From Phenylobacterium sp. (GTDB lineage Bacteria > Pseudomonadota > Alphaproteobacteria > Caulobacterales > Caulobacteraceae), in NCBI GenBank assembly GCA_018001015.1, contig JAGNIV010000004.1:124001-188000 (forward strand): a DNA stretch of 64,000 nucleotides, given 5' to 3'. The position numbers and the translations under genes were made by a program. Below the pieces are notes generated by a model. That model saw nothing but the letters and a program-made list of their open reading frames with translations, did not search any database and was not told the DNA's origin. Below are positions 1 through 64,000 of this stretch, one piece after another (within the stretch, counting starts at the first letter, position 1; every line of letters starts with the position of its first letter).

Positions 1-2
1 CG

Positions 3-311
3 GAGGGCGTCCTGTTCTACACCATGCCCAATGTCGTGGTGAACATGCAGACGGCCGACGGTCGCGCCACCTTCCTGAAGCTAAAGCTCACCCTGGAAGT
101 CCCCGACCAGGAGACAGTGGACTTGCTGGAGCCCAACATGCCGAGGCTCCAGGACATGTTCCAGACCTTCCTGCGCGAGCTGCGCCCCGAAGATCTGCAG
201 GGCAGCCAGGGGTCCTACCAGCTGCGGATGGAGATCCTGCGGCGGGTAAACCTTGTGATCGCCCCGTCAAAAGTAAATGCCGTCCTCATTGAGGAGATGT
301 TGATCAACTAG
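3..311 (+). CDS. fliL: Flagellar basal body protein FliL, C-terminal part
   Basis: The reading frame is open from the window edge, so the N-terminal membrane anchor lies outside. About 102 residues remain. The visible part has the FliL core: a YTMPNVVVNM strand, an LKLKLTLEV strand, and the terminal segment ending in VLIEEMLIN. FliL is a single-pass inner membrane protein that surrounds the stator of the flagellar motor and supports torque and stator stability. fliM follows after 25 bases in the same direction, the usual fliL-fliM order in alphaproteobacteria. The ATG at position 24 is internal and not the true start. Confidence 0.9.
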   Translation, partial: EGVLFYTMPNVVVNMQTADGRATFLKLKLTLEVPDQETVDLLEPNMPRLQDMFQTFLRELRPEDLQGSQGSYQLRMEILRRVNLVIAPSKVNAVLIEEMLIN

Positions 312-336
312 GGCCTATCCCTGGTCGACGTATCCC

Positions 337-1404
337 ATGGACGAAGAACTCGAAAACCAGAACGCCGCCGAGGGCGAGGATTGGGCTGACACGGAGCAAT
401 CCGGCGACAGCATGATCGGCTCTGAGCGCATCCTCAATCAGGATGAGATCGACAGCCTGCTGGGCTTCGATCTCTCCGATGAGGAGGCGGCTGAGCGCTC
501 GGGCATTCGCGCGATCATCAACTCGGCGCTCGTCTCGTACGAACGCCTGCCGATGCTGGAAATCGTCTTCGACCGCCTGGTGCGGTACATGACGACCAGC
601 CTGCGGAACTTCACCTCCGACAACGTCGAGGTCAGTCTCGACAACATCTCCTCGATCCGGTTCGGCGACTATCTGAATTCGATCCCCCTGCCGGCCATCC
701 TGTCGGTGTTCAAGGCGGAGGAGTTGGAGAACTACGGTCTGCTGACCGTCGACTCCAACCTGATCTATTCCATCGTCGACGTGCTGCTGGGCGGACGTCG
801 CGGCACCGCGGCCATGCGCATCGAGGGCCGCCCCTACACCACCATCGAACGCGTGCTCGTGCAGCGGATGGTCGAGGTGGTGCTGGCCGACGCCAAACTC
901 GCCTTCGAGCCCCTGACCCCGGTGACCTTCACCCTGGACCGCCTGGAGACCAACCCGCGTTTCGCCGCCATCGCCCGACCGCCGAACGCCGCGATCCTGG
1001 TCAAGCTGCGGGTGGACATGGAAGATCGCGGCGGCCGCATCGAACTGCTGCTGCCCTACGCCACTCTCGAACCGATCCGGAAGATGCTGCTGCAGCAGTT
1101 CATGGGTGAGAAGTTCGGCCGCGACAACATCTGGGAAGGCCACTTGGCCACCGAGCTCTGGACCACCCAGATGGAAGTCCGAGCCGTCCTGGATGAGCAG
1201 CAGATCAGCCTGAAAGAGGTGCTGAACCTCGAGGTCGGCCAGACCATCATGCTCAACGCCACCCCCGACAGCCTTATCGAGCTGCGGGCCGGAACCATCC
1301 CACTCACCCGGGGCCGCATGGGCCGCCGCAATCATCACATCGCCGTTCGTGTGGAGGCGCCGCTGACGCCCCACGCGCGGCGCGCCATTCAGAGTCTGAA
1401 ATGA
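337..1404 (+). CDS. fliM: Flagellar motor switch protein FliM
   Basis: 355 residues, a normal length. FliM forms the middle of the C ring, binds phosphorylated CheY and controls switching. The N-terminal CheY-binding segment LNQDEIDSLL is at residues 33-42, the CheC-like middle domain follows (LLGG at about 150-153), and the C-terminal SpoA/FliN-like domain covers about 275-345. It lies between fliL and the DUF6468 gene, whose ATG overlaps the fliM stop (ATGA), so the genes are translationally coupled. Confidence 0.97.
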   Translation: MDEELENQNAAEGEDWADTEQSGDSMIGSERILNQDEIDSLLGFDLSDEEAAERSGIRAIINSALVSYERLPMLEIVFDRLVRYMTTSLRNFTSDNVEVSLDNISSIRFGDYLNSIPLPAILSVFKAEELENYGLLTVDSNLIYSIVDVLLGGRRGTAAMRIEGRPYTTIERVLVQRMVEVVLADAKLAFEPLTPVTFTLDRLETNPRFAAIARPPNAAILVKLRVDMEDRGGRIELLLPYATLEPIRKMLLQQFMGEKFGRDNIWEGHLATELWTTQMEVRAVLDEQQISLKEVLNLEVGQTIMLNATPDSLIELRAGTIPLTRGRMGRRNHHIAVRVEAPLTPHARRAIQSLK

Positions 1405-2006
1405 GCCTGATCGCCCTTGGGATGAACCTGATGCTTGCTGGCCTGCTGGCCGCCGCCCTGATGATGGGCTTCCGCCTCAACGGTCGGCTCAAGCACCTGC
1501 GCGACAGCCATGATGGCTTCGCCAAGGCCGTGGCCGAGCTGGACGTCGCCGCCGCCCGCGCCGAGCAGGGCCTCGCCGACCTGCGCGCGGCCACCGATGA
1601 AGCCACCGACGCCCTGGCCGACCGCATCGAGAAGGCGCGCGCCCTGACCGCCAAACTGGACCGCCAACTGCAGGGCGCGCCCGCCGCAGCCCCGACCCAT
1701 TCCGACCGCGCCGAACGCATGGATCGTTCTGAGCGCATGGACCGGGCCGAGCGCATGGCGCGGGCCGAGCGCGGCGCGCCGATCCCCTTCCGCCGCGAGG
1801 TGGTCGAGGTGGATGAGGAGGACGTGGCGCGCGTCACACATCGCCTGGGCGCCCTGCTGTCGGCGGCCCGTGAGCCCCGCATCCGTCCGGAACCCGAGCG
1901 GTTCGCCCGTCCCGATATCGCCCCCACGCGCCAACGTCCCCGCTTTGAAGACGACCTGTTCGACGGCCCCACCGATCGCGTGGCCGCCGGTGGAGCCCGC
2001 CGATGA
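1401..2006 (+). CDS. DUF6468-type membrane-anchored flagellar accessory protein (PflI-like)
   Basis: 201 residues. One N-terminal membrane segment (residues about 3-23, LIALGMNLMLAGLLAAALMM) is followed by a coiled-coil-prone region and a proline/arginine-rich tail. Residues 102-125 are four near-identical hexads of type DR(A/S)ERM. Both ends overlap neighbours by ATGA (fliM upstream, MotE-like downstream). In Caulobacter a bitopic protein encoded near fliLM, PflI, helps place the flagellum at the pole. This gene has a matching topology and place, but I cannot prove identity. The call as flagellar accessory rests mainly on context. Confidence 0.6.
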   Translation: MSLIALGMNLMLAGLLAAALMMGFRLNGRLKHLRDSHDGFAKAVAELDVAAARAEQGLADLRAATDEATDALADRIEKARALTAKLDRQLQGAPAAAPTHSDRAERMDRSERMDRAERMARAERGAPIPFRREVVEVDEEDVARVTHRLGALLSAAREPRIRPEPERFARPDIAPTRQRPRFEDDLFDGPTDRVAAGGARR

Positions 2007-2953
2007 AGAATATCCCTCGCATACTCCCCTTGGTTGGCATCGCCGCCGCCGGGGTCCTGGCGGTCAACGCCATGGCTGGCGCCAGGTCGCTTCCCGAGAT
2101 GTTCTCCGGTGCAAGGGCCTTCGCCGAGGAAGCCGCCAAGCCGCTGAAGGGCAAGAGCGCAGAGGGTGAGGGCGCCAAGACGCCGGACGCCACGGTGGGC
2201 GTCGAAGGCGCGGCTGTCGGCTCGGCCCTCGACGCTTCGTCCCTGTCGCTGGCGCCCAAGCCGCCGCCCGCCGTCTGCGCCCCCACCGCCGCCGAACTGG
2301 CCAAGGAAGCCGGCCTGTCGCCCGCCGAACTGCAGATCCTGCAGAGCCTCGGCTCGCGCCGGGGGCAGTTGGACAAGCGCGAAGAGGACCTGGACGTTCA
2401 GCTCGCCCTGCTGGCCGCCGCCGAGGCCAAGCTCGACGCCAAGGTGAAGACCCTCACCGGGCTGAAGGGCGACATGCAGGCTCTGCTGAACCAGGCCGAT
2501 GGCAAGGAGCAGGCCGAGGTTGACCGCTTGGTGAAGGTCTTCGAGGGCATGAAGGCGAAGGACGCCGCGCCCCGCATGGTCATGCTGGACGACTCCGTGC
2601 GCCTGCCCATCGCGGGAAAGATGAAGGAACGCGCGCTGTCGGCCATCCTGGCCGCCATGCCGCCGGCCGAGGCCAAGCGCCTGACCGAAAGCCTGTCGCG
2701 CCGCTTCGCCGACGCCCGCAAGGTCGCCGCCTCCGCCGAGGGGGCTGCGTCCAACGCCGCGGCCAATGCGGCAGCGCCGAAACAGGCCTCGATCGACCCC
2801 ACTGCCGAACCGGCTCCGGCCGCAAAGGCCGCGCCGAAGAAGGTGGCGGCCCGCAAGCCCGCACCGAAGAAGGCGCCGGTGAAGCAGGCCGCCGCAGCCC
2901 CCGCTCCGTCGCCCGCCGCGCCGGCCGCGGCGGCTCCGCCGACAGCCGGCTAG
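2003..2953 (+). CDS. MotE-like flagellar protein (MgtE_N-type domain)
   Basis: 316 residues. It starts with an N-terminal signal anchor (residues about 5-25), then a long charged coiled coil (about 110-180), then a segment resembling the MgtE N-terminal/MotE fold (about 190-250, with ILAAMPPAEAKRLTE). The last 60 residues are alanine, lysine and proline rich, a low-complexity periplasmic or linker tail. MotE-type proteins in alphaproteobacteria are chaperones or partners of the flagellar stator. The start overlaps the preceding stop (ATGA), and the next gene begins 4 bases after the stop, so it is in the fliLM operon. Confidence 0.7.
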   Translation: MKNIPRILPLVGIAAAGVLAVNAMAGARSLPEMFSGARAFAEEAAKPLKGKSAEGEGAKTPDATVGVEGAAVGSALDASSLSLAPKPPPAVCAPTAAELAKEAGLSPAELQILQSLGSRRGQLDKREEDLDVQLALLAAAEAKLDAKVKTLTGLKGDMQALLNQADGKEQAEVDRLVKVFEGMKAKDAAPRMVMLDDSVRLPIAGKMKERALSAILAAMPPAEAKRLTESLSRRFADARKVAASAEGAASNAAANAAAPKQASIDPTAEPAPAAKAAPKKVAARKPAPKKAPVKQAAAAPAPSPAAPAAAAPPTAG

Positions 2954-2957
2954 TCCA

Positions 2958-5891
2958 TTGAGCCTGCGTCAGGCCCTTCACTCCAGCGTCGCGGCGATCT
3001 GCATCGTCGGCGTGATCGCGCCCGCGGGCGCGGCCGCGCCAACGACCCCTCAGGTCGCGCCGCGGAGCCCGCTGGACGTGCGTGTCGCCCGGTCCCGCGA
3101 CTTCTCGCGGATCGAACTGCAATGGGCGGGTGGCGCGCGGGCCATCACCAAGCGCGACGGCCAGGTCCTGACCCTGAAGTTCAACCGGGACGCCAATCCC
3201 GACATCACCCGCCTGCGGGTTGATCCTCCAAGGTGGCTGAAGACCGCCGAGGCGCGCCACTCTGGTGGTGGGCTGGAACTGATCCTGACCCTGGACGAGA
3301 ACGCCGAGGCGAAGGTCGGGAACGCCGATGGCGCCACCTATATCAACCTCTTCGAACGTCCGCCGCCGCCAGAGACCAGCCTCGCCGAGACCGCGGGGCC
3401 GATCACCGCGCCCGAGCCGCCGCGTCCTGATCCGACGCCCGCCAGCGGGGTCGTGGCGATGGACGCCAAGCTGGTCAACGGCCAGGTCCTGCTGACCTTC
3501 CCCTGGGCCAATCCGAACGGCGCGGCGGTGTTCCGGCGGGGTGACGCGATCTGGGTGGTGTTCGATGCGCCGGCCGACCTCGACGTCTCCAAGGCCCCTC
3601 GGGGCCTTCGCCAGTTTTCGAAGGTGCAGAGCTTCAAGGGGGCGGACTATTCGGCCGTCCGCATCGCTGCGCCGAAGGGCACGCCCTTCTTCGCCTCGGC
3701 GCAGGGCGCGACCTGGACTGTGGCCATCGGCCCCGGCGCTCAGAACCAGAGCAGCCAAGTCCGCATCGTCCGCGACGATATCGGCGGACCCGCGGCGCTG
3801 AAGGCCGTGGTCTCCGGCGCCACCCGGACGCTGCAGGTGGGCGACCCCATCGTCGGGGATACCCTGTCGGTGGTGACCGCGCTCGGCCCCGCCAAGGGCG
3901 TGCCCAGCCGCCGCGAATACGTGCAGATGGCGGTCCTGCCATCGGCTCAGGGGCTGGCGCTGGAATCCTATGTCGAGGACCTGAATCTCAGCCACCAGGG
4001 CGACCTGGTGCAGATCGGCCGACCGGCGGGTCTGACCCTCTCGCCGGCTTCGGCCGGTGTCGAGCGGGCAGAAGCCGATCTCGGGGCCCCGCAGCCGGCC
4101 GGGATGCCGGCCATGATCGACTACGCCAACTGGCCCAAGACCGGCCCCGGCGGCTTCCTGGTCCGCTACAATTCCCTGCTCAACGCCTCCATGGAGGAGG
4201 CCGGCAAGGGCCGCGACGCGCCTGTGGCCGCGCGCATGGCCCTGGCCCGCTTCCTGGTGGGCTCGGAACTCTCCTTCGAGGCCATCGGGGTGCTTAACGA
4301 CACCGCCCGTACGCACCAGGATCTGCTGGATGATCCGGAGTTCCGCGGCCTGCGCGGCATCGCCCGGGTCATGGCCCGGCGCTACAAGGAGGCGGAGGCT
4401 GACTTCTCCGCTCCGATCCTGGCCGACGATCCGTCAGCCGCCCTATGGCGCTCCTACATCGCCGCCCAACTGGCGCAGTGGCCCGAGGCGCGCAGCCAGT
4501 TCGCCGCCGGGGCCGAGGCCTTCGATCAGTTCTCCCCCACCTGGAAGGCCCGGTTCGCTCGCGCCGACGCCGAGGCCGCCTTGGCGCTGGGCGACATCGA
4601 TGGCGCCGACGCCCGCATCAAGCTGGCCCTGATGGATCGAACCGCGCCGCTGGAGGAATTGGCGACCCGGCTGGTCCAGGCGCGTGTCGTGGAAGCCCAG
4701 GGCCATCCGGACCGGGCCCTGCGCATCTATGCCGCCGTCACCAGCGCGCCGGTGGAGTCACTCTCGGCGCCCGCCCTGTTGCGCGCCACCCAAATCCGCC
4801 TGGCGTCGGGAAAGATCACCCCGGTTCAGGCCGCCGACGTGTTCGATGGCCTACGCTATCGCTGGCGTGGCGACTCCACCGAATTGGAGACCATCCGAGC
4901 GCTTGGGCAGCTCTATCTGGACCAGGGCCGTTACCGCGAGGCGCTGGAGGCGCTGCGGTCGGCGGGCCAGCGGCTGCCGGACCTACCCGAAGCCCTGCAA
5001 CTGCAGAATGATCTGGCGGGCGCCTTCCGCGGCCTGTTCCTCAGCGGCGTCGCCGATGGCCTGGAGCCGATCCAGGCGCTCGCCCTCTTCTACGACTTCA
5101 AGGAACTCACGCCCCTGGGCGCCGACGGTGACCAGATGGTGCGCAAGCTGGTCCGCCGGCTGGTGGACGTCGATCTGCTGGACCAAGCCGCCGATCTCCT
5201 GAAGTACCAGGCTGACAATCGCCTGGACGGGGTGCCCCGCGCCCAGGTGGCCACAGACCTGGCCGTCATCTACCTGATGGACCGCAAACCGGAGAAGGCG
5301 CTGCAGGCTATCAACAGCTCGCGCACCACCATCCTGCCCACCTCGCTGAACGTCGAGCGCCGCCTGGTGGAGGCGCGCGCCCTGATGAACCTCGGCCGCC
5401 TTGATGCGGCCCTGGAGGTTATCGAGCGCGACACCTCGCGAGAGGGCGCGGACCTGCGCGCCGAGGTGGTCTGGAAGAAGAAGGACTGGGCCGGCGCCGG
5501 CATCCTGTTCGAGAAATCCCTCGCCGACCGTTGGAAGTACCCAGGTCCGCTCGCGGCCGAGGATGAGGGCAAGCTGCTCCGTGCCGGCGTCGCCTACAGT
5601 CTGGCGGGTGACGATGGCGCCCTGTCGCGCCTGCGGGAACGCTACCAGGGCTTCGCTGACCAGGCCCGCAACCCCGACGCCCTGCGCGTTGCGCTGTCAG
5701 GCGTGCAGGAGGGGCGGCTCGGCGTCGCCGACTTTGGCCGCATCAGCGCCGACAACGAGGCCTTCGCCGGCTGGGTGGCCAAGATGAAGGTGAGGTTCCG
5801 CGAGCGTCCCGCGCCGGTGGGCCTGCGCACCGCCGCCGCGCCGACACCCGCCAAGACGGCTCAGGCTGGGGCTGCCACGCCGAAGGGCTAA
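2958..5891 (+). CDS. Large exported TPR-type protein in the fliLM operon
   Basis: 977 residues. It opens at a TTG, chosen because a signal peptide begins immediately (hydrophobic stretch about 10-25, then AAAP). The first 370 residues are beta-rich with AMIN-like character (LDVRVARSRDFSRIELQW). From about 400 to 920 the protein is a chain of TPR-like helix pairs. A short alanine/proline tail ends it. No catalytic motif is seen. Its position directly behind fliL-fliM-MotE suggests a periplasmic scaffold for the flagellum, but that is inference. Its stop abuts the fliP stop of the opposite strand with no gap. Confidence 0.75.
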   Translation: MSLRQALHSSVAAICIVGVIAPAGAAAPTTPQVAPRSPLDVRVARSRDFSRIELQWAGGARAITKRDGQVLTLKFNRDANPDITRLRVDPPRWLKTAEARHSGGGLELILTLDENAEAKVGNADGATYINLFERPPPPETSLAETAGPITAPEPPRPDPTPASGVVAMDAKLVNGQVLLTFPWANPNGAAVFRRGDAIWVVFDAPADLDVSKAPRGLRQFSKVQSFKGADYSAVRIAAPKGTPFFASAQGATWTVAIGPGAQNQSSQVRIVRDDIGGPAALKAVVSGATRTLQVGDPIVGDTLSVVTALGPAKGVPSRREYVQMAVLPSAQGLALESYVEDLNLSHQGDLVQIGRPAGLTLSPASAGVERAEADLGAPQPAGMPAMIDYANWPKTGPGGFLVRYNSLLNASMEEAGKGRDAPVAARMALARFLVGSELSFEAIGVLNDTARTHQDLLDDPEFRGLRGIARVMARRYKEAEADFSAPILADDPSAALWRSYIAAQLAQWPEARSQFAAGAEAFDQFSPTWKARFARADAEAALALGDIDGADARIKLALMDRTAPLEELATRLVQARVVEAQGHPDRALRIYAAVTSAPVESLSAPALLRATQIRLASGKITPVQAADVFDGLRYRWRGDSTELETIRALGQLYLDQGRYREALEALRSAGQRLPDLPEALQLQNDLAGAFRGLFLSGVADGLEPIQALALFYDFKELTPLGADGDQMVRKLVRRLVDVDLLDQAADLLKYQADNRLDGVPRAQVATDLAVIYLMDRKPEKALQAINSSRTTILPTSLNVERRLVEARALMNLGRLDAALEVIERDTSREGADLRAEVVWKKKDWAGAGILFEKSLADRWKYPGPLAAEDEGKLLRAGVAYSLAGDDGALSRLRERYQGFADQARNPDALRVALSGVQEGRLGVADFGRISADNEAFAGWVAKMKVRFRERPAPVGLRTAAAPTPAKTAQAGAATPKG

Positions 5892-6689
5892 TTAGCCGCC
5901 GCCGGCCCCGCGCTGGAAACTCTCCACCAGACTGCCCGCCACCAGCCGCCAGCCGTCCACCAGGACGAAGAAGATCAGCTTGAAGGGCAGGGACACCACC
6001 ACCGGCGGCAGCATCATCATACCCATGCTCATCAGCACGCTGGCCACCACCAGGTCGATCACCAGGAAGGGGATGAAGAGCAAGAAGCCGATCTCGAAGG
6101 CGCGTTTCAGCTCCGAGATCATGAAGGCGGGGGTGACCACGCGGATGGGGATTTCCTGCAAGTTCCGCGGTCGCTCGATCTTGGAGAGCCGCACGAAGAG
6201 GGCCAGATCCTCGCGATCCACCTGGGTGAGCATGAAGGTCTTCAAGGGTTCGCTGGCGGCGTCGAAGGCCTGGGGCAGCTCGATCTGCTGCTCGAGCAAC
6301 GGCTTGATCCCCTCGTCATAGGATTTCTGCATCGTCGGGCCCATGACGATGGCCGAGAGGAAGATGGCCAGGCTGATGATCACCGCATTGGGCGGGCTCT
6401 GCTGCAGGCCCAGCGCCGTGCGCAGCAGGGACAGGACCACCACGATCCGCACGAAGGAGGTGGTCATGATGACGATGGAGGGCGCCAACGACAGGACCGT
6501 CAGCAGGCCCATCAACTGGACGACCCGCTCGGTGAGCCCCGCCCCGGTGCCCAGATTGATGTTCACCGCCTGGGCCAGGGCCGTGGCGGGAAGGATCAGG
6601 CTGCCCAGGGTGATCAGGGCCGACAGCAGGAAGGCGCGGCGCCAGTCCTCGGCGCGCAGGGCGGTGATGGATTTCAGCATCGCGACCAT
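5892..6689 (-). CDS. fliP: Flagellar type III export protein FliP
   Basis: 265 residues with a cleavable-type N-terminus, a second hydrophobic segment and the FliP core (SLAPSIVIMTTSFVRIVVVL, then MGPTMQKSYDEGIKPL and the C-terminal membrane pair with VASVLMSMGMMMLPP). FliP with FliQ and FliR forms the export gate of the flagellar type III apparatus. The ATG overlaps the fliO stop by one base (TGATG), indicating coupled translation. fliQ and fliR are on the other strand 4 kb away. Confidence 0.97.
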   Translation of the reverse strand: MVAMLKSITALRAEDWRRAFLLSALITLGSLILPATALAQAVNINLGTGAGLTERVVQLMGLLTVLSLAPSIVIMTTSFVRIVVVLSLLRTALGLQQSPPNAVIISLAIFLSAIVMGPTMQKSYDEGIKPLLEQQIELPQAFDAASEPLKTFMLTQVDREDLALFVRLSKIERPRNLQEIPIRVVTPAFMISELKRAFEIGFLLFIPFLVIDLVVASVLMSMGMMMLPPVVVSLPFKLIFFVLVDGWRLVAGSLVESFQRGAGGG

Positions 6690-6964
6690 CAGGCGCGGCC
6701 CTTCTTCACGGGCGGAAGGACCTGGCCCTCGCCCAGCAGCAAAAGTCGCTCCTCCCCATCGCAGGAGATCAAGACCAGGCGCCGCGCGGGGTCGAGCACA
6801 AGGCTCTCCACCACCGCAAGCCGGCGTTCCTTTCGGCCTGTGGCGGCGGTGAAGCGCGCCATGGCTTCGGGTCCGAAGCGGCGCAGGGCCACGGCGCCCA
6901 GGCCCACGAGTCCCAGGGTGATGGCCAGGGCGAACACGGCCCGGGCGAAGTTAGCGAGGTCCAT
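6689..6964 (-). CDS. fliO: Flagellar biosynthesis protein FliO
   Basis: 91 residues, a short FliO. One N-terminal membrane segment (residues about 8-27) is followed by a small cytoplasmic domain with the family pattern R-RLAVVESLVLDPARRLVL and a DGEERLLLLG strand. FliO helps assemble the FliP ring. It is the first gene of a two-gene fliO-fliP unit divergent from flgB; the 97-bp gap between them holds a CtrA-type box. Confidence 0.9.
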   Translation of the reverse strand: MDLANFARAVFALAITLGLVGLGAVALRRFGPEAMARFTAATGRKERRLAVVESLVLDPARRLVLISCDGEERLLLLGEGQVLPPVKKGRA

Positions 6965-7031
6965 CGCGATGAGACGGTGAGGAGGCGGCCGGCCGAAAGC
7001 GCCGGTCAGGGCCAGAAGTGCCGCAAGGGTC

Positions 7032-7046
7032 TTAAGGAGCGATTAA
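7032..7046 (+). promoter_or_regulatory. CtrA-type binding box upstream of flgB
   Basis: TTAA-N7-TTAA is exact here (7032-7035 and 7043-7046) and is followed by CC, matching the CtrA consensus TTAA-N7-TTAAC. It lies only 15 bases before the flgB ATG, in the divergent fliO/flgB gap of a GC-rich genome where TTAA is rare. CtrA activates class II flagellar promoters in Caulobacterales. The close distance means either a very short leader or control in the fliO direction. Confidence 0.65.
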
Positions 7047-7061
7047 CCCTATTTATTCACC

Positions 7062-7496
7062 ATGTTTCCCATGGATATCGGCGACATCCCCCTGTTCTCG
7101 ATGCTGCGCGGTCGGATGGGTTACCTGTCCGAGCGTCAGAAGCTGATCGCCCAGAATGTCGCCAACTCAGACACCCCGGGCTTCTCCCCCAAGGACCTGA
7201 AGCCCTACGATTTCGCCGCCCAGATGAAGGCCGCCAGCGCGGGCGGCGGCGCCGGCAGGATCGCGGTGACCCAGCCGGGCCACATGCTGCCCGTCAGCCA
7301 GCGCAACGGACATGCCAGCACGTTCAAGTCCAAGGTCGCCAAGGACTCCGAGACTACGCTCGACGGCAATTCCGTCGTCCTGGAGGAGGAGATGATGAAG
7401 ATGTCGGACGCCCGCATGAGCTACGAGGCGGCGGTCGGCTTCTACCAGAAGTCCCTCAACCTGTTGCGGATGGCCGCGCGGGCGCCAGGGAAATAG
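7062..7496 (+). CDS. flgB: Flagellar basal-body rod protein FlgB
   Basis: 144 residues. The family signature is clear: SERQKLIAQNVANSDTPGF near residues 24-42 and a C-terminal helix (ARMSYEAAVGFYQKSLNLLR). FlgB forms the proximal rod. ATG 7062 was chosen, with ATG 7071 as an alternative; neither has a good Shine-Dalgarno sequence at normal spacing. flgC follows after 11 bases and fliE after that, the usual flgB-flgC-fliE unit. Confidence 0.97.
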   Translation: MFPMDIGDIPLFSMLRGRMGYLSERQKLIAQNVANSDTPGFSPKDLKPYDFAAQMKAASAGGGAGRIAVTQPGHMLPVSQRNGHASTFKSKVAKDSETTLDGNSVVLEEEMMKMSDARMSYEAAVGFYQKSLNLLRMAARAPGK

Positions 7497-7507
7497 AGGC
7501 GAGATAG

Positions 7508-7927
7508 ATGCCCGACATCAAGCCCGTCAGCGGCGTCGCCCAGGCGATCGCCACCTCCGCCCTTCGCGCCCAGCAGGGCCGCATGCGGATTATCGCCGAG
7601 AACATGGCCAACGCCGGCTCCACCTCGAAGGTCGCCGGCGGCGACCCCTATCGCCGCCAGGCCCCGGTCTTCACCGCGGTCAAGATCGACGGCGGCATGG
7701 GGGTTCGGATGAGCCGGGTCGAGCAGGACATGAGCGACTTCAAGACCGAGTACGACCCCGGCCACCCTTCGGCTGACGCCAAGGGCTACGTGAAGACTCC
7801 TAACGTCAACACCCTGGTCGAGGCCCTGGACATGAAGGAGGCCCAGCGGGCCTACGAAGCCAACCTAAATGTGATCGAGACGGCGCGCGCCATGGAGACG
7901 CGCACCCTCGATCTGCTGAAGCGATAG
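7508..7927 (+). CDS. flgC: Flagellar basal-body rod protein FlgC
   Basis: 139 residues, the normal FlgC length. The N-terminal rod helix contains RMRIIAENMANAGST, and the C-terminus has YVKTPNVNTLVEALDMKEAQ followed by the coiled helix RAYEANLNVIETAR. It builds the proximal rod with FlgB and FlgF. A GAGG-like ribosome site lies just upstream of the ATG, and fliE starts 11 bases after the stop. Confidence 0.97.
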   Translation: MPDIKPVSGVAQAIATSALRAQQGRMRIIAENMANAGSTSKVAGGDPYRRQAPVFTAVKIDGGMGVRMSRVEQDMSDFKTEYDPGHPSADAKGYVKTPNVNTLVEALDMKEAQRAYEANLNVIETARAMETRTLDLLKR

Positions 7928-7938
7928 GATCCTAGGCC

Positions 7939-8247
7939 ATGATGACCGCGCTCGCCGCCGCCCAAGCCTACGCCTCCACCCAAGGGATCGGGGGCGCCAA
8001 GCCGGCCGCCGCATCCGCCGCCGAGGGCGGCCTCGACTTCGGGGCGCTGGTGAAGTCGGCCATGACCGACGCCATGCAGGCCTCCAAGCATGCGGAAAAT
8101 CAGATCAAGGCCAATGTCGCGGGCAAGGCCGAGCTGATCGACGTGGTGACCTCGATCTCGGCGGCCGAGGCCAGCCTGGAGACCGTGATGGCGGTCCGCG
8201 ACCAGGTGATCAGCGCCTATCAGGAAATCATGCGTATGCCGATCTGA
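7939..8247 (+). CDS. fliE: Flagellar hook-basal body complex protein FliE
   Basis: 102 residues. The C-terminal FliE helices are clear: [20 protein letters not shown] and [20 protein letters not shown] ending the protein. FliE links the MS ring and export gate to the rod. In many genomes fliE is followed directly by other flagellar genes; here an ABC importer starts 22 bases downstream in the same direction. Confidence 0.95.
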
Positions 8248-8269
8248 CCTTCGTTCGCTAAGGTCGGAC

Positions 8270-9046
8270 ATGCCTCAGACCGCGATCGAACTTTCGGCCA
8301 TCGAGAAGCGCTATGCCGCCCACACCGCCCTGGCGGGGGTGAGCCTTTCCATCGCGCCCGGCGAGTTCGTGGCCCTGGTGGGGCCCTCGGGATCGGGCAA
8401 GACCACCCTGCTCAAGACCATCAACGGACTGGTCGCCCCCGATGCTGGATCGGTGCGGGTGCTGGGGGAGGACGCGGGCGTGGTCCCGGTCCACATCCTG
8501 CGCCGTCGCATCGGCTATGTGTTTCAGGAGATCGGGCTCTTTCCGCATCTGACGGTGGCCGAGAATGTCGCCATCACACCGAGGCTGCTGGGCTGGGAGC
8601 CCGCGCGGATCGCCGCGCGGATCGACAGCCTGCTGGGCCTGGTCGATCTGCCACGCGAGATGGCCAATCGTCTGCCGTCGGCGCTGTCGGGCGGCCAAAG
8701 GCAGAGGGTCGGCGTCGCCCGCGCGCTCGCCGCCGAGCCCAAGATCATGCTGATGGACGAGCCCTTCGGCGCGCTCGATCCAGTGACCCGAGACCAGCTT
8801 GGAACCGACTACCGCGCCCTGCATGAGCAACTGGGCCTGACCACCGTAATGGTCACCCACGACATGAGCGAGGCCGTGCTGCTGGCCGACCGGATCGTGG
8901 TCCTGAAGGCCGGCGTCATCGTCGCCGACGGCGCGCCGGGCCATCTCAGCGCACAGAGCCTGGATCCGGATGTGCGGGCGCTGATGGATGCGCCAAGACG
9001 GCAGGCCGAACGTCTGGCCGCCCGCCTCTCGGAGAGCGCCGCGTGA
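8270..9046 (+). CDS. ABC transporter ATPase, osmoprotectant/betaine (OpuCA/ProV-like) family
   Basis: 258 residues, one ATPase domain without the CBS pair found in OpuCA. Walker A is GPSGSGKTTLLKT (about 39-51), the Q loop is YVFQEIGLFPH, the signature is LSGGQRQRVGVARAL, and Walker B is IMLMDEPFGALD, with the switch histidine in MVTHDMSEA. The pattern FQEIGLFPH...VTRDQLG is typical of quaternary-amine and ergothioneine importers. The stop overlaps the permease GTG start, so they form one importer. It sits between fliE and fliQ, an unusual place for a transporter. Confidence 0.88.
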   Translation: MPQTAIELSAIEKRYAAHTALAGVSLSIAPGEFVALVGPSGSGKTTLLKTINGLVAPDAGSVRVLGEDAGVVPVHILRRRIGYVFQEIGLFPHLTVAENVAITPRLLGWEPARIAARIDSLLGLVDLPREMANRLPSALSGGQRQRVGVARALAAEPKIMLMDEPFGALDPVTRDQLGTDYRALHEQLGLTTVMVTHDMSEAVLLADRIVVLKAGVIVADGAPGHLSAQSLDPDVRALMDAPRRQAERLAARLSESAA

Positions 9047-10581
9047 GCCCGCAACTCGCCGCCGCCTTCGACCTATTGCCGGACTACCTCGCCTGGCACG
9101 TGCTGCTGAGCGCCTGCGCGCTGGCGCTCGGCCTGATCATTAGCCTGCCGCTGGCCGTGGCGGCCAGCCGAAGTCCGCGCCTGCGCTGGCCGGTCCTGGC
9201 CTTCGCCGGCCTGATCCAGACCATTCCCAGCCTGGCCCTGCTGGCGCTGTTCTATCCGCTGTTGCTGGCGGTCTCGGCCTTGAGCCTGTCGCTGACGGGT
9301 TATGGATTCTCAGCCTTGGGCTTCCTGCCGTCACTGCTGGCGCTGACGCTCTACTCGATGCTGCCGATCCTGCGGACCGCCACCACCGGCATCCTAGGGG
9401 TCGATCCGGCCGTGCGCGAGGCCGCCGACGGGGTGGGGATGACGGCCCGGCAGAAGCTGCTTCAGGTGGAGCTGCCGCTGGCCATGCCGGTGATCATGGC
9501 CGGTGTCCGCACCGCCGCGGTCTGGACGATCGGCGCGGCGACCCTTTCCACGCCGGTGGGCCAGACCAGCCTGGGCAACTACATTTTCGCCGGGCTGCAG
9601 ACCGAGAACTGGGTCAGCGTCCTGTTCGGCTGCGCCGCCTCGGCGGTGCTGGCGATGACCGCCGACCAGCTGCTGGGCCTGATCGAGACCGGCGCCGCCC
9701 GGCGCAATCGCCGGCTGATGATCGCCGGCGGGGTGGGGCTGCTGGTGGGGATCGTGGTCGCTGTCCTGCCCCTGGCCAGCTTCGGCAAGCCGGCCAGCTA
9801 CGTGGTGGGCGCCAAGAACTTCTCCGAGCAGTACATCCTGGCCGAGCTGATGGCCGACCGGCTGGAGCATGCGGGCGGCACGGTGAGCCGCAAGGAGGAC
9901 CTGGGCTCGGCGGTGGCCTACCGGGCGCTGGCGGCCGGCGAACTGGACGTCTATGTCGACTACACCGGCACGCTCTGGACCAACGTCCTGAACCATCAGG
10001 ACAATCCGGGCCGCCAGGCGGTGCTGGACGGCCTGACGACCGAGTTGAAGGCGAGGGACGGGGTCACCGTCCTGGGCTCGCTCGGCTTCGAGAACGCCTA
10101 CGCCTTCGCCATGAACGCCGACCGCGCCAAGGCGCTGGGCATCGTCAGCCTGGCCGACCTGGCCCGCGAGGCGCCGAAGCTGACCCTGGGGACCGATATC
10201 GAGTTCCTGTCGCGGCCGGAGTGGAAGGCGGTCGACGCCGCCTACGGCTTCCGCTTCAAGGCCCGGCGGTCGTTCCAGCCGACCTTCATGTATCGGGCGC
10301 TGTCGGGGGGCGAGGCCGACGTGATCTCGGCCTTCTCGTCGGACGGGCGGATCGCGGCCGACAAGCTGGTGGTGCTCACCGATCCCAAGGGGGCGCTGCC
10401 GCCCTATGACGCGGTGATCCTGGTGTCGCCGGCGCGCGCCGACGACCAGCGACTGATCGCCGCGCTGCGGCCCCTGGTGGGCTCGATCCCGGTCGCCGCC
10501 ATGCAGGGCGCCAACTACAGCGTCGACCGCGACACTGACAAGGCCAGCCCGGCGGAGGCGGCGAGGGGGCTTTCGAAGTGA
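9043..10581 (+). CDS. Fused ABC permease and substrate-binding protein (OpuCB-OpuCC / EgtU type)
   Basis: 512 residues, GTG start overlapping the ATPase stop. Residues about 1-215 are the permease domain, with the EAA-type loop VREAADGVGMTARQKLLQVE. After another membrane segment (about 227-245) a complete extracytoplasmic binding domain follows (residues about 255-510), opening with VVGAKNFSEQYILAELMAD and containing DVYVDYTGTLW. Such fusions import betaine, choline or carnitine, or ergothioneine as in EgtU. The sequence does not decide the substrate. No separate binding protein is needed or present. Confidence 0.88.
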   Translation: MSPQLAAAFDLLPDYLAWHVLLSACALALGLIISLPLAVAASRSPRLRWPVLAFAGLIQTIPSLALLALFYPLLLAVSALSLSLTGYGFSALGFLPSLLALTLYSMLPILRTATTGILGVDPAVREAADGVGMTARQKLLQVELPLAMPVIMAGVRTAAVWTIGAATLSTPVGQTSLGNYIFAGLQTENWVSVLFGCAASAVLAMTADQLLGLIETGAARRNRRLMIAGGVGLLVGIVVAVLPLASFGKPASYVVGAKNFSEQYILAELMADRLEHAGGTVSRKEDLGSAVAYRALAAGELDVYVDYTGTLWTNVLNHQDNPGRQAVLDGLTTELKARDGVTVLGSLGFENAYAFAMNADRAKALGIVSLADLAREAPKLTLGTDIEFLSRPEWKAVDAAYGFRFKARRSFQPTFMYRALSGGEADVISAFSSDGRIAADKLVVLTDPKGALPPYDAVILVSPARADDQRLIAALRPLVGSIPVAAMQGANYSVDRDTDKASPAEAARGLSK

Positions 10582-10686
10582 AGTTTGGGCGCCACGTGAA
10601 GTGGTTCTCCGACCCCCTATTCGAGTTAGCCAGATGGCTAAGTCCTGGCCGCCGGTAGCCCTTTGTTAACCATGTCTGCGCGAGAT

Positions 10687-10712
10687 GGGGAGACGTATTC
10701 TCCCCTGTTTTC
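10687..10712 (+). terminator. Terminator-like hairpin before fliQ
   Basis: GGGGAGA (10687-10693) pairs with TCTCCCC (10699-10705) across a 5-base loop and is followed by TGTTTTC. This resembles a Rho-independent terminator at the end of the inserted transporter unit. It lies only 13 bases before the fliQ start, so it could instead be a leader hairpin for fliQ. A second perfect inverted repeat, TTAGCC-AGAT-GGCTAA, is at 10626-10641. Confidence 0.5.
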
Positions 10713-10724
10713 GTGAGGCTCTTC

Positions 10725-10988
10725 ATGAACGGCGCCGAGGTTCTGGACGTCGGTCGCGACGCCATCTGGCTGACGCTGCAACTGTGCGCCCCGGTGCTGA
10801 TCGTGGGCCTGATCGTGGGGGTGGGGGTCGGCCTGATGCAGGCCCTGACCCAGATCCAGGAAGCCACCCTGGTCTATGCCCCGAAGATCGTGGCCATCTT
10901 CATCTCGCTACTGCTGTTCCTGCCGCTGATGGGCGCCCTGATGAGCGGCTTCATGCGCCAGATCGCCGCCCGCATCTCGGCGATGTAA
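10725..10988 (+). CDS. fliQ: Flagellar type III export protein FliQ
   Basis: 87 residues from ATG 10725, the usual FliQ size. The frame is open from GTG 10713, but GTGAGG there looks like the ribosome binding site, so I prefer the ATG. Two membrane helices are seen (LTLQLCAPVLIVGLIVGVGVG and IFISLLLFLPLMGALMSGF), joined by the conserved LMQALTQIQEATL segment. FliQ is part of the FliPQR export gate. fliR follows with a GTG start 6 bases after the stop. Confidence 0.95.
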   Translation: MNGAEVLDVGRDAIWLTLQLCAPVLIVGLIVGVGVGLMQALTQIQEATLVYAPKIVAIFISLLLFLPLMGALMSGFMRQIAARISAM

Positions 10989-10993
10989 GCGGC

Positions 10994-11752
10994 GTGGAGT
11001 CCTACGCCACAGCCCAGCAGGTCTATGTCGGCGGACTGATCTTCGCGCGGCTGTCGGCCCTGCTGATGCTGATGCCGGGCGTCGGGGACTCCACGGTGCC
11101 GCCGCGCATCCGGCTGTCCTTCGCCTTCCTGATGACCCTGATGCTGCTGCCGGTGGTGGCCCCCAGCCTGCCCCCCGTGCCTGCCGCGATGGGGAGCATG
11201 GTCGGCGGCCTGCTCAAGGAGGTGCTGATCGGCCTGATGATCGGCACGATCCTGCGGATCTTCCTGATGGCGCTGTCCACGGCGGGAGAGATCATCTCCA
11301 TCCAGACGACGCTGTCCTTCGCCCAGACCGCCGCGCCGGGCATCGCCCCCGGCTCCTCCACGGTCAGCACCTTCCTGGGACTGATCGGCCTGACCCTGAT
11401 CATGTCGACGGGCCTGCACCACCTGTTCCTCAGCGCCATCGTCAAGTCCTACACGCTGTTTCCCTTCACCCGCGACCTGCCGGTGGCCGACTCCGCGACG
11501 CTGGCGGTGCAGACGGTGGCCGACTGCTTCAAGCTGGGGGTGCAGCTCTCCGCGCCCCTGCTGGTGTTCTCGCTGGTCTTCAATGTGGCGATCGGCCTGG
11601 TGGGCCGGGTCATGCCGCAGTTCCAGGTGTTCTTCGTGGCCTCGCCGCTGATGGTGATCTTCGGCCTCTCGATCCTGGCGCTCAGCCTCGGTGTCATCGG
11701 CTCCGTCTGGCTCAGCCGTTACCGCGACCTGCTCATGGTCTTCGGCGGCTGA
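10994..11752 (+). CDS. fliR: Flagellar type III export protein FliR
   Basis: 252 residues from GTG 10994, chosen because the conserved N-terminus (VYVGGLIFARLSALLMLMPG) starts directly after it and the length fits the family. Longer in-frame starts would overlap fliQ. Several membrane helices are present, and GIAPGSSTVSTFLGL is the conserved central segment. FliR completes the FliPQR gate. flhB begins one base after its stop. Confidence 0.95.
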   Translation: MESYATAQQVYVGGLIFARLSALLMLMPGVGDSTVPPRIRLSFAFLMTLMLLPVVAPSLPPVPAAMGSMVGGLLKEVLIGLMIGTILRIFLMALSTAGEIISIQTTLSFAQTAAPGIAPGSSTVSTFLGLIGLTLIMSTGLHHLFLSAIVKSYTLFPFTRDLPVADSATLAVQTVADCFKLGVQLSAPLLVFSLVFNVAIGLVGRVMPQFQVFFVASPLMVIFGLSILALSLGVIGSVWLSRYRDLLMVFGG

Positions 11753-11753
11753 G

Positions 11754-12878
11754 ATGGCGGACGACAGCGATCCCGAGTCAAAAACAGAAGAACCCACAGC
11801 GGGGAAACTCAGTAAGGCGAGGGAGCAGGGCGACGTCCCCAAGACGCCGGACCTGCCGACCCTTGCCGCCTTCGCCGCCTCCGCCAGCGTGATCGCCTTC
11901 GCCGGCGGCACGCTGTCGCGCAACCTGGCGGTGGCCATGACGCCCTTCATCGCCCACCCGGACTCCATCAGCGTCCAGGGCGGCGGCAGCCAGGAGGTCC
12001 TCATGTACGTGATGAAGGCCAGTGCGCCGCTGATCCTGGGAGTGATGTTCGCCGCGGCCATCGCCGGCGCCGCCGGCAACCTGGTTCAGACCGGGCTGAT
12101 GTTCACCCCCAGCAAGGTGTTCAAGTTCGACTACAAGAAGATCTCGCCGATGGCGGGGCTGAAGCGGATGTTCGGGCTCGACGCCCTGATGCAGTTCTTC
12201 AAGTCGCTGGTGAAGATCTGCCTGGTGGGCTGGATCGGCTACCTCGTGGTCAAGCCGCACATGGCCGAGTTCACCCAGCTCTCGGCCATGGACCCCCTGG
12301 CCATCCTGCCCTTCGCCGCCAAGCTGATCCGCAACCTGGCCTTCTCCATCGCCGGCTTCCTGCTGCTGATCGCCGGCCTGGACTGGTTCTGGCAGAGGCA
12401 GCGCTTCATGAAGCGCCAGCGGATGAGCAAGGAGGACCTGAAGGAGGAGTACAAGCAGACCGAGGGCGACCCCCACATCAAGGGCAAGCAGAAGCAGTTG
12501 CGCATGGTCCGCGCCCGCCAGCGGATGATGCAGAACGTGCCGGGCGCCACCGTCGTGGTCATGAACCCGACCCACTACGCCGTGGCGCTGAAGTACGAGG
12601 CCGGCGGCGAGGGCGCGCCCCAGTGCGTGGCCAAGGGCATGGACGCCATCGCCCTGCGTATCCGCAAGGTGGCCGAGGACGCCGGGGTTCCGGTCATCGT
12701 CGATCCGCCCCTGGCTCGCTCGCTCTACGCCTCGGTGGAGATCGAGGAGTTCATTCCGCAGAAACACTACGAGGCGGTGGCCAAGATCATCGGCTTCATC
12801 ATGCAGAACGAGAAGAAGGCCGACGCCCCCAAGCCCAAGCCGAAGATGGCCCCCACCCGCGTCCGGGTTCCCGGATGA
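11754..12878 (+). CDS. flhB: Flagellar export switch protein FlhB
   Basis: 374 residues. The N-terminus carries the family motif KTEEPTAGKLSKAREQG, four membrane helices follow, and the cytoplasmic autocleavage motif NPTH is at residues 271-274 (MNPTHYAVAL). Cleavage there switches export from rod/hook to filament substrates. The ATG is one base after the fliR stop, so fliQ-fliR-flhB are one operon. cckA starts 54 bases downstream in the same direction. Confidence 0.97.
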   Translation: MADDSDPESKTEEPTAGKLSKAREQGDVPKTPDLPTLAAFAASASVIAFAGGTLSRNLAVAMTPFIAHPDSISVQGGGSQEVLMYVMKASAPLILGVMFAAAIAGAAGNLVQTGLMFTPSKVFKFDYKKISPMAGLKRMFGLDALMQFFKSLVKICLVGWIGYLVVKPHMAEFTQLSAMDPLAILPFAAKLIRNLAFSIAGFLLLIAGLDWFWQRQRFMKRQRMSKEDLKEEYKQTEGDPHIKGKQKQLRMVRARQRMMQNVPGATVVVMNPTHYAVALKYEAGGEGAPQCVAKGMDAIALRIRKVAEDAGVPVIVDPPLARSLYASVEIEEFIPQKHYEAVAKIIGFIMQNEKKADAPKPKPKMAPTRVRVPG

Positions 12879-12932
12879 TGTCAGCCGGGGCGCCCATCCA
12901 CCGTAAAGCCGCGTAATCTCAAGGCTTCATGT

Positions 12933-15056
12933 ATGCTGACCACCGATTCGCCGGGCCAACCCGTTCAGGGCGCCCGCCTGGAAAACCCCATGGCTGAGCC
13001 GACCGCAAAACGCCGGTTTGATCCGCTGACCGCCGCGGCGGTGGTGTTCTTCCTCATGGCTGTCGCCTTCGCCGCCGCCCCGGCCATCAACGCCGGCCCC
13101 GCGACCCTGGCCGGCCTGATGCTGCTGATCGGCCTGGCGGGCGTGGCCTGCCTGGGCCTCTTCGCCCTGCGCGGTTCGGTGGAGGCCGCCGCCGAGAGCG
13201 AGCCGGGCGCCGACAAGCTGATCGAGGCGCTGTCCGAACCCGCCGCCATCGCCGCCGCCGACGGGCGCATCCATGCCGCCAACGGCGCCTGGAAGACCGT
13301 GCTGGGCATGGCGCCGCGCCTGCCCAAGGGCGGGCCGTCGGCGGCCAGCCTGTTCTCGGCGCTCACCGCTGCGCGCCGGGGCGACACCGCCCAGGCCTCG
13401 ATCCGCACCAACGGGACCGAGCACAACGCCACCATCTCGCCGCTGGGCGCCCGCCGCTTCCTGGTGCGTCTGAACGCCGGCCCCGCCGAGCCCCTGGCCC
13501 TGCCGTCGGCGGCCATGGAGGTGCTGAACGCCTTCTCGAACGCCATGCCGCCGCCGCCCAAGGTGCTGGACGCCTTCGCCGCGGCCTCGCCGTTCGGCGC
13601 GGCCCTGCTGGAGGGGGAGGACCCGTTTGAGTCCACCATCGTCGAAGCCAACCCGACCCTGGCCGCCGCGCCGGGCTATGGCGGCGTGGGCTCCACCTTC
13701 GGCGACCTGATCGAGGCCGCCAGCCGCGCCGACGCCAGCCAGCGCCTGAAGGACGGCACGGGGGGCGGCGGGGCGCTGGAAGTGCGCCTGGCCAAGGACC
13801 CCACCAAGATCGCCCACCTCTATCTGTCCAAAAGCGACGGCCGCTGGGTCGCCTATCTCGTGGACGTGTCGGAGCAGAAGCAGATCGAGCTGCAACTGGC
13901 CCAGAGCCAGAAGATGCAGGCCATCGGCCAACTGGCCGGCGGCGTGGCCCACGACTTCAACAACCTGCTCACCGCCATCTTCATGCAGCTCGACGTGCTG
14001 TCGACGCGCCATCCGGTGGGCGACCCCTCCTATGAGGGGCTGAGTGAGATCCGCTCCACCTCGACGCGGGCCGCCGACCTGGTGCGCAAGCTGCTGGCCT
14101 TTTCCCGCAAGCAGACCGTGCAGCGCGAGATTCTCGACCTGGGCGAACTGATCAGCGAGTTCGAGGTGCTGCTGCGCCGGGTGCTGCAGGAAGACGTCAA
14201 GCTGGAGACTGAGTACGGCCGCAATCTGCCCCACGTGCGGGCCGACCGGGGCCAGCTGGAGACCGCGGTGATGAACCTGGCGGTCAACGCCCGCGACGCT
14301 ACCCGCATGAACGGCGGCTCCCGCGTCACCATCCGCACGGCCCGCGTCACCGAGGCCGAGGCCCATGCCCTGGGCTATCCCTCGGCCCAGGGCGAGCAGG
14401 CCCTGATCGAGGTGTCCGACGACGGCCCCGGTATTGCGTCCGACGTGGTCGACAAGATCTTCGACCCCTTCTTCACCACCAAGCCGGTGGGCGAAGGGAC
14501 GGGCCTGGGCCTGGCCACCGTCTACGGCATCGTCAAGCAGTCGGATGGCTGGATCAGCGTCGACTCCAAGCCGGGCGAGGGCGCGGCCTTCCGCATCTTC
14601 CTGCCGGTTCACGCCGCCCCGGCCGTGCTGGACAAGCCGCTGGTTCCCAAGGCCACCCGCCCCGCCGCGCGCGATCTCTCCGGCGCCGGCCGCATCCTGT
14701 TCGTCGAGGACGAGGACGCCGTGCGCGGCGTCGCCGCCAAGCTGCTGCGGGCCCGCGGCTATGAGGTGATCGAGGCGGCGTCGGGCGAGGAAGCTCTGGA
14801 ACTGGCCGAAGAGCACGCCGGGACCATCGACCTGATGATCTCCGACGTGGTCATGCCCGGCATGCAGGGCCCCGATCTCTTGAAACAGGCCCGCATCTAC
14901 CTGGCCGGCGCCCCGGTGATGTTCATCTCCGGCTATGCCGAGGCGGAGTTCTCCAACCTGCTGGAAGGCGAGACCAACGTCTCCTTCCTGCCCAAGCCCA
15001 TCGACATCAAGACGTTGGCGGAGCGGGTGAAGCAGGAGTTGCAGAAGGCGGCTTAG
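12933..15056 (+). CDS. cckA: Cell-cycle hybrid histidine kinase CckA
   Basis: 707 residues from ATG 12933; a second ATG at 12990 would give 688 residues, closer to Caulobacter CckA, and would put the phospho-histidine at 321. Two N-terminal membrane helices, a PAS-like region, then HisKA with [13 protein letters not shown] (His 340 in this numbering), a HATPase domain ([19 protein letters not shown]) and a C-terminal receiver ([13 protein letters not shown], Asp 638). CckA feeds phosphate through ChpT to CtrA and CpdR, which control the cell cycle and flagellar genes. No chpT or ctrA is in the window. Confidence 0.93.
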
Positions 15057-15136
15057 GGGGTGGGGTGAGCACCATAGCGGAATGGGGCGGTCACATCTTT
15101 CAGCGCGACGGGCCACGCCGCGAGGCAGGCCACGCC

Positions 15137-15232
15137 ATGAAGTCGAAGAGGGTTGGTCACACCCTGCAAAGCCCGCCAGCGCTGACCCACGCGCAGCGCG
15201 AGCACCTGGCCGAGCTGGCGGCGCTGCCGGAC
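15137..15232 (+). pseudogene. Vestige of a BrnA/CopG-like antitoxin N-terminus
   Basis: ATG 15137 with an AGGCAGG-like ribosome site opens a 32-codon stretch whose translation (MKSKRVGHTL, then PALTHAQREHLAELAALPD) looks like the start of small BrnA-like antitoxins, which usually continue into an IDTSDIPE-type segment. That continuation is missing, and the sequence becomes unrelated after the LPD. The frame runs on into the glycine-rich protein downstream. I see no toxin partner. The family resemblance is from memory of such proteins, not a search. Confidence 0.35.
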
Positions 15233-15340
15233 GCGGGCTGGCTCGTAAGGGCAATCACCCCGAGGCTAGCCAATGGTGAAGAGAGGGGGCAAGCTGCTCG
15301 CAAAGGGGGGCTGATTGGCCGTCCATCTGGGGAATGTCGG

Positions 15341-16156
15341 ATGAAATCTGTCCGTTCGGGCGCCTTGATAGGCCTGGGCTTGCTGTCTTGCCTTGCGGCG
15401 ACATCCGCTGCCGCCCAGGTGCGGCGCGAAGCTTCTGAACTGCAAAGGCAGAACCGCGCGGTCCTCACCGCCCCGGCGCCGCACGGGTCACGGACCTTTG
15501 GGCCGGGCGAGCACGCGTTCACCGTCTGCAAAAGCGGCTGCGACCTTAGCGGCGATCCCAGTCAGCCGATTGCCGTGACTTTCGAGGTTTGGGGCGGTGG
15601 CGGCGGAGGGGGCGCCGGCACGGCTGACGGCGTCGGCGGCCGCGGCGGCGGGGGCGGCGGCGGCGGCGGGGGCTATGGCAGGACCACCATCCAGGTATGG
15701 ATTCCTCCAAACCATCAGCAAAGCTACCTGGTGACAGTCGGCTCCTGGGGCGTCGGCATGGACATCGGCTCATGGACCCCCACCGATGGTGGGGCCACCC
15801 AGGTCAAGTCGCCCCTTGGCGACGTGGTTGTCCGCGCAACCGGGGGCAAGGGAGGGAGGTCTACCCTGACCGGAGGCGGACCCGGGGGTGCGCCAGGCAC
15901 AGGCACAGGCGACAGTTGGTCGGGAACGGCCGGCCAAGCCGGCGGCCCGGCGGCCAACTGCAATGGCGGACCGGGGGGCTCAGGCGGCGCTGGAGGCGGT
16001 CCCGGCCGGACGGGACCTGGTTATGTCAATGATGGCGGTGATGGCGGCGCTGGCGGGTATCTTCGATATGCTCCAAACTGCACGTCCAGGCAGGAAAACT
16101 GGGGCCTGAGGCCGGGATTGAGCGGGAAGGGCGGCAAGGCCACCATCAAATGGTGA
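15341..16156 (+). CDS. Secreted glycine-rich protein
   Basis: 271 residues from ATG 15341, chosen because a signal peptide follows directly (LIGLGLLSCLAATSAAAQ). The same frame is open upstream to 15065. The mature part has a beta-type opening (VTFEVWGGGGGGGAG), a glycine-rich centre and a terminal GGKATIKW. This is the glycine-rich domain type seen in secreted adhesins and in phage tail tips. Six cysteines may form disulfides. No phage gene is nearby, so I call it an exported structural protein of unknown role. Confidence 0.6.
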   Translation: MKSVRSGALIGLGLLSCLAATSAAAQVRREASELQRQNRAVLTAPAPHGSRTFGPGEHAFTVCKSGCDLSGDPSQPIAVTFEVWGGGGGGGAGTADGVGGRGGGGGGGGGGYGRTTIQVWIPPNHQQSYLVTVGSWGVGMDIGSWTPTDGGATQVKSPLGDVVVRATGGKGGRSTLTGGGPGGAPGTGTGDSWSGTAGQAGGPAANCNGGPGGSGGAGGGPGRTGPGYVNDGGDGGAGGYLRYAPNCTSRQENWGLRPGLSGKGGKATIKW

Positions 16157-16177
16157 AAGCCAACTGACTTGACGACC

Positions 16178-16293
16178 TAGAGCCTTTTCCGATCTGATTG
16201 ACTCAATCAGATCTGGTAAAAAGGGCTATAATTCAAAATTTTAGAGCATTTTTCGATCCGATAACCGTTTCACACTTATCGGAAAGTGCTCTA
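16178..16293. repeat. 116-bp double-hairpin interspersed element, copy A
   Basis: The element starts TAGAGCC and ends GCTCTA. Its first half is a palindrome with perfect 11-base arms (GATCTGATTGA and TCAATCAGATC). Its second half (16242-16293) is a hairpin with TCCGATAA pairing with TTATCGGA inside TAGAGCA/TGCTCTA ends. Copy B at 31986-32101 has the same length and nearly the same sequence. It sits between two convergent genes, where it could end transcription from both sides. Confidence 0.85.
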
Positions 16294-16368
16294 GCGCCAC
16301 GGCCACTCAATTCCTCCTGGTTCAAGCAAGATTGGAGCGCGGCGTGTTCGAGAATGAACGGCGCTGCC

Positions 16369-16923
16369 TCACTGAGGACGCCCGGCACGCGGCGCGCCCG
16401 TGATCGTGCTCAACACCAGATCGATCTGGGCGTCGTTCAACGCCGGGCCGCGCAGCGCGAAATGTCCGATCAAGGCGGCGTACGACCAGCTCGCCAGCGT
16501 CGCGGCCTGGTCGGGCGCCCAGCCGAGCGCCTCCAACAGTCCGGCCGTGTAGGCCAAGCGCTTCTCGTCGACGCGCCAGACCGCACTGGCGACCGTTGCG
16601 TCGACACGCCCCCAGGCTCTGATCGCCTGTGTCGAACTCGGATCCGCGGCCAGGGTGACCGCCAGCAACTGGCGCAGCTTGGCGGCCGGGGCGCCGCCCG
16701 CCGACTCCACCTGATCGATGACCTGCTGCGTGTGGCTCCGCTCCCACTCGTCCAGGAGCGCCGCGAGGTACTCGGGATGGTCACGAAAGTGCCAGTAGAA
16801 GCTCCCCTTGGTGACGCCGAGCGTCTCGGCGATCGCCATGACGCGCAGGCCTTCGTGGCCGTGCGAGCCGAGCCGGGCCAGGCCTGCGTCGAGCCAGCTC
16901 TGGCGCCCCAGTCGATCCTTCAT
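16369..16923 (-). CDS. TetR-family transcriptional regulator
   Basis: 184 residues from ATG 16923. The N-terminal helix-turn-helix is typical (GLRVMAIAETLGVTKGSFYWHF, residues about 24-45), and a ligand-binding C-terminal domain follows. The frame is open further upstream, but only this start places the HTH at the normal distance. It is divergent from a DUF6463 membrane protein gene with 79 bases between the starts. That gap contains two inverted repeats with the same ATACC-N4-GGTAT core, the likely operators for itself and its neighbour. Confidence 0.88.
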   Translation of the reverse strand: MKDRLGRQSWLDAGLARLGSHGHEGLRVMAIAETLGVTKGSFYWHFRDHPEYLAALLDEWERSHTQQVIDQVESAGGAPAAKLRQLLAVTLAADPSSTQAIRAWGRVDATVASAVWRVDEKRLAYTAGLLEALGWAPDQAATLASWSYAALIGHFALRGPALNDAQIDLVLSTITGAPRAGRPQ

Positions 16924-16932
16924 GCCGGGACC

Positions 16933-16946
16933 ATACCAGATGGTAT
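16933..16946. promoter_or_regulatory. Proximal TetR operator candidate
   Basis: ATACC-AGAT-GGTAT is a perfect 5-base-arm inverted repeat 10 bases upstream of the TetR ATG. It shares the ATACC-N4-GGTAT core with the longer palindrome at 16968-17001, so the same dimeric protein probably binds both. Confidence 0.55.
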
Positions 16947-16967
16947 TGACAAGGAAAGGCGCCGGCG

Positions 16968-17001
16968 TCAGTCTTCCATACCTTACGGTATGGAAGACTG
17001 A
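16968..17001. promoter_or_regulatory. 34-bp perfect palindrome, main TetR operator candidate
   Basis: Arms TCAGTCTTCCATACC (16968-16982) and GGTATGGAAGACTGA (16987-17001) are perfectly complementary over 15 bases around TTAC. The right arm ends one base before the DUF6463 ATG at 17003, so binding here would block its expression. The length and perfection are strong signs of an operator for the adjacent TetR protein. Confidence 0.75.
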
Positions 17002-17002
17002 G

Positions 17003-17347
17003 ATGCTGACCGTGGGCGCGTGGATGTTGATAGGCTTGGGCGTCGGCCATGTGCTGTTCGGGCTGGTCCGGTTTCGCGGCCCGCTCGGCGAGATCATGGC
17101 CGAAGGCTTCGTGGGCGCCTTCCAGTTGAATGACGCCCGTCGCCTTGCGTTCTGGTTCGTGATCGCGGGGCCGCTCCTGACCCTGCTCGGGCAGGTGGCG
17201 CTGACCGCGATCGCGACGGGAGACGTGGCGCTGCTTCGAACCATCGGCTGGTACCTCGGCGGCACATTCGCGGTCGGCGTGCTGGCTTTTCCGAAATCGC
17301 CCCTGTGGGCCCTGTTTCCGCCAGCCATCATCTTCGTCTGCGCGTGA
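17003..17347 (+). CDS. DUF6463-type four-helix membrane protein
   Basis: 114 residues from ATG 17003; the frame is open upstream, but that part covers the TetR gene. About four hydrophobic segments are seen, with the family-like ending VLAFPKSPLWALFPP. The function of the family is not known. It is divergent from the TetR gene and its start touches the main operator, so it is probably the regulated target and might help resist or export the TetR ligand; that is inference. Confidence 0.75.
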   Translation: MLTVGAWMLIGLGVGHVLFGLVRFRGPLGEIMAEGFVGAFQLNDARRLAFWFVIAGPLLTLLGQVALTAIATGDVALLRTIGWYLGGTFAVGVLAFPKSPLWALFPPAIIFVCA

Positions 17348-17370
17348 AACCGCGCGTCTAGGGGCGGTTC

Positions 17371-17664
17371 CTAGATCTTCAGTTCGAAATAGCCGGTGGC
17401 GCTGCCCGGCGTGTAGCCGACCATGGTGATGCGGTATTCCTTGCCGTCGGCCAGGCGCAGGTGGCCGTCGCAGGCCTTGAAGGCGTTGTCGGCGATTTCC
17501 TCAGTGGTCATGAAGGAGCCACGCAGGGAGGCGCCGCCTTGGCGCAGGCCGGCCAGGGCGCCGATGATCTCATAGGCCACCTGGCCCTTGAATCCCTTGT
17601 AGGACAACTCGCCCTCGCCCGTGGTGGTGGGGGGGGTGCGACCGTTCTTCAGCGTATATGCCAT
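17371..17664 (-). CDS. Conserved hypothetical protein, 97 residues
   Basis: A small soluble protein with no signal peptide and no motif that I recognise. It has beta-rich segments such as GELSYKGFKGQVAYEII and DGKEYRITMVGYTPG. Its composition and codon use fit a real gene. It faces away from the DEAD-box helicase gene; the 245-bp gap between them must hold both promoters and contains a small inverted repeat GGCTT-GTAT-AAGCC at about 17822-17835. Confidence 0.65.
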   Translation of the reverse strand: MAYTLKNGRTPPTTTGEGELSYKGFKGQVAYEIIGALAGLRQGGASLRGSFMTTEEIADNAFKACDGHLRLADGKEYRITMVGYTPGSATGYFELKI

Positions 17665-17909
17665 GGTCCCCTAACGGCTGAGCCTGGGTTTCGATCCGCC
17701 ACTGTGTCGCAAGACCGCGGCCAGGCGCCGCGTTCCTGTTTGTTCGTGGCGCGCTTGCGGGCGGCGAACCGGTTTCCACTTCGCCTGAAAGCGCGCGTAT
17801 TGAACGGGATTTCTTAGCTTGAGGCTTGTATAAGCCGCCGCGAGGCTGCATTAGCCGCGCCCCCCGGCGTTCTTCCACGCCGTGGCTGACCGATTGGACT
17901 ATCGACCCT

Positions 17910-19889
17910 ATGCCCTTCCCCCCGACCCATCCGGCCCTGGAGCGCGCTCTGGCGGCCCAAGGCTATGCCGAGCCCACGCCTGTTCAGGACGCCGTCCTGG
18001 CGGAGGAGGCGGCGGGCCGCGACCTGCTGGTCTCGGCCCAGACCGGCTCGGGCAAGACGGTGGCCTTCGGCCTGGCGGCGGGACCGACCCTGCTGGGCGA
18101 TGGTGACAAGTTCGGGCCGGCGGGTTCGCCGCTCGCCCTGGTGATCGCGCCGACCCGCGAACTGGCCATGCAGGTCAGCGTCGAACTGACCTGGCTCTAT
18201 TCCCAGACCGGGGCGCGGGTGGAAACCTGCGTCGGCGGCATGGACCCGCGCCGCGAGCAGCGGGCCCTGGCCAATGGCGTCCACATCGTGGTGGGCACGC
18301 CGGGCCGCCTGAAGGACCACCTGGAGCGCGGCAATCTCGACCTCTCGGCCCTGCGCGTCGTCGTGCTGGATGAGGCCGACGAGATGCTCGACATGGGCTT
18401 CCGCGAGGACCTGGAAGAGATCCTGGACTCAGCGCCGGCCGACCGCCGCACCCTGCTGTTCTCCGCCACCATCGCCCGAGAGATCGCGATGCTGGCCAAG
18501 CGCTATCAGACCGACGCGCTGCGGATCGACACCGTCAACCGCCACGAGCCGCACGGCGACATTGAGTATCGCGCCATCCGCGTGGCCCCCAACGAGGTCG
18601 AGAACGGCGTCGTCAACGTGCTGCGTTACTTCGAGAGCCCCTCGGCGCTCGTCTTCTGCAACACCCGCGAGGGCGTGCGGCACATGCACGCCTCGCTGCG
18701 CGAACGCGGCTTCGCGGTGGTGGGCCTGTCGGGCGAGCTGGGCCAGCGGGAGCGTTCCGACGCCCTGCAGGCGCTGCGCGACGGCCAGGCCCGGGTCTGC
18801 GTCGCCACCGACGTGGCCGCCCGCGGCCTGGACCTGCCCGACCTCGGCCTGGTGATCCACGCCGACCTGCCGGTGAACAAGGCGGGCCTGCTGCACCGTT
18901 CGGGCCGCACCGGCCGGGCGGGGAAGAAGGGCGTCTCGGTCCTGCTGGTCTCCTACACCCGCCGCCGCAAGGCCGAGCAGCTGCTGGCCTCGGCCAATAT
19001 CGAGGCGGTCTGGCAAGGCCCGCCGACCCCGGAAATGATCCGCGAACGCGACCAGACCCGGCTGCTGGAGGACCCGATCCTCACCGAGCCGCTGCTGGAG
19101 GAGGACATGGCCCTGGCCAAGCTGGTGCTGGCCACCCGCACGCCTGAAGAGGTGGCCGCGGCCCTGATCCGCCTGCACCGCGCGCGCCTGCCGGCCGCCG
19201 AGGACCTGCACATTGATCCGCGCGACGGCCAGGGCTCATCGTCTAGTCCCATGCCGCCGCGCGCCGACCGCTGGAGCCCTGATCGCGAGGGCCCGGTGGG
19301 GCGTCCCGAGCGCCTGGATCCCAGCGAGGTCACCTGGTTCCGCATCAATGTCGGCCGCGCCAAGAACGCTGACCCCAAGTGGCTGATCCCGATGATCTGC
19401 CGCCTGGGCCACGTGACCAAGCCGGAGATCGGCTCCATCAAGATCTTCGACCAGGACACCAAGTTCGAGATCGCCAGGCACGCCGAGGCCAAGTTCGCCG
19501 CCGCCGTGAAGGCGACGATGAACGACGAGATCAAGATCGAGCCCACCGTGGCCCCGGCCTCGGGCCAGAAGACTGCCCCGCCGCGCGACGCCCCCGGCGG
19601 CGAGCGTCCGGCCCGGTCCTTCAAGACCGGCCCCCGCCCCGAATACAAGGGCAAGGGCGACGGCGCGCCCCGCGCCGAGGGCGGCTACAAGGGCAAGGCC
19701 GACTGGAAAGGTCCGCCCAAGGAGGGCGGTGGCTACAAGGGCAGGCCCGAGAACTTCAAGCCCAAGGGCCCGCCCAAGGAGGGTGGCGGCTACAAGGGCA
19801 AGGCGGAGAACTTCAAGGGTCCGGCCAAGGAGGGTGGCTTCAAGAAGCCCTTCAAGAAGAGCAAGTCCAACGCCGGGCCGAAGGGCTAG
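17910..19889 (+). CDS. DEAD-box ATP-dependent RNA helicase (DeaD/CsdA-like)
   Basis: 659 residues from ATG 17910, chosen since the Q motif (GYAEPTPVQDAVL) begins about 15 residues on; an upstream ATG at 17826 is less likely. Motifs in order: AQTGSGKT, PTRELAMQ, GTPGRL, DEAD in VVLDEADEMLDMGF, SAT, and the C-terminal domain with ATDVAARGLDLP and HRSGRTGRAGK. An RNA-binding DbpA-like domain lies at about 480-555. The last 80 residues are Lys/Gly-rich imperfect repeats around PPKEGGGYKG. It probably acts in ribosome assembly or cold-shock mRNA unwinding. Confidence 0.93.
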   Translation: MPFPPTHPALERALAAQGYAEPTPVQDAVLAEEAAGRDLLVSAQTGSGKTVAFGLAAGPTLLGDGDKFGPAGSPLALVIAPTRELAMQVSVELTWLYSQTGARVETCVGGMDPRREQRALANGVHIVVGTPGRLKDHLERGNLDLSALRVVVLDEADEMLDMGFREDLEEILDSAPADRRTLLFSATIAREIAMLAKRYQTDALRIDTVNRHEPHGDIEYRAIRVAPNEVENGVVNVLRYFESPSALVFCNTREGVRHMHASLRERGFAVVGLSGELGQRERSDALQALRDGQARVCVATDVAARGLDLPDLGLVIHADLPVNKAGLLHRSGRTGRAGKKGVSVLLVSYTRRRKAEQLLASANIEAVWQGPPTPEMIRERDQTRLLEDPILTEPLLEEDMALAKLVLATRTPEEVAAALIRLHRARLPAAEDLHIDPRDGQGSSSSPMPPRADRWSPDREGPVGRPERLDPSEVTWFRINVGRAKNADPKWLIPMICRLGHVTKPEIGSIKIFDQDTKFEIARHAEAKFAAAVKATMNDEIKIEPTVAPASGQKTAPPRDAPGGERPARSFKTGPRPEYKGKGDGAPRAEGGYKGKADWKGPPKEGGGYKGRPENFKPKGPPKEGGGYKGKAENFKGPAKEGGFKKPFKKSKSNAGPKG

Positions 19890-20001
19890 CTAGTCCACGC
19901 CCGCCCGCCCCCGCGCGGCCATTCCGCATGACGCCGTTCCGCCAATTGACGGCCCGGCGCGGAGCGGAGGTCCAAGTGCGGCTTATCGCTCGGATTTCGA
20001 A

Positions 20002-20016
20002 TACTCAAATTGAGTA
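20002..20016. promoter_or_regulatory. 15-bp palindrome upstream of the receiver gene
   Basis: TACTCAA-A-TTGAGTA, perfect 7-base arms, 44 bases before the receiver ATG in an AT-richer patch of the 170-bp gap. It may be an operator or part of the promoter. No matching site was noticed elsewhere in the window. Confidence 0.4.
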
Positions 20017-20059
20017 AGTAGAGGCTTGCAAAGCTCTCGTTTACACATCGGCCCGTCTT

Positions 20060-20662
20060 ATGCGCGCCATGCAAAGCACGACCCGCATCAACCTGGAGAA
20101 TGTCACCGGCCTGGTCGTCGATGACAACGCCCAGGCGTTGGATCTGCTGGCCAGCGTGCTCTCCAGTTTCGGCATGAAGGACATCGCCCGCGCCGCCTCG
20201 GCGATGGAGGCGATGGAGATCGTCAAGTCGCGGCGGATCGACCTGATCATGACCGATGGCCAGATGCCGGTCATGGACGGCTATGACTTCGTCCATTGGG
20301 TGCGGCACCAGAAGGACGAGGAACGGCGGCTGGTGCCGGCCATCGTCGTCACCGCTCACTCCCGCAAGAGCCAGGTGATGCGGGCCCGCGATTGCGGCGC
20401 CAACTTCATCATCACCAAGCCGATCACCCCCAAGGTGATCCTGGAACGGATCCTGTGGGTTTCGCAGGGCCGGCGGATGTTCATCGAGACCGACACCTTC
20501 ATCGGCCCCGATCGCCGGTTCAAACAGGCCGGCATGCCCGCCGAATTCCCCGACGGACGCCGCCGCGACGACGAGCCCGCCGAGGTGGGCGCGGTGGCCG
20601 GCGACAACATGACCCAAGACGAACTCAACAACATGATCGCCCCTCAGAAAGCCGCCCTATGA
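20060..20662 (+). CDS. CheY-like receiver domain protein with C-terminal extension
   Basis: 200 residues. The receiver spans about 15-140: acidic pair DD in LVVDDNAQALD, phospho-acceptor Asp 66 in IMTDGQMPVMDGYDF, Thr in VVTAHSR and Lys in FIITKPITP. No DNA-binding domain follows. The 60-residue tail (FIGPDRRFKQAG, GRRRDDEP) is basic then acidic. The next gene starts inside its stop (ATGA). The pair resembles a CheYIII-CheE type arrangement of Caulobacter chemotaxis clusters, but no other che gene is here. ATG 20069 is an alternative start. Confidence 0.8.
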   Translation: MRAMQSTTRINLENVTGLVVDDNAQALDLLASVLSSFGMKDIARAASAMEAMEIVKSRRIDLIMTDGQMPVMDGYDFVHWVRHQKDEERRLVPAIVVTAHSRKSQVMRARDCGANFIITKPITPKVILERILWVSQGRRMFIETDTFIGPDRRFKQAGMPAEFPDGRRRDDEPAEVGAVAGDNMTQDELNNMIAPQKAAL

Positions 20663-21123
20663 GCGTCGTCCGGAAGTTTCATGTCACCCCCCGGCTGGCC
20701 CAGCTGATCAAGATTCCGGGCGGCCTCTACGTACCCGAGGCGCTGAAGCGTGGGGACGCGGCGATGGAGGAGTCCCGCGAGACCTGCCTGTCGGAGGTGG
20801 ACGAGGCGCTGGCCACGATGGACGCCCTGGCCGCCACCCCGGGCTTCGACCCCGAGGCGATGTACGCGCAGTCCTCGCGGCTGATCTCCTTCTGCGGGGC
20901 CTTCGCCGACGACAGCCTGGCCACGGCGGCGCGGTCGCTGTGCGAACTGCTGGACCGCGCGGGCGAGGCCGGCCGCCGCGACGACCGGGGCGTCCAGGTC
21001 CACCTGGCCTCGCTCCGCCTGCTGCACCGGACCGACGCCGACGAGGCGACCCGAAAGGTGATCCTGAAGGGCCTGGCCCAGGTGGTGGACCGCTACGAAC
21101 GCGACGCCAAGGCCGAAGGCTAG
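20659..21123 (+). CDS. Small helical protein, CheE-like
   Basis: 154 residues from ATG 20659, overlapping the stop of the receiver gene by ATGA; longer in-frame starts lie wholly in the upstream gene. It starts MSVVRKFHVTPRLAQLIKIPGG and is then mostly helical, with LISFCGAFADDSLATAARSL and a terminal VVDRYERDAKAE. It recalls the small CheE protein next to CheYIII in Caulobacter. The histidine in the helix VQVHLASLRLLHR could suggest an HPt-like fold, but I cannot confirm it. It is likely a partner of the adjacent receiver. Confidence 0.6.
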   Translation: MSVVRKFHVTPRLAQLIKIPGGLYVPEALKRGDAAMEESRETCLSEVDEALATMDALAATPGFDPEAMYAQSSRLISFCGAFADDSLATAARSLCELLDRAGEAGRRDDRGVQVHLASLRLLHRTDADEATRKVILKGLAQVVDRYERDAKAEG

Positions 21124-21268
21124 AGCCGGAGCGCCAAGCGCTTTCAGGGCGCGATCCTTCACCGCCTGATGGTCGAGCTTGCAGTGGTGCGCCCATGTCG
21201 GGCCGCGGCTAGACGCGCGCTCAGGGCGACCCTAAGAGGTGTGGCGCAAGCTAGGGTTGGAGAATTGA

Positions 21269-22288
21269 ATGGCGACGGTCACGGCAGGAAATCTCCCGTT
21301 CAATTTCGATGTTCGGACGGCCCAGTGGATTCTCGACGGGTTCATCAGCTTCGCAAGCGCAAGCCAGTTCAGCGTGTCGAGTGACCGCTTCACGTCGAAC
21401 TTCATCGGCAGCTTCACCTACAATGGCAAAGGCTTTCCGACCGGCGGAACCGTGAGCCGGTTCATCGAAACCTATGACGGACGAACGTCCATCGACATCA
21501 ACAATATCGATGTCCCGATGGCGAACTTCATCCAATGGGCGGCGACCGATAACACCGCCGCTTTCAAGGACTTCATCCTGGGCGGCGCCGACAGCTTAAC
21601 CGGCTCCTCCTGGAACGATCTCCTGCGGGCCTATGCCGGCGCCGACAGCATGGTCGGCGGGGCTGGCGACGACACCCTGGACGGCGGCGCCGGCGCCGAC
21701 ATCGTCAACGGCGGCGACGGGAACGACTACATCCTGGGCGGCGCGGACGCCAACTACCTGCGCGGCGACCTGGGCAATGACAGCATCGTCGGCGGCGCCA
21801 ATTTCGACGACATCAACGGCAACCAGGGTGACGACACCCTGCGCGGCGGCGACGGCTTCGACTGGGTGGTCGGCGGCCAGGCCAACGACATGCTGTTTGG
21901 TGAGAACGGCGGCGACATCGTCTACAGCAACCTGGGCAACGACACTCAGTTCGGCGGCGACGGCGAGGACTGGGTGCGCGGCGGCCAGGGCGATGACAGC
22001 CTCGATGGCGGGGCTGGTAACGACCTGATGTGGGGCGACCGGGGCGATGACACTGTCGCGGGTGGGACAGGCGCCGACACCTTCCACGCTTTTGTGGGCG
22101 GTGGCCTCGATCGGATCACCGACTTCAACTACGCCGAGGGCGACCGGCTGATCCTCGACTTCGCGCCGACCTATTCGCTTCGCCAGGAAGGCGCCGATAC
22201 GGTGGTGGACCTGGGCGGGACCGACCGCGTGGTGCTGGTGAACGTAAGCCTTGCCAACCTGCCGGTGGGCTGGATCGCGCTGGGCTAA
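21269..22288 (+). CDS. RTX / hemolysin-type calcium-binding protein
   Basis: 339 residues. There is no signal peptide, as expected for type I secretion. From about residue 108 to 270 there are tandem nonapeptides of type GGxGxDxLx (GGAGDDTLDGG, GGDGNDYILGG, GGQGDDSLDGG), which form a calcium-binding beta-roll. The C-terminus has the usual ADTFHAF...ITDFNYAEGDRLILDF segment. The first 100 residues match no enzyme I know. No HlyB/HlyD-type exporter is in the window, so secretion would use one encoded elsewhere. Its stop overlaps that of the SRAP-like gene on the other strand. Confidence 0.88.
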   Translation: MATVTAGNLPFNFDVRTAQWILDGFISFASASQFSVSSDRFTSNFIGSFTYNGKGFPTGGTVSRFIETYDGRTSIDINNIDVPMANFIQWAATDNTAAFKDFILGGADSLTGSSWNDLLRAYAGADSMVGGAGDDTLDGGAGADIVNGGDGNDYILGGADANYLRGDLGNDSIVGGANFDDINGNQGDDTLRGGDGFDWVVGGQANDMLFGENGGDIVYSNLGNDTQFGGDGEDWVRGGQGDDSLDGGAGNDLMWGDRGDDTVAGGTGADTFHAFVGGGLDRITDFNYAEGDRLILDFAPTYSLRQEGADTVVDLGGTDRVVLVNVSLANLPVGWIALG

Positions 22289-22974
22289 AGAGACCGGCGC
22301 AGTTCGCGCGACATCACCTGTTCCCGGGGGGCCTCGTTCAGCTCGTAGGTTCCGGCCGGCGTCTGGGTGACTAGGCCCGCCTTGCCCGGCCCGTCCAGCC
22401 GCAGCCAGTCCAAGCCCTCCGCCAGGGTGAGGACGGCCGGTTGGCTGTCCTGCAGGCCGGCGAGGTCGGCGCCGGGTGGGCCGATGATGATGGCGAAGCT
22501 TTCCAGCGGCCCGTCGACGGTCTCGGCCCGGTCCCAGATGGCGGCGAAGTAGCGGACCTCGTCGGTGGGGCCGGTGGGGGTCCAGGCCGCCTCCCAGCGG
22601 CGTTTGGGCTGGCCCTTGCGCCAGCCGGGCGGCTCCTCGTAGGCGATGAACGAGGTCAGCGGGACCAGGGCGCGGCGCGCGGCGTACGGCTCTCGGAAGA
22701 TCGGCGAGGTGTCCAGCGCGTCGATCGGGGCGTTGGCGCACAGCGTCTTCCAGGCCGCGATCGGGCCCCTGTGGAAGGCAGGCACCATCCACCAGCGACG
22801 CGCCACGGCTTCCAGTCCCTCGGCGCCGTCACGGATCATGAAGGCCTGGTCGGTCGGCTTGATGGGCGCATCCCACGGACGCTGAGGCGGGGCGTCGGAC
22901 CAGAAGACCGGCGTGGTTTCGAACCGCCGGTGGTCTTCGCGGGGATGGAGCCGCAGGTGGAATTCGATGCTCAT
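22285..22974 (-). CDS. Diverged SRAP (HMCES/YedK-like) family protein
   Basis: 229 residues from ATG 22974. Family features: ARRALVPLTSFIAYEEP in the place of the usual RRCLIPADGFYEW, ARRWWMVPAF in the place of the WGLIP strand, and a FAIIIGPPGAD strand. Normal SRAP proteins begin MCGR and use Cys 2 to crosslink abasic sites in single-stranded DNA. Here the protein begins MSIEFHLRLHP, and the usual histidine of the HxRMP loop is replaced (QDSQPAVL). It is therefore a non-canonical member, perhaps without crosslinking activity. Confidence 0.7.
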   Translation of the reverse strand: MSIEFHLRLHPREDHRRFETTPVFWSDAPPQRPWDAPIKPTDQAFMIRDGAEGLEAVARRWWMVPAFHRGPIAAWKTLCANAPIDALDTSPIFREPYAARRALVPLTSFIAYEEPPGWRKGQPKRRWEAAWTPTGPTDEVRYFAAIWDRAETVDGPLESFAIIIGPPGADLAGLQDSQPAVLTLAEGLDWLRLDGPGKAGLVTQTPAGTYELNEAPREQVMSRELRRSL

Positions 22975-23095
22975 GGCGGGTGCTATGCGCGCCACCCTCC
23001 CGACCAGCAAGACCGGGCGCCGGCCGGCGGCCGGATTACAGCGAATTAACCCGCGGCACGGCTTCCGCCTGGCGGGCGAGGCCCCTACGGTTGGC

Positions 23096-23112
23096 GTAAC
23101 AATTGTAACAAC
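23096..23112. promoter_or_regulatory. TAACAA direct repeat upstream of the DUF885 pair
   Basis: GTAACAATTGTAACAAC contains two TAACAA hexamers 9 bases apart around the palindrome ACAATTGT. It lies 16 bases before the first DUF885 ATG and just before the ribosome site GAGGAGGG, so it probably sits close to or over the transcription start. Confidence 0.3.
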
Positions 23113-23127
23113 TCAGAGGAGGGCGCG

Positions 23128-24978
23128 ATGCTCAGCCGCCGCCAACTTCTATCCACCGCCGGCGCCACCCTGGCCCTGGCCGGATGCGCCACCGCCCGCC
23201 CCGCGCCCCTGCCGCCCGCGCCGGCCCCGCTGCCGCCGCCAGGACCCGACGCCAACGCCCAGCTCACCAAGCTGCTGGACGCGCTCTTCGAGGAGGTGCT
23301 GGACGACACGCCGGAACTGGTCACCCAGCTCGGCCTGGACAAGGGCCCGCGGGCCGACGCCAAGCGCCGGCTGTCGGACGCCTCCCTCGCGGACCTGGAG
23401 AAGGACCGCGCCCGCACCGCCGACCAGCTGGCCCGGATGAAGGCCATCGACCGCTCGCAGCTCACCGGCATGAGCGCCATCAACTACGACTCGGTGATCT
23501 TCGGCCTGGCCAATACCGACGAGGCCAACCGGCGCTTCAAGTACGGTCCGGAGGGCGCGGGTCAGCCCTATGTCCTGTCGCAGCTGAACGGCTCCTACCG
23601 CTCGACCCCCGACTTCCTGGGCAACCAGCACGTCATCGAGACCAAGGACGACGCCGACGCCTATCTGTCGCGCCTGGAGGCCTACGCCACCCAGATGGAC
23701 CAGGAGACCGAGCGGACCCGCCACGACGTGGGGCTGGGCATGATCGCGCCGGACTTCGCCATCGACGGGGCTCTGGTGCAGATGAACAACCTGCGCACCT
23801 CGCCTGACCGGTCGCCGCTGGTGACCCAGCTTGAGGCCAAGGTGAAGGACAAGCAGATCGCCGGCGACTACGGCGCCTACGCCTCGAAGATCTACCTGCA
23901 GAAGGTGCGTCCCGCCCTGGAGCGGCAGATCGCCCTCATGAAGGAAATCCGGCCCAGGGCGTCGCACGACGCCGGCATCGGCGGGCGGCCCGACGGCGAG
24001 GCCTATTACGCACTGGCGCTGCGCAACTCGACCACCACCACGCTCTCGGCCGCCGAGATCCACCAGATCGGGCTGGAACAGGCCAAGGAGCTATCGGCCC
24101 GGGCCGACACCATCCTGAAGGCGCAGGGCTACAGCAAGGGCAGCGTGGGCGCGCGGATCCAGGCGCTCTACAAGGACAAGAAGTATCACTATCCCAACAC
24201 CGACGTCGGCAAGGAGAAGCTGATCGCCGACCTGAACCTGCAGGTCCAGGCGATGGCCAAGCGGCTGCCGGAGTACTTCGGGACCCTGCCCAAGGCGCCC
24301 CTGGACATCAAGCGGGTGCCCAAGTTCATCGAGGCCGGCGCGCCGGGCGGCTACTACAATCAGGCGACCCTGGATGGCTCGCGCCCCGGCATCTACTGGA
24401 TCAACCTGCGCGACACCGCCGAGTATCCGAGCTGGAGCCTGCCGACCCTGACCTATCACGAGGGCCTTCCGGGTCACCATCTGCAGCTCACCCTGCAGCA
24501 GGAGGCCGACCTGCCCATGCTGCGGCGGGCCACGTTCCTGTCGGCCTATGGCGAGGGCTGGGCGCTCTATGCCGAGAAGCTGGCCCAGGAGATGGGGGTC
24601 TATGCCGACGACCCCATCGCCGAGATCGGCTACCTGCAGTCCTCCCTGTTCCGCTCGGGCCGGCTGGTGGTGGACACCGGCATGCACGCCATGGGCTGGA
24701 GCCGCGAGAAGGCCATCGAGACCATGACCTCGATCGACGGCTCCCCCACCAGCGCCGCCACCACCGAGATCGAGCGGTATTCCGTCTGGCCCGGCCAGGC
24801 CTGCAGCTACATGGTGGGCAAGCTCACCTGGCTGCGGCTGCGGGAGAAGGCGCAGGCCGCGCTCGGGTCGCGGTTCGACATCCGCAAGTTCCACGATGCG
24901 GGCCTGCTGTCGGGCGCCATGCCGCTGACGGTGCTCGAAGCCGTGATCGACACCTATATCGCCAGCAACAGGGCTTGA
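23128..24978 (+). CDS. DUF885 family lipoprotein, metallopeptidase-like (paralogue 1)
   Basis: 616 residues. The N-terminus (SRRQLLSTAGATLALAGC) combines twin arginines with a lipobox ending at Cys 21, so a Tat-exported lipoprotein is likely. A Pro/Ala linker follows. The DUF885 core carries TYHEGLPGHHLQ with His 444, Glu 445 and His 450/451, a zinc-peptidase-like pattern, then GEGWALYAEKLAQEMG. A strong GAGGAGGG ribosome site precedes the ATG. A paralogue begins 4 bases after the stop. Substrates of the family are unknown. Confidence 0.87.
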   Translation: MLSRRQLLSTAGATLALAGCATARPAPLPPAPAPLPPPGPDANAQLTKLLDALFEEVLDDTPELVTQLGLDKGPRADAKRRLSDASLADLEKDRARTADQLARMKAIDRSQLTGMSAINYDSVIFGLANTDEANRRFKYGPEGAGQPYVLSQLNGSYRSTPDFLGNQHVIETKDDADAYLSRLEAYATQMDQETERTRHDVGLGMIAPDFAIDGALVQMNNLRTSPDRSPLVTQLEAKVKDKQIAGDYGAYASKIYLQKVRPALERQIALMKEIRPRASHDAGIGGRPDGEAYYALALRNSTTTTLSAAEIHQIGLEQAKELSARADTILKAQGYSKGSVGARIQALYKDKKYHYPNTDVGKEKLIADLNLQVQAMAKRLPEYFGTLPKAPLDIKRVPKFIEAGAPGGYYNQATLDGSRPGIYWINLRDTAEYPSWSLPTLTYHEGLPGHHLQLTLQQEADLPMLRRATFLSAYGEGWALYAEKLAQEMGVYADDPIAEIGYLQSSLFRSGRLVVDTGMHAMGWSREKAIETMTSIDGSPTSAATTEIERYSVWPGQACSYMVGKLTWLRLREKAQAALGSRFDIRKFHDAGLLSGAMPLTVLEAVIDTYIASNRA

Positions 24979-24982
24979 TCCC

Positions 24983-26806
24983 ATGACCGTTCTTGATCGC
25001 CGCAGCTTCCTGGCCACCACGGCCGGCGCGGCCCTGATGACGGCGGCGCCCGCCCTGGCCCAGGGCTCGGAGGACGCCAAGCTCAGGACCTTGCTGGACA
25101 AGATCTTCGAGGACCAGGTGGACGACAGCCCCGAGCGGGCCACCGGGCTGGGCCTCGACAAGGGCGCGCGGGCGGCGCTGAAGAGCCAGCTCGACGAGCG
25201 ATCGGCGGCGGCGCGCGAGGCGCGGCTGGCCAAGGTGAAGGCCCGGGTCGCGGCGCTGAACGCCATTGATCGCAAGGCCTTGTCGCCAGCCTCCAAGGTC
25301 GACCTCGACGTGGTGCTTTACCAGAACAGCCATGCCGTCTCGAACGGCGAGGCCTACCGGTTCGGCGCGGTGGGCGGCCGGTTCTCGCCCTATGTGATCA
25401 GCCAGCAGAACGGCGCCTATCAGGACATCCCCGACTTCCTCGACAACCAGCACCGGGTGGCCACCAGCGCCGACGCCGACGCCTGGATCTCGCGCCTGCA
25501 CGCCTTCGGCAAGGTGCTGGACCAGGACCTGGACCGCATGAAGGCCGACGTGGCGGCCGGCGTCGTGCCGCCGGACTTCATCTGCGACCTGACGCTCGCC
25601 CAGCTCAGGGCCCTGCGCGATCAGCCGCCCGAGAAGACCGTGCTGGTCTCCTCCCTGGCCGCCAAGGCCAGGGCCGCGGGCCTGACCGCCGACTATGCGA
25701 CGCCCGCCGCGAAGATCGTCGCCGAGGAGATCTACCCCGCCCTCGACCGCCAGATCGCCGCGGTTCAGGCCAACCGCGCCATCGCCACCTCGGAGGCCGG
25801 CGTCGGCCGGCTGAAGAACGCGGCGCAGTACTATGCCGACGCCTGCGAAGCCTCCACCACCACCACCATGACGCCGCAGGAAATCCACCAGCTGGGGCTC
25901 GACCAGGTGGCCGACATCACCGCCCGGCTGGACACCATCCTGAAGAGCCAGGGCATGACCCAGGGCACGGTGGCCGAACGCCTCAACGGCCTGAACAACG
26001 ACCCGAGCCAGCTCTACGCCAACACCGACGCCGGCCGGGCCGAGCTGATCGCGGCGCTGAACGTGCAGATCGCCGAGGTCTACAAGACCCTGCCGCTGGC
26101 TTTCGACACCCTGCCGAAGGCCAAGGTGGAGGTGAAGCGGGTGCCCGCCTTCATCCAGGACGGGGCGTCCAACGGCTACTATCAGAGCGCGGCGCTCGAT
26201 GGCTCGCGGCCCGCGGCGTTCTTCATCAACCTGAAGGACACCCACGAATGGCCGAAATATAACCTGCCGACCCTGGTCTATCACGAGACGGCGCCGGGCC
26301 ATCACCTGCAGATCGCGCTGGCCCAGGAGAGCACCCGCATCCCGATCATCCGGCGGACGGGCGGCAGCTTCTCGGCCTTCTCCGAGGGTTGGGCGCTCTA
26401 TGCCGAGCAGCTGGCGGCCGAGACCGGATCCTACAAGGGCGATCCGCTCGGGGAGGCGGGCTTCCTGCAATCCCTGCTGTTCCGCGCCTCACGGCTGGTG
26501 ATCGACACGGGCCTCCATTCCAAGGGCTGGAGCCGGGAGAAGGCCACCGACTACATGGTCGCCGTCACCGGCTATCCGAAGAGCCGCGCCCAGCGGGAGG
26601 TGGAACGCTACTGCGTCGCGCCGGGCCAGGCCTGCAGCTACAAGGTCGGCCACACCCGCTGGATGGCGATCCGCGACGGCGCCAAGGCCAAGCTGGGGCC
26701 CAAGTTCAATCTCAAGGCCTATCACGACGCGGCCCTGCTCTCGGGCTCCATGCCGATGGTCGTGCTGGAGCGCCACATGGCGGAGTGGTTGGCGACGCAG
26801 TCCTGA
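24983..26806 (+). CDS. DUF885 family exported protein, metallopeptidase-like (paralogue 2)
   Basis: 607 residues. It starts with a Tat-type signal (DRRSFLATTAGAALMTAAPALA) cleaved after ALA, without a lipobox, so unlike its neighbour it should be soluble in the periplasm. The motif VYHETAPGHHLQ (His 434, Glu 435) and SEGWALYAEQLAAETG match paralogue 1, and the two align over their length. The tandem order and 4-base gap indicate a local duplication with a split between a membrane-bound and a soluble form. Confidence 0.87.
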   Translation: MTVLDRRSFLATTAGAALMTAAPALAQGSEDAKLRTLLDKIFEDQVDDSPERATGLGLDKGARAALKSQLDERSAAAREARLAKVKARVAALNAIDRKALSPASKVDLDVVLYQNSHAVSNGEAYRFGAVGGRFSPYVISQQNGAYQDIPDFLDNQHRVATSADADAWISRLHAFGKVLDQDLDRMKADVAAGVVPPDFICDLTLAQLRALRDQPPEKTVLVSSLAAKARAAGLTADYATPAAKIVAEEIYPALDRQIAAVQANRAIATSEAGVGRLKNAAQYYADACEASTTTTMTPQEIHQLGLDQVADITARLDTILKSQGMTQGTVAERLNGLNNDPSQLYANTDAGRAELIAALNVQIAEVYKTLPLAFDTLPKAKVEVKRVPAFIQDGASNGYYQSAALDGSRPAAFFINLKDTHEWPKYNLPTLVYHETAPGHHLQIALAQESTRIPIIRRTGGSFSAFSEGWALYAEQLAAETGSYKGDPLGEAGFLQSLLFRASRLVIDTGLHSKGWSREKATDYMVAVTGYPKSRAQREVERYCVAPGQACSYKVGHTRWMAIRDGAKAKLGPKFNLKAYHDAALLSGSMPMVVLERHMAEWLATQS

Positions 26807-26832
26807 GGGCGCGATCTAAGTTCAAAGTCATC

Positions 26833-26869
26833 GAGCCGGATTCAGGCTTCGAGAGAAGCCATCCGGCTC
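26833..26869. terminator. Hairpin between convergent genes
   Basis: GAGCCGGAT (26833-26841) pairs with ATCCGGCTC (26861-26869), and inside it GGCTTC pairs with GAAGCC around GAGA. The nearly continuous 15-bp stem lies between the convergent DUF885 and EAL genes and probably ends both transcripts. Its last base provides the first base of the EAL stop codon (TAG on the minus strand). Confidence 0.55.
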
Positions 26870-28542
26870 TAACCCCAGCTGTCCACGGCGCCGACGCGAC
26901 GTGCGGCGGGCTTGACGTTGGTGTTGGCCAGGCCGGCGACGACGGAGGGGCTGTCCATGGGCGCGCCGTATAGCCAGCCCTGCGCATAGTCGACGCCGGC
27001 GCGACGGACGGCTTCCTCGGCCTGGGGCGTCTCCACCATCTCGGCCAGGGTGCGGACCCCGAGTTCGCCGCACATGGTCACCAGGTGGCGGATGAAGGTG
27101 CTCTCACGGCCGCCGTGCTGCAGCTCGCGAATGTAGCGGCCCTCGATCTTCACGATGTCCAGCGAGAGTTGCTGCAGATAGGCCAGCGACGCGGCGCCGG
27201 CGCCGAAGTCGTCCAGGCAGATCAGGATGCCCTCGGACCGCAGCGCCTGCAGGTGACGGTCGGCGAGCGCCAGGTCGTCGATGGCGGCGCTCTCGGTCAG
27301 CTCGAACAGCAGGCGGCCCTGGGCCTTGGGATTGTCGGCCAGCAGGGTGCGGGCCGCCTCGACGAAGGCGGGACTGGTGATCGTGCGGCCGGAGATGTTG
27401 GCCGCAAGCTTCAGGCTGGGGTCCTCCACCAGCTTGGCGATGGTGCGTTCCACGACGGCGATGTCGAGGGGCTCGATCAGGTCCAGCTCCTCGGCCATGC
27501 GGATCATGGGGAAGGGGCTGGCGTTGTCGCCAAAGCGGACCAGGACCTCGTGATGGTGGACCGCGCAGGACTTTTTCAGGTCCACCACCGGCTGGTAGAC
27601 GAGGCGGAAGGCGCGGTCGGCGACGGCCTGGCCCAGGGCGCCGACCTCCACCAGGGTGCGGCGCACCGAACGGCTGACCGCCTCATTGAGCGAGGCTGGT
27701 GGGGCGGCGTCGAGGCCGTCCTTGATGAAGTTGTCGAGGGAATAGCGAATGGCGCGCAGGAGTTGGGCCGGAGAGGCCTCGCCCTTCAGCGACAGGGTCT
27801 TGGCCATGGCCTCCACCCCGTGGGCGGGATCGATGGCCAGCAGGCGCAGCAGACGCTGGGCCAGGGCCTCGCCGCTCTCGCCCTGGTGCCGCACCAGGGC
27901 GTAGCGGTCGTCGCCGAGGTCGGCGGCCGCCGCGCCGCCGTGGGACTGGGCGCGCAGGGCGCCGGCCAGGCGCCGTTCCATGGTCTTGGCCGCCTCGGGC
28001 CCCAGCACTTTGCGCAGGGAGGTGAGGCCGCCCATCTCAATGAAGGCCAGTTCCAGCTCCAGGCCGGTGGCCTTGCCGGTCTCGAACAGAGCCGCCGTGA
28101 CGGCCTCAAGGCCCGCCTTGTCATGCAGGCCGTGGCTGACGTTGGGGGACGCGCGGCTGAAGGTGCAGGAGATGGCGCCGTCGTTACCGGGCAGGCGGAA
28201 CACCGACATGGCCGCGGCGCGTTCGACCCCGCCGCTGCCGGCCAGGGTGACCACCAGGGGGCCGCCGCGCTTGCCGTCGGTCAGGCCGTCGATCAGGGCC
28301 TGGACCATGTCGCGGTCCCGAGCGTCGATGAAGTCGCGCCAGCCGCGTCCCACCAGGGCGGTTTCCCGCGATCCGGACAAGGCTTCGCTGGCCCCGATCG
28401 CAAAGGCGATCTGGCCGTCGGTGGCGATCTCAAGCAGAAGGTCGGCGTTGGCGAACGCGAACCCGAGTAACCTGTGTGCTGCGACAGCCAAGGTGCTGGT
28501 CCCTATGATCCGGGAAAATCCTGGGCCCGTGCGGCTTAACAC
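26869..28542 (-). CDS. EAL-domain protein, cyclic-di-GMP phosphodiesterase type
   Basis: About 557 residues. No ATG fits the start; I chose GTG 28542, but the frame is open to 28671 and a TTG at about 28481 is possible. A PAS-like region and a degenerate GGDEF-like region (residues about 140-300) precede the EAL domain (about 310-545). EAL is EVL (HHEVLVRF), with the other residues present: Asn in AANIS, Glu in FELTE, DDFGAG, and Lys in VKIEG. Activity on cyclic di-GMP is thus plausible. It may link to motility control, but no partner is adjacent. Confidence 0.85.
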   Translation of the reverse strand: MLSRTGPGFSRIIGTSTLAVAAHRLLGFAFANADLLLEIATDGQIAFAIGASEALSGSRETALVGRGWRDFIDARDRDMVQALIDGLTDGKRGGPLVVTLAGSGGVERAAAMSVFRLPGNDGAISCTFSRASPNVSHGLHDKAGLEAVTAALFETGKATGLELELAFIEMGGLTSLRKVLGPEAAKTMERRLAGALRAQSHGGAAAADLGDDRYALVRHQGESGEALAQRLLRLLAIDPAHGVEAMAKTLSLKGEASPAQLLRAIRYSLDNFIKDGLDAAPPASLNEAVSRSVRRTLVEVGALGQAVADRAFRLVYQPVVDLKKSCAVHHHEVLVRFGDNASPFPMIRMAEELDLIEPLDIAVVERTIAKLVEDPSLKLAANISGRTITSPAFVEAARTLLADNPKAQGRLLFELTESAAIDDLALADRHLQALRSEGILICLDDFGAGAASLAYLQQLSLDIVKIEGRYIRELQHGGRESTFIRHLVTMCGELGVRTLAEMVETPQAEEAVRRAGVDYAQGWLYGAPMDSPSVVAGLANTNVKPAARRVGAVDSWG

Positions 28543-28725
28543 CTTGTGAAAACGACGTTCTTCGTCGGGCGCCGAGCCGCGACCTTCTGGCGCAGGTTTT
28601 CGGGGATAGTGTTTGGTCTGGTATCCGACAATCGCGGGGAAACCCGCTGGGTGTCGTTTCTCAAGCAACACCTGCCGAGTTGTCGTTGGCGGTGAACAAG
28701 TCTTGTGAGGGGGAGCGATTGTCTC

Positions 28726-29208
28726 GTGCGTGAGCGGCTAACAGCCCGGGTTCTGTTGTTCGATCCGCAGGGGCGTCTTCTGCTGGTGCGCGGCCGCGCC
28801 ACGCCGGACGCCGAGCTGAGCTTTTGGTTCACGGTGGGCGGCGGGGTCGATCCCGGCGAAACCCTGGAGGCCGGCGCCCTGCGCGAGGTCGCCGAGGAGA
28901 CCGGCTTCACCGCCGTGGAGCTGGGGCCGGTGGTCTGGGAGCGGGCCAGCGTCTTCACCCTGGCCGATGGTGAGACCGTGATCCTGAAGGAGAGCTATTT
29001 CGTGGCCCGCTGCCCCGGCGGCGATCCCAGCCGCGCGGCCTGGGAGCCGCACGAAGTGGTGCTGATGGACGACATCCGCTGGTGGGAGATCGAGGAGATC
29101 GCCGCGGCCGAGGAGATGATCTACCCCGAGCGCCTGCGCGAGCTGCTGCCAGACATCGTCGCGGGCCGACTGCCCGCCACGCCGCTGGAGATCAGCGTCG
29201 AGGTCTAG
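28726..29208 (+). CDS. NUDIX hydrolase
   Basis: 160 residues from GTG 28726, chosen for the GAGGGGGAG ribosome site at 28707-28715; a GTG at 28705 also starts the frame. The NUDIX box is complete: GGGVDPGETLEAGALREVAEETGF. Such enzymes hydrolyse nucleoside diphosphates linked to another group; the substrate cannot be told. Its stop overlaps by four bases the stop of the hybrid kinase on the other strand. Confidence 0.9.
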   Translation: MRERLTARVLLFDPQGRLLLVRGRATPDAELSFWFTVGGGVDPGETLEAGALREVAEETGFTAVELGPVVWERASVFTLADGETVILKESYFVARCPGGDPSRAAWEPHEVVLMDDIRWWEIEEIAAAEEMIYPERLRELLPDIVAGRLPATPLEISVEV

Positions 29209-30725
29209 GCCGTGGCGGCCAGCTCGCCGCCGTCCTCGTCGGGATTGGCGACGGCGGCCATCATGGCCGAGACCAGGCTCTGGACCTGAACCGGCTTGGT
29301 GACCAGGCCCGCGAAGCCCAGGTCGCGATAACGGTCGGCGCCCAGCGTCATGGCGTCGGCGGTGACCGCGATCAGCGGGGTCTCGCGGTTTGGGCCGGCC
29401 TGGGCGCGCAGGGCTTGCAGCACGTCTATGCCGGTCATCTCCGGCATCTGAATGTCCATCAAAACCAGGTCGAAGGTCTCGGTGGTCATGGCCTCGAGCG
29501 CCTCGCGGCCGCCGTTCGCCACCCGGATGCGGAAGCCCATGGCGCCCAGCAACTGCTCCAGCACCAGCAGATTGGTGGGGTTGTCGTCGGCGCAGAGGAT
29601 GGAGAGCGCCGGCGCCTCGTCGTCGGTGATCGCCTGGGCCGCCAGATCCTCGGCGGCCGGCGCGGCGGTCTCCTCAAGCGGCAGCCTGACCCGGAAGGTC
29701 GAGCCGACGCCGAGTTCGCTCTCCGCGGCGACGTCGCCGCCCATCAGGGCCGAAAGCTCGCGGCAGATGGCCAGGCCAAGGCCGACGCCAGCGAACCGGC
29801 GGACGTCTGAGGCGTCCCCCTGGCTGAACTTCTGGAAGAGATGGGGCAGGTCGGCGGCGTCGATGCCGACACCGGTATCAGAGACGGCGAAGGTCAAGCT
29901 GTCCGTCGCGCGGTCAAGGTTCACCGTGACGGTGACGGCGCCCTCCTTGGTGAACTTCAGGGCGTTGCCCACCAGGTTGAACAGCACCTGGCGGACACGG
30001 CGCGGATCCAGGGCCACGAAGGGCGGCACGGCGTCGTGGACCTCGACGGCCAGGGTCAGGCCGCGCTCGGCGGCGGTGGGGGCCCAGAAGGTCTCCATCT
30101 CCGCCAGCAGGGCGCGCAGGTCGCAGGGGCTCTTGGCGATCTCCATCTGACCGGCGTCGATCTTCGACAGGTCCAGGATGTCGCCCAGGATGACCATCAG
30201 CAGCTCGCCGCTCTTGATCAGGGTGTCGACCTGGCTGCGCTGGAGCCCGGAAAGGTCCGACCGCTGAAGAAGCTGGGCCATGCCCAGGACACCGTTCATG
30301 GGGGTGCGGATCTCGTGGCTCATGGTGGCCAGGAAAGTGGACTTGGCCAGGCTGGCGCGGCGGGCCTCCTCGCGGGCGGCCTCGGCCTGTCCGGCCTGGC
30401 GCATGGCCTCGTCGCGCGCCTCGGTGAGGGTCGCGATCAGGCGGTTCTTCTCGTCCTGACGGACCAGGAAGTCGGTCCGGGCGCGCAGGGTGGCGCGGCC
30501 CACCAGAGCGGCGACGACCACGCCGGCCCCGGCCAGACCGACGGCCAGATCCGGGCGGCCGGCATAGGCCAGCAGGGCCGTGGCGCTGACGCCAAAGGCC
30601 AGGCGGGGAAGGATGGCGAGGGAGTGGGCGGCGAGGGTGGCGCGGTAGGCGGCGCCGGCCTTGGGCCTTGACCCAGCGTCCAGGCGGGCGAGCTCCGACG
30701 AAGTGTGGTACGTGACCGCGTCCAT
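29205..30725 (-). CDS. Hybrid sensor histidine kinase with C-terminal receiver
   Basis: 506 residues. Two hydrophobic segments (about 35-80) lack a real periplasmic loop, so sensing is probably in the membrane or cytoplasm. A coiled coil is followed by HisKA with FLATMSHEIRTPMNGVLG, a HATPase domain (NLVGNALKFTKEG, GVGLGLAICREL) and a receiver at about 375-490 with DLVLMDIQMPEMTG. No PAS domain is seen. It has no adjacent response regulator gene. The signal is unknown. Confidence 0.92.
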   Translation of the reverse strand: MDAVTYHTSSELARLDAGSRPKAGAAYRATLAAHSLAILPRLAFGVSATALLAYAGRPDLAVGLAGAGVVVAALVGRATLRARTDFLVRQDEKNRLIATLTEARDEAMRQAGQAEAAREEARRASLAKSTFLATMSHEIRTPMNGVLGMAQLLQRSDLSGLQRSQVDTLIKSGELLMVILGDILDLSKIDAGQMEIAKSPCDLRALLAEMETFWAPTAAERGLTLAVEVHDAVPPFVALDPRRVRQVLFNLVGNALKFTKEGAVTVTVNLDRATDSLTFAVSDTGVGIDAADLPHLFQKFSQGDASDVRRFAGVGLGLAICRELSALMGGDVAAESELGVGSTFRVRLPLEETAAPAAEDLAAQAITDDEAPALSILCADDNPTNLLVLEQLLGAMGFRIRVANGGREALEAMTTETFDLVLMDIQMPEMTGIDVLQALRAQAGPNRETPLIAVTADAMTLGADRYRDLGFAGLVTKPVQVQSLVSAMMAAVANPDEDGGELAATA

Positions 30726-30883
30726 GTCGCCCCCAGTGCCTTCGGCGTGGTAACCAGAGAGTTAGGCATGACACGCCAAACCTTGAAAAATCCTTGCAAG
30801 CCAAAGCTTTCCGGGAATCGTCGCACCAAAGTGGGGATAACCTCCGCTGGGGGTCCGACATTGAACGCTTCTAGGGAGAGACG

Positions 30884-31984
30884 ATGATCTCGCTGCTTCT
30901 GGCCGCCGGTCTCGCGGTCGCCGCCGATTGTGATCTGGAACGCCCCTCCGGCGCCGACGGCTGCACGCGCGCCGCCGTCGACGCCCTGCCGATGAACGCC
31001 ATCCAGGTGATCGGCACCCACAACAGCTATAAGCAGGCCATCGCGCCGGCCGAGATGGCCCTGGTGCGGATGGCCAAGGCTGACCTGGCCGCCACCCTGG
31101 ACTATGCCCACGCGCCCCTTACCGATCAGCTCGACGCCGGCGTCCGGCAGCTTGAGATCGACCTGCTGAATGATCCGGAGGGCGGCCGCTACGCCGACCC
31201 CCTGGCGATGCGGATTGCCAAGGACTCCGCCGCCGCGCCTTACGACTTCGCGCCCCTGAAGGCGCCGGGGTTCAAGGTGATGCACGTGCAGGACATCGAC
31301 TACCGGTCCAACTGCCCGACCTTCCTGGGATGCCTGAAGCAGATTCGCGCCTGGTCGAAGGCCCACCCCGATCATGTGCCGATCCTGGTGATCATGAACC
31401 TGAAGGACGACAACCTGGCCGGCGTGCCCGGCGCGGCGACCACCGTGCCCTTCGACGCCAAGGCGATGGACCAGATCGACGCCGATATCCGATCCGTCTT
31501 CCCCGAGCGCGCCCTGATCACGCCTGACCGGGTGCAGGGCAAGGCGCTGACCCTGGCCGCGGCGGTGAAGGCCGGAGGCTGGCCCAGGCTGGGAGCGGCG
31601 CGGGGCAAGGTGATGTTCGCCATGGACGAGAGCGGCGCCAAGCCCGCCCTCTATCGCGGGTCGCGGACGTCCCTGGAGGGGCGGGTGATGTTCATCAACA
31701 CCGACGAAGGTCCGGCGGCGGGCTATGTCACCCTCAATGAGCCCCTGGCGCTGAGCGCGCGGATCGAGGCGGCCCTGGCGAGGGGCCTCATCGTGCGCAC
31801 CCGGGCCGACGCCGACACCCTGGAGGCGCGCGCCAATGACCGGGCGCGACAGACCGCGGCCTTCGCCTCGGGCGCCCAGTACGTCTCGACGGACTATCTG
31901 AAGCCGGATGCGCGATTTGGCCCCTATGAGGCGCATCTGCCGGGGGGCGGGACGGCGCGGCTCAACCCGAAGACCGCGAAATAG
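30884..31984 (+). CDS. Exported PI-PLC-like phosphodiesterase
   Basis: 366 residues with a short signal peptide (LLLAAGLAVAADC) and a good AGGGAGAG ribosome site. The catalytic region contains IQVIGTHNSYKQ, with the first PLC histidine, then QLDAGVRQLEIDLLND and FKVMHVQDIDY. It resembles the bacterial calcium-dependent PI-PLC-like family (PI-PLC-C1). Likely substrates are phosphoinositides or other phosphodiesters outside the cytoplasm, but this is not shown. Downstream is repeat copy B and a convergent gene. Confidence 0.75.
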   Translation: MISLLLAAGLAVAADCDLERPSGADGCTRAAVDALPMNAIQVIGTHNSYKQAIAPAEMALVRMAKADLAATLDYAHAPLTDQLDAGVRQLEIDLLNDPEGGRYADPLAMRIAKDSAAAPYDFAPLKAPGFKVMHVQDIDYRSNCPTFLGCLKQIRAWSKAHPDHVPILVIMNLKDDNLAGVPGAATTVPFDAKAMDQIDADIRSVFPERALITPDRVQGKALTLAAAVKAGGWPRLGAARGKVMFAMDESGAKPALYRGSRTSLEGRVMFINTDEGPAAGYVTLNEPLALSARIEAALARGLIVRTRADADTLEARANDRARQTAAFASGAQYVSTDYLKPDARFGPYEAHLPGGGTARLNPKTAK

Positions 31985-31985
31985 C

Positions 31986-32101
31986 TAGAGCCCTTTCCGC
32001 TCTGATTGAATCAATCAGAGCGGACGAAAAGGGCTCTAATTCAAAAAGTTAGAGCATTTTTCGATCCGATAACCGTTTCACACTTATCGGAAAATGCTCT
32101 A
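31986..32101. repeat. 116-bp double-hairpin interspersed element, copy B
   Basis: Same length and order as copy A (16178-16293), in the same orientation. The first palindrome is GCTCTGATTGA-TCAATCAGAGC, flanked by AGAGCCC/GGGCTCT. The second hairpin (32050-32101) runs TAGAGCATTTT...AAATGCTCTA with TCCGATAA/TTATCGGA inside; its loop CCGTTTCACAC is identical in both copies. It starts 2 bases after the PI-PLC stop, and its last three bases are the stop codon of the GFA gene on the other strand. Confidence 0.87.
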
Positions 32102-32500
32102 GGCGGGACGCGCGCCCGTGAAGTGCGGCGCGTCGTCGGCCACGGCGCACCAGTCCGCCGCCTGGCCGGTGAAGGCGTGAGAGATGATCTTCACGGCGAG
32201 GTCGCCATCGACGGTCCCGGCGCGTAGCCGCACGCGGTCGGGCAGGGCGGTGGCGCGGCTGAGGATCGGGGAACCGCAGACCTTGCAGAACACCCGCTCC
32301 TTGCCCGGCGAGGATTCAAACGCGCTGAGCAGGTCCGCGCCGGAGGTGAACCTCAGGTCGGCCTTGGCGATGGGCAGGACGGCGACGAAGGCGGTTCCCG
32401 AGGCCTTGCGGCAGGAACGGCAGTGACAGGCCTGGATGCCGGGCAGGTCGCCGGACACCTCGAACCGGACCGCGCCGCAGAGGCAAGACCCGGTGTGCAT
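32099..32500 (-). CDS. GFA (glutathione-dependent formaldehyde-activating) family zinc protein
   Basis: 133 residues with the family cysteine sets: SCLCGAVRF, ACHCRSCRKASG and FCKVCGSP, which bind two zinc ions. Members were first described as activating formaldehyde with glutathione, but most have no known substrate. Its stop codon is made from the end of repeat copy B. The small gene upstream ends 2 bases before its ATG, so both are probably one operon. Confidence 0.9.
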   Translation of the reverse strand: MHTGSCLCGAVRFEVSGDLPGIQACHCRSCRKASGTAFVAVLPIAKADLRFTSGADLLSAFESSPGKERVFCKVCGSPILSRATALPDRVRLRAGTVDGDLAVKIISHAFTGQAADWCAVADDAPHFTGARPA

Positions 32501-32502
32501 GG

Positions 32503-32754
32503 TCAGGCGTCCAGGGTCCGGGGCCCGGCATGGGCGACGTGGAACTGGCCGCCCACCGACAGCACGATCCAGTCGCCGGGCCGCGCCACCATCCAGCCGT
32601 TGGGGGTGGAGACCTGCACCAGGCCGGTCTCGTCGAGGGCGTGACCATCGGCCCCCAGCCAGTAGAGCAGCTTGGTCCAGCTTCGGCCGTCGTGGGCCGG
32701 CGGCACGCGCAAGGCGGCGCCGTGGTCGAAGGCGGGGGAAGGAGATGGCCTCAT
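32503..32754 (-). CDS. Conserved hypothetical protein, 83 residues
   Basis: Start ATG 32754 follows a GAGG-type context; the frame is open upstream without ribosome site. The protein is beta-rich, with WTKLLYWLGADGH, NGWMVARPGDWIVLSVGGQF and a terminal acidic end. I do not recognise a domain. It is the first gene of a two-gene unit with the GFA protein. Confidence 0.6.
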   Translation of the reverse strand: MRPSPSPAFDHGAALRVPPAHDGRSWTKLLYWLGADGHALDETGLVQVSTPNGWMVARPGDWIVLSVGGQFHVAHAGPRTLDA

Positions 32755-32910
32755 CGAAACTCTGTCACTGGAAACGCCAAAACGTGGAGTTGCGGGTGAC
32801 TCGGTGACCAGGACCTTAATCAGCTTGGCTGTGCGCACGATCGGTGGGTGGCATTGCGGTGAGGCTTTGAAGAGTGGCATCTGAGGTCATGCCGCAGCTG
32901 GGAGGCGCCC

Positions 32911-34212
32911 TTGCCGTTTGAGTTCGAGATCCCGGGCGTGGCGGCTGAGATTCTGGCGGCCCGGACCGCGGAGGCGCTGGACCCCATCCTCACCAAACTC
33001 ACAAGATCCGCGTCAGCCCTGGGTGCGCCGACTGTGCGCGGCCACAAACTGTTCGTCAAAGACCTGGACGACACGATCCCGCACATCGCCCGGGTGCTGC
33101 GACTGGATGACCGCGACGGCGAAAAGAGCAACGACAATGTCTGCGTCATCGCCACCCAGCTCTATGGGGTCGGCGGCCACAGCAAGGTGGTGGCTGACAT
33201 CACGCGCCTGATCGGCGGCGAGAAGGTCAGCCTGATCCTCACCGATCTCTATGGGAACATCGCCTATCGCCGGTTGATCGGCGAGGACATGGAGGCGCGG
33301 GGCTATCACTGCCGCGCCTTGCTGGCGCTCAAGGCGCCCAGCGTTCTGGACCGCACTATCGAGCTGCATCGTCTGCTGTGCGCGATCAAGCCGACGCGGA
33401 TATTCCTGCTGCAGCACCACATGGACGTCTGTGCGGTGACGGCCACCTATCCGTTCCGCGACATCACCGAATTCGTCCACCATGCCGACCATCTGCCGTG
33501 CCTTGGCGCGACGGTGGGCTATTCCGCGCATGTGGACCTGACCTACACCTGCCACCCGATCTGCGCGGCGGCCGGTTTGAATCCGATCTATTCGGGCATG
33601 ACCCTTCCCGGTCTTTCCGCCGTGCAGGGCGCTGAAAAGTCTGATGGTCCGCTGGTCTTCGGCACCTGCGGCAACCTCGGAAAATACCGGCAGGAAGGGC
33701 GCGCCAGCCGCTACCGATGGATTGATTGGGTGATCCCCGCCTTGCGGACGCCGAATTCCAAATTCATCCACATCGGGCCGACCGATGCGGCCTTCGAACA
33801 GGATATCCGCCAGGGCCTGGCCGACGCCGGGATTGATCCGGAGCGCTATGTCTTCGCCGGACTGACGCCAAGTCTGCAAACGGCGCTGATCGACCATCAG
33901 GTCGATGTCTATATCTCCAGCTACCCGGAGGGCGGCGGGCGCGCGACGCTTGAGGCCCTGGCCGCCGGCGTACCGGCCGTCGCTCCGAGCGAGGCCGAGA
34001 TGGGGCCTCTGGTCCAGTACTCCTCCCCGCTGTCGGGCTGGGCCCTGGTCTATGATCCGGCCCAGATGCCCGCGGCGATCGCGGACGCCGAGAGCCGTCG
34101 TGACGCGATGCGTAGCGCCGCCTATCGCGCGACGGTGCAGATCGAGCTCAATCGGTTCGAGCAATATGTCGCCGGTCGGCCGCTCGGGCCCGCGCCCGCG
34201 CCCCAGAGCTAG
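32911..34212 (+). CDS. Glycosyltransferase, GT-B fold
   Basis: 433 residues from TTG 32911, supported by GGGAGG at 32900-32905. The N-terminal domain has a glycine turn near ATQLYGVGGHSKVVADI (residues about 76-92). The C-terminal domain has the nucleotide-sugar site pattern with DVYISSYPEGGGRATLEALAAGVPAV (about 331-356), read as two overlapping parts: the EGGG loop and the LEALAAG helix. It probably transfers a sugar from a nucleotide donor. It is the first plus-strand gene of the acyl-sugar cluster and faces a convergent methyltransferase gene. Confidence 0.75.
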   Translation: MPFEFEIPGVAAEILAARTAEALDPILTKLTRSASALGAPTVRGHKLFVKDLDDTIPHIARVLRLDDRDGEKSNDNVCVIATQLYGVGGHSKVVADITRLIGGEKVSLILTDLYGNIAYRRLIGEDMEARGYHCRALLALKAPSVLDRTIELHRLLCAIKPTRIFLLQHHMDVCAVTATYPFRDITEFVHHADHLPCLGATVGYSAHVDLTYTCHPICAAAGLNPIYSGMTLPGLSAVQGAEKSDGPLVFGTCGNLGKYRQEGRASRYRWIDWVIPALRTPNSKFIHIGPTDAAFEQDIRQGLADAGIDPERYVFAGLTPSLQTALIDHQVDVYISSYPEGGGRATLEALAAGVPAVAPSEAEMGPLVQYSSPLSGWALVYDPAQMPAAIADAESRRDAMRSAAYRATVQIELNRFEQYVAGRPLGPAPAPQS

Positions 34213-34964
34213 GCTTGGCGTCGCCGCCTGGCGACCACGCCGATATTGGCCAGCAGGTGGGGCGGAAGCTCGCCGGAGATGTCCGTCAGGGCGCGCAGAA
34301 GGTCAGGCGACCATTCGCGCATCATGCTGTTGGGCACGATCTTCACGAAGTAGCCAAAGCGCTCCTCGATCTCGAGCCCGCAAGCTTCGAAGTCGCTGGC
34401 GAACTGGTCGAGACTGTAGACCCGCTGATGTCCCACCGCATGGTCGCGGGGCGACAGGTCGTCAGGCTTGGACTGTAGACCGATCATCACCGCCAGTTGC
34501 CGGTGCAGGGACTGGGCGTTGGGCACCACGCCGACGATCCGGCCCTCCGGCGTCAGGCACGAGGCCATGGCCGCGATCGCCGCGCGGGGCTCGTCGACAT
34601 GCTCCAGCACATGCAGGGCCAGGGCCGCGTCGTAGGGCTGGGCGGGTTTGAACTCTTCGAACAGCGAATGGTGGACCACCACCTTGTCGCCGAACCGCGC
34701 GCGGGCAGCCTCGCAGAGCTTCTCCGAGCCCTCGACGATCTCGACGCTGTAGCCACGCTCCACCAGCGGCGCGGTGATCGTGCCCTCGCCATAGCCGAAC
34801 TCCAGGATCCGGTCCCTGGGCGACAGCTTGGCCAGGATGGAGGGCAGGTTCTGGGTGTGGATGACGTTCTCGATGAAGTTCTCGCCGGTGGTGTCTTCCA
34901 GGTAGACAGACTCAGCGAACTTCTCGAGGGCGTGATCGGACGACATGTTCAGGTTCCGCGGCAT
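34209..34964 (-). CDS. Class I SAM-dependent methyltransferase
   Basis: 251 residues. Motif I is ILEFGYGEGTIT (about 48-59), then the acidic strand VEIVEGSE and the segment YDAALALHVLEHV typical of Methyltransf_23-type enzymes. Its stop overlaps that of the glycosyltransferase on the other strand by four bases, and it is divergent from the GNAT gene. The enzyme may methylate a sugar or an acyl chain in this cluster; the substrate is not visible. Confidence 0.85.
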   Translation of the reverse strand: MPRNLNMSSDHALEKFAESVYLEDTTGENFIENVIHTQNLPSILAKLSPRDRILEFGYGEGTITAPLVERGYSVEIVEGSEKLCEAARARFGDKVVVHHSLFEEFKPAQPYDAALALHVLEHVDEPRAAIAAMASCLTPEGRIVGVVPNAQSLHRQLAVMIGLQSKPDDLSPRDHAVGHQRVYSLDQFASDFEACGLEIEERFGYFVKIVPNSMMREWSPDLLRALTDISGELPPHLLANIGVVARRRRQA

Positions 34965-35048
34965 GATTTTGCGCAGTGATATTGGAATGCGGTGGTTGAC
35001 GCCACGCCGTTACCGAACCACTCGTCGCGCGTGCCACAGGACCGATCC

Positions 35049-35654
35049 ATGACCGCCGCCGCCACCCCGGCGCAGACCGTGCTGAGCGGCGCCTTCGTGA
35101 CGCTGCGCCCCCTGGCCGTGGCCGATGCGGCGATGACCTTCCGCTGGCGGCATGATGATCGCGCCCGCTACCTGAACAAGGCCGCGCCGACGGTGGCCGA
35201 CCAGGCGCGCTGGATCGCCGCCCGGCCCCCCGCCGAGTACAACTTCATCATCGAGCTGAAGGACGGCGCGCCCATCGGCATGGTGGCCCTGCTGGAGATC
35301 GACGCCGCCAATCGCCGGGCCGAAGCCGGGCGGTTCCTGATCGGCGAGGCGCAGGCCGCGCGCGGCGTCCCCGCGGCGGTCGAGGCCATGAAGCTGGTTT
35401 ACGAACTGGCCTTCGACACCCTGGGCCTGGAGCGGATCCACGGTTTGATCGGGGCCGACAATCACCTCATGCTCAAGTGGCAGCTGTTTCTCGGCATGAA
35501 GGAGGAGGGGCGGTTGCGCCGGCACTATTTCAAGGACGGCGGGTTCATCGACGCCATCGCGCTGGGCCTGCTCGCCTCCGACTATCGGGCGGTCGCGCGG
35601 CCGCGTATGCTGGGCCTGATCGCGGCCGGTCGGCCGGCCCGCGCCGCACAATAG
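35049..35654 (+). CDS. GNAT-family N-acetyltransferase (RimJ/PseH-like)
   Basis: 201 residues from ATG 35049; a GTG at 34992 is an alternative. It opens with VTLRPLAVADAAMTFRWRHDD and has the cofactor-binding strand and loop near RFLIGEAQAARGVPAAVEAM, then GLERIHGLIGADNHLMLKWQ. The type is that of PseH-like amino-sugar N-acetyltransferases and RimJ-like enzymes. An ACP gene begins 17 bases on, so it could use an acyl-ACP or acyl-CoA to acylate the amino sugar made by the FdtA/FdtB pair. Confidence 0.8.
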   Translation: MTAAATPAQTVLSGAFVTLRPLAVADAAMTFRWRHDDRARYLNKAAPTVADQARWIAARPPAEYNFIIELKDGAPIGMVALLEIDAANRRAEAGRFLIGEAQAARGVPAAVEAMKLVYELAFDTLGLERIHGLIGADNHLMLKWQLFLGMKEEGRLRRHYFKDGGFIDAIALGLLASDYRAVARPRMLGLIAAGRPARAAQ

Positions 35655-35670
35655 GATTTGGAGAGTTCGA

Positions 35671-35973
35671 ATGGCCGGCGAAGACGAGGTCCTGGCGATC
35701 GTGTTGCGCGCCTTGGAGAACCTGAACGAGGAACTTGAGGCGGACCAGCAGGTCCCCGTGGCCGCCACGACCGCCTTGTTCGGCGCCGATGCGGAGCTGG
35801 ATTCCCTGGCCCTCGTCTCGGTGATCGTCGATGTCGAGGCGGGGCTGGCCGAGCGGTTCGGCCGCCCCTTCAGCCTGATGGACGACCAGGCCATGGAGCG
35901 CGAAGTCTCGCCCTTCACCAGCGTTCAGGCCCTGGTGGACTATATCGGCGAGCTGCTCGCCAAGCCGGCCTGA
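35671..35973 (+). CDS. Acyl carrier protein-like protein 1
   Basis: 100 residues, somewhat longer than usual. The phosphopantetheine site is AELDSLALVSVIVDVE, with the serine at residue 49 by my count. An insertion around LMDDQAMEREVSP lengthens the third helix. A GGAG ribosome site precedes the ATG. It is the first of two ACPs in the cluster and follows the GNAT gene closely, so it may carry the acyl group that is finally transferred. Confidence 0.8.
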   Translation: MAGEDEVLAIVLRALENLNEELEADQQVPVAATTALFGADAELDSLALVSVIVDVEAGLAERFGRPFSLMDDQAMEREVSPFTSVQALVDYIGELLAKPA

Positions 35974-35990
35974 GGCCGGACGTCCGCCTG

Positions 35991-36911
35991 GTGACCCAGA
36001 CCTTCGAGATCACGGCTCAGGGCCACCCCCGTCTGTCCCGGATGCGCGGCATCTTCGCCGAACAATACCGGTTCTCCCGCGACCTCGTCGACCGCGCCGC
36101 CATGGCGTTCGGTAAGCCCTGGGCCGACGAGGCCGAGGAAACCTTGCAGGTGTTGTTTTCCGACGATGAGGCCCTGGCCTTGGCGGTGAAGGGCTACAGC
36201 GCCTTCGCCCTGGATTCCATGCGGCGGCAGGCCCGCTTCGAGAAGGACCTGGCCTATCCCGCCAAGACCTATGAAGAGGCCGCCAGGGAAGTCTATTTCA
36301 ACGACGACCACATGATGGGCGTCTATCTTCCAGGCCTGCTGCTGTCGCATTTCCTGTGGCCGCACCACTACCGGCAGCTTGAGTTCTTCGACACCGCGTT
36401 CGTCGCGCCGATGCGGGCCGCCGGCGGCGATCGGTTCGTTGAGGTGGGCGTCGGCACCGGGCTATATTCGCGCCGCCTCTTGCAGGCGCTCCCCGGCGCG
36501 ACGGGTCACGGCCTGGACATCAGCCCCGCCTCCCAGGCCTACGCCAACCGGCACCTGTCCGCATTCGGGTTCGGCGACCGCTATCAGGTTCATCTACGCG
36601 ATGTGGCCGAGGAGGCCGAGGCGTCAGCCTCCTGGCTGGTCTGCGTGGAGGTTCTGGAGCACCTGGAGGACCCGGTCACCTTCCTGCAGACCCTGCGCCG
36701 GACCCTGGCGCCGGGCGGACGGGCCTTCATCACCGCGGCCCTCGACGCGGCCAACGCCGACCACATCTATCTCTACCGGACCTCCGAACAGGTGCAGGCC
36801 CATCTGGAGGCCGCGGGCTTCGCCCTGGAACAGGCGTTCCTGGGCGCGGCCTATAAGCCCGTCCGGGCCGGTGCGCCCGTCCCGCTTGCGGCGGCATTTG
36901 TGGTCCTCTAG
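35991..36911 (+). CDS. SAM-dependent methyltransferase with N-terminal extension
   Basis: 306 residues, GTG start. About 140 residues of unknown fold come first. Then comes the methyltransferase core with motif I in FVEVGVGTGLYSRRLL, the acidic strand HGLDISPASQAYA, and LVCVEVLEHLEDP. ACP 1 lies 18 bases upstream and an SDR 11 bases downstream, both in line. C- or O-methylation of an ACP-bound acyl chain is a reasonable guess. The N-terminal part is not recognised. Confidence 0.8.
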   Translation: MTQTFEITAQGHPRLSRMRGIFAEQYRFSRDLVDRAAMAFGKPWADEAEETLQVLFSDDEALALAVKGYSAFALDSMRRQARFEKDLAYPAKTYEEAAREVYFNDDHMMGVYLPGLLLSHFLWPHHYRQLEFFDTAFVAPMRAAGGDRFVEVGVGTGLYSRRLLQALPGATGHGLDISPASQAYANRHLSAFGFGDRYQVHLRDVAEEAEASASWLVCVEVLEHLEDPVTFLQTLRRTLAPGGRAFITAALDAANADHIYLYRTSEQVQAHLEAAGFALEQAFLGAAYKPVRAGAPVPLAAAFVVL

Positions 36912-36921
36912 GGCTGAACCC

Positions 36922-37662
36922 GTGACCGACACCTCGCCAGATCCGGACGGTTCCGCGCTCTACGCCGGCAAGGTGGCCCTGGTCACCGGCGCCTCGCGCG
37001 GCGTGGGCCTGACCATCGTCCGCCATTTTCTGGCCAACGGCGCCACGGTCATCGGCCTGGCGCGCGGCGAGGCGGGCCTGGCTAATGACGCCTATCATCA
37101 CCTGCATGTGGACGTCGGGGACGCCAGCGCCGTGCAGCAGGCCTTCCTGACCATCGGCAAGCTCAGCCCCCACCTGGATATTGTCATCAACAACGCGGCC
37201 GTCCTGACCTCGCAATACGCCATGATCATGCCGCCCTCGGCCGCCCAGGCCATGCTCAACGTCAACCTGCTGGGCCCCTTCATGGTGTCGCGGGAAGCCG
37301 CCAAGCTGATGCGCAAGCGCAAATGGGGGCGGATCATCAATATCAGCTCCATGGCCGTCAGCCTGGAGCCGATGGGCGACAGCATCTATGCGGCCAGCAA
37401 GGCCGGGCTCAGCACCCTGGCCAACGTGATGGCCAAGGAGTTCGCGGCGCTGAACGTGACCTGCAACACCGTGGCGATCACCGCGTTGGAGACCGACATG
37501 CTGGCCCAGCTTCCCCGCGACAAGGTCGAGGCGGTGGTGGCCGGCCTGCCCATCCCGCGTTTTGCCACCGACGATGACGTCCTCAACGTCATCGACTTCT
37601 TCGCCTCCGAGCGCAGTTCCTACGTCACCGCCCAGACGGTGTTCCTGGGCGGGGTGAACTGA
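36922..37662 (+). CDS. SDR oxidoreductase, FabG-like
   Basis: 246 residues from GTG 36922; longer starts in the frame cover the methyltransferase gene. NAD(P) motif TGASRGVG, then NNAAV, catalytic Ser in ISSMAVS and YAASK (Tyr-x-x-x-Lys), with an FLGGVN ending as in 3-oxoacyl-ACP reductases. Its stop and the KAS III start share bases (ATGA-type), which supports a role in reducing a ketoacyl-ACP made by that synthase. Confidence 0.88.
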   Translation: MTDTSPDPDGSALYAGKVALVTGASRGVGLTIVRHFLANGATVIGLARGEAGLANDAYHHLHVDVGDASAVQQAFLTIGKLSPHLDIVINNAAVLTSQYAMIMPPSAAQAMLNVNLLGPFMVSREAAKLMRKRKWGRIINISSMAVSLEPMGDSIYAASKAGLSTLANVMAKEFAALNVTCNTVAITALETDMLAQLPRDKVEAVVAGLPIPRFATDDDVLNVIDFFASERSSYVTAQTVFLGGVN

Positions 37663-38684
37663 TGGCCGGTCCCGTCGACCGGCCTGGCGTGGCGATCGCC
37701 GGAGTCGGGCACCATCTTCCGACCTATTTCGAGGACAACGAGACCCTTTGCCGGACCTTGCCGGTGACGCCGGAGTGGATCCTGGAGAAGACCGGCATCA
37801 AGCAGCGCGGGATCGCGGCGCCCGGCGACACCGCGTCGGACTACGCTCTCCAGGCCGCCCGCGCCGCCATTGAGATGGCGGGCATCGACGCCGGCGAGAT
37901 CGACCTGATCATCGCCGCCACCTTCTCGGCCGACTACCTGTTCCCGCCGCTGTCGGCCAAGGTGCAGCGTGAGCTGAAGGCCGCCTCGGCCCAGGTCTTC
38001 GACCTGCAGGCCAATTGCACCGGCTTCGTCGCCGGCCTGACCACAGCCGCCGATCGGATGATGCTGGACGAGAGCGTGCGCCACGCCCTGGTGATCGGGA
38101 TCGACTTCTGCTCGCGCTATATCGACCGCACAGACGAGAACACCGCCATCTATCTGGCCGACGGGGCCGGGGCGGCGGTGCTGAGCCGCACCACCCCCGG
38201 CAATGGCATCCTGGCCTCCAGCTTCTTCACCGACAGCTCCAGCTACGAAGCGGTGCGGCTACGGGGCGGCGGGTCGAGCTTCCCTAATACCGGCCGCGCC
38301 TTCGATCCGGCCGTGGACCTGATGGAAATGAACGGCCTGGCCACCTGGAAACAGGCCATCACCCACCTGCCCAGCGTCATCCGCAAGGCCTGCGCCAAGG
38401 CGTCGGTGGAGGTGAAGGCGGTGGACTTCCTGGTCTTCCATCAGGCCAACTTCAACCTGATCCACTACATCGTCCGGAAGATGGGCTTTGATCTGACGCG
38501 CACCTATACGAACGTGCAGGAGATCGGGAACACCGGGGCGGCGTCCATCGCCATCGCGCTGAGCGAGGCGGTGCGCAAGGGGCTGGTGAAAGCCGGAGAC
38601 CTGGTGGTGCTGGCCGCGGTGGGCGCCGGCTTCAACTTCGGGGCCAGCGTCTGGCGCTGGGAAATGCCCAGGGGGGGGCGCTAG
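37662..38684 (+). CDS. 3-oxoacyl-ACP synthase III (FabH-like)
   Basis: 340 residues. The catalytic triad is complete: Cys 119 in QANCTGFVAG, His 260 in FHQANFNLI, and Asn 290 in IGNTGAASIAIAL. KAS III condenses a starter acyl-CoA (or acyl-ACP) with malonyl-ACP. The housekeeping fabH usually neighbours plsX and ihfA; this copy lies in a cluster of ACPs, reductases and an acyl ligase, so it is a dedicated enzyme. It probably makes one short 3-ketoacyl-ACP. Confidence 0.92.
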   Translation: MAGPVDRPGVAIAGVGHHLPTYFEDNETLCRTLPVTPEWILEKTGIKQRGIAAPGDTASDYALQAARAAIEMAGIDAGEIDLIIAATFSADYLFPPLSAKVQRELKAASAQVFDLQANCTGFVAGLTTAADRMMLDESVRHALVIGIDFCSRYIDRTDENTAIYLADGAGAAVLSRTTPGNGILASSFFTDSSSYEAVRLRGGGSSFPNTGRAFDPAVDLMEMNGLATWKQAITHLPSVIRKACAKASVEVKAVDFLVFHQANFNLIHYIVRKMGFDLTRTYTNVQEIGNTGAASIAIALSEAVRKGLVKAGDLVVLAAVGAGFNFGASVWRWEMPRGGR

Positions 38685-38686
38685 CC

Positions 38687-39883
38687 ATGTTCTCCGATTT
38701 CGACACCATCAAGGTCGGCGACACCCGCTCACTGACCCGGACCATCACCGAGGCCGACGTGCGGCGGTTCGTGGAGATGACCGGCGACGACAATCCGCTC
38801 CACGTCGATCGCGCCTATGCGGAGACCACCAGCTTCAAGGACATCGTCGTCCACGGCATGCTGGGAGCCTCCTTTATCTCCACCGTGATCGGCACGCAGC
38901 TGCCCGGACCGGGCGCGCTCTGGGTGGCCCAGAGCCTGGAATTCCTGGCGCCGGTAAGGCTGGGGGACACCCTGACCGTGACCTGCGCGGTGACGAAGAA
39001 GCATGAGCGCGACCGGCTGCTGGAACTTGCCACCACCATCGTCAACCAGGCCGGCCAGAGCGTCCTGACCGGACAGGGCAAGGTCAAGGTGCTGGCGCCC
39101 AAGGCGGCGCCCCAGGCGGTGGCCGAGCTTGGCCGGGCCAGGGTGGCCCTGGTCACCGGCGGGGCCGGGGGCATCGGCAGAGCCATCTGCCTGCGCCTGG
39201 CGCGGGACGGCTTCCACGTGCTGGTCAACTATCGCTCGCAGCCGGAACGCGCCCAGGCCCTCGTGCGCGAGATCGCCGCCCTGGAAGGCGCGGCCCGCGC
39301 CGTCGCCCTGTCGGCGGACATCTCCACGGCCGAAGGGGCCGCGGCCTTGGCGGCGGCGGCCACGGGCGCGTTCGGCGGGGTCGATGTCCTGGTGAACAAC
39401 GCCTCGCCGCGTATCGGCGGCAAGGCCCTGGCGGCCACCGACTGGACCGATATCCAGGCCCATCTGGACGTGCAGGTGAAGGGCGCCTTCCTGCTGACCC
39501 AGGCCTTGGCTCCGGCCATGGCGGAGCGCCGCTGGGGGCGGATCGTCAACATCACCTCACTCGTCGCCGAAGGGGCGCCGACCGTGACCTGGACCGGCTA
39601 CGCCATGGCCAAGGCGGCCCTGGCGACCATGTCGCGCCATCTCGCCGCCGAGTTGGGGCCGAGCGGCGTGACCGTGAATTGTGTCGCGCCGGGCCTGACC
39701 GACGCCGGCCTCGTGGGCGAGGTGCCGGAAAAGGCCCAGATGCTGGCGGCCCGGCAAACTCCCTTGCGGCGGTTGGCGACGCCGCGGGATGTGGCCGGCG
39801 CTGTGGCCTACCTCGCGTCCGAGGACGCCGCTTTCGTCACCGGTCAGACCCTGGGGGTCAATGGCGGCATGGCGATGCGATGA
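38687..39883 (+). CDS. MaoC hydratase fused to an SDR reductase
   Basis: 398 residues. Residues 1-135 are a MaoC/hot-dog (R)-hydratase with the active site in TGDDNPLHVDRAYA and VVHGMLGASFIS. From about 145 the SDR starts (LVTGGAGGIGRAI), with NNAS, ITSL and YAMAK and a final LGVNGGMAMR. Both domains act on 3-hydroxyacyl intermediates, so one chain could reduce a ketoacyl-ACP and dehydrate or hydrate it. The frame is continuous; I see no sign of an assembly error. The stop overlaps the FkbH start (ATGA). Confidence 0.9.
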   Translation: MFSDFDTIKVGDTRSLTRTITEADVRRFVEMTGDDNPLHVDRAYAETTSFKDIVVHGMLGASFISTVIGTQLPGPGALWVAQSLEFLAPVRLGDTLTVTCAVTKKHERDRLLELATTIVNQAGQSVLTGQGKVKVLAPKAAPQAVAELGRARVALVTGGAGGIGRAICLRLARDGFHVLVNYRSQPERAQALVREIAALEGAARAVALSADISTAEGAAALAAAATGAFGGVDVLVNNASPRIGGKALAATDWTDIQAHLDVQVKGAFLLTQALAPAMAERRWGRIVNITSLVAEGAPTVTWTGYAMAKAALATMSRHLAAELGPSGVTVNCVAPGLTDAGLVGEVPEKAQMLAARQTPLRRLATPRDVAGAVAYLASEDAAFVTGQTLGVNGGMAMR

Positions 39884-41652
39884 CCCTCGGCGCTGATCGC
39901 TTGAGCGCCCTGGCGGCGCCTGGCCTGTCCCTGGCCCAGACGATGAAGCTGGTGGCGGAGATCGAGGCCGAAGCGCCCGCGACGGTCGCCAGCCTGGCCA
40001 TCAGCGCGGGATCCACGATCGATCTGCTGGGGCTGTTTTTGCGCAAGCACGCCCTGCTGGCCGGTGTCCGGCTGAGCGTCAGCCAGGGTCAGTTCGACGA
40101 TCCCGTCGGCGACGCCGAGCGGTTCGCGGCCCAGGGGGTGGAGCACCTGCTGATCGCCCCGTTCTTCGACCTTCTCGCGCCGGCCTTCGAGGCTCAGGTG
40201 GGGCGGTTGAGTCCTGAGCTGATTGACGCCCGTGAGGCCGAGATTCGCGCCCGATATCGGCTGGCGTTCCAGAAGGGGTCGGGGTTCCGCACAATCTTCC
40301 TGGCCGACTTCCATCGGTTCGGCCCGCCCGCGCCGGGGGGCGACGCCACCGACGTGGTCCTCGCCCGGTTCAATGCCGCCTTGCGTGACGAGGCCGCGGC
40401 CTTCGCCAATGTGCGGCGGATCGACATGAGCGGCCTGGTGGCCGAGGTCGGGCGGTCGGCCGCCTTCGATCCACGCTTCTACCTGCGCAACAAGGCGCCC
40501 TATTCGGCCACCCTGCTGGACGCCTGGGCGCGGCAGGTCACCGCCCTGTCGCGGGGTTATGGCGCCCAGTTCCGCAAGGCCCTGGTGCTGGATTGCGACA
40601 ATACCCTGTGGGGCGGGGTGCTGGGCGAAGACCTGGTCGCGGGCGTGAAACTCGGACCGCACGACTATCCGGGCGCCGTCTATTGGAGGGCTCAGCAGGT
40701 GTTCGCAGGTCTGCGGCGCGAGGGCGTGCTCCTCTGCCTGTGCAGCAAGAACAATCCGCAGGATGTCGAGGAGATGTTCGACACTCACCCGGACATGGTG
40801 CTCACCTCGGACGACATCATCCTGAAGAAGGTCAATTGGCGCGAGAAGGTCGAGAACCTGAGGGAGATCGCCGCCGACCTGAACATCGGTCTCGACAGCC
40901 TGGTCTTCCTCGACGATTCCGACTTCGAGTGCGAGGCGGTGCGCCGCCAGCTGCCGATGGTGTCGGTCTTTCAGACCCCGGCCAACCTGCCGGCCTATCT
41001 GGGGGTGATGGAGGATATCCGGTCGCTGTTCCTGGCCGGTGGGGTCAGCGACGAGAGCCGGGCCAAGACCGACCAGTACCGCCAGCGCGCCCTGGCGCTG
41101 GAGGCGCAGCAGGCCTTCGAGAGTCACGAGGACTACCTCGCCTCCCTGCAGATGACCGTGCGGGTCGCCCGCAATGATGCGGCCCAGGCCGCGCGGATCA
41201 GCGAGCTCAGCCAGAAGTCCAACCAGTTCAACCTGACGACCCGGCGCTACGCCGTCGCCGAAATCCAGGCCTTGATGGCGAGTGACGCCGCCGACGTCTG
41301 GTCGGTGGAGGTCGCCGACCGGTTCGGCAAGGCGGGCCTGACCGGGGTCATCGTGGCGCGCTACGCGCCGGGGGAGGTCAGGATCGAGAACCTGCTGATG
41401 AGCTGCCGGGTGCTGGGACGCGGGGTAGAGTTCGCGCTATGGGCGCCGGTGCTGGCGGCCGCCTCGGCGCGGGGTTGCGTGACCCTCGCCGCCGACTACC
41501 GGCCAAGCGCCAAGAACGCCCAGGTCGCCGACTACTACGACCGGCTCGGCTTGATACGGGTGGGCGAGGCCGATGGCGCGGGGCGATATGCTCATGCGAT
41601 AGAGGGCCTCACCCTCCCGCCGACCCCGTGGATTTGCCTTGTCGATGATTGA
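39880..41652 (+). CDS. FkbH-like HAD-IIIC protein
   Basis: 590 residues from ATG 39880. The N-terminal 220 residues are the usual extension of this family. The HAD core begins LVLDCDNTLWGGVLGED (residues about 232-248) and continues with LCSKNNP and LVFLDDSDFE. The C-terminal part (about 430-580) is GNAT-like, with a strand ending RIENLLMSCRVLGRGVE. FkbH-type enzymes take D-glycerate from 1,3-bisphosphoglycerate and load glyceryl onto an ACP. The next gene is an ACP that overlaps its stop, which fits that reaction. Confidence 0.85.
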   Translation: MTLGADRLSALAAPGLSLAQTMKLVAEIEAEAPATVASLAISAGSTIDLLGLFLRKHALLAGVRLSVSQGQFDDPVGDAERFAAQGVEHLLIAPFFDLLAPAFEAQVGRLSPELIDAREAEIRARYRLAFQKGSGFRTIFLADFHRFGPPAPGGDATDVVLARFNAALRDEAAAFANVRRIDMSGLVAEVGRSAAFDPRFYLRNKAPYSATLLDAWARQVTALSRGYGAQFRKALVLDCDNTLWGGVLGEDLVAGVKLGPHDYPGAVYWRAQQVFAGLRREGVLLCLCSKNNPQDVEEMFDTHPDMVLTSDDIILKKVNWREKVENLREIAADLNIGLDSLVFLDDSDFECEAVRRQLPMVSVFQTPANLPAYLGVMEDIRSLFLAGGVSDESRAKTDQYRQRALALEAQQAFESHEDYLASLQMTVRVARNDAAQAARISELSQKSNQFNLTTRRYAVAEIQALMASDAADVWSVEVADRFGKAGLTGVIVARYAPGEVRIENLLMSCRVLGRGVEFALWAPVLAAASARGCVTLAADYRPSAKNAQVADYYDRLGLIRVGEADGAGRYAHAIEGLTLPPTPWICLVDD

Positions 41653-41881
41653 CGAAACCGCCCTGAAGCAGATCCTCGCCGCCGTGCTGGGCGTGGACGC
41701 CGCCGCTATCACCGCCGACTCCAACAGCGACACGATCGAGAGTTGGGATTCCCTGCGCCACATGAATCTGGTCCTGGCTTTGGAGGAGGAGTTCGGCGTC
41801 TCCATCCCGGACGAAGAGGCGGCCAACATCACCTCCTACGCCCTGATCAAGCTGGTGCTCGAAGAGCTCACGGCGGCCTGA
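41645..41881 (+). CDS. Acyl carrier protein 2
   Basis: 78 residues from ATG 41645; a TTG at 41639 is also in frame. It overlaps the end of the FkbH gene. The attachment site is IESWDSLRHMNLVLALEEEF, a standard ACP pattern, followed by GVSIPDEEAANITS. Stand-alone ACPs next to FkbH proteins usually carry the glyceryl unit. The acyl ligase starts 3 bases after the stop. Confidence 0.9.
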   Translation: MIDETALKQILAAVLGVDAAAITADSNSDTIESWDSLRHMNLVLALEEEFGVSIPDEEAANITSYALIKLVLEELTAA

Positions 41882-41883
41882 CC

Positions 41884-43224
41884 ATGCAGTGGCTGCTCGA
41901 CCGCTTCGCCACGGCGCCGGAGACCCCCGCCTTCATCCACGAGGATCGGGTGGTGAGCTATGGCCAGGTGTTGCGGATGGTGGAGGCCTTCGGCGCCCGG
42001 CTCGCCGCCGAGGGGGTGGCCCGCGGCGAGAGGGTCGCGGTCCTGGCGGACTATTCGCCTGAGGTCTTCTGCCTGATCCTGGCCCTGGCCCGGAACGCCG
42101 ACATCATCATTCCCATCAGTCCCGCCTCGGTGGTCGAGGAGGCAGCCGCCTTGGCCATCTGCGGCTGCGACTGGCTGGCCAGGTTCGACGCGGAGGGTGG
42201 AGAGGTGGCGTTTTCCCGCCGGGTGGTGGCGGTGGAGAACCCGCTCATCGCCGGCCTGATCGCCGACGGCCGCCCCGGCCTGGTGCTCTTCTCGTCAGGT
42301 TCGACGGGCAAGCCCAAGGGTATCCTGCACGACTTCGACCGGGTGGCCGACAAGTTCCGCAAGGCGCGGGCCGCGACCCGGGCCATCCCCTTCCTGATGA
42401 TCGATCACTTCGGCGGGGTGAACACCATCCTGGCCATCACCAGCAGCCTGGGCACGGTGGTCACGGTGGCCGACCGGTCGAGCGCCAGCATCTGCGCGGC
42501 CATCGCCCGTCACAGGGTCGAGCTGCTGCCCGCCACGCCCTCGTTCCTGACCATGTTGATGGCCTCGGGCCTCCACCGGGATTTCGACCTCAGCTCACTC
42601 AAGCGCATCACCTACGGCACCGAGGTCATGCCTCAATCGACCCTCGACCGCCTACGCGCGGCCTTCCCGGGGGTTGAGCTGCAGCAGACCTATGGCCTGT
42701 CGGAGGTGGGCGTGCTGCGTTCGCAGTCCCGAGACGACGGCTCGCTCTGGGTGCGGGTCGGGGGCGAGGGGTTCGAGACCAGGGTGGTGGACGGCGTGCT
42801 GTGGATCCGGTCCGACTACGCCATGGTCGGCTACCTGAACGCGCCCTCCGAGTTCGACGCCGAGGGCTGGTTCAACACCCAGGACCAGGTGGAGGTCGAT
42901 GGGAGCTATTTCAAGATTCTGGGCCGTGTCACCGACATCATCAACATCGGGGGCCAGAAGGTCTATCCGGCCGAGGTGGAGGACGTGATCCTGGAGCTTG
43001 AGAACGTCGCCGACGTGGCCGTGTTTGGAGAGGCGCACGCTTTCCTCGGCCAGATGGTGGTGGCCAAGGTGGTCCTGGAAGCTCCGGAGCCGGCCGAGGC
43101 GCTGAAGAAGCGTATCCGACAGGCCTGCCTGGCCAGGCTCGCCAGCTACAAGGCGCCGGCCAAGGTTCAGATCGTGCCGGGCCCCCTGCACACCGCGCGG
43201 CAGAAGAAGACGCGCCAAGCCTAG
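41884..43224 (+). CDS. Acyl-adenylating ligase (AMP-binding family)
   Basis: 446 residues from ATG 41884; shorter than full acyl-CoA synthetases. The P-loop is VLFSSGSTGKPKGIL, the aromatic motif is QQTYGLSEVG, and the hinge is GRVTDIINIGGQKVYPAEVE. The last ten residues keep a Lys-rich tail (TARQKKTRQ) where the catalytic Lys belongs. It activates a carboxylic acid and probably loads it on an ACP here. It is convergent with the FdtB-like gene, overlapping by 4 bases. Confidence 0.88.
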   Translation: MQWLLDRFATAPETPAFIHEDRVVSYGQVLRMVEAFGARLAAEGVARGERVAVLADYSPEVFCLILALARNADIIIPISPASVVEEAAALAICGCDWLARFDAEGGEVAFSRRVVAVENPLIAGLIADGRPGLVLFSSGSTGKPKGILHDFDRVADKFRKARAATRAIPFLMIDHFGGVNTILAITSSLGTVVTVADRSSASICAAIARHRVELLPATPSFLTMLMASGLHRDFDLSSLKRITYGTEVMPQSTLDRLRAAFPGVELQQTYGLSEVGVLRSQSRDDGSLWVRVGGEGFETRVVDGVLWIRSDYAMVGYLNAPSEFDAEGWFNTQDQVEVDGSYFKILGRVTDIINIGGQKVYPAEVEDVILELENVADVAVFGEAHAFLGQMVVAKVVLEAPEPAEALKKRIRQACLARLASYKAPAKVQIVPGPLHTARQKKTRQA

Positions 43225-44306
43225 GCGCGAAGGGCGCTGGCCACCAATCCCACATTCTCCGACGGCATCGCCGGCCAGAGCGGCAGGGACAGCACCTGGT
43301 CGGCCAGGGCCTCGGCCAGGGGGAAGGCGCCGGGCTTGAAGCCGCAGTGGGCGAAGGCGGCCTGGCGGTGGCAGGCGATGGGATAGTGGATCAGGCTCTC
43401 GATCCCGGCCGCCCTCAGCCTGGCCTGCAGGGCGTCGCGCTCGGGACTGCGGACCACATAGAGATGATAGACGTGGCGGGCCCCTTCGGCCTCGATGGGC
43501 GTCGTCAGGTCCGAGCCGGCCAGGGCCGTGTCATAGGCGGCGGCCAGCGCCCGGCGCCGGTCGTTGGCGGCGTCCAGGCGCGGCAATAACACCCGCAGGA
43601 AGGCGGCCTGGAGCTCATCCAGCCTGGAGTTCGCTCCCAGCGTCTGGTGAACGTACTTCTGGTCGGAGCCATAGTTGCGCAGGCGGCGGACCGCCTCGGC
43701 CAGGCCGGCGTCATTGGTGGTGACCGCGCCGGCGTCGCCGAGCGCGCCGAGGTTCTTGGTGGGATAGAAGCTGAAGGCGGTGGCGTGGGCGCCGCCGCCC
43801 GTCCGGCGGCCGTGATAGCTCGCGCCATGGCTCTGGGCGGCGTCCTCCAGCACGAACAGGCCGTGTCGCTGGGCCAGCGCCATCAGCGGCTCAAGATCGA
43901 CGGGATGGCCGTAGAGCGAGACCGGCACGATGGCGGCCGTCCTGGCCGTCACCGCCGCGGCGCAGGCGGCCGCGTCGAGGGTGTAGGTGCGCGGGTCGAC
44001 CTCCACCGGAACCGGGACCGCGCCCACCGCCTCCACCGCCATCCAGGTGGCGGCGAAGGTATGGGCCGGCACGATCACCTCGGCGCCCGCCGCCACGCCG
44101 GCCGCGCGCAGGGTGAGGGTCAGGGCGTCCAGGCCATTGCCGACGCCGACGCACCGGGCCGCGCCGCACCAGGCGGCGAACTCGGCCTCGAAGGCCGCCA
44201 GCTCCGGCCCGAGGATCATCCAGCCGGAGTCCATCACCCGGCCGTAGGCCAGGTCCAACTCTCCCCTCAGGCCCGGCTCGGACAGGTTGAGGTCGAAGAA
44301 CTTCAC
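43221..44306 (-). CDS. PLP-dependent sugar aminotransferase (FdtB/DegT family)
   Basis: 361 residues. The PLP lysine is Lys 184 in FSFYPTKNLGALGDAG, the conserved Asp is 155 in EDAAQSHGA, and GNGLDALTLTL is the phosphate-binding site. Together with the FdtA-like ketoisomerase directly upstream (4-base overlap) it should make dTDP-3-amino-3,6-dideoxyhexose (Fuc3N or Qui3N). The two genes are on the minus strand, convergent with the ACP operon. Confidence 0.88.
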   Translation of the reverse strand: MKFFDLNLSEPGLRGELDLAYGRVMDSGWMILGPELAAFEAEFAAWCGAARCVGVGNGLDALTLTLRAAGVAAGAEVIVPAHTFAATWMAVEAVGAVPVPVEVDPRTYTLDAAACAAAVTARTAAIVPVSLYGHPVDLEPLMALAQRHGLFVLEDAAQSHGASYHGRRTGGGAHATAFSFYPTKNLGALGDAGAVTTNDAGLAEAVRRLRNYGSDQKYVHQTLGANSRLDELQAAFLRVLLPRLDAANDRRRALAAAYDTALAGSDLTTPIEAEGARHVYHLYVVRSPERDALQARLRAAGIESLIHYPIACHRQAAFAHCGFKPGAFPLAEALADQVLSLPLWPAMPSENVGLVASALRA

Positions 44307-44698
44307 GGCCTGGCGCGGGCCAGGAAGGCGTCGAAATCGCGGATGTAGTCGGCCTCGTCATAGGGGGTCGAGGCCAGCACCAAGCAGACCGAGCCGGAGG
44401 AGAAGTTGTCGATCTCCCGCCACTGCATGGGTCCGATGTGGAGCCCGACATGCGGGCGGTTGAGGGTGACCCGCTCCTCGCTGACGCCGTCGTGCAGACG
44501 CACGTCGAAGCTGCCGGAGACGGCGATCAGCAGCTGGTGCAGGGCCTTGTGCGCATGGCCGGCCCGCACAGATCCGCTGGGGACGTCATAGAGGTAGTAG
44601 ACGCGGGCGATGCTGAAGGGGACGTGGGCGTCGGACTCGATGAAGGACAGATTGCCCCGCGGGTCGGAGATCACCGGAAGGTTGATGAGGTTCGCCAA
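44303..44698 (-). CDS. dTDP-4-keto-6-deoxyhexose 3,4-ketoisomerase (FdtA/QdtA-like cupin)
   Basis: 131 residues, the usual size of the WxcM/FdtA cupins. It opens INLPVISDPRGNLSFIE, has the sequence VPSGSVRAGHAHKALHQLL with the catalytic histidines, and ends with the strand VCLVLASTPYDEADYIRD. It isomerises dTDP-4-keto-6-deoxyglucose to the 3-keto sugar, the substrate for the aminotransferase. Whether the fucose or quinovose form results cannot be told. rmlA and rmlB are not in the window. Confidence 0.88.
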   Translation of the reverse strand: MANLINLPVISDPRGNLSFIESDAHVPFSIARVYYLYDVPSGSVRAGHAHKALHQLLIAVSGSFDVRLHDGVSEERVTLNRPHVGLHIGPMQWREIDNFSSGSVCLVLASTPYDEADYIRDFDAFLARARP

Positions 44699-44755
44699 GT
44701 CGCTCTCCTGCGCCGGTTCCGAAATGGCGGGCGAGGCCCCCCCAAGTCAACCGTT

Positions 44756-46207
44756 TCAGGCCAGGGCCTGGGCCAGGCCCGGCAGCCGGCCGATGACCCC
44801 GGCGGTGAGTTCCTCACGACGCTCCCAGAGTTCGCGGTACCAGGCGCTGCGGGCGGCCGCCTGGTGGGCGAACATGCGGTGGTCACGAACATAGTCCCAG
44901 GCCTGCCGGGCCATCACTTGACGCGCGGGCTCGTCGCGCAGGGCCTCGGCGAGGCGCGGCGCCCAGTCCTTCAGCCGGTGGGCGATCAGGCCGGTCTGCC
45001 CGTGAACGATGGTCTCGGCATAGATGGTGGGAGAGGCCAGGGTGACCACGCCCCGGGCGGCGGCGTCGAGGAACTTGGCGTCGCTCTTGGTGTCCTCGTA
45101 GAGCCGCCCTTCCACGGGCGAGAGCGAGACCGCGCAGGTGGCCATCAGGTCGAGATAGGCCTCGTAGGGCATGTAGTCGTGGAAGCTCTTGTTGGCCGTC
45201 GGCAGGGCGTCGAACACCGCCCGGTCGCCCACCACCACATATTCCACCTCCGGAAATTCCTCGGTCACCGGCGCGAGCGAGGCCGCCACCCGTGCGGCGA
45301 ACTTGCCCCGCGACAGGGCCCCGTAGAAGACCCGGCGGGGCGCCGGGGCGGGGGGAAGGGGAGGCAGGTCGAAAACGGCGTTCGGGAACACCTTGACCGC
45401 GGGATTGTACTTGGAAAACGCCCGCCCCAACCGCTCGGTGGAGGTCTGCAGCGCGTGCGTGAAGCCATAGGTGAGCCAGTCGTCGGGCGCCAGCTTGCGC
45501 CCAGCGACGGCGGCGATCATGGCCGGATGATCGTCGATCTCCATCACCACAGGCCAGCCGCGCCGGACGGCGTCGGCCATCGCCACGCACCAGGCCTTGG
45601 CCGAGGGCAGGAGCGGGCGTTGCAGCACCAGGATCTTCGGGGACTCGGGCCCAAGCGGCAGGAAGGTGAACGGCGCGCCGCCATAGGCCACGGTCAACTC
45701 GGGCTCGCTGCGCAGGGCGTGGGCCGGCAGCCGGGTGCGGATGTCCATCAGCCGAGGCGCAAATGCGGCGATCTGGACGGGCAGGGGGGCGGGTTCGGCC
45801 GCGCTCTTCTGAACCACCAGCAGCAGGTCGCGGTCCTCGACCTGGGGGAGTTGGGCCGGCGCCAGGCGAGGGGCGAAGTCGTCGAAGTGATCGTCGCCGG
45901 GGATCAGGGCCTGAAGCTTGGCGATCCGGAAGGTGTCGCCCAGGGCCTCAAGGGCGGCGGCGACGTGGGCCCCGGAGCGCGAAGCGGCCACCAGGACGCC
46001 GTCCGCCGCGAGAGCCTGGGCGTGGGTCTTCAGGTCCTCAAGGCTCAGGCTGTCGAGGTCGGCGATCACGACGCCGTCAGGGGTGTCGGACACGAAGGCC
46101 GCGGCGGGATTGCGCGCGGCATAGGCCCTCTCGAACGCGGGCGCGCCGGTTCCCACATAGACCAGCCGTCGGACGGTCAGAGGCGTGCGGCCGTCAAGCA
46201 GGGACAT
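44756..46207 (-). CDS. Glycosyltransferase (GT4-like)
   Basis: 483 residues. The N-terminal 150 residues are an unrecognised alpha/beta part. The GT-B core follows, with MEIDDHPAM, FPNAVFDLPPLP and the C-terminal donor site around YMPYEAYLDLMATCAVSLSP and KFLDAAARGVVTLASP. A final helical segment follows. It lies upstream of the FdtA-like gene (57-base gap), so it may transfer the aminodeoxyhexose. It is the last gene of the sugar cluster; recA follows on the other strand. Confidence 0.8.
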   Translation of the reverse strand: MSLLDGRTPLTVRRLVYVGTGAPAFERAYAARNPAAAFVSDTPDGVVIADLDSLSLEDLKTHAQALAADGVLVAASRSGAHVAAALEALGDTFRIAKLQALIPGDDHFDDFAPRLAPAQLPQVEDRDLLLVVQKSAAEPAPLPVQIAAFAPRLMDIRTRLPAHALRSEPELTVAYGGAPFTFLPLGPESPKILVLQRPLLPSAKAWCVAMADAVRRGWPVVMEIDDHPAMIAAVAGRKLAPDDWLTYGFTHALQTSTERLGRAFSKYNPAVKVFPNAVFDLPPLPPAPAPRRVFYGALSRGKFAARVAASLAPVTEEFPEVEYVVVGDRAVFDALPTANKSFHDYMPYEAYLDLMATCAVSLSPVEGRLYEDTKSDAKFLDAAARGVVTLASPTIYAETIVHGQTGLIAHRLKDWAPRLAEALRDEPARQVMARQAWDYVRDHRMFAHQAAARSAWYRELWERREELTAGVIGRLPGLAQALA

Positions 46208-46313
46208 GCGGAACTCCGGAGCGGACGCCGCAGCTTAAGAGGCGTTATGCGGGGCGAACAAGGCGCCGCTTCCTGAACCTGATTGCGTCAGTTTCGGACG
46301 TAGGGTCCGAAAA

Positions 46314-46328
46314 GAACATCTTGTGAAC
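46314..46328 (+). promoter_or_regulatory. LexA (SOS) box upstream of recA
   Basis: GAAC-N7-GAAC (46314-46317, 46325-46328), which is GTTC-N7-GTTC on the other strand, the alphaproteobacterial LexA box. A further GAAC follows at 46332-46335. It lies about 90 bases before the recA start, so recA is likely SOS-induced. Confidence 0.75.
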
Positions 46329-46419
46329 GGAGAACAAACTAAGTACACCTGAGTCCGGCGGCGGGGAGAGCGATCTACCCCACCGGGTTGGCGGAATCAT
46401 GGGATAGGGAGTGCTTGGT

Positions 46420-47490
<1,071 letters not shown>

Positions 47491-47495
47491 GCGGC

Positions 47496-47524
47496 TCCGG
47501 CGGCGGCTTCGGCCCGCCGCCGGA
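47496..47524 (+). terminator. Strong hairpin after recA
   Basis: TCCGGCGGCG (47496-47505) pairs with CGCCGCCGGA (47515-47524) with a UUCG-type loop region. No U-run follows, so it may stabilise the 3' end or pause polymerase rather than be a complete intrinsic terminator. The rest of the 274-bp gap to alaS shows a T-rich run near 47682 and no gene. Confidence 0.5.
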
Positions 47525-47764
47525 CCGGTTCCCACCGTTCACGTGGACGGCCGCTTTGGCCCTCGGAAACCCGTCGCCGCGCCCCCGCAAACCGCGTGGC
47601 TGACGGGGCAGGGCCGAACCCCGCACGGTCGTTCACGCAGGAGAAGGGCGCTCGGACTCCGGTCCAGGCGTCCTTTTTCTTTGCGGCGACCTCCAAGTCT
47701 CGTAAACGGACCCCAATATCGCAGCGCAATACGCGCCCCATTTTGAAGTCTAGCGTCTAGAGCC

Positions 47765-50404
47765 ATGCCGAGCCTGAACGAGATCCGCAGCGCCTTCCTG
47801 GGCTATTTCGAGAAGAATGATCACCTGATCATTCCGTCGGCTCCCCTGGTGCCGCAGAACGACCCGTCCCTGTTGTTCGTCAATGCGGGCATGGTGCCGT
47901 TCAAGAACTACTTCACCGGCGCCGAGACCCCGCCCGCGCCGCGCGCGGCCTCGTCCCAGAAGTCGGTCCGGGCCGGCGGCAAGCACAACGACCTGGACAA
48001 TGTGGGCTATACGGCCCGCCACCACACCTTCTTCGAAATGCTGGGGAACTTCTCCTTCGGCGACTATTTCAAGGAAGGCGCGATCGAGCACGCCTGGACC
48101 CTGCTCACCAAGGAATTCAAGATTCCGGCGGAGAAGCTGCTGGTCACGGTCTATCACACCGACACCGAGGCGGCCGAGCTGTGGAAGAAGATCGCGGGCC
48201 TGCCCGACGAGAAGATCATCCGCATCTCCACCAGCGACAATTTCTGGTCCATGGGCGACACCGGCCCCTGCGGCCCGTGCTCGGAGATCTTCTACGACCA
48301 CGGCGCCCACATCCCAGGCGGCCCCCCCGGCAGCCCCGATGAGGACGGCGACCGGTTCGTGGAGATCTGGAACCTGGTCTTCATGCAGTTCGAACAGTTC
48401 GCCGACGGCACGCGAAAGCCCCTGCCCAAGCCGCAGATCGACACCGGCATGGGCCTGGAGCGGATCGCTGCGGTTCTGCAGGGCGTGCACGACAACTACG
48501 ACATCGATCTGTTCCGCACCCTGATCGCGGCGAGCAAGTCGCTGGTGGCCGGCGGCTCCAATGGGCCCTCGCACCGGGTGATCGCCGACCACCTGCGCTC
48601 CACCAGCTTCCTGATCGCCGACGGCGTCTCGCCGTCCAACGAAGGCCGCGGCTACGTCCTGCGGCGGATCATGCGCCGGGCCATGCGCCACGCCCACCTG
48701 CTGGGGGCCGAGGAACCCCTGATGCACCGCCTGGCGCCCGTGCTGATCGCCGAGATGGGGACCGCCTATCCGGAGCTGCGCCGCGCCGAGCCGGTGATCG
48801 TCGAGACCTTGCGCCAGGAGGAGGAACGCTTCCGCCGGACGCTGGGCCGCGGCATGGCCCTGCTGGACGAGGCCACCGCCAAGATGAGCGAGGGTGGCGT
48901 GCTGCCCGGCGAGACCGCCTTCAAGCTCTATGACACCTACGGCTTCCCCGTGGACCTGACCCAGGACGCCGTGCGCGGCAAGGGCATGACGGTGGACATG
49001 GAGGGCTTCGAGGCCGCCATGAACCAGCAGCGCGCCCAGGCCCGTGAAGCCTGGACCGGGTCTGGCCAGGCCTCCGCGGCCGGCGAGTGGTTCGCCATCC
49101 GCGAGAGCCAGGGGGCCACGGTGTTCCTCGGCTACGACAGCGTCGAGACCACCGCAGAACTGCTGGTCCTGGTGGAGGGCGGCGCTGAGATCGACAGCGC
49201 CAAGGCCGGCCAGACCGTCCAGGCGCTGTTTGACCGCACCCCCTTCTACGCCGAGAGCGGCGGCCAGGCGGGTGACACCGGCGAGGCCGAATGGGACGGC
49301 GGCAAGGGCCGGGTGATCGATACCCAGAAACAGGCCGGCGACCTGCACGTCCATGTGCTGGAGATCACCGAGGGCACGCTGACCCCCGGAGCCCGTGTGC
49401 GCCTGCTGGTGGACGCCGAACGGCGCCTGACGACGCGCTCCAACCACTCCGGCGCGCACCTGCTGCACGCTGCCCTGCGCAATGTGCTGGGTCCCCACGT
49501 CTCGCAAAAGGGCCAGATGGTGGACGGCGAGCGCCTGCGCTTCGACTTCAGCCACGGCGGCCCGTTGACCGGCGCCGAGCTCGACGCCATCGAAGCCGAG
49601 GTCAATGCGGTGGTCCGCCAGAACCTGCCGGCCGTCACCAAGGAGATGGCCCCGGAAGAGGCCATCGAGGCCGGCGCCATGGCCCTGTTCGGCGAAAAGT
49701 ACGGCGACAGTGTGCGTGTGCTGGCGCTCGGCAAGGCGCTGGAGGGTGACGGCGACTATTCGGTCGAACTCTGCGGCGGCACCCACGTGGCCCGCACCGG
49801 CGACATCGCCCTGTTCAAGATCGTCTCGGAGACCGGCGTGGCCGCCGGCATTCGTCGGATCGAGGCGCTGACCGGCGAGTCAGCCCGCCGCTATCTCAAC
49901 GATCAGGCCGCCGTCGCCAAGGCGCTGGCCGATCAGTTCAAGACCCCTGTGGCCGAGGTTCTGGCCCGGGTCGACGCCCTGGACGCCCAGCGCCGCAGGC
50001 TGGAGAAGGACCTGGCTGAGGCCAAGCGCCAGCTGGCCATGGGCGGTGGCGGCTCGGGCGGCGAGGCCGCGGCCATCGAGGACATCGCCGGGACCAAGCT
50101 CATGGCCCGGGTCATGGACGGGGTCGGCGGAAAGGATCTGCGTCCGATCGTCGAGGAATACCGCAAGCAGGTCCCCGACGGCGTCATCGCCATGGTCGGC
50201 GTGGCCGACGGCAAGGCCGCCATCGCCGTGGCGGTGATGGGCTCGGCGGCGGGCAAGTTCAACGCCGCCGACTTGGCCAAGGCCGCCGTGATCGCCATGG
50301 GCGGCCAGGGCGCCGGCGGCCGTCCCGACTTCGCCCAGGGCGGCGCTCCGGACGGCGCCAAGGCGGCCGAGGGTGTCGCGGCGGTAAAGGCGGCGCTGGG
50401 CTAG
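47765..50404 (+). CDS. alaS: Alanyl-tRNA synthetase
   Basis: 879 residues, normal length. The class II core opens [15 protein letters not shown], with [18 protein letters not shown] and [19 protein letters not shown]. The editing domain has [11 protein letters not shown] (zinc-type histidines) and CGGTHV, and the C-Ala domain ends the protein. Charging of tRNA-Ala plus removal of Ser and Gly is the family function. Preceded by a 274-bp gap and followed by a small hairpin. Confidence 0.98.
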
Positions 50405-50446
50405 GGTTCCAAAGGAGGAACCACGAACCTCACGAACGACACGAAC
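50405..50446. repeat. Hairpin and CACGAAC triplet repeat after alaS
   Basis: GGTTCC (50405-50410) pairs with GGAACC (50417-50422) directly behind the alaS stop. Then CACGAAC occurs three times at 9-base spacing (50422, 50431, 50440). The rest of the gap to 50651 shows a partial CATCCCGC/GCGGGA hairpin near 50465-50495 and otherwise nothing that I recognise. Confidence 0.5.
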
Positions 50447-50651
50447 AGTGGGCTTCGCCTACGGGGTCATCCCGCGTGGCGAAAGTGCGGGACCCACCGA
50501 TCCCTCCGGCACGCTCGCCGCATCTAGGAGTCGGGCTCTGCGCGTGGCGTCCGCCGACACGGGCCCAGGATCGTAGGTGTCTCACACCGCCCCGCTCAGA
50601 AGTGGACACTCAGGATGTCGCCTTCGGTTGGCGAGCGGCCGTTCAACGCTC

Positions 50652-51686
50652 TCACACGGTGAGCTGCCGCTCACCTAACGCCACCCCTAACCCGGCCAGC
50701 GCCGCCCCCACCGCCTGCGTCGGATATCCGGGCGCCGGCGCCTCCCTCGTCCCAGGTAAGGTGTGCAGGAAGGCGTCCATGATCGCCGCCACCGGCGCCG
50801 CGCGGGCGAGGATCGGCCGCACGGCAGGGGGGCGCCGCTTCGCCGCCTCCAGCCACCGAGCATAGGCCCAGCGGGCATAGGCGCTGTCATAGTCCGCGTG
50901 GGCGACCAGGAACGCCCGCTCTTCCGCTGAGAGATCGAATCCTGACCCAAGCGCATAGCCAAAGTCGGCGAGATAGAGATCGTCGCCGTCGGTCAACAGG
51001 TTGCGGGCGTGCAGGTCGAAGTGGAAAAGGCCCTGCTTGTTCATAAAGGCGACGGCGCTCATCCACTGATCGTGCACGGCTGCCAGCTTCGCGCCCGTCG
51101 GCCGCGCCGCTTGCAGCCAGGCCTCCAGGTCCCGGCCAACGAATTCCTGGATCATGACGATATTCGCCGGTGCGCGGGTCACCTCATCTACCCTGGCGAT
51201 GATCGCCGCGTTTCCCGACCAGAAGGTCGGAATCCGCGCCAGCCAGGCTTCCTGCTGCTCGCTGAGTTTCGGGGCCGTGCGCGGCAGCACGCGCGCATGG
51301 TGCAGGATCGGAAAGTGTGGGCACGCTCCGGAGAGCGCCCAGCCGCTCGTCACCCGGGCGGCCGCCAGCTCCCGCCCCGCAGCGAAACCCGCCGAGCCGA
51401 CGGCATATTGGTAGAGGCTGGGCAGGCCGAAGAGATCAGCGGTGACGCTTCCCGCCGGCCCAGCGTCGAGCTCGCGCCGGGTCAATGCCATGCGCTTGGC
51501 GAACACCCTCTGGCCCCGGAAACGCAAGAACGCGCTCTCGCTGCCATGGAAGCTGACCCGCCAGTCTGCCGCGTCCAACAGGGCCGTCAGGTCGCCGTCG
51601 CTGAGCGCCGCGAGGGTTGTCGCCGCCGCCTCGTGCGCACGGCTCCGGCGCTCAAGTTTCTCCGACCCCATCGTGGCGATCCCCAA
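50652..51686 (-). CDS. Protein-kinase-fold protein (lipopolysaccharide-kinase-like)
   Basis: 344 residues; ATG 51671 is an alternative start. The catalytic loop is LFHFDLHARNLLT and the metal motif is YLADFGYAL, the HxD and DFG patterns of kinase-fold enzymes. An N-lobe glycine-rich loop is not obvious, but VFAKRMAL offers a lysine. Relatives phosphorylate LPS sugars or small molecules. It has 246-bp and 174-bp gaps on its sides and no operon partner, so I cannot assign a substrate. Confidence 0.65.
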   Translation of the reverse strand: MGIATMGSEKLERRSRAHEAAATTLAALSDGDLTALLDAADWRVSFHGSESAFLRFRGQRVFAKRMALTRRELDAGPAGSVTADLFGLPSLYQYAVGSAGFAAGRELAAARVTSGWALSGACPHFPILHHARVLPRTAPKLSEQQEAWLARIPTFWSGNAAIIARVDEVTRAPANIVMIQEFVGRDLEAWLQAARPTGAKLAAVHDQWMSAVAFMNKQGLFHFDLHARNLLTDGDDLYLADFGYALGSGFDLSAEERAFLVAHADYDSAYARWAYARWLEAAKRRPPAVRPILARAAPVAAIMDAFLHTLPGTREAPAPGYPTQAVGAALAGLGVALGERQLTV

Positions 51687-51860
51687 CCCACACCTCGCCG
51701 AAGCGCTCTTTTCCTGAATCCTGAAGAAGTGACCTCGGAATTCTAGCTCACGGCCGGCGTTTCCACACGGCCTCGGTCGAATAGCGACGTTGGCCTCCAG
51801 TCCGGACGCGGACCATCGGCCGAAAGGTGTTGTTCCTGTCGTTCGCGCGCGACCTTCCCC

Positions 51861-52787
51861 CTACCGCGCGGTGCAGGTCACCTTGTTCAGCGGAAAAGTC
51901 GCCGCCTTGCGGCCGGCCTCACTGTCGTAGAGGAACCCGCTGTCGTCGGGCAGCAGGGTGATGGCCTCCTGTTGGGCCAGGGGCGGGGCCCGGAACACCG
52001 AGACGTTCTCGCCCGGCGTCAACTTGGCCGGAATGCCCTTCGACAGGTCGAAGCCCAGCTCCACCACCGCCATATAGGTCAGCAGCACGGCGCGCTTGCC
52101 GTCGCGGCTGATGTCCAGGCCGGTGGGGATCCACCCCGGGAAGGGCAGGTCGGAGAGCAGTTTCGGCAGGTCCAGCTGGCCCAGCTTGCTGAAGACCTGG
52201 ACGCCGGCGGTCTGGCGCAGCTGGTTGGCCGAAAGGCGGTAGACAGAGGCAGGGCCGGGATTGGTCATCTCCTTGTCGACCGGCTTGGTGACCACGAAGA
52301 GGTCGCCGTTCGGGTGCAGGGCGAAGGCCTCGACATTGCGCGGGCCGTCGGGATAGCGGGCGCGGACAACCCGCAGGGGCGTCTCGACCGCCGCATAGGT
52401 CTTCTTTTCCGGCAGGATGGTGAAGCTGACCTCCGAGCGGGCGCCGGCGTTGTCGCCGACATCGCCGAGATAGAGGCAGGTCTTGGCGCCGCAGGGGCCT
52501 AGCGACAGTTCCTCGATATCCGCCGGCTTGGGGCCCTTGAGGTTGACGATCTTCAGGTCGCCGCCGGCCATGTCGGTCACGAAGAAGCGCAGGTCATCGC
52601 CGGAGTCATTGTGATGATAGAGCCGCCCCGGATAGGCCCGGGAGGCTTCCAGGCCGCTGGCCTCGTCGATGGGTTTCGACGGGATCGAGGCCGCCAGGAC
52701 CGGTGCGCTCCAGGCCTTGCAGACCCCCGCCTCGGCGGTGAGCGGCGCGGCGATCAGGGCGCAGGCGAGGAGGGTGGCGGCGCGCAT
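51861..52787 (-). CDS. Exported hypothetical protein, propeller-like
   Basis: 308 residues with a clear signal peptide (LLACALIAAPLTAEAG). The mature part shows repeated beta-strand blocks, such as RLYHHNDSGDDLRFFVTD, CLYLGDVGDNAG and GDLFVVTKP, consistent with a beta-propeller. No catalytic motif is recognised. The 174-bp gap upstream of the kinase-fold gene shows nothing of note. It is a stand-alone gene. Confidence 0.65.
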   Translation of the reverse strand: MRAATLLACALIAAPLTAEAGVCKAWSAPVLAASIPSKPIDEASGLEASRAYPGRLYHHNDSGDDLRFFVTDMAGGDLKIVNLKGPKPADIEELSLGPCGAKTCLYLGDVGDNAGARSEVSFTILPEKKTYAAVETPLRVVRARYPDGPRNVEAFALHPNGDLFVVTKPVDKEMTNPGPASVYRLSANQLRQTAGVQVFSKLGQLDLPKLLSDLPFPGWIPTGLDISRDGKRAVLLTYMAVVELGFDLSKGIPAKLTPGENVSVFRAPPLAQQEAITLLPDDSGFLYDSEAGRKAATFPLNKVTCTAR

Positions 52788-52844
52788 GGCTTGGCTCCGG
52801 ATGACGGGGCCGGCACGATCTGACCGACCTCGCCGCCGGTCAAG

Positions 52845-53225
52845 CTAGGGCTTGGTGAAGATGCAGAGCTTATTGCCGGTCAGGTCTCGGACATAGGCGC
52901 CGTAGAAGCTGGTGGAGTCGGCGGGCCTGGGTCCCGGCGCGCCTTCATCGACGCCGCCATTGGCGAGGGCCGCGGCGTGGGCGGCGTGAACCGCCTCCTT
53001 GGAGGGAGCCAGGAAGGCCACCATGATCCCGTTGCCGGGGCGGGCGGCCTCCCCGTCGAAGGGCGGGCAGATGAAGGTGTTGGCCTCGCCGTCCTTGGGG
53101 CCGTAGCCGGCCCAGCCGCCATCCACGAAGGCGCGGTGATAACCGATGGCGCCGAGCACCGCATCGTAGAATGGCAGAGCGGCCGCGACATCCAGCGCCC
53201 CGATGGTGACGTATCCGATGGACAT
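52845..53225 (-). CDS. VOC (glyoxalase/bleomycin resistance) family protein
   Basis: 126 residues, one VOC domain: GYVTIGALDVAAALPFYDAVL at the start and FYGAYVRDLTGNKLCIFTK at the end. Metal ligands are not all evident: the first histidine is replaced by Tyr (IGYVTIG), and Glu near the end is not found, so the metal site may be incomplete. The family includes isomerases, dioxygenases and resistance proteins; no substrate can be given. Confidence 0.85.
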   Translation of the reverse strand: MSIGYVTIGALDVAAALPFYDAVLGAIGYHRAFVDGGWAGYGPKDGEANTFICPPFDGEAARPGNGIMVAFLAPSKEAVHAAHAAALANGGVDEGAPGPRPADSTSFYGAYVRDLTGNKLCIFTKP

Positions 53226-53283
53226 GAAATTCTCCCTGTCTGGTTGGCGGTCAGCCTAGCAGACGGAAAGAACAAAACAAGAA

Positions 53284-53859
53284 CTATGGCTGAGCTTTGT
53301 TCTCGGCGGGGAGGCCGATCTGCACCAGCTTCCACTCAAACCAGCCACGCCGCTGGAAGGTGAACACCGTCTGGCGGGCGGGTTGGTCCGGCGCGCGGAC
53401 CACGAACCGCGAGCGGTTCGGGCCCCAGTAGCGGAGCGAAGGCCAGGGTTCCTTGACCGCGCTGATCACCTGATCGGGCAGGTTATCGGGCAGGGGCGGC
53501 TCGGCGGGCGCCTTGCCGGGCTGGTAGCCGCGGGTCAGGGCGTGCAGCCCCTCGACGCTGACATAGCGCTCCACGGCCGGCGGCGGGGGGGTCAGGGGCT
53601 CCAGGGCGCGTTTCATGGCGCCGATGGGATCTGTCCAGATGGTCGGGGCCGGCGCCGTGGTGGCGTTGGGCGTGGGGCCGAGCTGGCCCTTCAGGGTCCC
53701 CCGAACGGCGTCGTAGTCCACCAGTTCGGCGAGACCCTGGGCGTCGCCGTCGCGGGCGTTGGCCTTGAGCGCGCGGAAGGCGAACCAGGGCGCGGCGACG
53801 AAGGCCACGCAGGCCCCCAGCAGCAGCACCAGGATCAGGTTGAAGATGGTCCGCCACAT
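53284..53859 (-). CDS. DUF2939-like membrane-anchored protein
   Basis: 191 residues from ATG 53859. An N-terminal membrane helix (residues 5-25, LILVLLLGACVAFVA) leads into a segment typical of DUF2939: AFRALKANARDGDAQGLAELVDYDAVRGTLKGQ. A Pro-rich middle region is followed by a beta-rich end with RSRFVVRAP and WFEWKLVQIGLP. The function of the family is unknown. It is divergent from the SDR gene. Confidence 0.75.
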   Translation of the reverse strand: MWRTIFNLILVLLLGACVAFVAAPWFAFRALKANARDGDAQGLAELVDYDAVRGTLKGQLGPTPNATTAPAPTIWTDPIGAMKRALEPLTPPPPAVERYVSVEGLHALTRGYQPGKAPAEPPLPDNLPDQVISAVKEPWPSLRYWGPNRSRFVVRAPDQPARQTVFTFQRRGWFEWKLVQIGLPAENKAQP

Positions 53860-54019
53860 GGGCTGAAGCCTCGCTGAAGTCGCACAATGATTAACATGAG
53901 CGGCCAAGCTTCCTAGAGGTTCCTCCCAGAAGGCGAGCCGGAGGCTTGCGCCGGGCGCTCAAGAGCGCGAGGTTTGCGGATTGTTTGAACCATAAAAAGC
54001 CCAGGGAGGGCGCGATTTC

Positions 54020-54835
54020 ATGTCCGCGAGCATCAACCCCAATGGAAATCTGAAGGGCAAGGTCGCCCTGGTCACCGGCGCCAGCCGCGGCATCGGCGAG
54101 GCCATCGCCGCCCGCCTGGCCATGGAGGGCGCCAAGGTCGTGGTTTCGGCCCGCACCGCCCAGGACGGCGAGAGCCGCCTGCCGGGCACGCTGATGGAGA
54201 CCGTCGAGCGCATCAAGAAGGCCGGCGGCGAGGCCACCTTCATCAAGGCCGACCTGGCCCAGGCCATCGAGCGCGAGCGGCTGGTGGAAGAGGCGGTGGA
54301 CACCTACGGCCCGATCGACATCCTGATCAACAACGCCGCCATCACCTATTTCACCCCGGTGGTGGAGTTCACCGAGAAGCGCTTCAAGCTGATGATGGAG
54401 GTGCAGGTCTATGCGCCCTTCCACCTGTCGCAGCTGGTGCTGCCCTCGATGATCGAGCGCAAGAGCGGCCACATCGTCAACATCTCCTCGCCCGCCGGCA
54501 TCCACCCGGCCAAGCCCTATCGCGGCGGCCGCGGCGGCACGGTCTACGGCCTGTGCAAGGCGGCGCTGGAACGCTTCTCCACCGGCCTGGCCTCGGAGGT
54601 CTATGCCGACAACATCGCGGTCAACGTGGTGTCGCCGGGCCTGGTGGACACCCCTGGCGTGGCGGTGCACGGCCTGATCAACGAGCAGTCCAAGGACCGC
54701 GTGCAGCCCATCGAGTACATCGCCGAGGCGGTCTACCAGCTGGCCAGCGGCGACCCGAAGACCCTCACCGGCCGGGTCGACTATGCCGAGCCGCTGCTGA
54801 AGGAACTGAACCTCAAGCCGTCCGAACTGGTCTGA
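54020..54835 (+). CDS. SDR oxidoreductase
   Basis: 271 residues. The NAD(P) motif is TGASRGIG (about 19-26), then NNAAI, ISSPAG and the catalytic YGLCK. An AGGGAGGG ribosome site stands 10 bases before the ATG. The C-terminus ends with VDYAEPLLKELNLKPSELV. It matches short-chain dehydrogenases of unknown substrate. A NeuD-like acyltransferase gene follows after 24 bases, so both may act together. Confidence 0.88.
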   Translation: MSASINPNGNLKGKVALVTGASRGIGEAIAARLAMEGAKVVVSARTAQDGESRLPGTLMETVERIKKAGGEATFIKADLAQAIERERLVEEAVDTYGPIDILINNAAITYFTPVVEFTEKRFKLMMEVQVYAPFHLSQLVLPSMIERKSGHIVNISSPAGIHPAKPYRGGRGGTVYGLCKAALERFSTGLASEVYADNIAVNVVSPGLVDTPGVAVHGLINEQSKDRVQPIEYIAEAVYQLASGDPKTLTGRVDYAEPLLKELNLKPSELV

Positions 54836-54859
54836 GAACCTAGCCAGAGGTCTTCAGCC

Positions 54860-55495
54860 GTGAAGCCGATCGCACTCGTGGTGGCGCGGAGGGAAACCCT
54901 GCCGCGCATCATCATCGACGCCTGCGCCGCGTCAGGCCGGCCCATCGCCGGCCTGATCGAGGTGGGCGAAGACGCCGACCGGCTGAAGACCGACCTGCCC
55001 GTCCTGGGCGGGGAAGAGCTGCTGAGCGACGCACCGTTCCTCGCCGCCCACGACATCTTCGTCGGCATCGGCGACGGACGCCGCCGGACGCTCAGCGAGG
55101 CGGTGCTGGCGCGCGGCGGGAGCATCGCCACGGTCATCCACCCGGCCGCCATCGTGTCGGCCTCGGCGAAGATCGGGGCCGGCACGGTGATCTCCGCCGG
55201 GGTCGTGGTTCAGATGGACGCTGTCGTCGGCCGCTATTGCTCGCTCAACACCGCCTGCACCGTGGACCACGACAACGTCCTGGAGGACGGGGTCAATATC
55301 GCCCCTGCCGCCCACCTGGCCGGTGGGGTGCGGGTGGGCGAGGGCGCCTTCATCGGCATCGGCGCCACCATCAAGGGCTGGCTGCGGATCGGCGCGCGGG
55401 CGACGGTGGGTGCCGGCGCCGTGGTGCTGAAGGAGGTTCCCGACGGGGTGACCGTGGTGGGCAATCCGGCCAAGCCGATGAGCCCCAAGGCCTAG
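54860..55495 (+). CDS. NeuD/PglD-like sugar acyltransferase
   Basis: 211 residues, GTG start. The N-terminal third is a Rossmann-like sugar-binding part, and from about 85 the left-handed beta-helix hexapeptide repeats begin (AAIVSA, IGAGTVIS, VGRYCSLNTACTV). VDHDNVLEDGV carries the catalytic His of this family (compare H-D in PglD). It would acetylate an amino sugar nucleotide or a sialic-type sugar. It lies 8.6 kb from the FdtA/B cluster. Confidence 0.88.
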   Translation: MKPIALVVARRETLPRIIIDACAASGRPIAGLIEVGEDADRLKTDLPVLGGEELLSDAPFLAAHDIFVGIGDGRRRTLSEAVLARGGSIATVIHPAAIVSASAKIGAGTVISAGVVVQMDAVVGRYCSLNTACTVDHDNVLEDGVNIAPAAHLAGGVRVGEGAFIGIGATIKGWLRIGARATVGAGAVVLKEVPDGVTVVGNPAKPMSPKA

Positions 55496-55570
55496 CCTCG
55501 ACGACGTCGACACGTCCTCTTGCCAACCGCCCCGACGCCGCCTTTCATCCCCGACCTCATGGAGGGGCTA

Positions 55571-57790
55571 ATGAAGGTCCTGGCGGGTATCCTGATGGCG
55601 GGTCTGATGGTCGGTGCGGCGAATGCGGAGAGACTGACGGCTGAGCGCGTCTATGCGGCGCCGGACCTGACCGGGCCCCGCGCGCGGGGCGTGACCCTGT
55701 CGCCGGACGGGTCGATGGTCACCTATCTGAAGGCGAAGACCGACGACGTGCGGATGACCGATCTGTGGGCCGCCGACGTGGCGGGCGGCGAGCCGCGCCT
55801 GCTGCTGGACGCGCGGGCCCTGATCCCCAAGGACCGCGAACTCTCCGAGGCCGAGAAGAGCCGCCGTGAGCGGCAGGGCGTCCAGACCAGCGGCGTGGTG
55901 GCCTATGACTGGGACGAGGAGGGCCGGTTCATCCTGGTCCCGGTGGAGGGTGATCTCTGGCTCTACACCGTGGCCGGCGGCAAGGTCAGCCGCCTGACCA
56001 ACTCCGCCGCCGACGAGATCGACGCCAAGGTCTCGCCCAAGGGCGGCTTCGTCTCCTTCGTGCGTGACGACAACCTCTTCGTCCTGCCCTCCCAGGGCGG
56101 CCCCGAGCGGGCGCTCACCACCGATGGGAGCGAGCTGAAGTCCTGGGGCACGGCCGACTACATCGCCCAGGAGGAGATGGCCCGGCAGACCGGCTATTGG
56201 TGGAGCCCCGACGAGACGCGCATCGCGCTGCTGCATGTCGACCAGACCGGCGTCGATGTGGTGGAGCGCCTGGATATCGGCGCGACGGGCGCGACCATTG
56301 TCAACCAGCGCTATCCCCGGGTGGGCCGGCCCAACTCGGTGACAGACCTCTATGTCGCCGATGTCGCGACCGCCAAGCGGGTGAAGATCGACCTCGGCGC
56401 GGAGACCGACATCTATCTGGCCCGGGTCAATTGGTCCAAGGACGGCAAGACCCTCTACGTCCAGCGCCAGAGCCGCGACCAGCGGCGCCTGGACCTGCTG
56501 GCCGCCGATCCGGCCACCGGCAAGACCCGCGTCCTGCTGAGCGAGACCAGCCCGCACTGGGTGGAGCTGACCTACGACTTCAAGCCGCTGAAGGACGGCG
56601 GCTTCCTGTGGTCGTCGGAAAAGAGCGGATACCGCCATCTATACCGGCACGCCGCTGACGGTCAGCCGATGACCGCGATCACCCAGGGCGACTGGCCGGT
56701 GGACGAGATCGCCGGCGTCGACGAGGCGCGCGGGGTGGTGACCTTCGCCGCCTTCAAGGACAATCCCATCGAACGGCGGCTGTATGAGGCGCCGCTCAAG
56801 GGCGGCGGCGATCCCAAGGCCCTGACCCCGGCCGGCGGCTGGTGGACGGTGAAGATGGCCAAGTCCGGGGGCGCCTTTGTGGGCTCCTACGAGGACCCGG
56901 CCACCCCGCCGCGCACAGGTCTCTACAAGGCCGACGGGACCCTGGTGCGCTGGATCGAGGAGAACAGCCTCGACCAGAACCATCCCTACGCGCCCTATGC
57001 GGCCCGCCTGCGGACCCCGACCTATGGGACGGTCAAGGCCGCCGATGGCCAGGACCTCTGGTGGTCGCTGCGCACCCCGCCCGGCTTCGATCCGGCCAAG
57101 CGCTATCCGGTGATCGTCCAGGTCTACGGCGGGCCAGGCAGCGCCACGGTGCGCAAGATCTGGCACAACCCCGCCGACCAGCTGTTCCTGGAGGCCGGCT
57201 ACATCCTGTTCTCCCTCGACAACCGCGGCACGCCCCACCGCTCCGTGGCCTTCAAGACCGCCATCGACCGGCGCCTGGGCAAGCTGGAGGTGGACGACCA
57301 GATGGCCGGCGTCGCCTATCTGAAGTCGCTGCCTTACGTGGACCCCGCGCGGATCGGGGTCACCGGATGGTCCTATGGCGGATACATGAGCCTGCTGCTG
57401 ATGACGGCGGAGGGCAGCCCCTACGCCGCCACCGTGGCCGGCGCGCCGCCGACCGAGTGGACGCTGTACGACACCCATTACACCGAGCGCTACATGGGCA
57501 CGCCCGCGACCGATCCGGCCAGCTACGCCGACTCCGACGTGCTCAACCGCGTCGCCCGGCTGAAGTCGGGAAGCCTGCTGCTGATGCACGGCATGGCCGA
57601 CGACAATGTCACCTTCGACAACTCCACCCGGCTGATGGCGGCGCTGCAGGCCCAGGGGACCACCTTCGAGACCATGATGTATCCGGGACTGCGGCACCGG
57701 GCGGGCTGGACCCAGGCCCACCTGCTGCACCGGATGCGCACGACCCTGGACTTCTTCGGACGCAAGCTCGCGCCGGTGGCGGCGGAGTAA
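55571..57790 (+). CDS. S9 family peptidase, dipeptidyl-peptidase IV-like
   Basis: 739 residues from ATG 55571, preferred for the GGAGGGG ribosome site at 55560-55566 and the signal peptide that follows (VLAGILMAGLMVGAANA). An eight-bladed propeller-type N-terminal domain includes DYIAQEEMARQTGYWWSPD. The catalytic domain has GWSYGGYMS with the nucleophile Ser, MHGMADDNV with Asp, and YPGLRHRAG with His. It cleaves dipeptides, typically after proline, in the periplasm. Confidence 0.92.
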   Translation: MKVLAGILMAGLMVGAANAERLTAERVYAAPDLTGPRARGVTLSPDGSMVTYLKAKTDDVRMTDLWAADVAGGEPRLLLDARALIPKDRELSEAEKSRRERQGVQTSGVVAYDWDEEGRFILVPVEGDLWLYTVAGGKVSRLTNSAADEIDAKVSPKGGFVSFVRDDNLFVLPSQGGPERALTTDGSELKSWGTADYIAQEEMARQTGYWWSPDETRIALLHVDQTGVDVVERLDIGATGATIVNQRYPRVGRPNSVTDLYVADVATAKRVKIDLGAETDIYLARVNWSKDGKTLYVQRQSRDQRRLDLLAADPATGKTRVLLSETSPHWVELTYDFKPLKDGGFLWSSEKSGYRHLYRHAADGQPMTAITQGDWPVDEIAGVDEARGVVTFAAFKDNPIERRLYEAPLKGGGDPKALTPAGGWWTVKMAKSGGAFVGSYEDPATPPRTGLYKADGTLVRWIEENSLDQNHPYAPYAARLRTPTYGTVKAADGQDLWWSLRTPPGFDPAKRYPVIVQVYGGPGSATVRKIWHNPADQLFLEAGYILFSLDNRGTPHRSVAFKTAIDRRLGKLEVDDQMAGVAYLKSLPYVDPARIGVTGWSYGGYMSLLLMTAEGSPYAATVAGAPPTEWTLYDTHYTERYMGTPATDPASYADSDVLNRVARLKSGSLLLMHGMADDNVTFDNSTRLMAALQAQGTTFETMMYPGLRHRAGWTQAHLLHRMRTTLDFFGRKLAPVAAE

Positions 57791-57823
57791 GGGTGCGGCG
57801 CTTCCCAGCCGCTAAATCTCAGT

Positions 57824-57932
57824 CGTCATCCCGGGCGCAGCGAAGCGGAGACCCGGGAGCCAGGGGTGGATCCCGTGCGGTGGCCCCTGGATCCCGGCTC
57901 TGCGGCCCTCATGGGCCTTGGCCGGGATGACG
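57824..57932. repeat. CGTCATCCCGG repeat, copy C
   Basis: It begins CGTCATCCCGG and ends with the complement CCGGGATGACG, so the whole element can fold. The internal GCAGCGAAGCGGAGA and the preceding TAAATCTC occur also in copy D (60461-60557). It occupies most of the gap between the peptidase and thioesterase genes, which converge. Confidence 0.75.
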
Positions 57933-57968
57933 TGTTGTTTTGCCTGAGAGCGGAGCGTGACTGGCCGC

Positions 57969-58787
57969 CTACTCCGGCGAGCGCCTCTGTATCGGCCGGT
58001 ACCAGGTCAATTGCTCGCTGGTGGCCAGCAGCTTGCCGTCGCGGCTCCAGTAGCTGGAGCGTTCGTCCGAGGCGCCGCCGCCGCCGACCCGGCCTTCGCA
58101 CTCGATCAGGATGAAGTCGTCGCCGACCTTGGCGAGGTCCTCGACGCTGGCGTGCAGATAGACGGTCAGGGACAGGGTGGTGTTGTTGATAGTGCGGCCC
58201 AACGCATACATGGCGCGGGGAGCGGAATTGTCGGTGACCATGCCCAGCAGGGCCTTGTCCCACGGCCCGCGGCGCGAGCGGACCCAGACCAGGGATCGGG
58301 AATCGCCGCTGACCTGCGGCGGGAAGCTGTCCTGGCCGCGGCGCTCGAAGGCCATAGCCCCGTAGTGCAGGGGTGTGCCGGGATGGTCCGGACTGGGGAG
58401 ACTCTCGGGCGTCGGGGCCTCTGGCATGACGGCGAAGGCGAAGGGCGGGGTCTCGGGCCGCCGCGCCATGGTCACCATGCCGTGCACGGCGACCTGGTCG
58501 GCGCCGGCGCCCAGCAGCTCCACCTCCCAGACGCCGATCGATCCGCCCTGGCGCAGCCGGCGGGTGCGGATGTCCACCTGGCCCGAGGGCAGGGCGGCGG
58601 CGTAGGTGAGGGTCAGGGACAGGGCCTCGCCCACCGCGTCGGGCTCGGCCTCCAGGACCCGGATGAACAGGCCGATGGCGTAGCCGCCCCACAGCCCGCC
58701 GCCGGGGTTCTGCCATTCCGGTCCGGCGAAGGTGGTCCAGCGGCCAGGGGAGACGGCGGTGAGCGCGATGGAGTCGGACTGGGTCAT
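57969..58787 (-). CDS. Acyl-CoA thioesterase, double hot-dog type
   Basis: 272 residues. A first hot-dog part has GGLWGGYAIGLFIRVLE and ALSLTLTYAAALPSG, a second has FIRGPWD-like and TINNTTLSLTVYLHASV strands, followed by DFILIECEGRVGGGG and SYWSRDGKLLATSEQLTWYR. It resembles TesB-like acyl-CoA thioesterases. The GST gene is transcribed in the same direction upstream with a 57-bp gap. Confidence 0.82.
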   Translation of the reverse strand: MTQSDSIALTAVSPGRWTTFAGPEWQNPGGGLWGGYAIGLFIRVLEAEPDAVGEALSLTLTYAAALPSGQVDIRTRRLRQGGSIGVWEVELLGAGADQVAVHGMVTMARRPETPPFAFAVMPEAPTPESLPSPDHPGTPLHYGAMAFERRGQDSFPPQVSGDSRSLVWVRSRRGPWDKALLGMVTDNSAPRAMYALGRTINNTTLSLTVYLHASVEDLAKVGDDFILIECEGRVGGGGASDERSSYWSRDGKLLATSEQLTWYRPIQRRSPE

Positions 58788-58844
58788 GGGAGGTCTCTAA
58801 CCCGCCGCCGCAGCGTCAGGGAAGACGCCTTGCGGCCCTGGCGG

Positions 58845-59480
58845 CTAGCCGAACCGCAGGGTCAGAGGATTGGTGGCCTCGAAGCTGGGACGGGCCCGCA
58901 GGCGTTCCAGCCAGGCCATGGCGCCCGGCGCGTGGGCCAGGGCCTCCTGGCCCTCCGGCGTCGTGGAGACCAGATGCAGGTGGGGGACCAGGAAGAGGTC
59001 GGCCAGGGTCAGTTGATCGCCGGCCAGGAAGGGCTGCTTCCAGACGGTGTCGTTGATCAGGCGGAACTGATGGGCCAGGGGTTCGCGCATCGCTTCCAGG
59101 GCCGCCTCGTCGGGGGCGTCGCCGCGCCAGAAGGCCGCCGTGCGTTCCTTGATCAGACCGTTCATCAGCGGGAAGACGTAGCCGCTCACGATACTGATCC
59201 AGCGGAGCATGTCGGTCTGGCGCTTCACCTCGAGGGGCTGCAGGACGGGGCCGGCGAAGGCGCGGTCGATATAGTGGGTGATCGCCAGGGTCTCGTAGAC
59301 GAACACATCACCATGCTGCAGCACCGGCATCTTGCCGAACGGGTGCAGCTTCAGCCGCTCCGGCGTGCCGGCTTCCGGGATCGGGACGATGTCGCAGTCG
59401 ACGCCCTTTTCCGCCGCCGTCAGGGCCGCGGTCCAGCCATAGGGACTCATGGCGATCGAGTGCAGGACGAGCGTGCTCAT
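58845..59480 (-). CDS. Glutathione S-transferase family protein
   Basis: 211 residues from ATG 59480, chosen because the thioredoxin-like fold opens directly (TLVLHSIAMSPYGWTAALTAAE). The cis-proline segment is FGKMPVLQHGDVFVYETLAI, followed by the helical domain with FLAGDQLTLADLFLVP. The active-site residue is probably Ser in AMSPYG. A role in detoxification is the family default. Confidence 0.88.
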   Translation of the reverse strand: MSTLVLHSIAMSPYGWTAALTAAEKGVDCDIVPIPEAGTPERLKLHPFGKMPVLQHGDVFVYETLAITHYIDRAFAGPVLQPLEVKRQTDMLRWISIVSGYVFPLMNGLIKERTAAFWRGDAPDEAALEAMREPLAHQFRLINDTVWKQPFLAGDQLTLADLFLVPHLHLVSTTPEGQEALAHAPGAMAWLERLRARPSFEATNPLTLRFG

Positions 59481-59594
59481 GGGGCTGAGCCTGATCCTCA
59501 CGCGGCGGGGCCGCGTTGACCTGGGTCAAGCGCGAGATTGTCGCCGCCGCTGCAGCCGCCTAAGGGTTCGCGGGCACGCCGCGCGCAGGAACCC

Positions 59595-60389
59595 ATGGCC
59601 TGGACCAAGACCTATGACGAAGCCGAGCCCCAGCGGGTCAATCGCTGGCTGGCCCAGAGCGGGGTGTGCTCGCGGCGCGAGGCTGAGGGGCTGATCCTCC
59701 AGGGCCTGGTGAGTATCGACGGCCAGACGGTGGAGGACGCCGGTCGCAAGATCGAACCGGGCCAGACCCTGGTGCTGAGCGACTCAGCGCAGTCGAAGCT
59801 GGAATCCACCCTGACGGTGGTGATCAACAAGCCGGTGGGGATCGTCTCAGCCCACCCTGAACCGAACCAGATTCCGGCCGTGCGGCTGCTGACCGCCGGC
59901 GCGCTGTTTGGCGCCGACGCGGTGATCCCCGGCCTGGAGAACCGGCTGGCCCCGGTCGGCCGCCTGGATATGGACTCGCGCGGCCTGCTGATCCTCTCGG
60001 AGGACGGGGTGGTGGCCAAGGCGGTGATCGGGCCGGAGTCGGACCTGGAGAAGGAATACCGGGTCAAGGTGACCGGCACGATCACCGACAAGAAGCTGGC
60101 CATGCTGCGTCACGGCCTGCAGCTGGACCGTCGGCAGCTGCGGCACGCCAAGGTCACCCTGATCGGCGACCAGATGCTGCGCTTCGTGCTGAAGGAAGGC
60201 CGCAACCGCCAGATCCGCCGCATGTGCGACCTGGTGGACCTGCGGGTGGTCGACCTGCAGCGCGTGCGGATCGGCTCACTGAAGCTGGGGGACCTGCCGG
60301 AGGGCCGCTGGCGGCCGATCACCGCCCAGGAGCGGGCGGAGCTGATCAGCCCGCCGGCGCATCCGGAGCGGTTGAAGACGGGGCGCTGA
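59595..60389 (+). CDS. 23S rRNA pseudouridine synthase, RluF-like
   Basis: 264 residues from ATG 59595. The S4 RNA-binding domain comes first (VNRWLAQSGVCSRREAEGLI), then the RsuA-type catalytic core with GRLDMDSRGLLILSEDG, where Asp is the nucleophile, and EGRNRQIRRMCDLV. RluF modifies U2604 of 23S rRNA in E. coli; RluE or RluB cannot be excluded by eye. Confidence 0.85.
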   Translation: MAWTKTYDEAEPQRVNRWLAQSGVCSRREAEGLILQGLVSIDGQTVEDAGRKIEPGQTLVLSDSAQSKLESTLTVVINKPVGIVSAHPEPNQIPAVRLLTAGALFGADAVIPGLENRLAPVGRLDMDSRGLLILSEDGVVAKAVIGPESDLEKEYRVKVTGTITDKKLAMLRHGLQLDRRQLRHAKVTLIGDQMLRFVLKEGRNRQIRRMCDLVDLRVVDLQRVRIGSLKLGDLPEGRWRPITAQERAELISPPAHPERLKTGR

Positions 60390-60460
60390 CCTCAAGCTCC
60401 CCTTGCCGGTGACCCCGCGGCGTAGGGTCGTGGGCGATGGGCTTTCCGGTAAATCTCTCC

Positions 60461-60557
60461 CGTCATCCCGGCCGCAGCGAAGCGGAGAGCCGGGATCGAG
60501 GGGCGGTACGCACGGCCCCTAGGTCCCGGATCGGCCTGGCGGCCGTCCGGGATGACG
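60461..60557. repeat. CGTCATCCCGG repeat, copy D
   Basis: Same ends as copy C (CGTCATCCCGG and CCGGGATGACG), same internal GCAGCGAAGCGGAGA and preceding TAAATCTC, but 12 bases shorter. It lies between the convergent rluF-like and icd genes. Confidence 0.75.
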
Positions 60558-60591
60558 TCGTCTCTCCAAGCGGAGAAGGGGCGGTGGTGGC

Positions 60592-61812
60592 TCAGGCCGG
60601 TTGGGCCAGGGCCTTTTCGAGGTTCACCGCGACCTTGTCGATGAAGCCTTCGGTGGTCAGCCAGCCCTGGCTGTCGCCCACCAGCAGGGCCAGGTCCTTG
60701 GTCATCGAGCCGCTTTCCACGGTCTCGACGCAGACCCGTTCCAGGGTGCGGGCGAAGCGGTCCAGCTCGGCGTTGCCGTCCAGCTTGGCGCGGTGCTCAA
60801 GGCCGCGCGTCCAGGCGAAGATCGAGGCGATGGAGTTGGTCGAGGTGCTCTCGCCCTTCTGGTGCTGGCGATAGTGGCGGGTGACGGTGCCGTGGGCGGC
60901 CTCGGCCTCCATGGTCTTGCCGTCGGGCGTGATCAGCACCGAGGTCATCAGGCCCAGCGAACCGAAGCCCTGGGCCACCTGGTCGGACTGCACGTCGCCG
61001 TCGTAGTTCTTGCAGGCCCAGATGAAGCCGCCGGACCACTTCAGCGCCGAGGCCACCATGTCGTCGATCAGGCGGTGCTCGTAGGTGATCCCGGCTTCCT
61101 TGAACTGCGCGGCGTACTCGGCGGCGAAGATCTCGGCGAAGATGTCCTTGAAGCGGCCGTCATAGCCCTTGAGGATCGTGTTCTTGGTCGACAGGTACAG
61201 CGGATAGGTGCGCTGCAGGGCGTAGGCGAAGGAGGCGTGGGCGAAGTCGCGGATCGAGTCGTCCAGGTTGTACATGGCCATGGCCACGCCGGAGCCCGGG
61301 TAGTCGAACACCTCGTGCTCGATGACCTGGCCGTCCTTGCCTTCCCACTTGATGGTCATCTTGCCGGGGCCCGGCACCTTGAAGTCGGTGGCGCGGTACT
61401 GATCGCCGAAGGCGTGCCGGCCGATGATGATCGGCTGGGTCCAGCCGGGGATCAGCCGGGGTACGTTCTTGCAGATGATCGGCTCGCGGAAGACGACGCC
61501 GCCGAGGATGTTGCGGATCGTGCCGTTGGGCGACTTCCACATCTTCTTCAGCTTGAACTCTTCGACGCGGGCCTCGTCGGGGGTGATGGTCGCGCACTTG
61601 ATGCCGACGCCGTACTTCAGGATCGCTTCGGCCGACTCGACGGTGATCTTGTCGTCGGTGGCGTCGCGGCTCTCCATGCCCAGGTCGTAATAGGCGAGGT
61701 CGATATCGAGATTGGGCAGGATCAGCTTGTCCTTGATCCACTGCCAGATGATGCGGGTCATTTCATCGCCATCGATATCGACGACAGGATTGGCGACTTT
61801 GATCTTGGCCAT
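60592..61812 (-). CDS. icd: Isocitrate dehydrogenase, NADP-dependent
   Basis: 406 residues from ATG 61812; the frame is open upstream, but the conserved start [20 protein letters not shown] begins here. Substrate and metal residues lie in [11 protein letters not shown]-type and [15 protein letters not shown] segments, and [23 protein letters not shown] is the cofactor loop region read across two parts. It is a eukaryote-like dimeric enzyme of the TCA cycle, common in alphaproteobacteria. A candidate promoter is at 61853-61881. Confidence 0.97.
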
Positions 61813-61852
61813 GAGGGCGATGCGCTCCGGGGCGTAAAATTGGCTTTGGGGC

Positions 61853-61881
61853 CGTATACTAGGCGTCGGCCTCGACGCAAA
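61853..61881 (-). promoter_or_regulatory. Candidate icd promoter
   Basis: On the minus strand TTTGCG (61881-61876) and TATACG (61858-61853) are 17 bases apart, a sigma70-like pair, about 40 bases before the icd ATG. The match is moderate. Confidence 0.35.
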
Positions 61882-61980
61882 GGGCGCGCGGAAAGTAGGG
61901 GCGCCCACACCTTGGCCGTCCTGGGCCGGCCCCTCACATATTCCCGCGTACCATCCTGAGTTTGCCCAGATTCCGTGTTC

Positions 61981-62382
61981 CTACCGCGTGCATACGACGC
62001 GCACGATCTCTCGGGATTCCGTTTCGTCCCTTACGCCCTTCCGCCATTCGTACTGTTTAGGCACGGTGCGGTTGGACGCCCACCACGCGTCGAAGTTCGT
62101 CATATTGCGATCGAACATTTCGCGCGCCGCGCAGTCGACGGAAATATTGACTTCGGGCGCCTCGCCCATGAGCGTGCCGCTCACATCGGGCGCTATGCCC
62201 TTTTCCTTGCTTTCGGCGCCAGCGCAGTAGGTCAGCCCGTCCTTGACTTCACAACTCGCGGTATTGACCCACCGCCAGCCGTCCTCAGAGACGGCGACCC
62301 AAGTTTCAGCGCTTGCCGGCAGCGCGATCAAGTTTGCGATCACGGCGGCGAACGCGGCCATGCGAACACAGGAACGGGACAT
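61981..62382 (-). CDS. Small exported protein, adhesin E-like in outline
   Basis: 133 residues from ATG 62382, supported by GGAGGTG 8 bases upstream and a signal peptide (MAAFAAVIANLIALPASA). Mature part: WVAVSEDGWRWVNTASCEVKDG, NISVDCAAREMF and the ending REIVRVVC; three or four cysteines could pair. It loosely resembles the surface-adhesin E outline, but I do not assert it. The 293-bp gap upstream, up to the beta-lactamase gene, shows nothing that I recognise. Confidence 0.6.
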   Translation of the reverse strand: MSRSCVRMAAFAAVIANLIALPASAETWVAVSEDGWRWVNTASCEVKDGLTYCAGAESKEKGIAPDVSGTLMGEAPEVNISVDCAAREMFDRNMTNFDAWWASNRTVPKQYEWRKGVRDETESREIVRVVCTR

Positions 62383-62675
62383 GGATACACCTCCAAAATT
62401 GTGAGCGCCCGATTTGGTCGGTGGAACATGCGGTCCTGAGAGCTTGACCGGGAAAGCAAGGGCGCACACCAATTAACTGCGCTGGACGCCCCCTTAGGCC
62501 CTGCACTCCGCGACACCCTGACGGTCACTTATCGGCCTTCGTGGGCCTGCTGTGGCGGTCGCAACACCCGACGCCGCAAGGGTTGGTGGGCGAGGCTCGG
62601 TCCGTGGAGGGCCTTGTCTTCCATCCGCGGCCGCCAATAGGTGAGGCGGGCGCCGCCGGCTCGGCTCTGCGAAGG

Positions 62676-63692
62676 CTAGCGCACCCCCCGGGTCACGGCG
62701 CGCGCGACGTCGGCCAGCACCTTCTCGTTGGCCGCGTCGCCCAGGGTCGAGCCCGACAGGAAAACCGCCACCGCATAGCGTCGCCCGTCGGCCAGGGTGA
62801 CGATGCCCATGTCGTTGAAGGCCGGGTTCATCCCCTGGTCGGTGCGCGCCGTCCCGGTCTTGTGGGCGAGGCTGGAGCCGGGCGGGAAGCCGGCCTTCAG
62901 GCGGTCCTGGCCGGTGGTGGTCTGGGTCATGATCTCCAGCAGCAGCGCCCTGGAGGCCGGCGCCAGCAGTTCGCCGTCGTCCAGCTTGTCGAGGAAGATG
63001 AGCGCCCCGCGCGGGGTGGCGGTGTCCTGCGGATCGGAGAGATAGGCCGCCACGGCCTTGCGCCGTGCCGCCGGCGGCACGCTGTTGAAGGCGGCCATAT
63101 AGGCCTGCGACCCCTTCCAGGCCGGACGGAAGGAGGCCATGCCGACGCTGTCGGGCTGGAGCTGGCGCTCATAGCGATCGACCCGGATCTCATCGACCTT
63201 CTTGCCCACCAGCCAGGCGGTGACGGCGCCGGGTCCGCCGATCCTTTTCATCAGCACATCGGCGGCGGTGTTGTCGGAGGCGCCGGTGGCGGCTGTCAGC
63301 AGCTCGCTCACCGTATAGTCGCGCCGGCCGGGATAGGCGTCGGCGATAGGGCTCAGCGGCGGGGACAGGTCCTCCTCGGCCAGGGTGAGGGTATCGTCCA
63401 GCTTGAGGCGGCCGGCGTCCACCTCGGCCAGGACGGCGGCCCCCAGCGGGGCCTTGAACACGCTCTGCATGGGGAAGCGGCGCTCGCCGTTGAAGTCCCA
63501 GGTCTCGCCGCTCTCCAGGTTCATCAGGCCGACCCCCAGCACGCCGGGCCGCGCGCGCTCGGCGATCGCCGACACCTCGGTGGTCAGCTGCGGCAGGTTG
63601 AGGGGCGGGGTCTCGGGCGCCCTCTGGGGGGAGCCGGAGCCGCAGGCAGCCAGGGCGAGAGCGGCGAAAGCGAACAGAACGGGGAGTTTCAT
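62676..63692 (-). CDS. Class A beta-lactamase, lipoprotein
   Basis: 338 residues from ATG 63692, with a lipobox (ALAAC, Cys 17). Active-site motifs: Ser 77-x-x-Lys 80 (SVFK), SDN at 139-141, a Glu 175 in the omega loop (RYERQLQPD) and KTG at 278-280. The residue corresponding to Asn 170 is Gln here. It should hydrolyse beta-lactams in the periplasm while anchored to a membrane. No ampR/blaR-like regulator is beside it. The TrmJ-like gene is divergent, 57 bases away. Confidence 0.9.
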   Translation of the reverse strand: MKLPVLFAFAALALAACGSGSPQRAPETPPLNLPQLTTEVSAIAERARPGVLGVGLMNLESGETWDFNGERRFPMQSVFKAPLGAAVLAEVDAGRLKLDDTLTLAEEDLSPPLSPIADAYPGRRDYTVSELLTAATGASDNTAADVLMKRIGGPGAVTAWLVGKKVDEIRVDRYERQLQPDSVGMASFRPAWKGSQAYMAAFNSVPPAARRKAVAAYLSDPQDTATPRGALIFLDKLDDGELLAPASRALLLEIMTQTTTGQDRLKAGFPPGSSLAHKTGTARTDQGMNPAFNDMGIVTLADGRRYAVAVFLSGSTLGDAANEKVLADVARAVTRGVR

Positions 63693-63749
63693 GGGGTCAC
63701 CTTCGCACGCCGCACTTGCCATGAAGAGGGCAGGGACTGAAAACGCGCC

Positions 63750-64000
63750 ATGTCCACAGGTTCCCCGCCCTGCATCATCCTGAATGCGCCGCAACTCGCC
63801 CAGAACATCGGCGCCGTGGCGCGCGCCATGGCCAACTTCGGTCTGGCCGACCTGCGACTGGTCAATCCCCGCGACGGCTGGCCCCAGGAGCGCGCCTGGT
63901 CCTCGGCGTCCGGCGCCGAGTGGCCGCTGAACGCCGCGCGGGTCTATGACAGCGTCGAGGCGGCCATCGCCGACCTGCACCTGGTCTATGCCACCACGGC
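63750..64000 (+). CDS. TrmJ-like RNA 2'-O-methyltransferase, N-terminal part
   Basis: The frame is open to the window end, giving 83 residues. It opens PPCIILNAPQLAQNIGAVAR and continues AMANFGLADLRLVNPRDGWP, the start of SpoU/SPOUT methyltransferases such as TrmJ, which modify tRNA position 32. The SAM-binding knot lies outside the window, so the exact member is not certain. Confidence 0.85.
   Translation, partial: MSTGSPPCIILNAPQLAQNIGAVARAMANFGLADLRLVNPRDGWPQERAWSSASGAEWPLNAARVYDSVEAAIADLHLVYATT

Follow-up and report, generated by a model that had tools for sequence, protein, structure and literature searches.

To our knowledge, amino sugars are N-acylated in an ACP-dependent way in only a few known bacteria, with simple acyl groups. 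A precedent is the viosamine island of Pseudomonas syringae which, according to the accessible parts of the source, holds a KAS III, an ACP, a reductase, an acyltransferase, and a methyltransferase (PMC3927599). FkbH homologs put glyceryl on discrete ACPs (available sections of PMC3625739), and di-O-methylglyceric acid is a minor modification of Campylobacter jejuni flagellin (available sections of PMC3958885).

We analyzed a 64,000-nucleotide stretch of Phenylobacterium sp. DNA (hereafter the window), which contains a block of 14 genes at 32911-46207 (Table 1). An earlier reading made from the sequence alone had listed the genes of this block; all of them were found, their positions agreeing exactly or within the choice of start codon. 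The block precedes recA and alaS.

Table 1. Genes of the block, with the basis of each assignment.
Feature	Position	Strand	Basis
GTa, glycosyltransferase, 433 aa	32911..34212	+	PF13692, weak: 24.4 bits, under its cut-off of 27 (Pfam)
MT1, class I methyltransferase	34209..34964	-	PF13489
GNAT N-acyltransferase	35049..35654	+	PF13302; open frame from 34992
ACP1	35671..35973	+	DSL motif and orthologs; neither Pfam nor NCBIfam match
MT2, class I methyltransferase, helical N-terminal part	35991..36911	+	
SDR, 3-oxoacyl-ACP-reductase-like	36922..37662	+	
KAS III, Cys-His-Asn intact	37662..38684	+	PF08545/PF08541
MaoC dehydratase-SDR fusion	38687..39883	+	PF01575 and PF13561
FkbH-type HAD-IIIC acyl (glyceryl) transferase/phosphatase	39880..41652	+	TIGR01686, 265.7 bits (cut-off 146.65)
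ACP2	41645..41881	+	PF00550; DSL motif
LIG, short AMP-forming acyl ligase	41884..43224	+	PF00501, PF13193
FdtB/QdtB-type sugar 3-aminotransferase	43221..44306	-	PF01041; tree; solved relatives
FdtA/QdtA-type 3,4-ketoisomerase	44303..44698	-	PF05523; alignments
GTb, GT-B-like glycosyltransferase, 483 aa	44756..46207	-	PF13524 passed

The window encodes a ketoisomerase, FdtA, together with a 3-aminotransferase, FdtB. FdtA is the only PF05523 match in the genome. The best solved relatives of FdtB were 2oga, 7b0d, and QdtB (3frk), with perosamine synthetases scoring lower. At the DxRG/WxE positions, FdtA of the window has the residue pair Arg/Arg, as does 5tpu, presumably the quinovose-type WlaRB; the pair is Arg/His in FdtA 2pa7 and Tyr/Arg in QdtA 4o9e. 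The rmlA, rmlB, and rmlD genes all scored above cut-offs and all lie on contig C35 (RmlA 476.9 bits, cut-off 360.65; RmlB 456.8 bits, cut-off 365.1). Pfam showed no hexapeptide N-acetyltransferase of the FdtC/QdtC type inside the block. A hexapeptide protein is encoded at 54860-55495, beyond alaS. Most likely, the product is a dTDP-3-amino-3,6-dideoxyhexose that the GNAT N-acylates with a hydroxyacyl group made on an ACP.

Is the acyl part of the block a unit? The run of GNAT, ACP, methyltransferase, SDR, KAS III, MaoC-SDR, FkbH, ACP, and ligase genes was found conserved in Betaproteobacteria and in Modestobacter/Blastococcus, in a search that retained the 80 best-ranked of its 248 confirmed loci. 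It was also present in two mycobacterial genomes, a Gemmatimonadetes MAG, and two other Alphaproteobacteria. The locus search used exact peptide words, and the spread seen is limited by this sampling; the genome sets searched partly overlap, and L037 (3 kb, 48%) was left out of all counts. The order GNAT-ACP1-SDR-KAS III-MaoC-SDR-FkbH-ACP2-LIG recurred without exception in the 13 other loci where both ends are visible (L024, L025, L027-L033, L035, L036, G824, and G501). MT2 lies between ACP1 and the SDR in the window and before the GNAT in the relatives' loci, and the window lacks a metallo-beta-lactamase-fold gene that its relatives carry between SDR and KAS III. The active sites were also conserved (counts are alignment rows, the window's own included): Cys119/His260/Asn290 of KAS III in 16/16 rows, Asp/Asn/His of the MaoC motif GDDNPLH in 14/14, Ser291/Tyr305/Lys309 in the SDR part of the fusion in 14/14, and the DxD of FkbH in 16/16. 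The DSL motif was kept in 11 of 12 rows for ACP1 and 13 of 14 for ACP2, the exception being NSL in M. rhizamassiliense in both cases.

In 13 of 16 loci, again among the best 80 of 248 confirmed, FdtA and FdtB are direct neighbors of the cassette, in agreement with the sequence-only reading that the ACP-built acyl group is meant for a 3-amino-3,6-dideoxyhexose. In L034 and G824 a contig end cuts one side and the other side holds no FdtA/FdtB; in the Blastococcus locus L036, the stretch read includes the cassette but neither FdtA nor FdtB. Secondary-metabolite clusters without sugar genes, which the same reading had named as the setting that would speak against it, did not occur in the loci read.

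The two parts of the block have different histories. Trees of KAS III, MaoC-SDR, and FkbH shared their main split and grouped the window with a Rhodospirillales MAG and Modestobacter/Blastococcus. The FdtB tree grouped it with three cassette-less congeners (support 100/100). Since no FdtB is visible in L034, the nearest cassette relative, it is Modestobacter and the other FdtB-bearing loci that set the trees at odds. The cassette's KAS III was found in none of the 59 relatives searched, and in the four relatives inspected, no cassette, Fdt, or GT match occurred over 12-17 kb upstream of recA. In the congeners G011, G025, and G032, which lack the cassette, FdtA, FdtB, GTa, and GTb lie within ~8 kb of one another. 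Possible other acyl genes occur in two of these three: G025 has an FkbH (TIGR01686, 239.8 bits), a GNAT, and an ACP-like frame (named from its WDSL motif, with no family match) near FdtA/FdtB, and G011 has a hexapeptide transferase there, while no acyl gene was recognized at the FdtA/FdtB locus of G032. GTa homologs were found in 5 of 60 genomes and GTb homologs in 10 of 60, the window's own included. GTb need not be dedicated to this sugar because it occurs without FdtA/FdtB in G026 and G015 (20 kb read) and is split over two frames in G011. A 43% relative of MT1 adjoins GTa in G025, and L034 carries a shortened MT1 copy; MT1 probably belongs with FdtB, GTa, and GTb, which look like the native sugar and transfer set of the genus.

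Taken together, these results suggest that the window is a join of two gene sets of different descent, and we consider it very probable that this two-module locus makes an N-acylated 3-amino sugar, a judgment that leaves the exact acyl group aside. The genus-level module (FdtA, FdtB, GTa, GTb, and probably MT1) would start from dTDP-4-keto-6-deoxyglucose, the product of RmlA/RmlB, whose genes lie on another contig. It would convert this to the dTDP-3-amino-3,6-dideoxyhexose and, once the sugar is complete, transfer it to an acceptor at the surface. The acquired cassette of ~8 kb (GNAT, ACP1, MT2, SDR, KAS III, MaoC-SDR, FkbH, ACP2, and LIG) would make a short oxygenated acyl group on both ACPs. 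FkbH would load a C3 unit from bisphosphoglycerate onto ACP2, and MaoC-SDR would dehydrate and reduce it to a lactyl unit, a step modeled on bryostatin. KAS III would then extend the lactyl unit on ACP1, the SDR reduce the 3-keto group, MT2 methylate carbon or oxygen, and the GNAT move the acyl group to the 3-amino group of the sugar. This scheme uses every cassette gene except LIG, and it likewise has no step for the metallo-beta-lactamase-fold gene of relatives.

The predicted MT2 model (mean pLDDT 91.7) had the C-methyltransferase SgvM as its best Foldseek match (TM 0.54), its fold matches being weak (TM ~0.5) and mixed between C- and O-methyltransferases. By sequence, its best matches were an uncharacterized methyltransferase and UbiG-like O-methyltransferases. 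FdhC (5kta), an acyltransferase for dTDP-Fuc3N that uses a hydroxybutanoyl donor, belongs to the same family as the GNAT but is distant: the GNAT profile matched it at E 2e-8 over positions 9-142 of 188, and the best solved relatives are spermidine acetyltransferases, many of which score above FdhC. The sequence-only reading had proposed a glyceryl- or hydroxyacyl group. The ACP-built acyl is supported, but plain glyceryl or 3-hydroxybutanoyl seems too simple for the gene set: KAS III, two reducing or dehydrating enzymes, FkbH, and a methyltransferase together suggest an acyl group beyond these. A 2-methyl-3-hydroxy-4-methoxypentanoyl-like group is our guess at the exact product, and a doubtful one.

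We asked which molecule receives the sugar. The sequence-only reading placed the sugar on flagellin or a surface polysaccharide; in the first case the block would be a flagellin glycosylation island whose acylated sugar caps the flagellin of this organism. In three actinobacterial loci (L024, L025, and L036), flagellin, FliD, FlgK, and FlgL are indeed encoded on the cassette's contig, FlgL ~9-11 kb and flagellin ~13-16 kb from the block, and a GT adjoins flagellin in two of the three. Flagellin genes were found in 13 of 14 genomes tested, but flagellin is common and its presence in cassette genomes proves little. In the window's own genome a GT41 gene adjoins the flagellins of contig C13; however, the flagellins lie on other contigs than the block (C5, C13, and weakly C21), and the block lies before recA/alaS. 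In M. muralis, housekeeping genes such as citrate synthase separate cassette and flagellar genes. In Betaproteobacteria the cassette has GT41 as its neighbor, in many cases together with type I secretion, and the mycobacterium M. rhizamassiliense has the cassette but no flagellin match. There, and in G501, the cassette lies inside a glycopeptidolipid-like locus with NRPS domains, MmpL, EryCIII-like GTs, TylF methyltransferases, and an ABC-2 protein, which we take to be marks of such a locus; the surroundings of the window's block showed neither NRPS nor MmpL genes. Flagellin as the general acceptor of the cassette sugar is not supported, and a flagellin cap in this organism is rather unlikely. 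Thus, the sequence-only reading is supported in part: for the ACP-built acyl group on a 3-amino sugar, but not for flagellin as a general rule.

It is quite improbable that the acyl group is a simple FkbH product, a glyceryl or di-O-methylglyceryl amide, with KAS III and MaoC-SDR serving something else. The window has FkbH, ACP, and two methyltransferases, the corresponding set of the congener G025 is limited to FkbH, an ACP-like frame, a GNAT, and MT1 with FdtA/FdtB, and C. jejuni flagellin carries the minor modification cited above (PMC3958885, as far as its accessible text goes). However, the active sites of KAS III and MaoC-SDR are intact in every row compared and the SDR is always in the block, so that most likely all of these enzymes act on one acyl group. 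Tetronate-like ring building of the abyssomicin kind, in which KAS III would couple glyceryl-ACP with an acyl chain, is very improbable: tetronate clusters are built around KAS III, FkbH, and a discrete ACP (PMC3625739, in the sections available), but by Pfam the block lacks lipoyl acyltransferase, alpha/beta-hydrolase, and PKS domains, and FdtA/FdtB and the GNAT adjoin it.

Two other candidates were rejected. One was housekeeping fatty-acid synthesis: the genome's other KAS III, on contig C25, is 37% identical to that of the cassette. The other, a plasmid-borne cassette, was rejected as far as PLSDB shows; MaoC-SDR had no match there at E 1e-40, and all 37 matches of KAS III were below 60% identity.

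We tentatively propose, as one possible reading of the two-module locus, that a single mobile cassette equips a 3-amino-3,6-dideoxyhexose with one and the same elaborate acyl amide, a methylated C5 hydroxyacyl begun from lactyl. The cassette would have been joined, in separate events, to sugar and transfer sets particular to each host: near flagellar clusters in actinobacteria, at GT41/type I secretion loci in Betaproteobacteria, at glycopeptidolipid loci in mycobacteria, and for a surface glycan in the window. If so, FkbH would begin a sugar-decorating ketide and not a polyketide antibiotic, and the same acyl amide should be found on Modestobacter flagellin, on a Roseateles-type secreted or GT41-modified protein, and on a mycobacterial glycolipid. 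Because the cassette order is constant across phyla while the neighbors change, it offers a genomic handle on the spread of decorated surface epitopes.

How does the locus compare with known systems? The FdtA-FdtB and QdtA-QdtB pathways (dTDP-Fuc3NAc and dTDP-Qui3NAc) have the ketoisomerase and the 3-aminotransferase in common with the window; they use the hexapeptide enzyme FdtC/QdtC, whereas the window has a GNAT instead and an acyl group apparently made in situ. The serotype 16 glycopeptidolipid of M. intracellulare, the subject of Fujiwara 2008, reportedly carries a 3-(2-methyl-3-hydroxy-4-methoxypentanoyl)amido-3,6-dideoxyhexose. A comparable locus holds the cassette in M. rhizamassiliense and G501, and this mycobacterial setting suggests that known hapten. 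The sequence-only reading that the combination is not described as one system may therefore be wrong for mycobacteria, given this reported N-acylated 3-amino-3,6-dideoxyhexose. Our literature search found no paper that links FkbH to flagellin, O-antigen, or polysaccharide, and nothing on viosamine with ACP or on the serotype 16 glycopeptidolipid under those terms. The methoxymalonyl-ACP pathway (FkbG-K) is defined partly by the acyl-CoA dehydrogenase FkbI, a domain absent from the block by Pfam.

The loading modules of Tmn16 and AbyA2 place FkbH beside a discrete ACP, as does the window, but the window does so in a sugar-acyl setting without a PKS (PMC3625739, in part). Also close is the viosamine island of P. 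syringae pv. tabaci 6605, with the homologous PAK flagellin island: as the accessible text describes it, it holds an ACP, a KAS III, a 3-oxoacyl-ACP reductase, an acyltransferase, a methyltransferase, and a sugar aminotransferase, as the window does, and yields a dTDP-N-hydroxyacyl-dideoxy-amino sugar (PMC3927599). The trio of KAS III, ACP, and 3-oxoacyl-ACP reductase is thus common to both. The island makes a 4-amino sugar (VioA) and has a VioT of 1,173 aa, whereas the window would make a 3-amino sugar with FdtA/FdtB: no VioA-type 4-aminotransferase was found in it, FdtA adjoining an aminotransferase whose closest solved relatives include QdtB, and no large VioT-type transferase, the GTs having 433 and 483 aa. 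FkbH, a second ACP, a ligase, and MaoC-SDR further distinguish the window from the island as described. The window's cassette is a larger acyl-building set than those of the known ACP-dependent systems for amino-sugar N-acylation.

All the genes listed by the sequence-only reading are present in the window: a proposed acyl-building cassette, running from GNAT to the acyl ligase LIG, and a sugar and transfer set comprising the ketoisomerase FdtA, the 3-aminotransferase FdtB, the glycosyltransferases GTa and GTb, and probably MT1. Several neighbouring genes in the plus-strand GNAT-to-LIG run touch or overlap. GC content per kb in the block (0.64–0.73) resembles the remainder of the window.

Coordinates of the gene block, its neighbours and features in related loci
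Feature	Sequence	Coordinates	Strand	Remark
Block	window	32911-46207		GTa (+), MT1 (-), GNAT-ACP1-MT2-SDR-KAS III-MaoC-SDR-FkbH-ACP2-LIG (+), FdtB-FdtA-GTb (-)
recA	window	46411-47490		just past block end; matches in 34/40 genomes, own included
386-aa frame	window	46375-47535	-	antisense to recA; dismissed as a gene, no Pfam match
alaS	window	47765-50404		after recA
Hexapeptide-repeat transferase	window	54860-55495		4.5 kb past alaS; possible sugar acetyltransferase
Tandem FdtA copies	L035	4402-5282		M. rhizamassiliense
Tandem FdtA copies	L146	6371-7296		mycobacterial
ACPs	L035	8159-8449; 14069-14299		M. rhizamassiliense
FkbH-ACP-GNAT set with FdtA/FdtB, MT1, GTa, GTb	L163	4715-12548		congener
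MT1-like short frame	L034	5424-5708		beside cassette
Longer GTb frames	L164; L171	13287-15548; 9893-12079		
ALTTAQ-repeat protein and GT41	L128; L137	14848-20000; 1-6005		contig C13 of window genome

A genome-contig scan with the window's KAS III confirmed 248 loci, of which the 80 best were retained. Among these 80, identity was 63–79% in 13 (L024–L036), 48% in L037, a short contig, and at most 39% in the remaining 66. Tblastn with 14 window proteins recovered the same neighbour genes in the same order around the KAS III relatives. The order GNAT-ACP1-SDR-KAS III-MaoC-SDR-FkbH-ACP2-LIG was kept in all 13 loci with both ends visible, including those of two added genomes, G824 and G501, and alignments showed that the catalytic residues of KAS III, MaoC-SDR and FkbH are kept across relatives. 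The cassette is a real unit. MT2 lies upstream of GNAT in 10 of the 11 two-ended loci of the L024–L036 set (L031 has no MT2 match); in the window its position differs, between ACP1 and SDR. A metallo-beta-lactamase-fold gene stands between SDR and KAS III in relatives (by Pfam in L025 and L030; by tblastn matches in L026, L028, L144 and L145/L146) and is absent from that place in the window. Both M. rhizamassiliense ACPs read NSL where nearly all other rows read DSL.

No KAS III above 40% identity, the housekeeping FabH level, was found in 59 other genomes, 35 from the genus and 24 from the order; one of them, G017, gave no KAS III match whatsoever. A sample of 385 class genomes held a single strict match, the window's own genome; 398 phylum genomes gave two, the window's own and G824; and among 396 from the Modestobacter phylum only M. 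muralis itself matched. These three samples overlap in part. When the mycobacterial KAS III was the query, 248 genomes from the genus of M. rhizamassiliense yielded two matches, that species itself and G501.

We then counted the sugar genes at 16 loci (the window, L024–L036, G824 and G501; L037 was dropped). FdtA and FdtB adjoin the cassette in 13. L034 and G824 lack both on the visible side, the other side being cut by the contig end; Blastococcus L036 lacks both in its 21 kb and in 19 kb around its flagellin genes. In Betaproteobacteria and a Gemmatimonadetes MAG the pair follows LIG and shares its strand; in Modestobacter and mycobacteria it lies upstream of the cassette; in the window it comes past LIG in convergent orientation. 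Because the link recurs in differing layouts, it argues for a functional tie between the cassette and FdtA/FdtB.

FdtA gives the only PF05523 match in the window genome, and RmlA, RmlB and RmlD, all above cut-offs, cluster on its contig C35. The best matches of FdtB among solved structures are 3-aminotransferases (2oga is DesV). The DPRG and WRE motifs of the window FdtA each contribute an Arg, giving the same Arg/Arg pair as 5tpu, the quinovose-type ketoisomerase WlaRB; the comparison pairs are Arg/His in FdtA 2pa7 and Tyr/Arg in wild-type QdtA. The likeness to 5tpu would favour Qui3N as the window sugar, a lead only. In both mycobacterial loci FdtA occurs as two tandem copies whose losses complement each other: one copy retains DPRG but reads HAY instead of HAH, and in the other HAH is intact and DPRG is lost. 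The two copies might act as a pair.

The KAS III, MaoC-SDR and FkbH trees share a split that separates the window, a Rhodospirillales MAG, Modestobacter and Blastococcus from mycobacteria, the Gemmatimonadetes MAG and Betaproteobacteria. G824 falls on the window side for MaoC-SDR (a tree without G501 and L031) and FkbH; its KAS III branch is long and its placement unsure. The FdtB tree, which omits the nearest cassette relative, L034 (no FdtB in view), instead groups the window with its congeners G011, G025 and G032 at support 100/100, and window FdtB is 71–73% identical to theirs versus 51–57% to cassette-borne FdtBs. In each of these congeners FdtA, FdtB, GTa and GTb occur as a group and the KAS III cassette is absent (GTb of G011 is spread over two frames). 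The window thus brings together a genus-level set for the sugar and its transfer and an acyl cassette that differs from it in descent.

The congener sets have further members. G025 adds FkbH (239.8 bits), an ACP-like frame, GNAT, a glyoxalase-like gene and MT1; a congener set of this kind (L163) is possibly a minimal acyl system. In G011 a hexapeptide transferase and an AlgX-like gene adjoin GTa, and in G032 the region includes a sulfotransferase and a methyltransferase. The 12–17 kb upstream of recA in the four relatives inspected, G010, G011, G022 and G023, gave no cassette, Fdt or GT match, that of G011 giving only SDR-family and kinase cross-matches. The short frame in L034 has the start and end of MT1 with the middle missing, a shortened copy or an assembly fault. 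By eye, some relatives encode GTb as part of a longer frame that has additional N-terminal sequence, and the adjoining genes carry a similar stretch.

What would the cassette make? According to PMC3625739, homologs of FkbH load discrete ACPs with glyceryl taken from 1,3-bisphosphoglycerate. FkbH would load glyceryl on ACP2. By analogy with bryostatin loading, MaoC-SDR could dehydrate and reduce it to lactyl; KAS III would extend on ACP1, SDR would reduce after this extension, MT2 would methylate and GNAT would transfer the finished acyl group. This route would employ every cassette member except LIG. The MT2 model (mean pLDDT 91.7) has its nearest folds, at TM ~0.5, in the alpha-keto C-methyltransferase SgvM and several O-methyltransferases. 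The GNAT profile matches FdhC at positions 9–142 of 188; spermidine acetyltransferases score higher. As far as genes can show, the proposal of an acyl-ACP feeding a 3-amino sugar appears right. The glyceryl or hydroxyacyl group proposed with it is probably too simple.

The cassette occurs in several settings. The cassette contigs of M. muralis, Modestobacter sp. and Blastococcus, matched by their identical lengths, also bear flagellin, FliD, FlgK and FlgL, with FlgL ~8.8–10.7 kb and the nearest flagellin ~13–16 kb from the block; in M. muralis, genes such as citrate synthase lie in between. In Betaproteobacteria, GT41 lies near the cassette in 6 of 7 loci (the remaining one, L026, is truncated on its upstream side) and 4 of the 7 have a complete ABC-HlyD-OEP exporter; the Pelomonas cassette is flanked by GT41 and a giant ALTTAQ-repeat protein ~5 kb past FdtB. 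In M. rhizamassiliense and G501 it sits amid NRPS, MmpL, EryCIII-like glycosyltransferase, TylF methyltransferase and ABC-2 genes, presumably a glycopeptidolipid-type locus. Flagellin matches were found in 13 of 14 genomes examined, the window's own included; the one without is M. rhizamassiliense. Since this species bears the cassette, flagellin, which the sequence-only reading had offered, alongside a surface polysaccharide, as a possible acceptor, cannot be the general one. Flagellins of the window genome lie on contigs C5, C13 and, weakly, C21. Those on C13 stand beside an FkbM-TPR protein, FlaF and FlbT, with a giant ALTTAQ-repeat protein and GT41 between flagellins and FlaF/FlbT.

The closest described logic is that of the viosamine island (PMC3927599). 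Among known products, the M. intracellulare serotype 16 glycopeptidolipid may come nearest. Its terminal sugar is reportedly a 3-(2-methyl-3-hydroxy-4-methoxypentanoyl)amido-3,6-dideoxyhexose. Should the serotype 16 cluster hold the cassette, the mycobacterial version has already been cloned, and the novelty lies in the cassette's occurrence across further phyla and settings.
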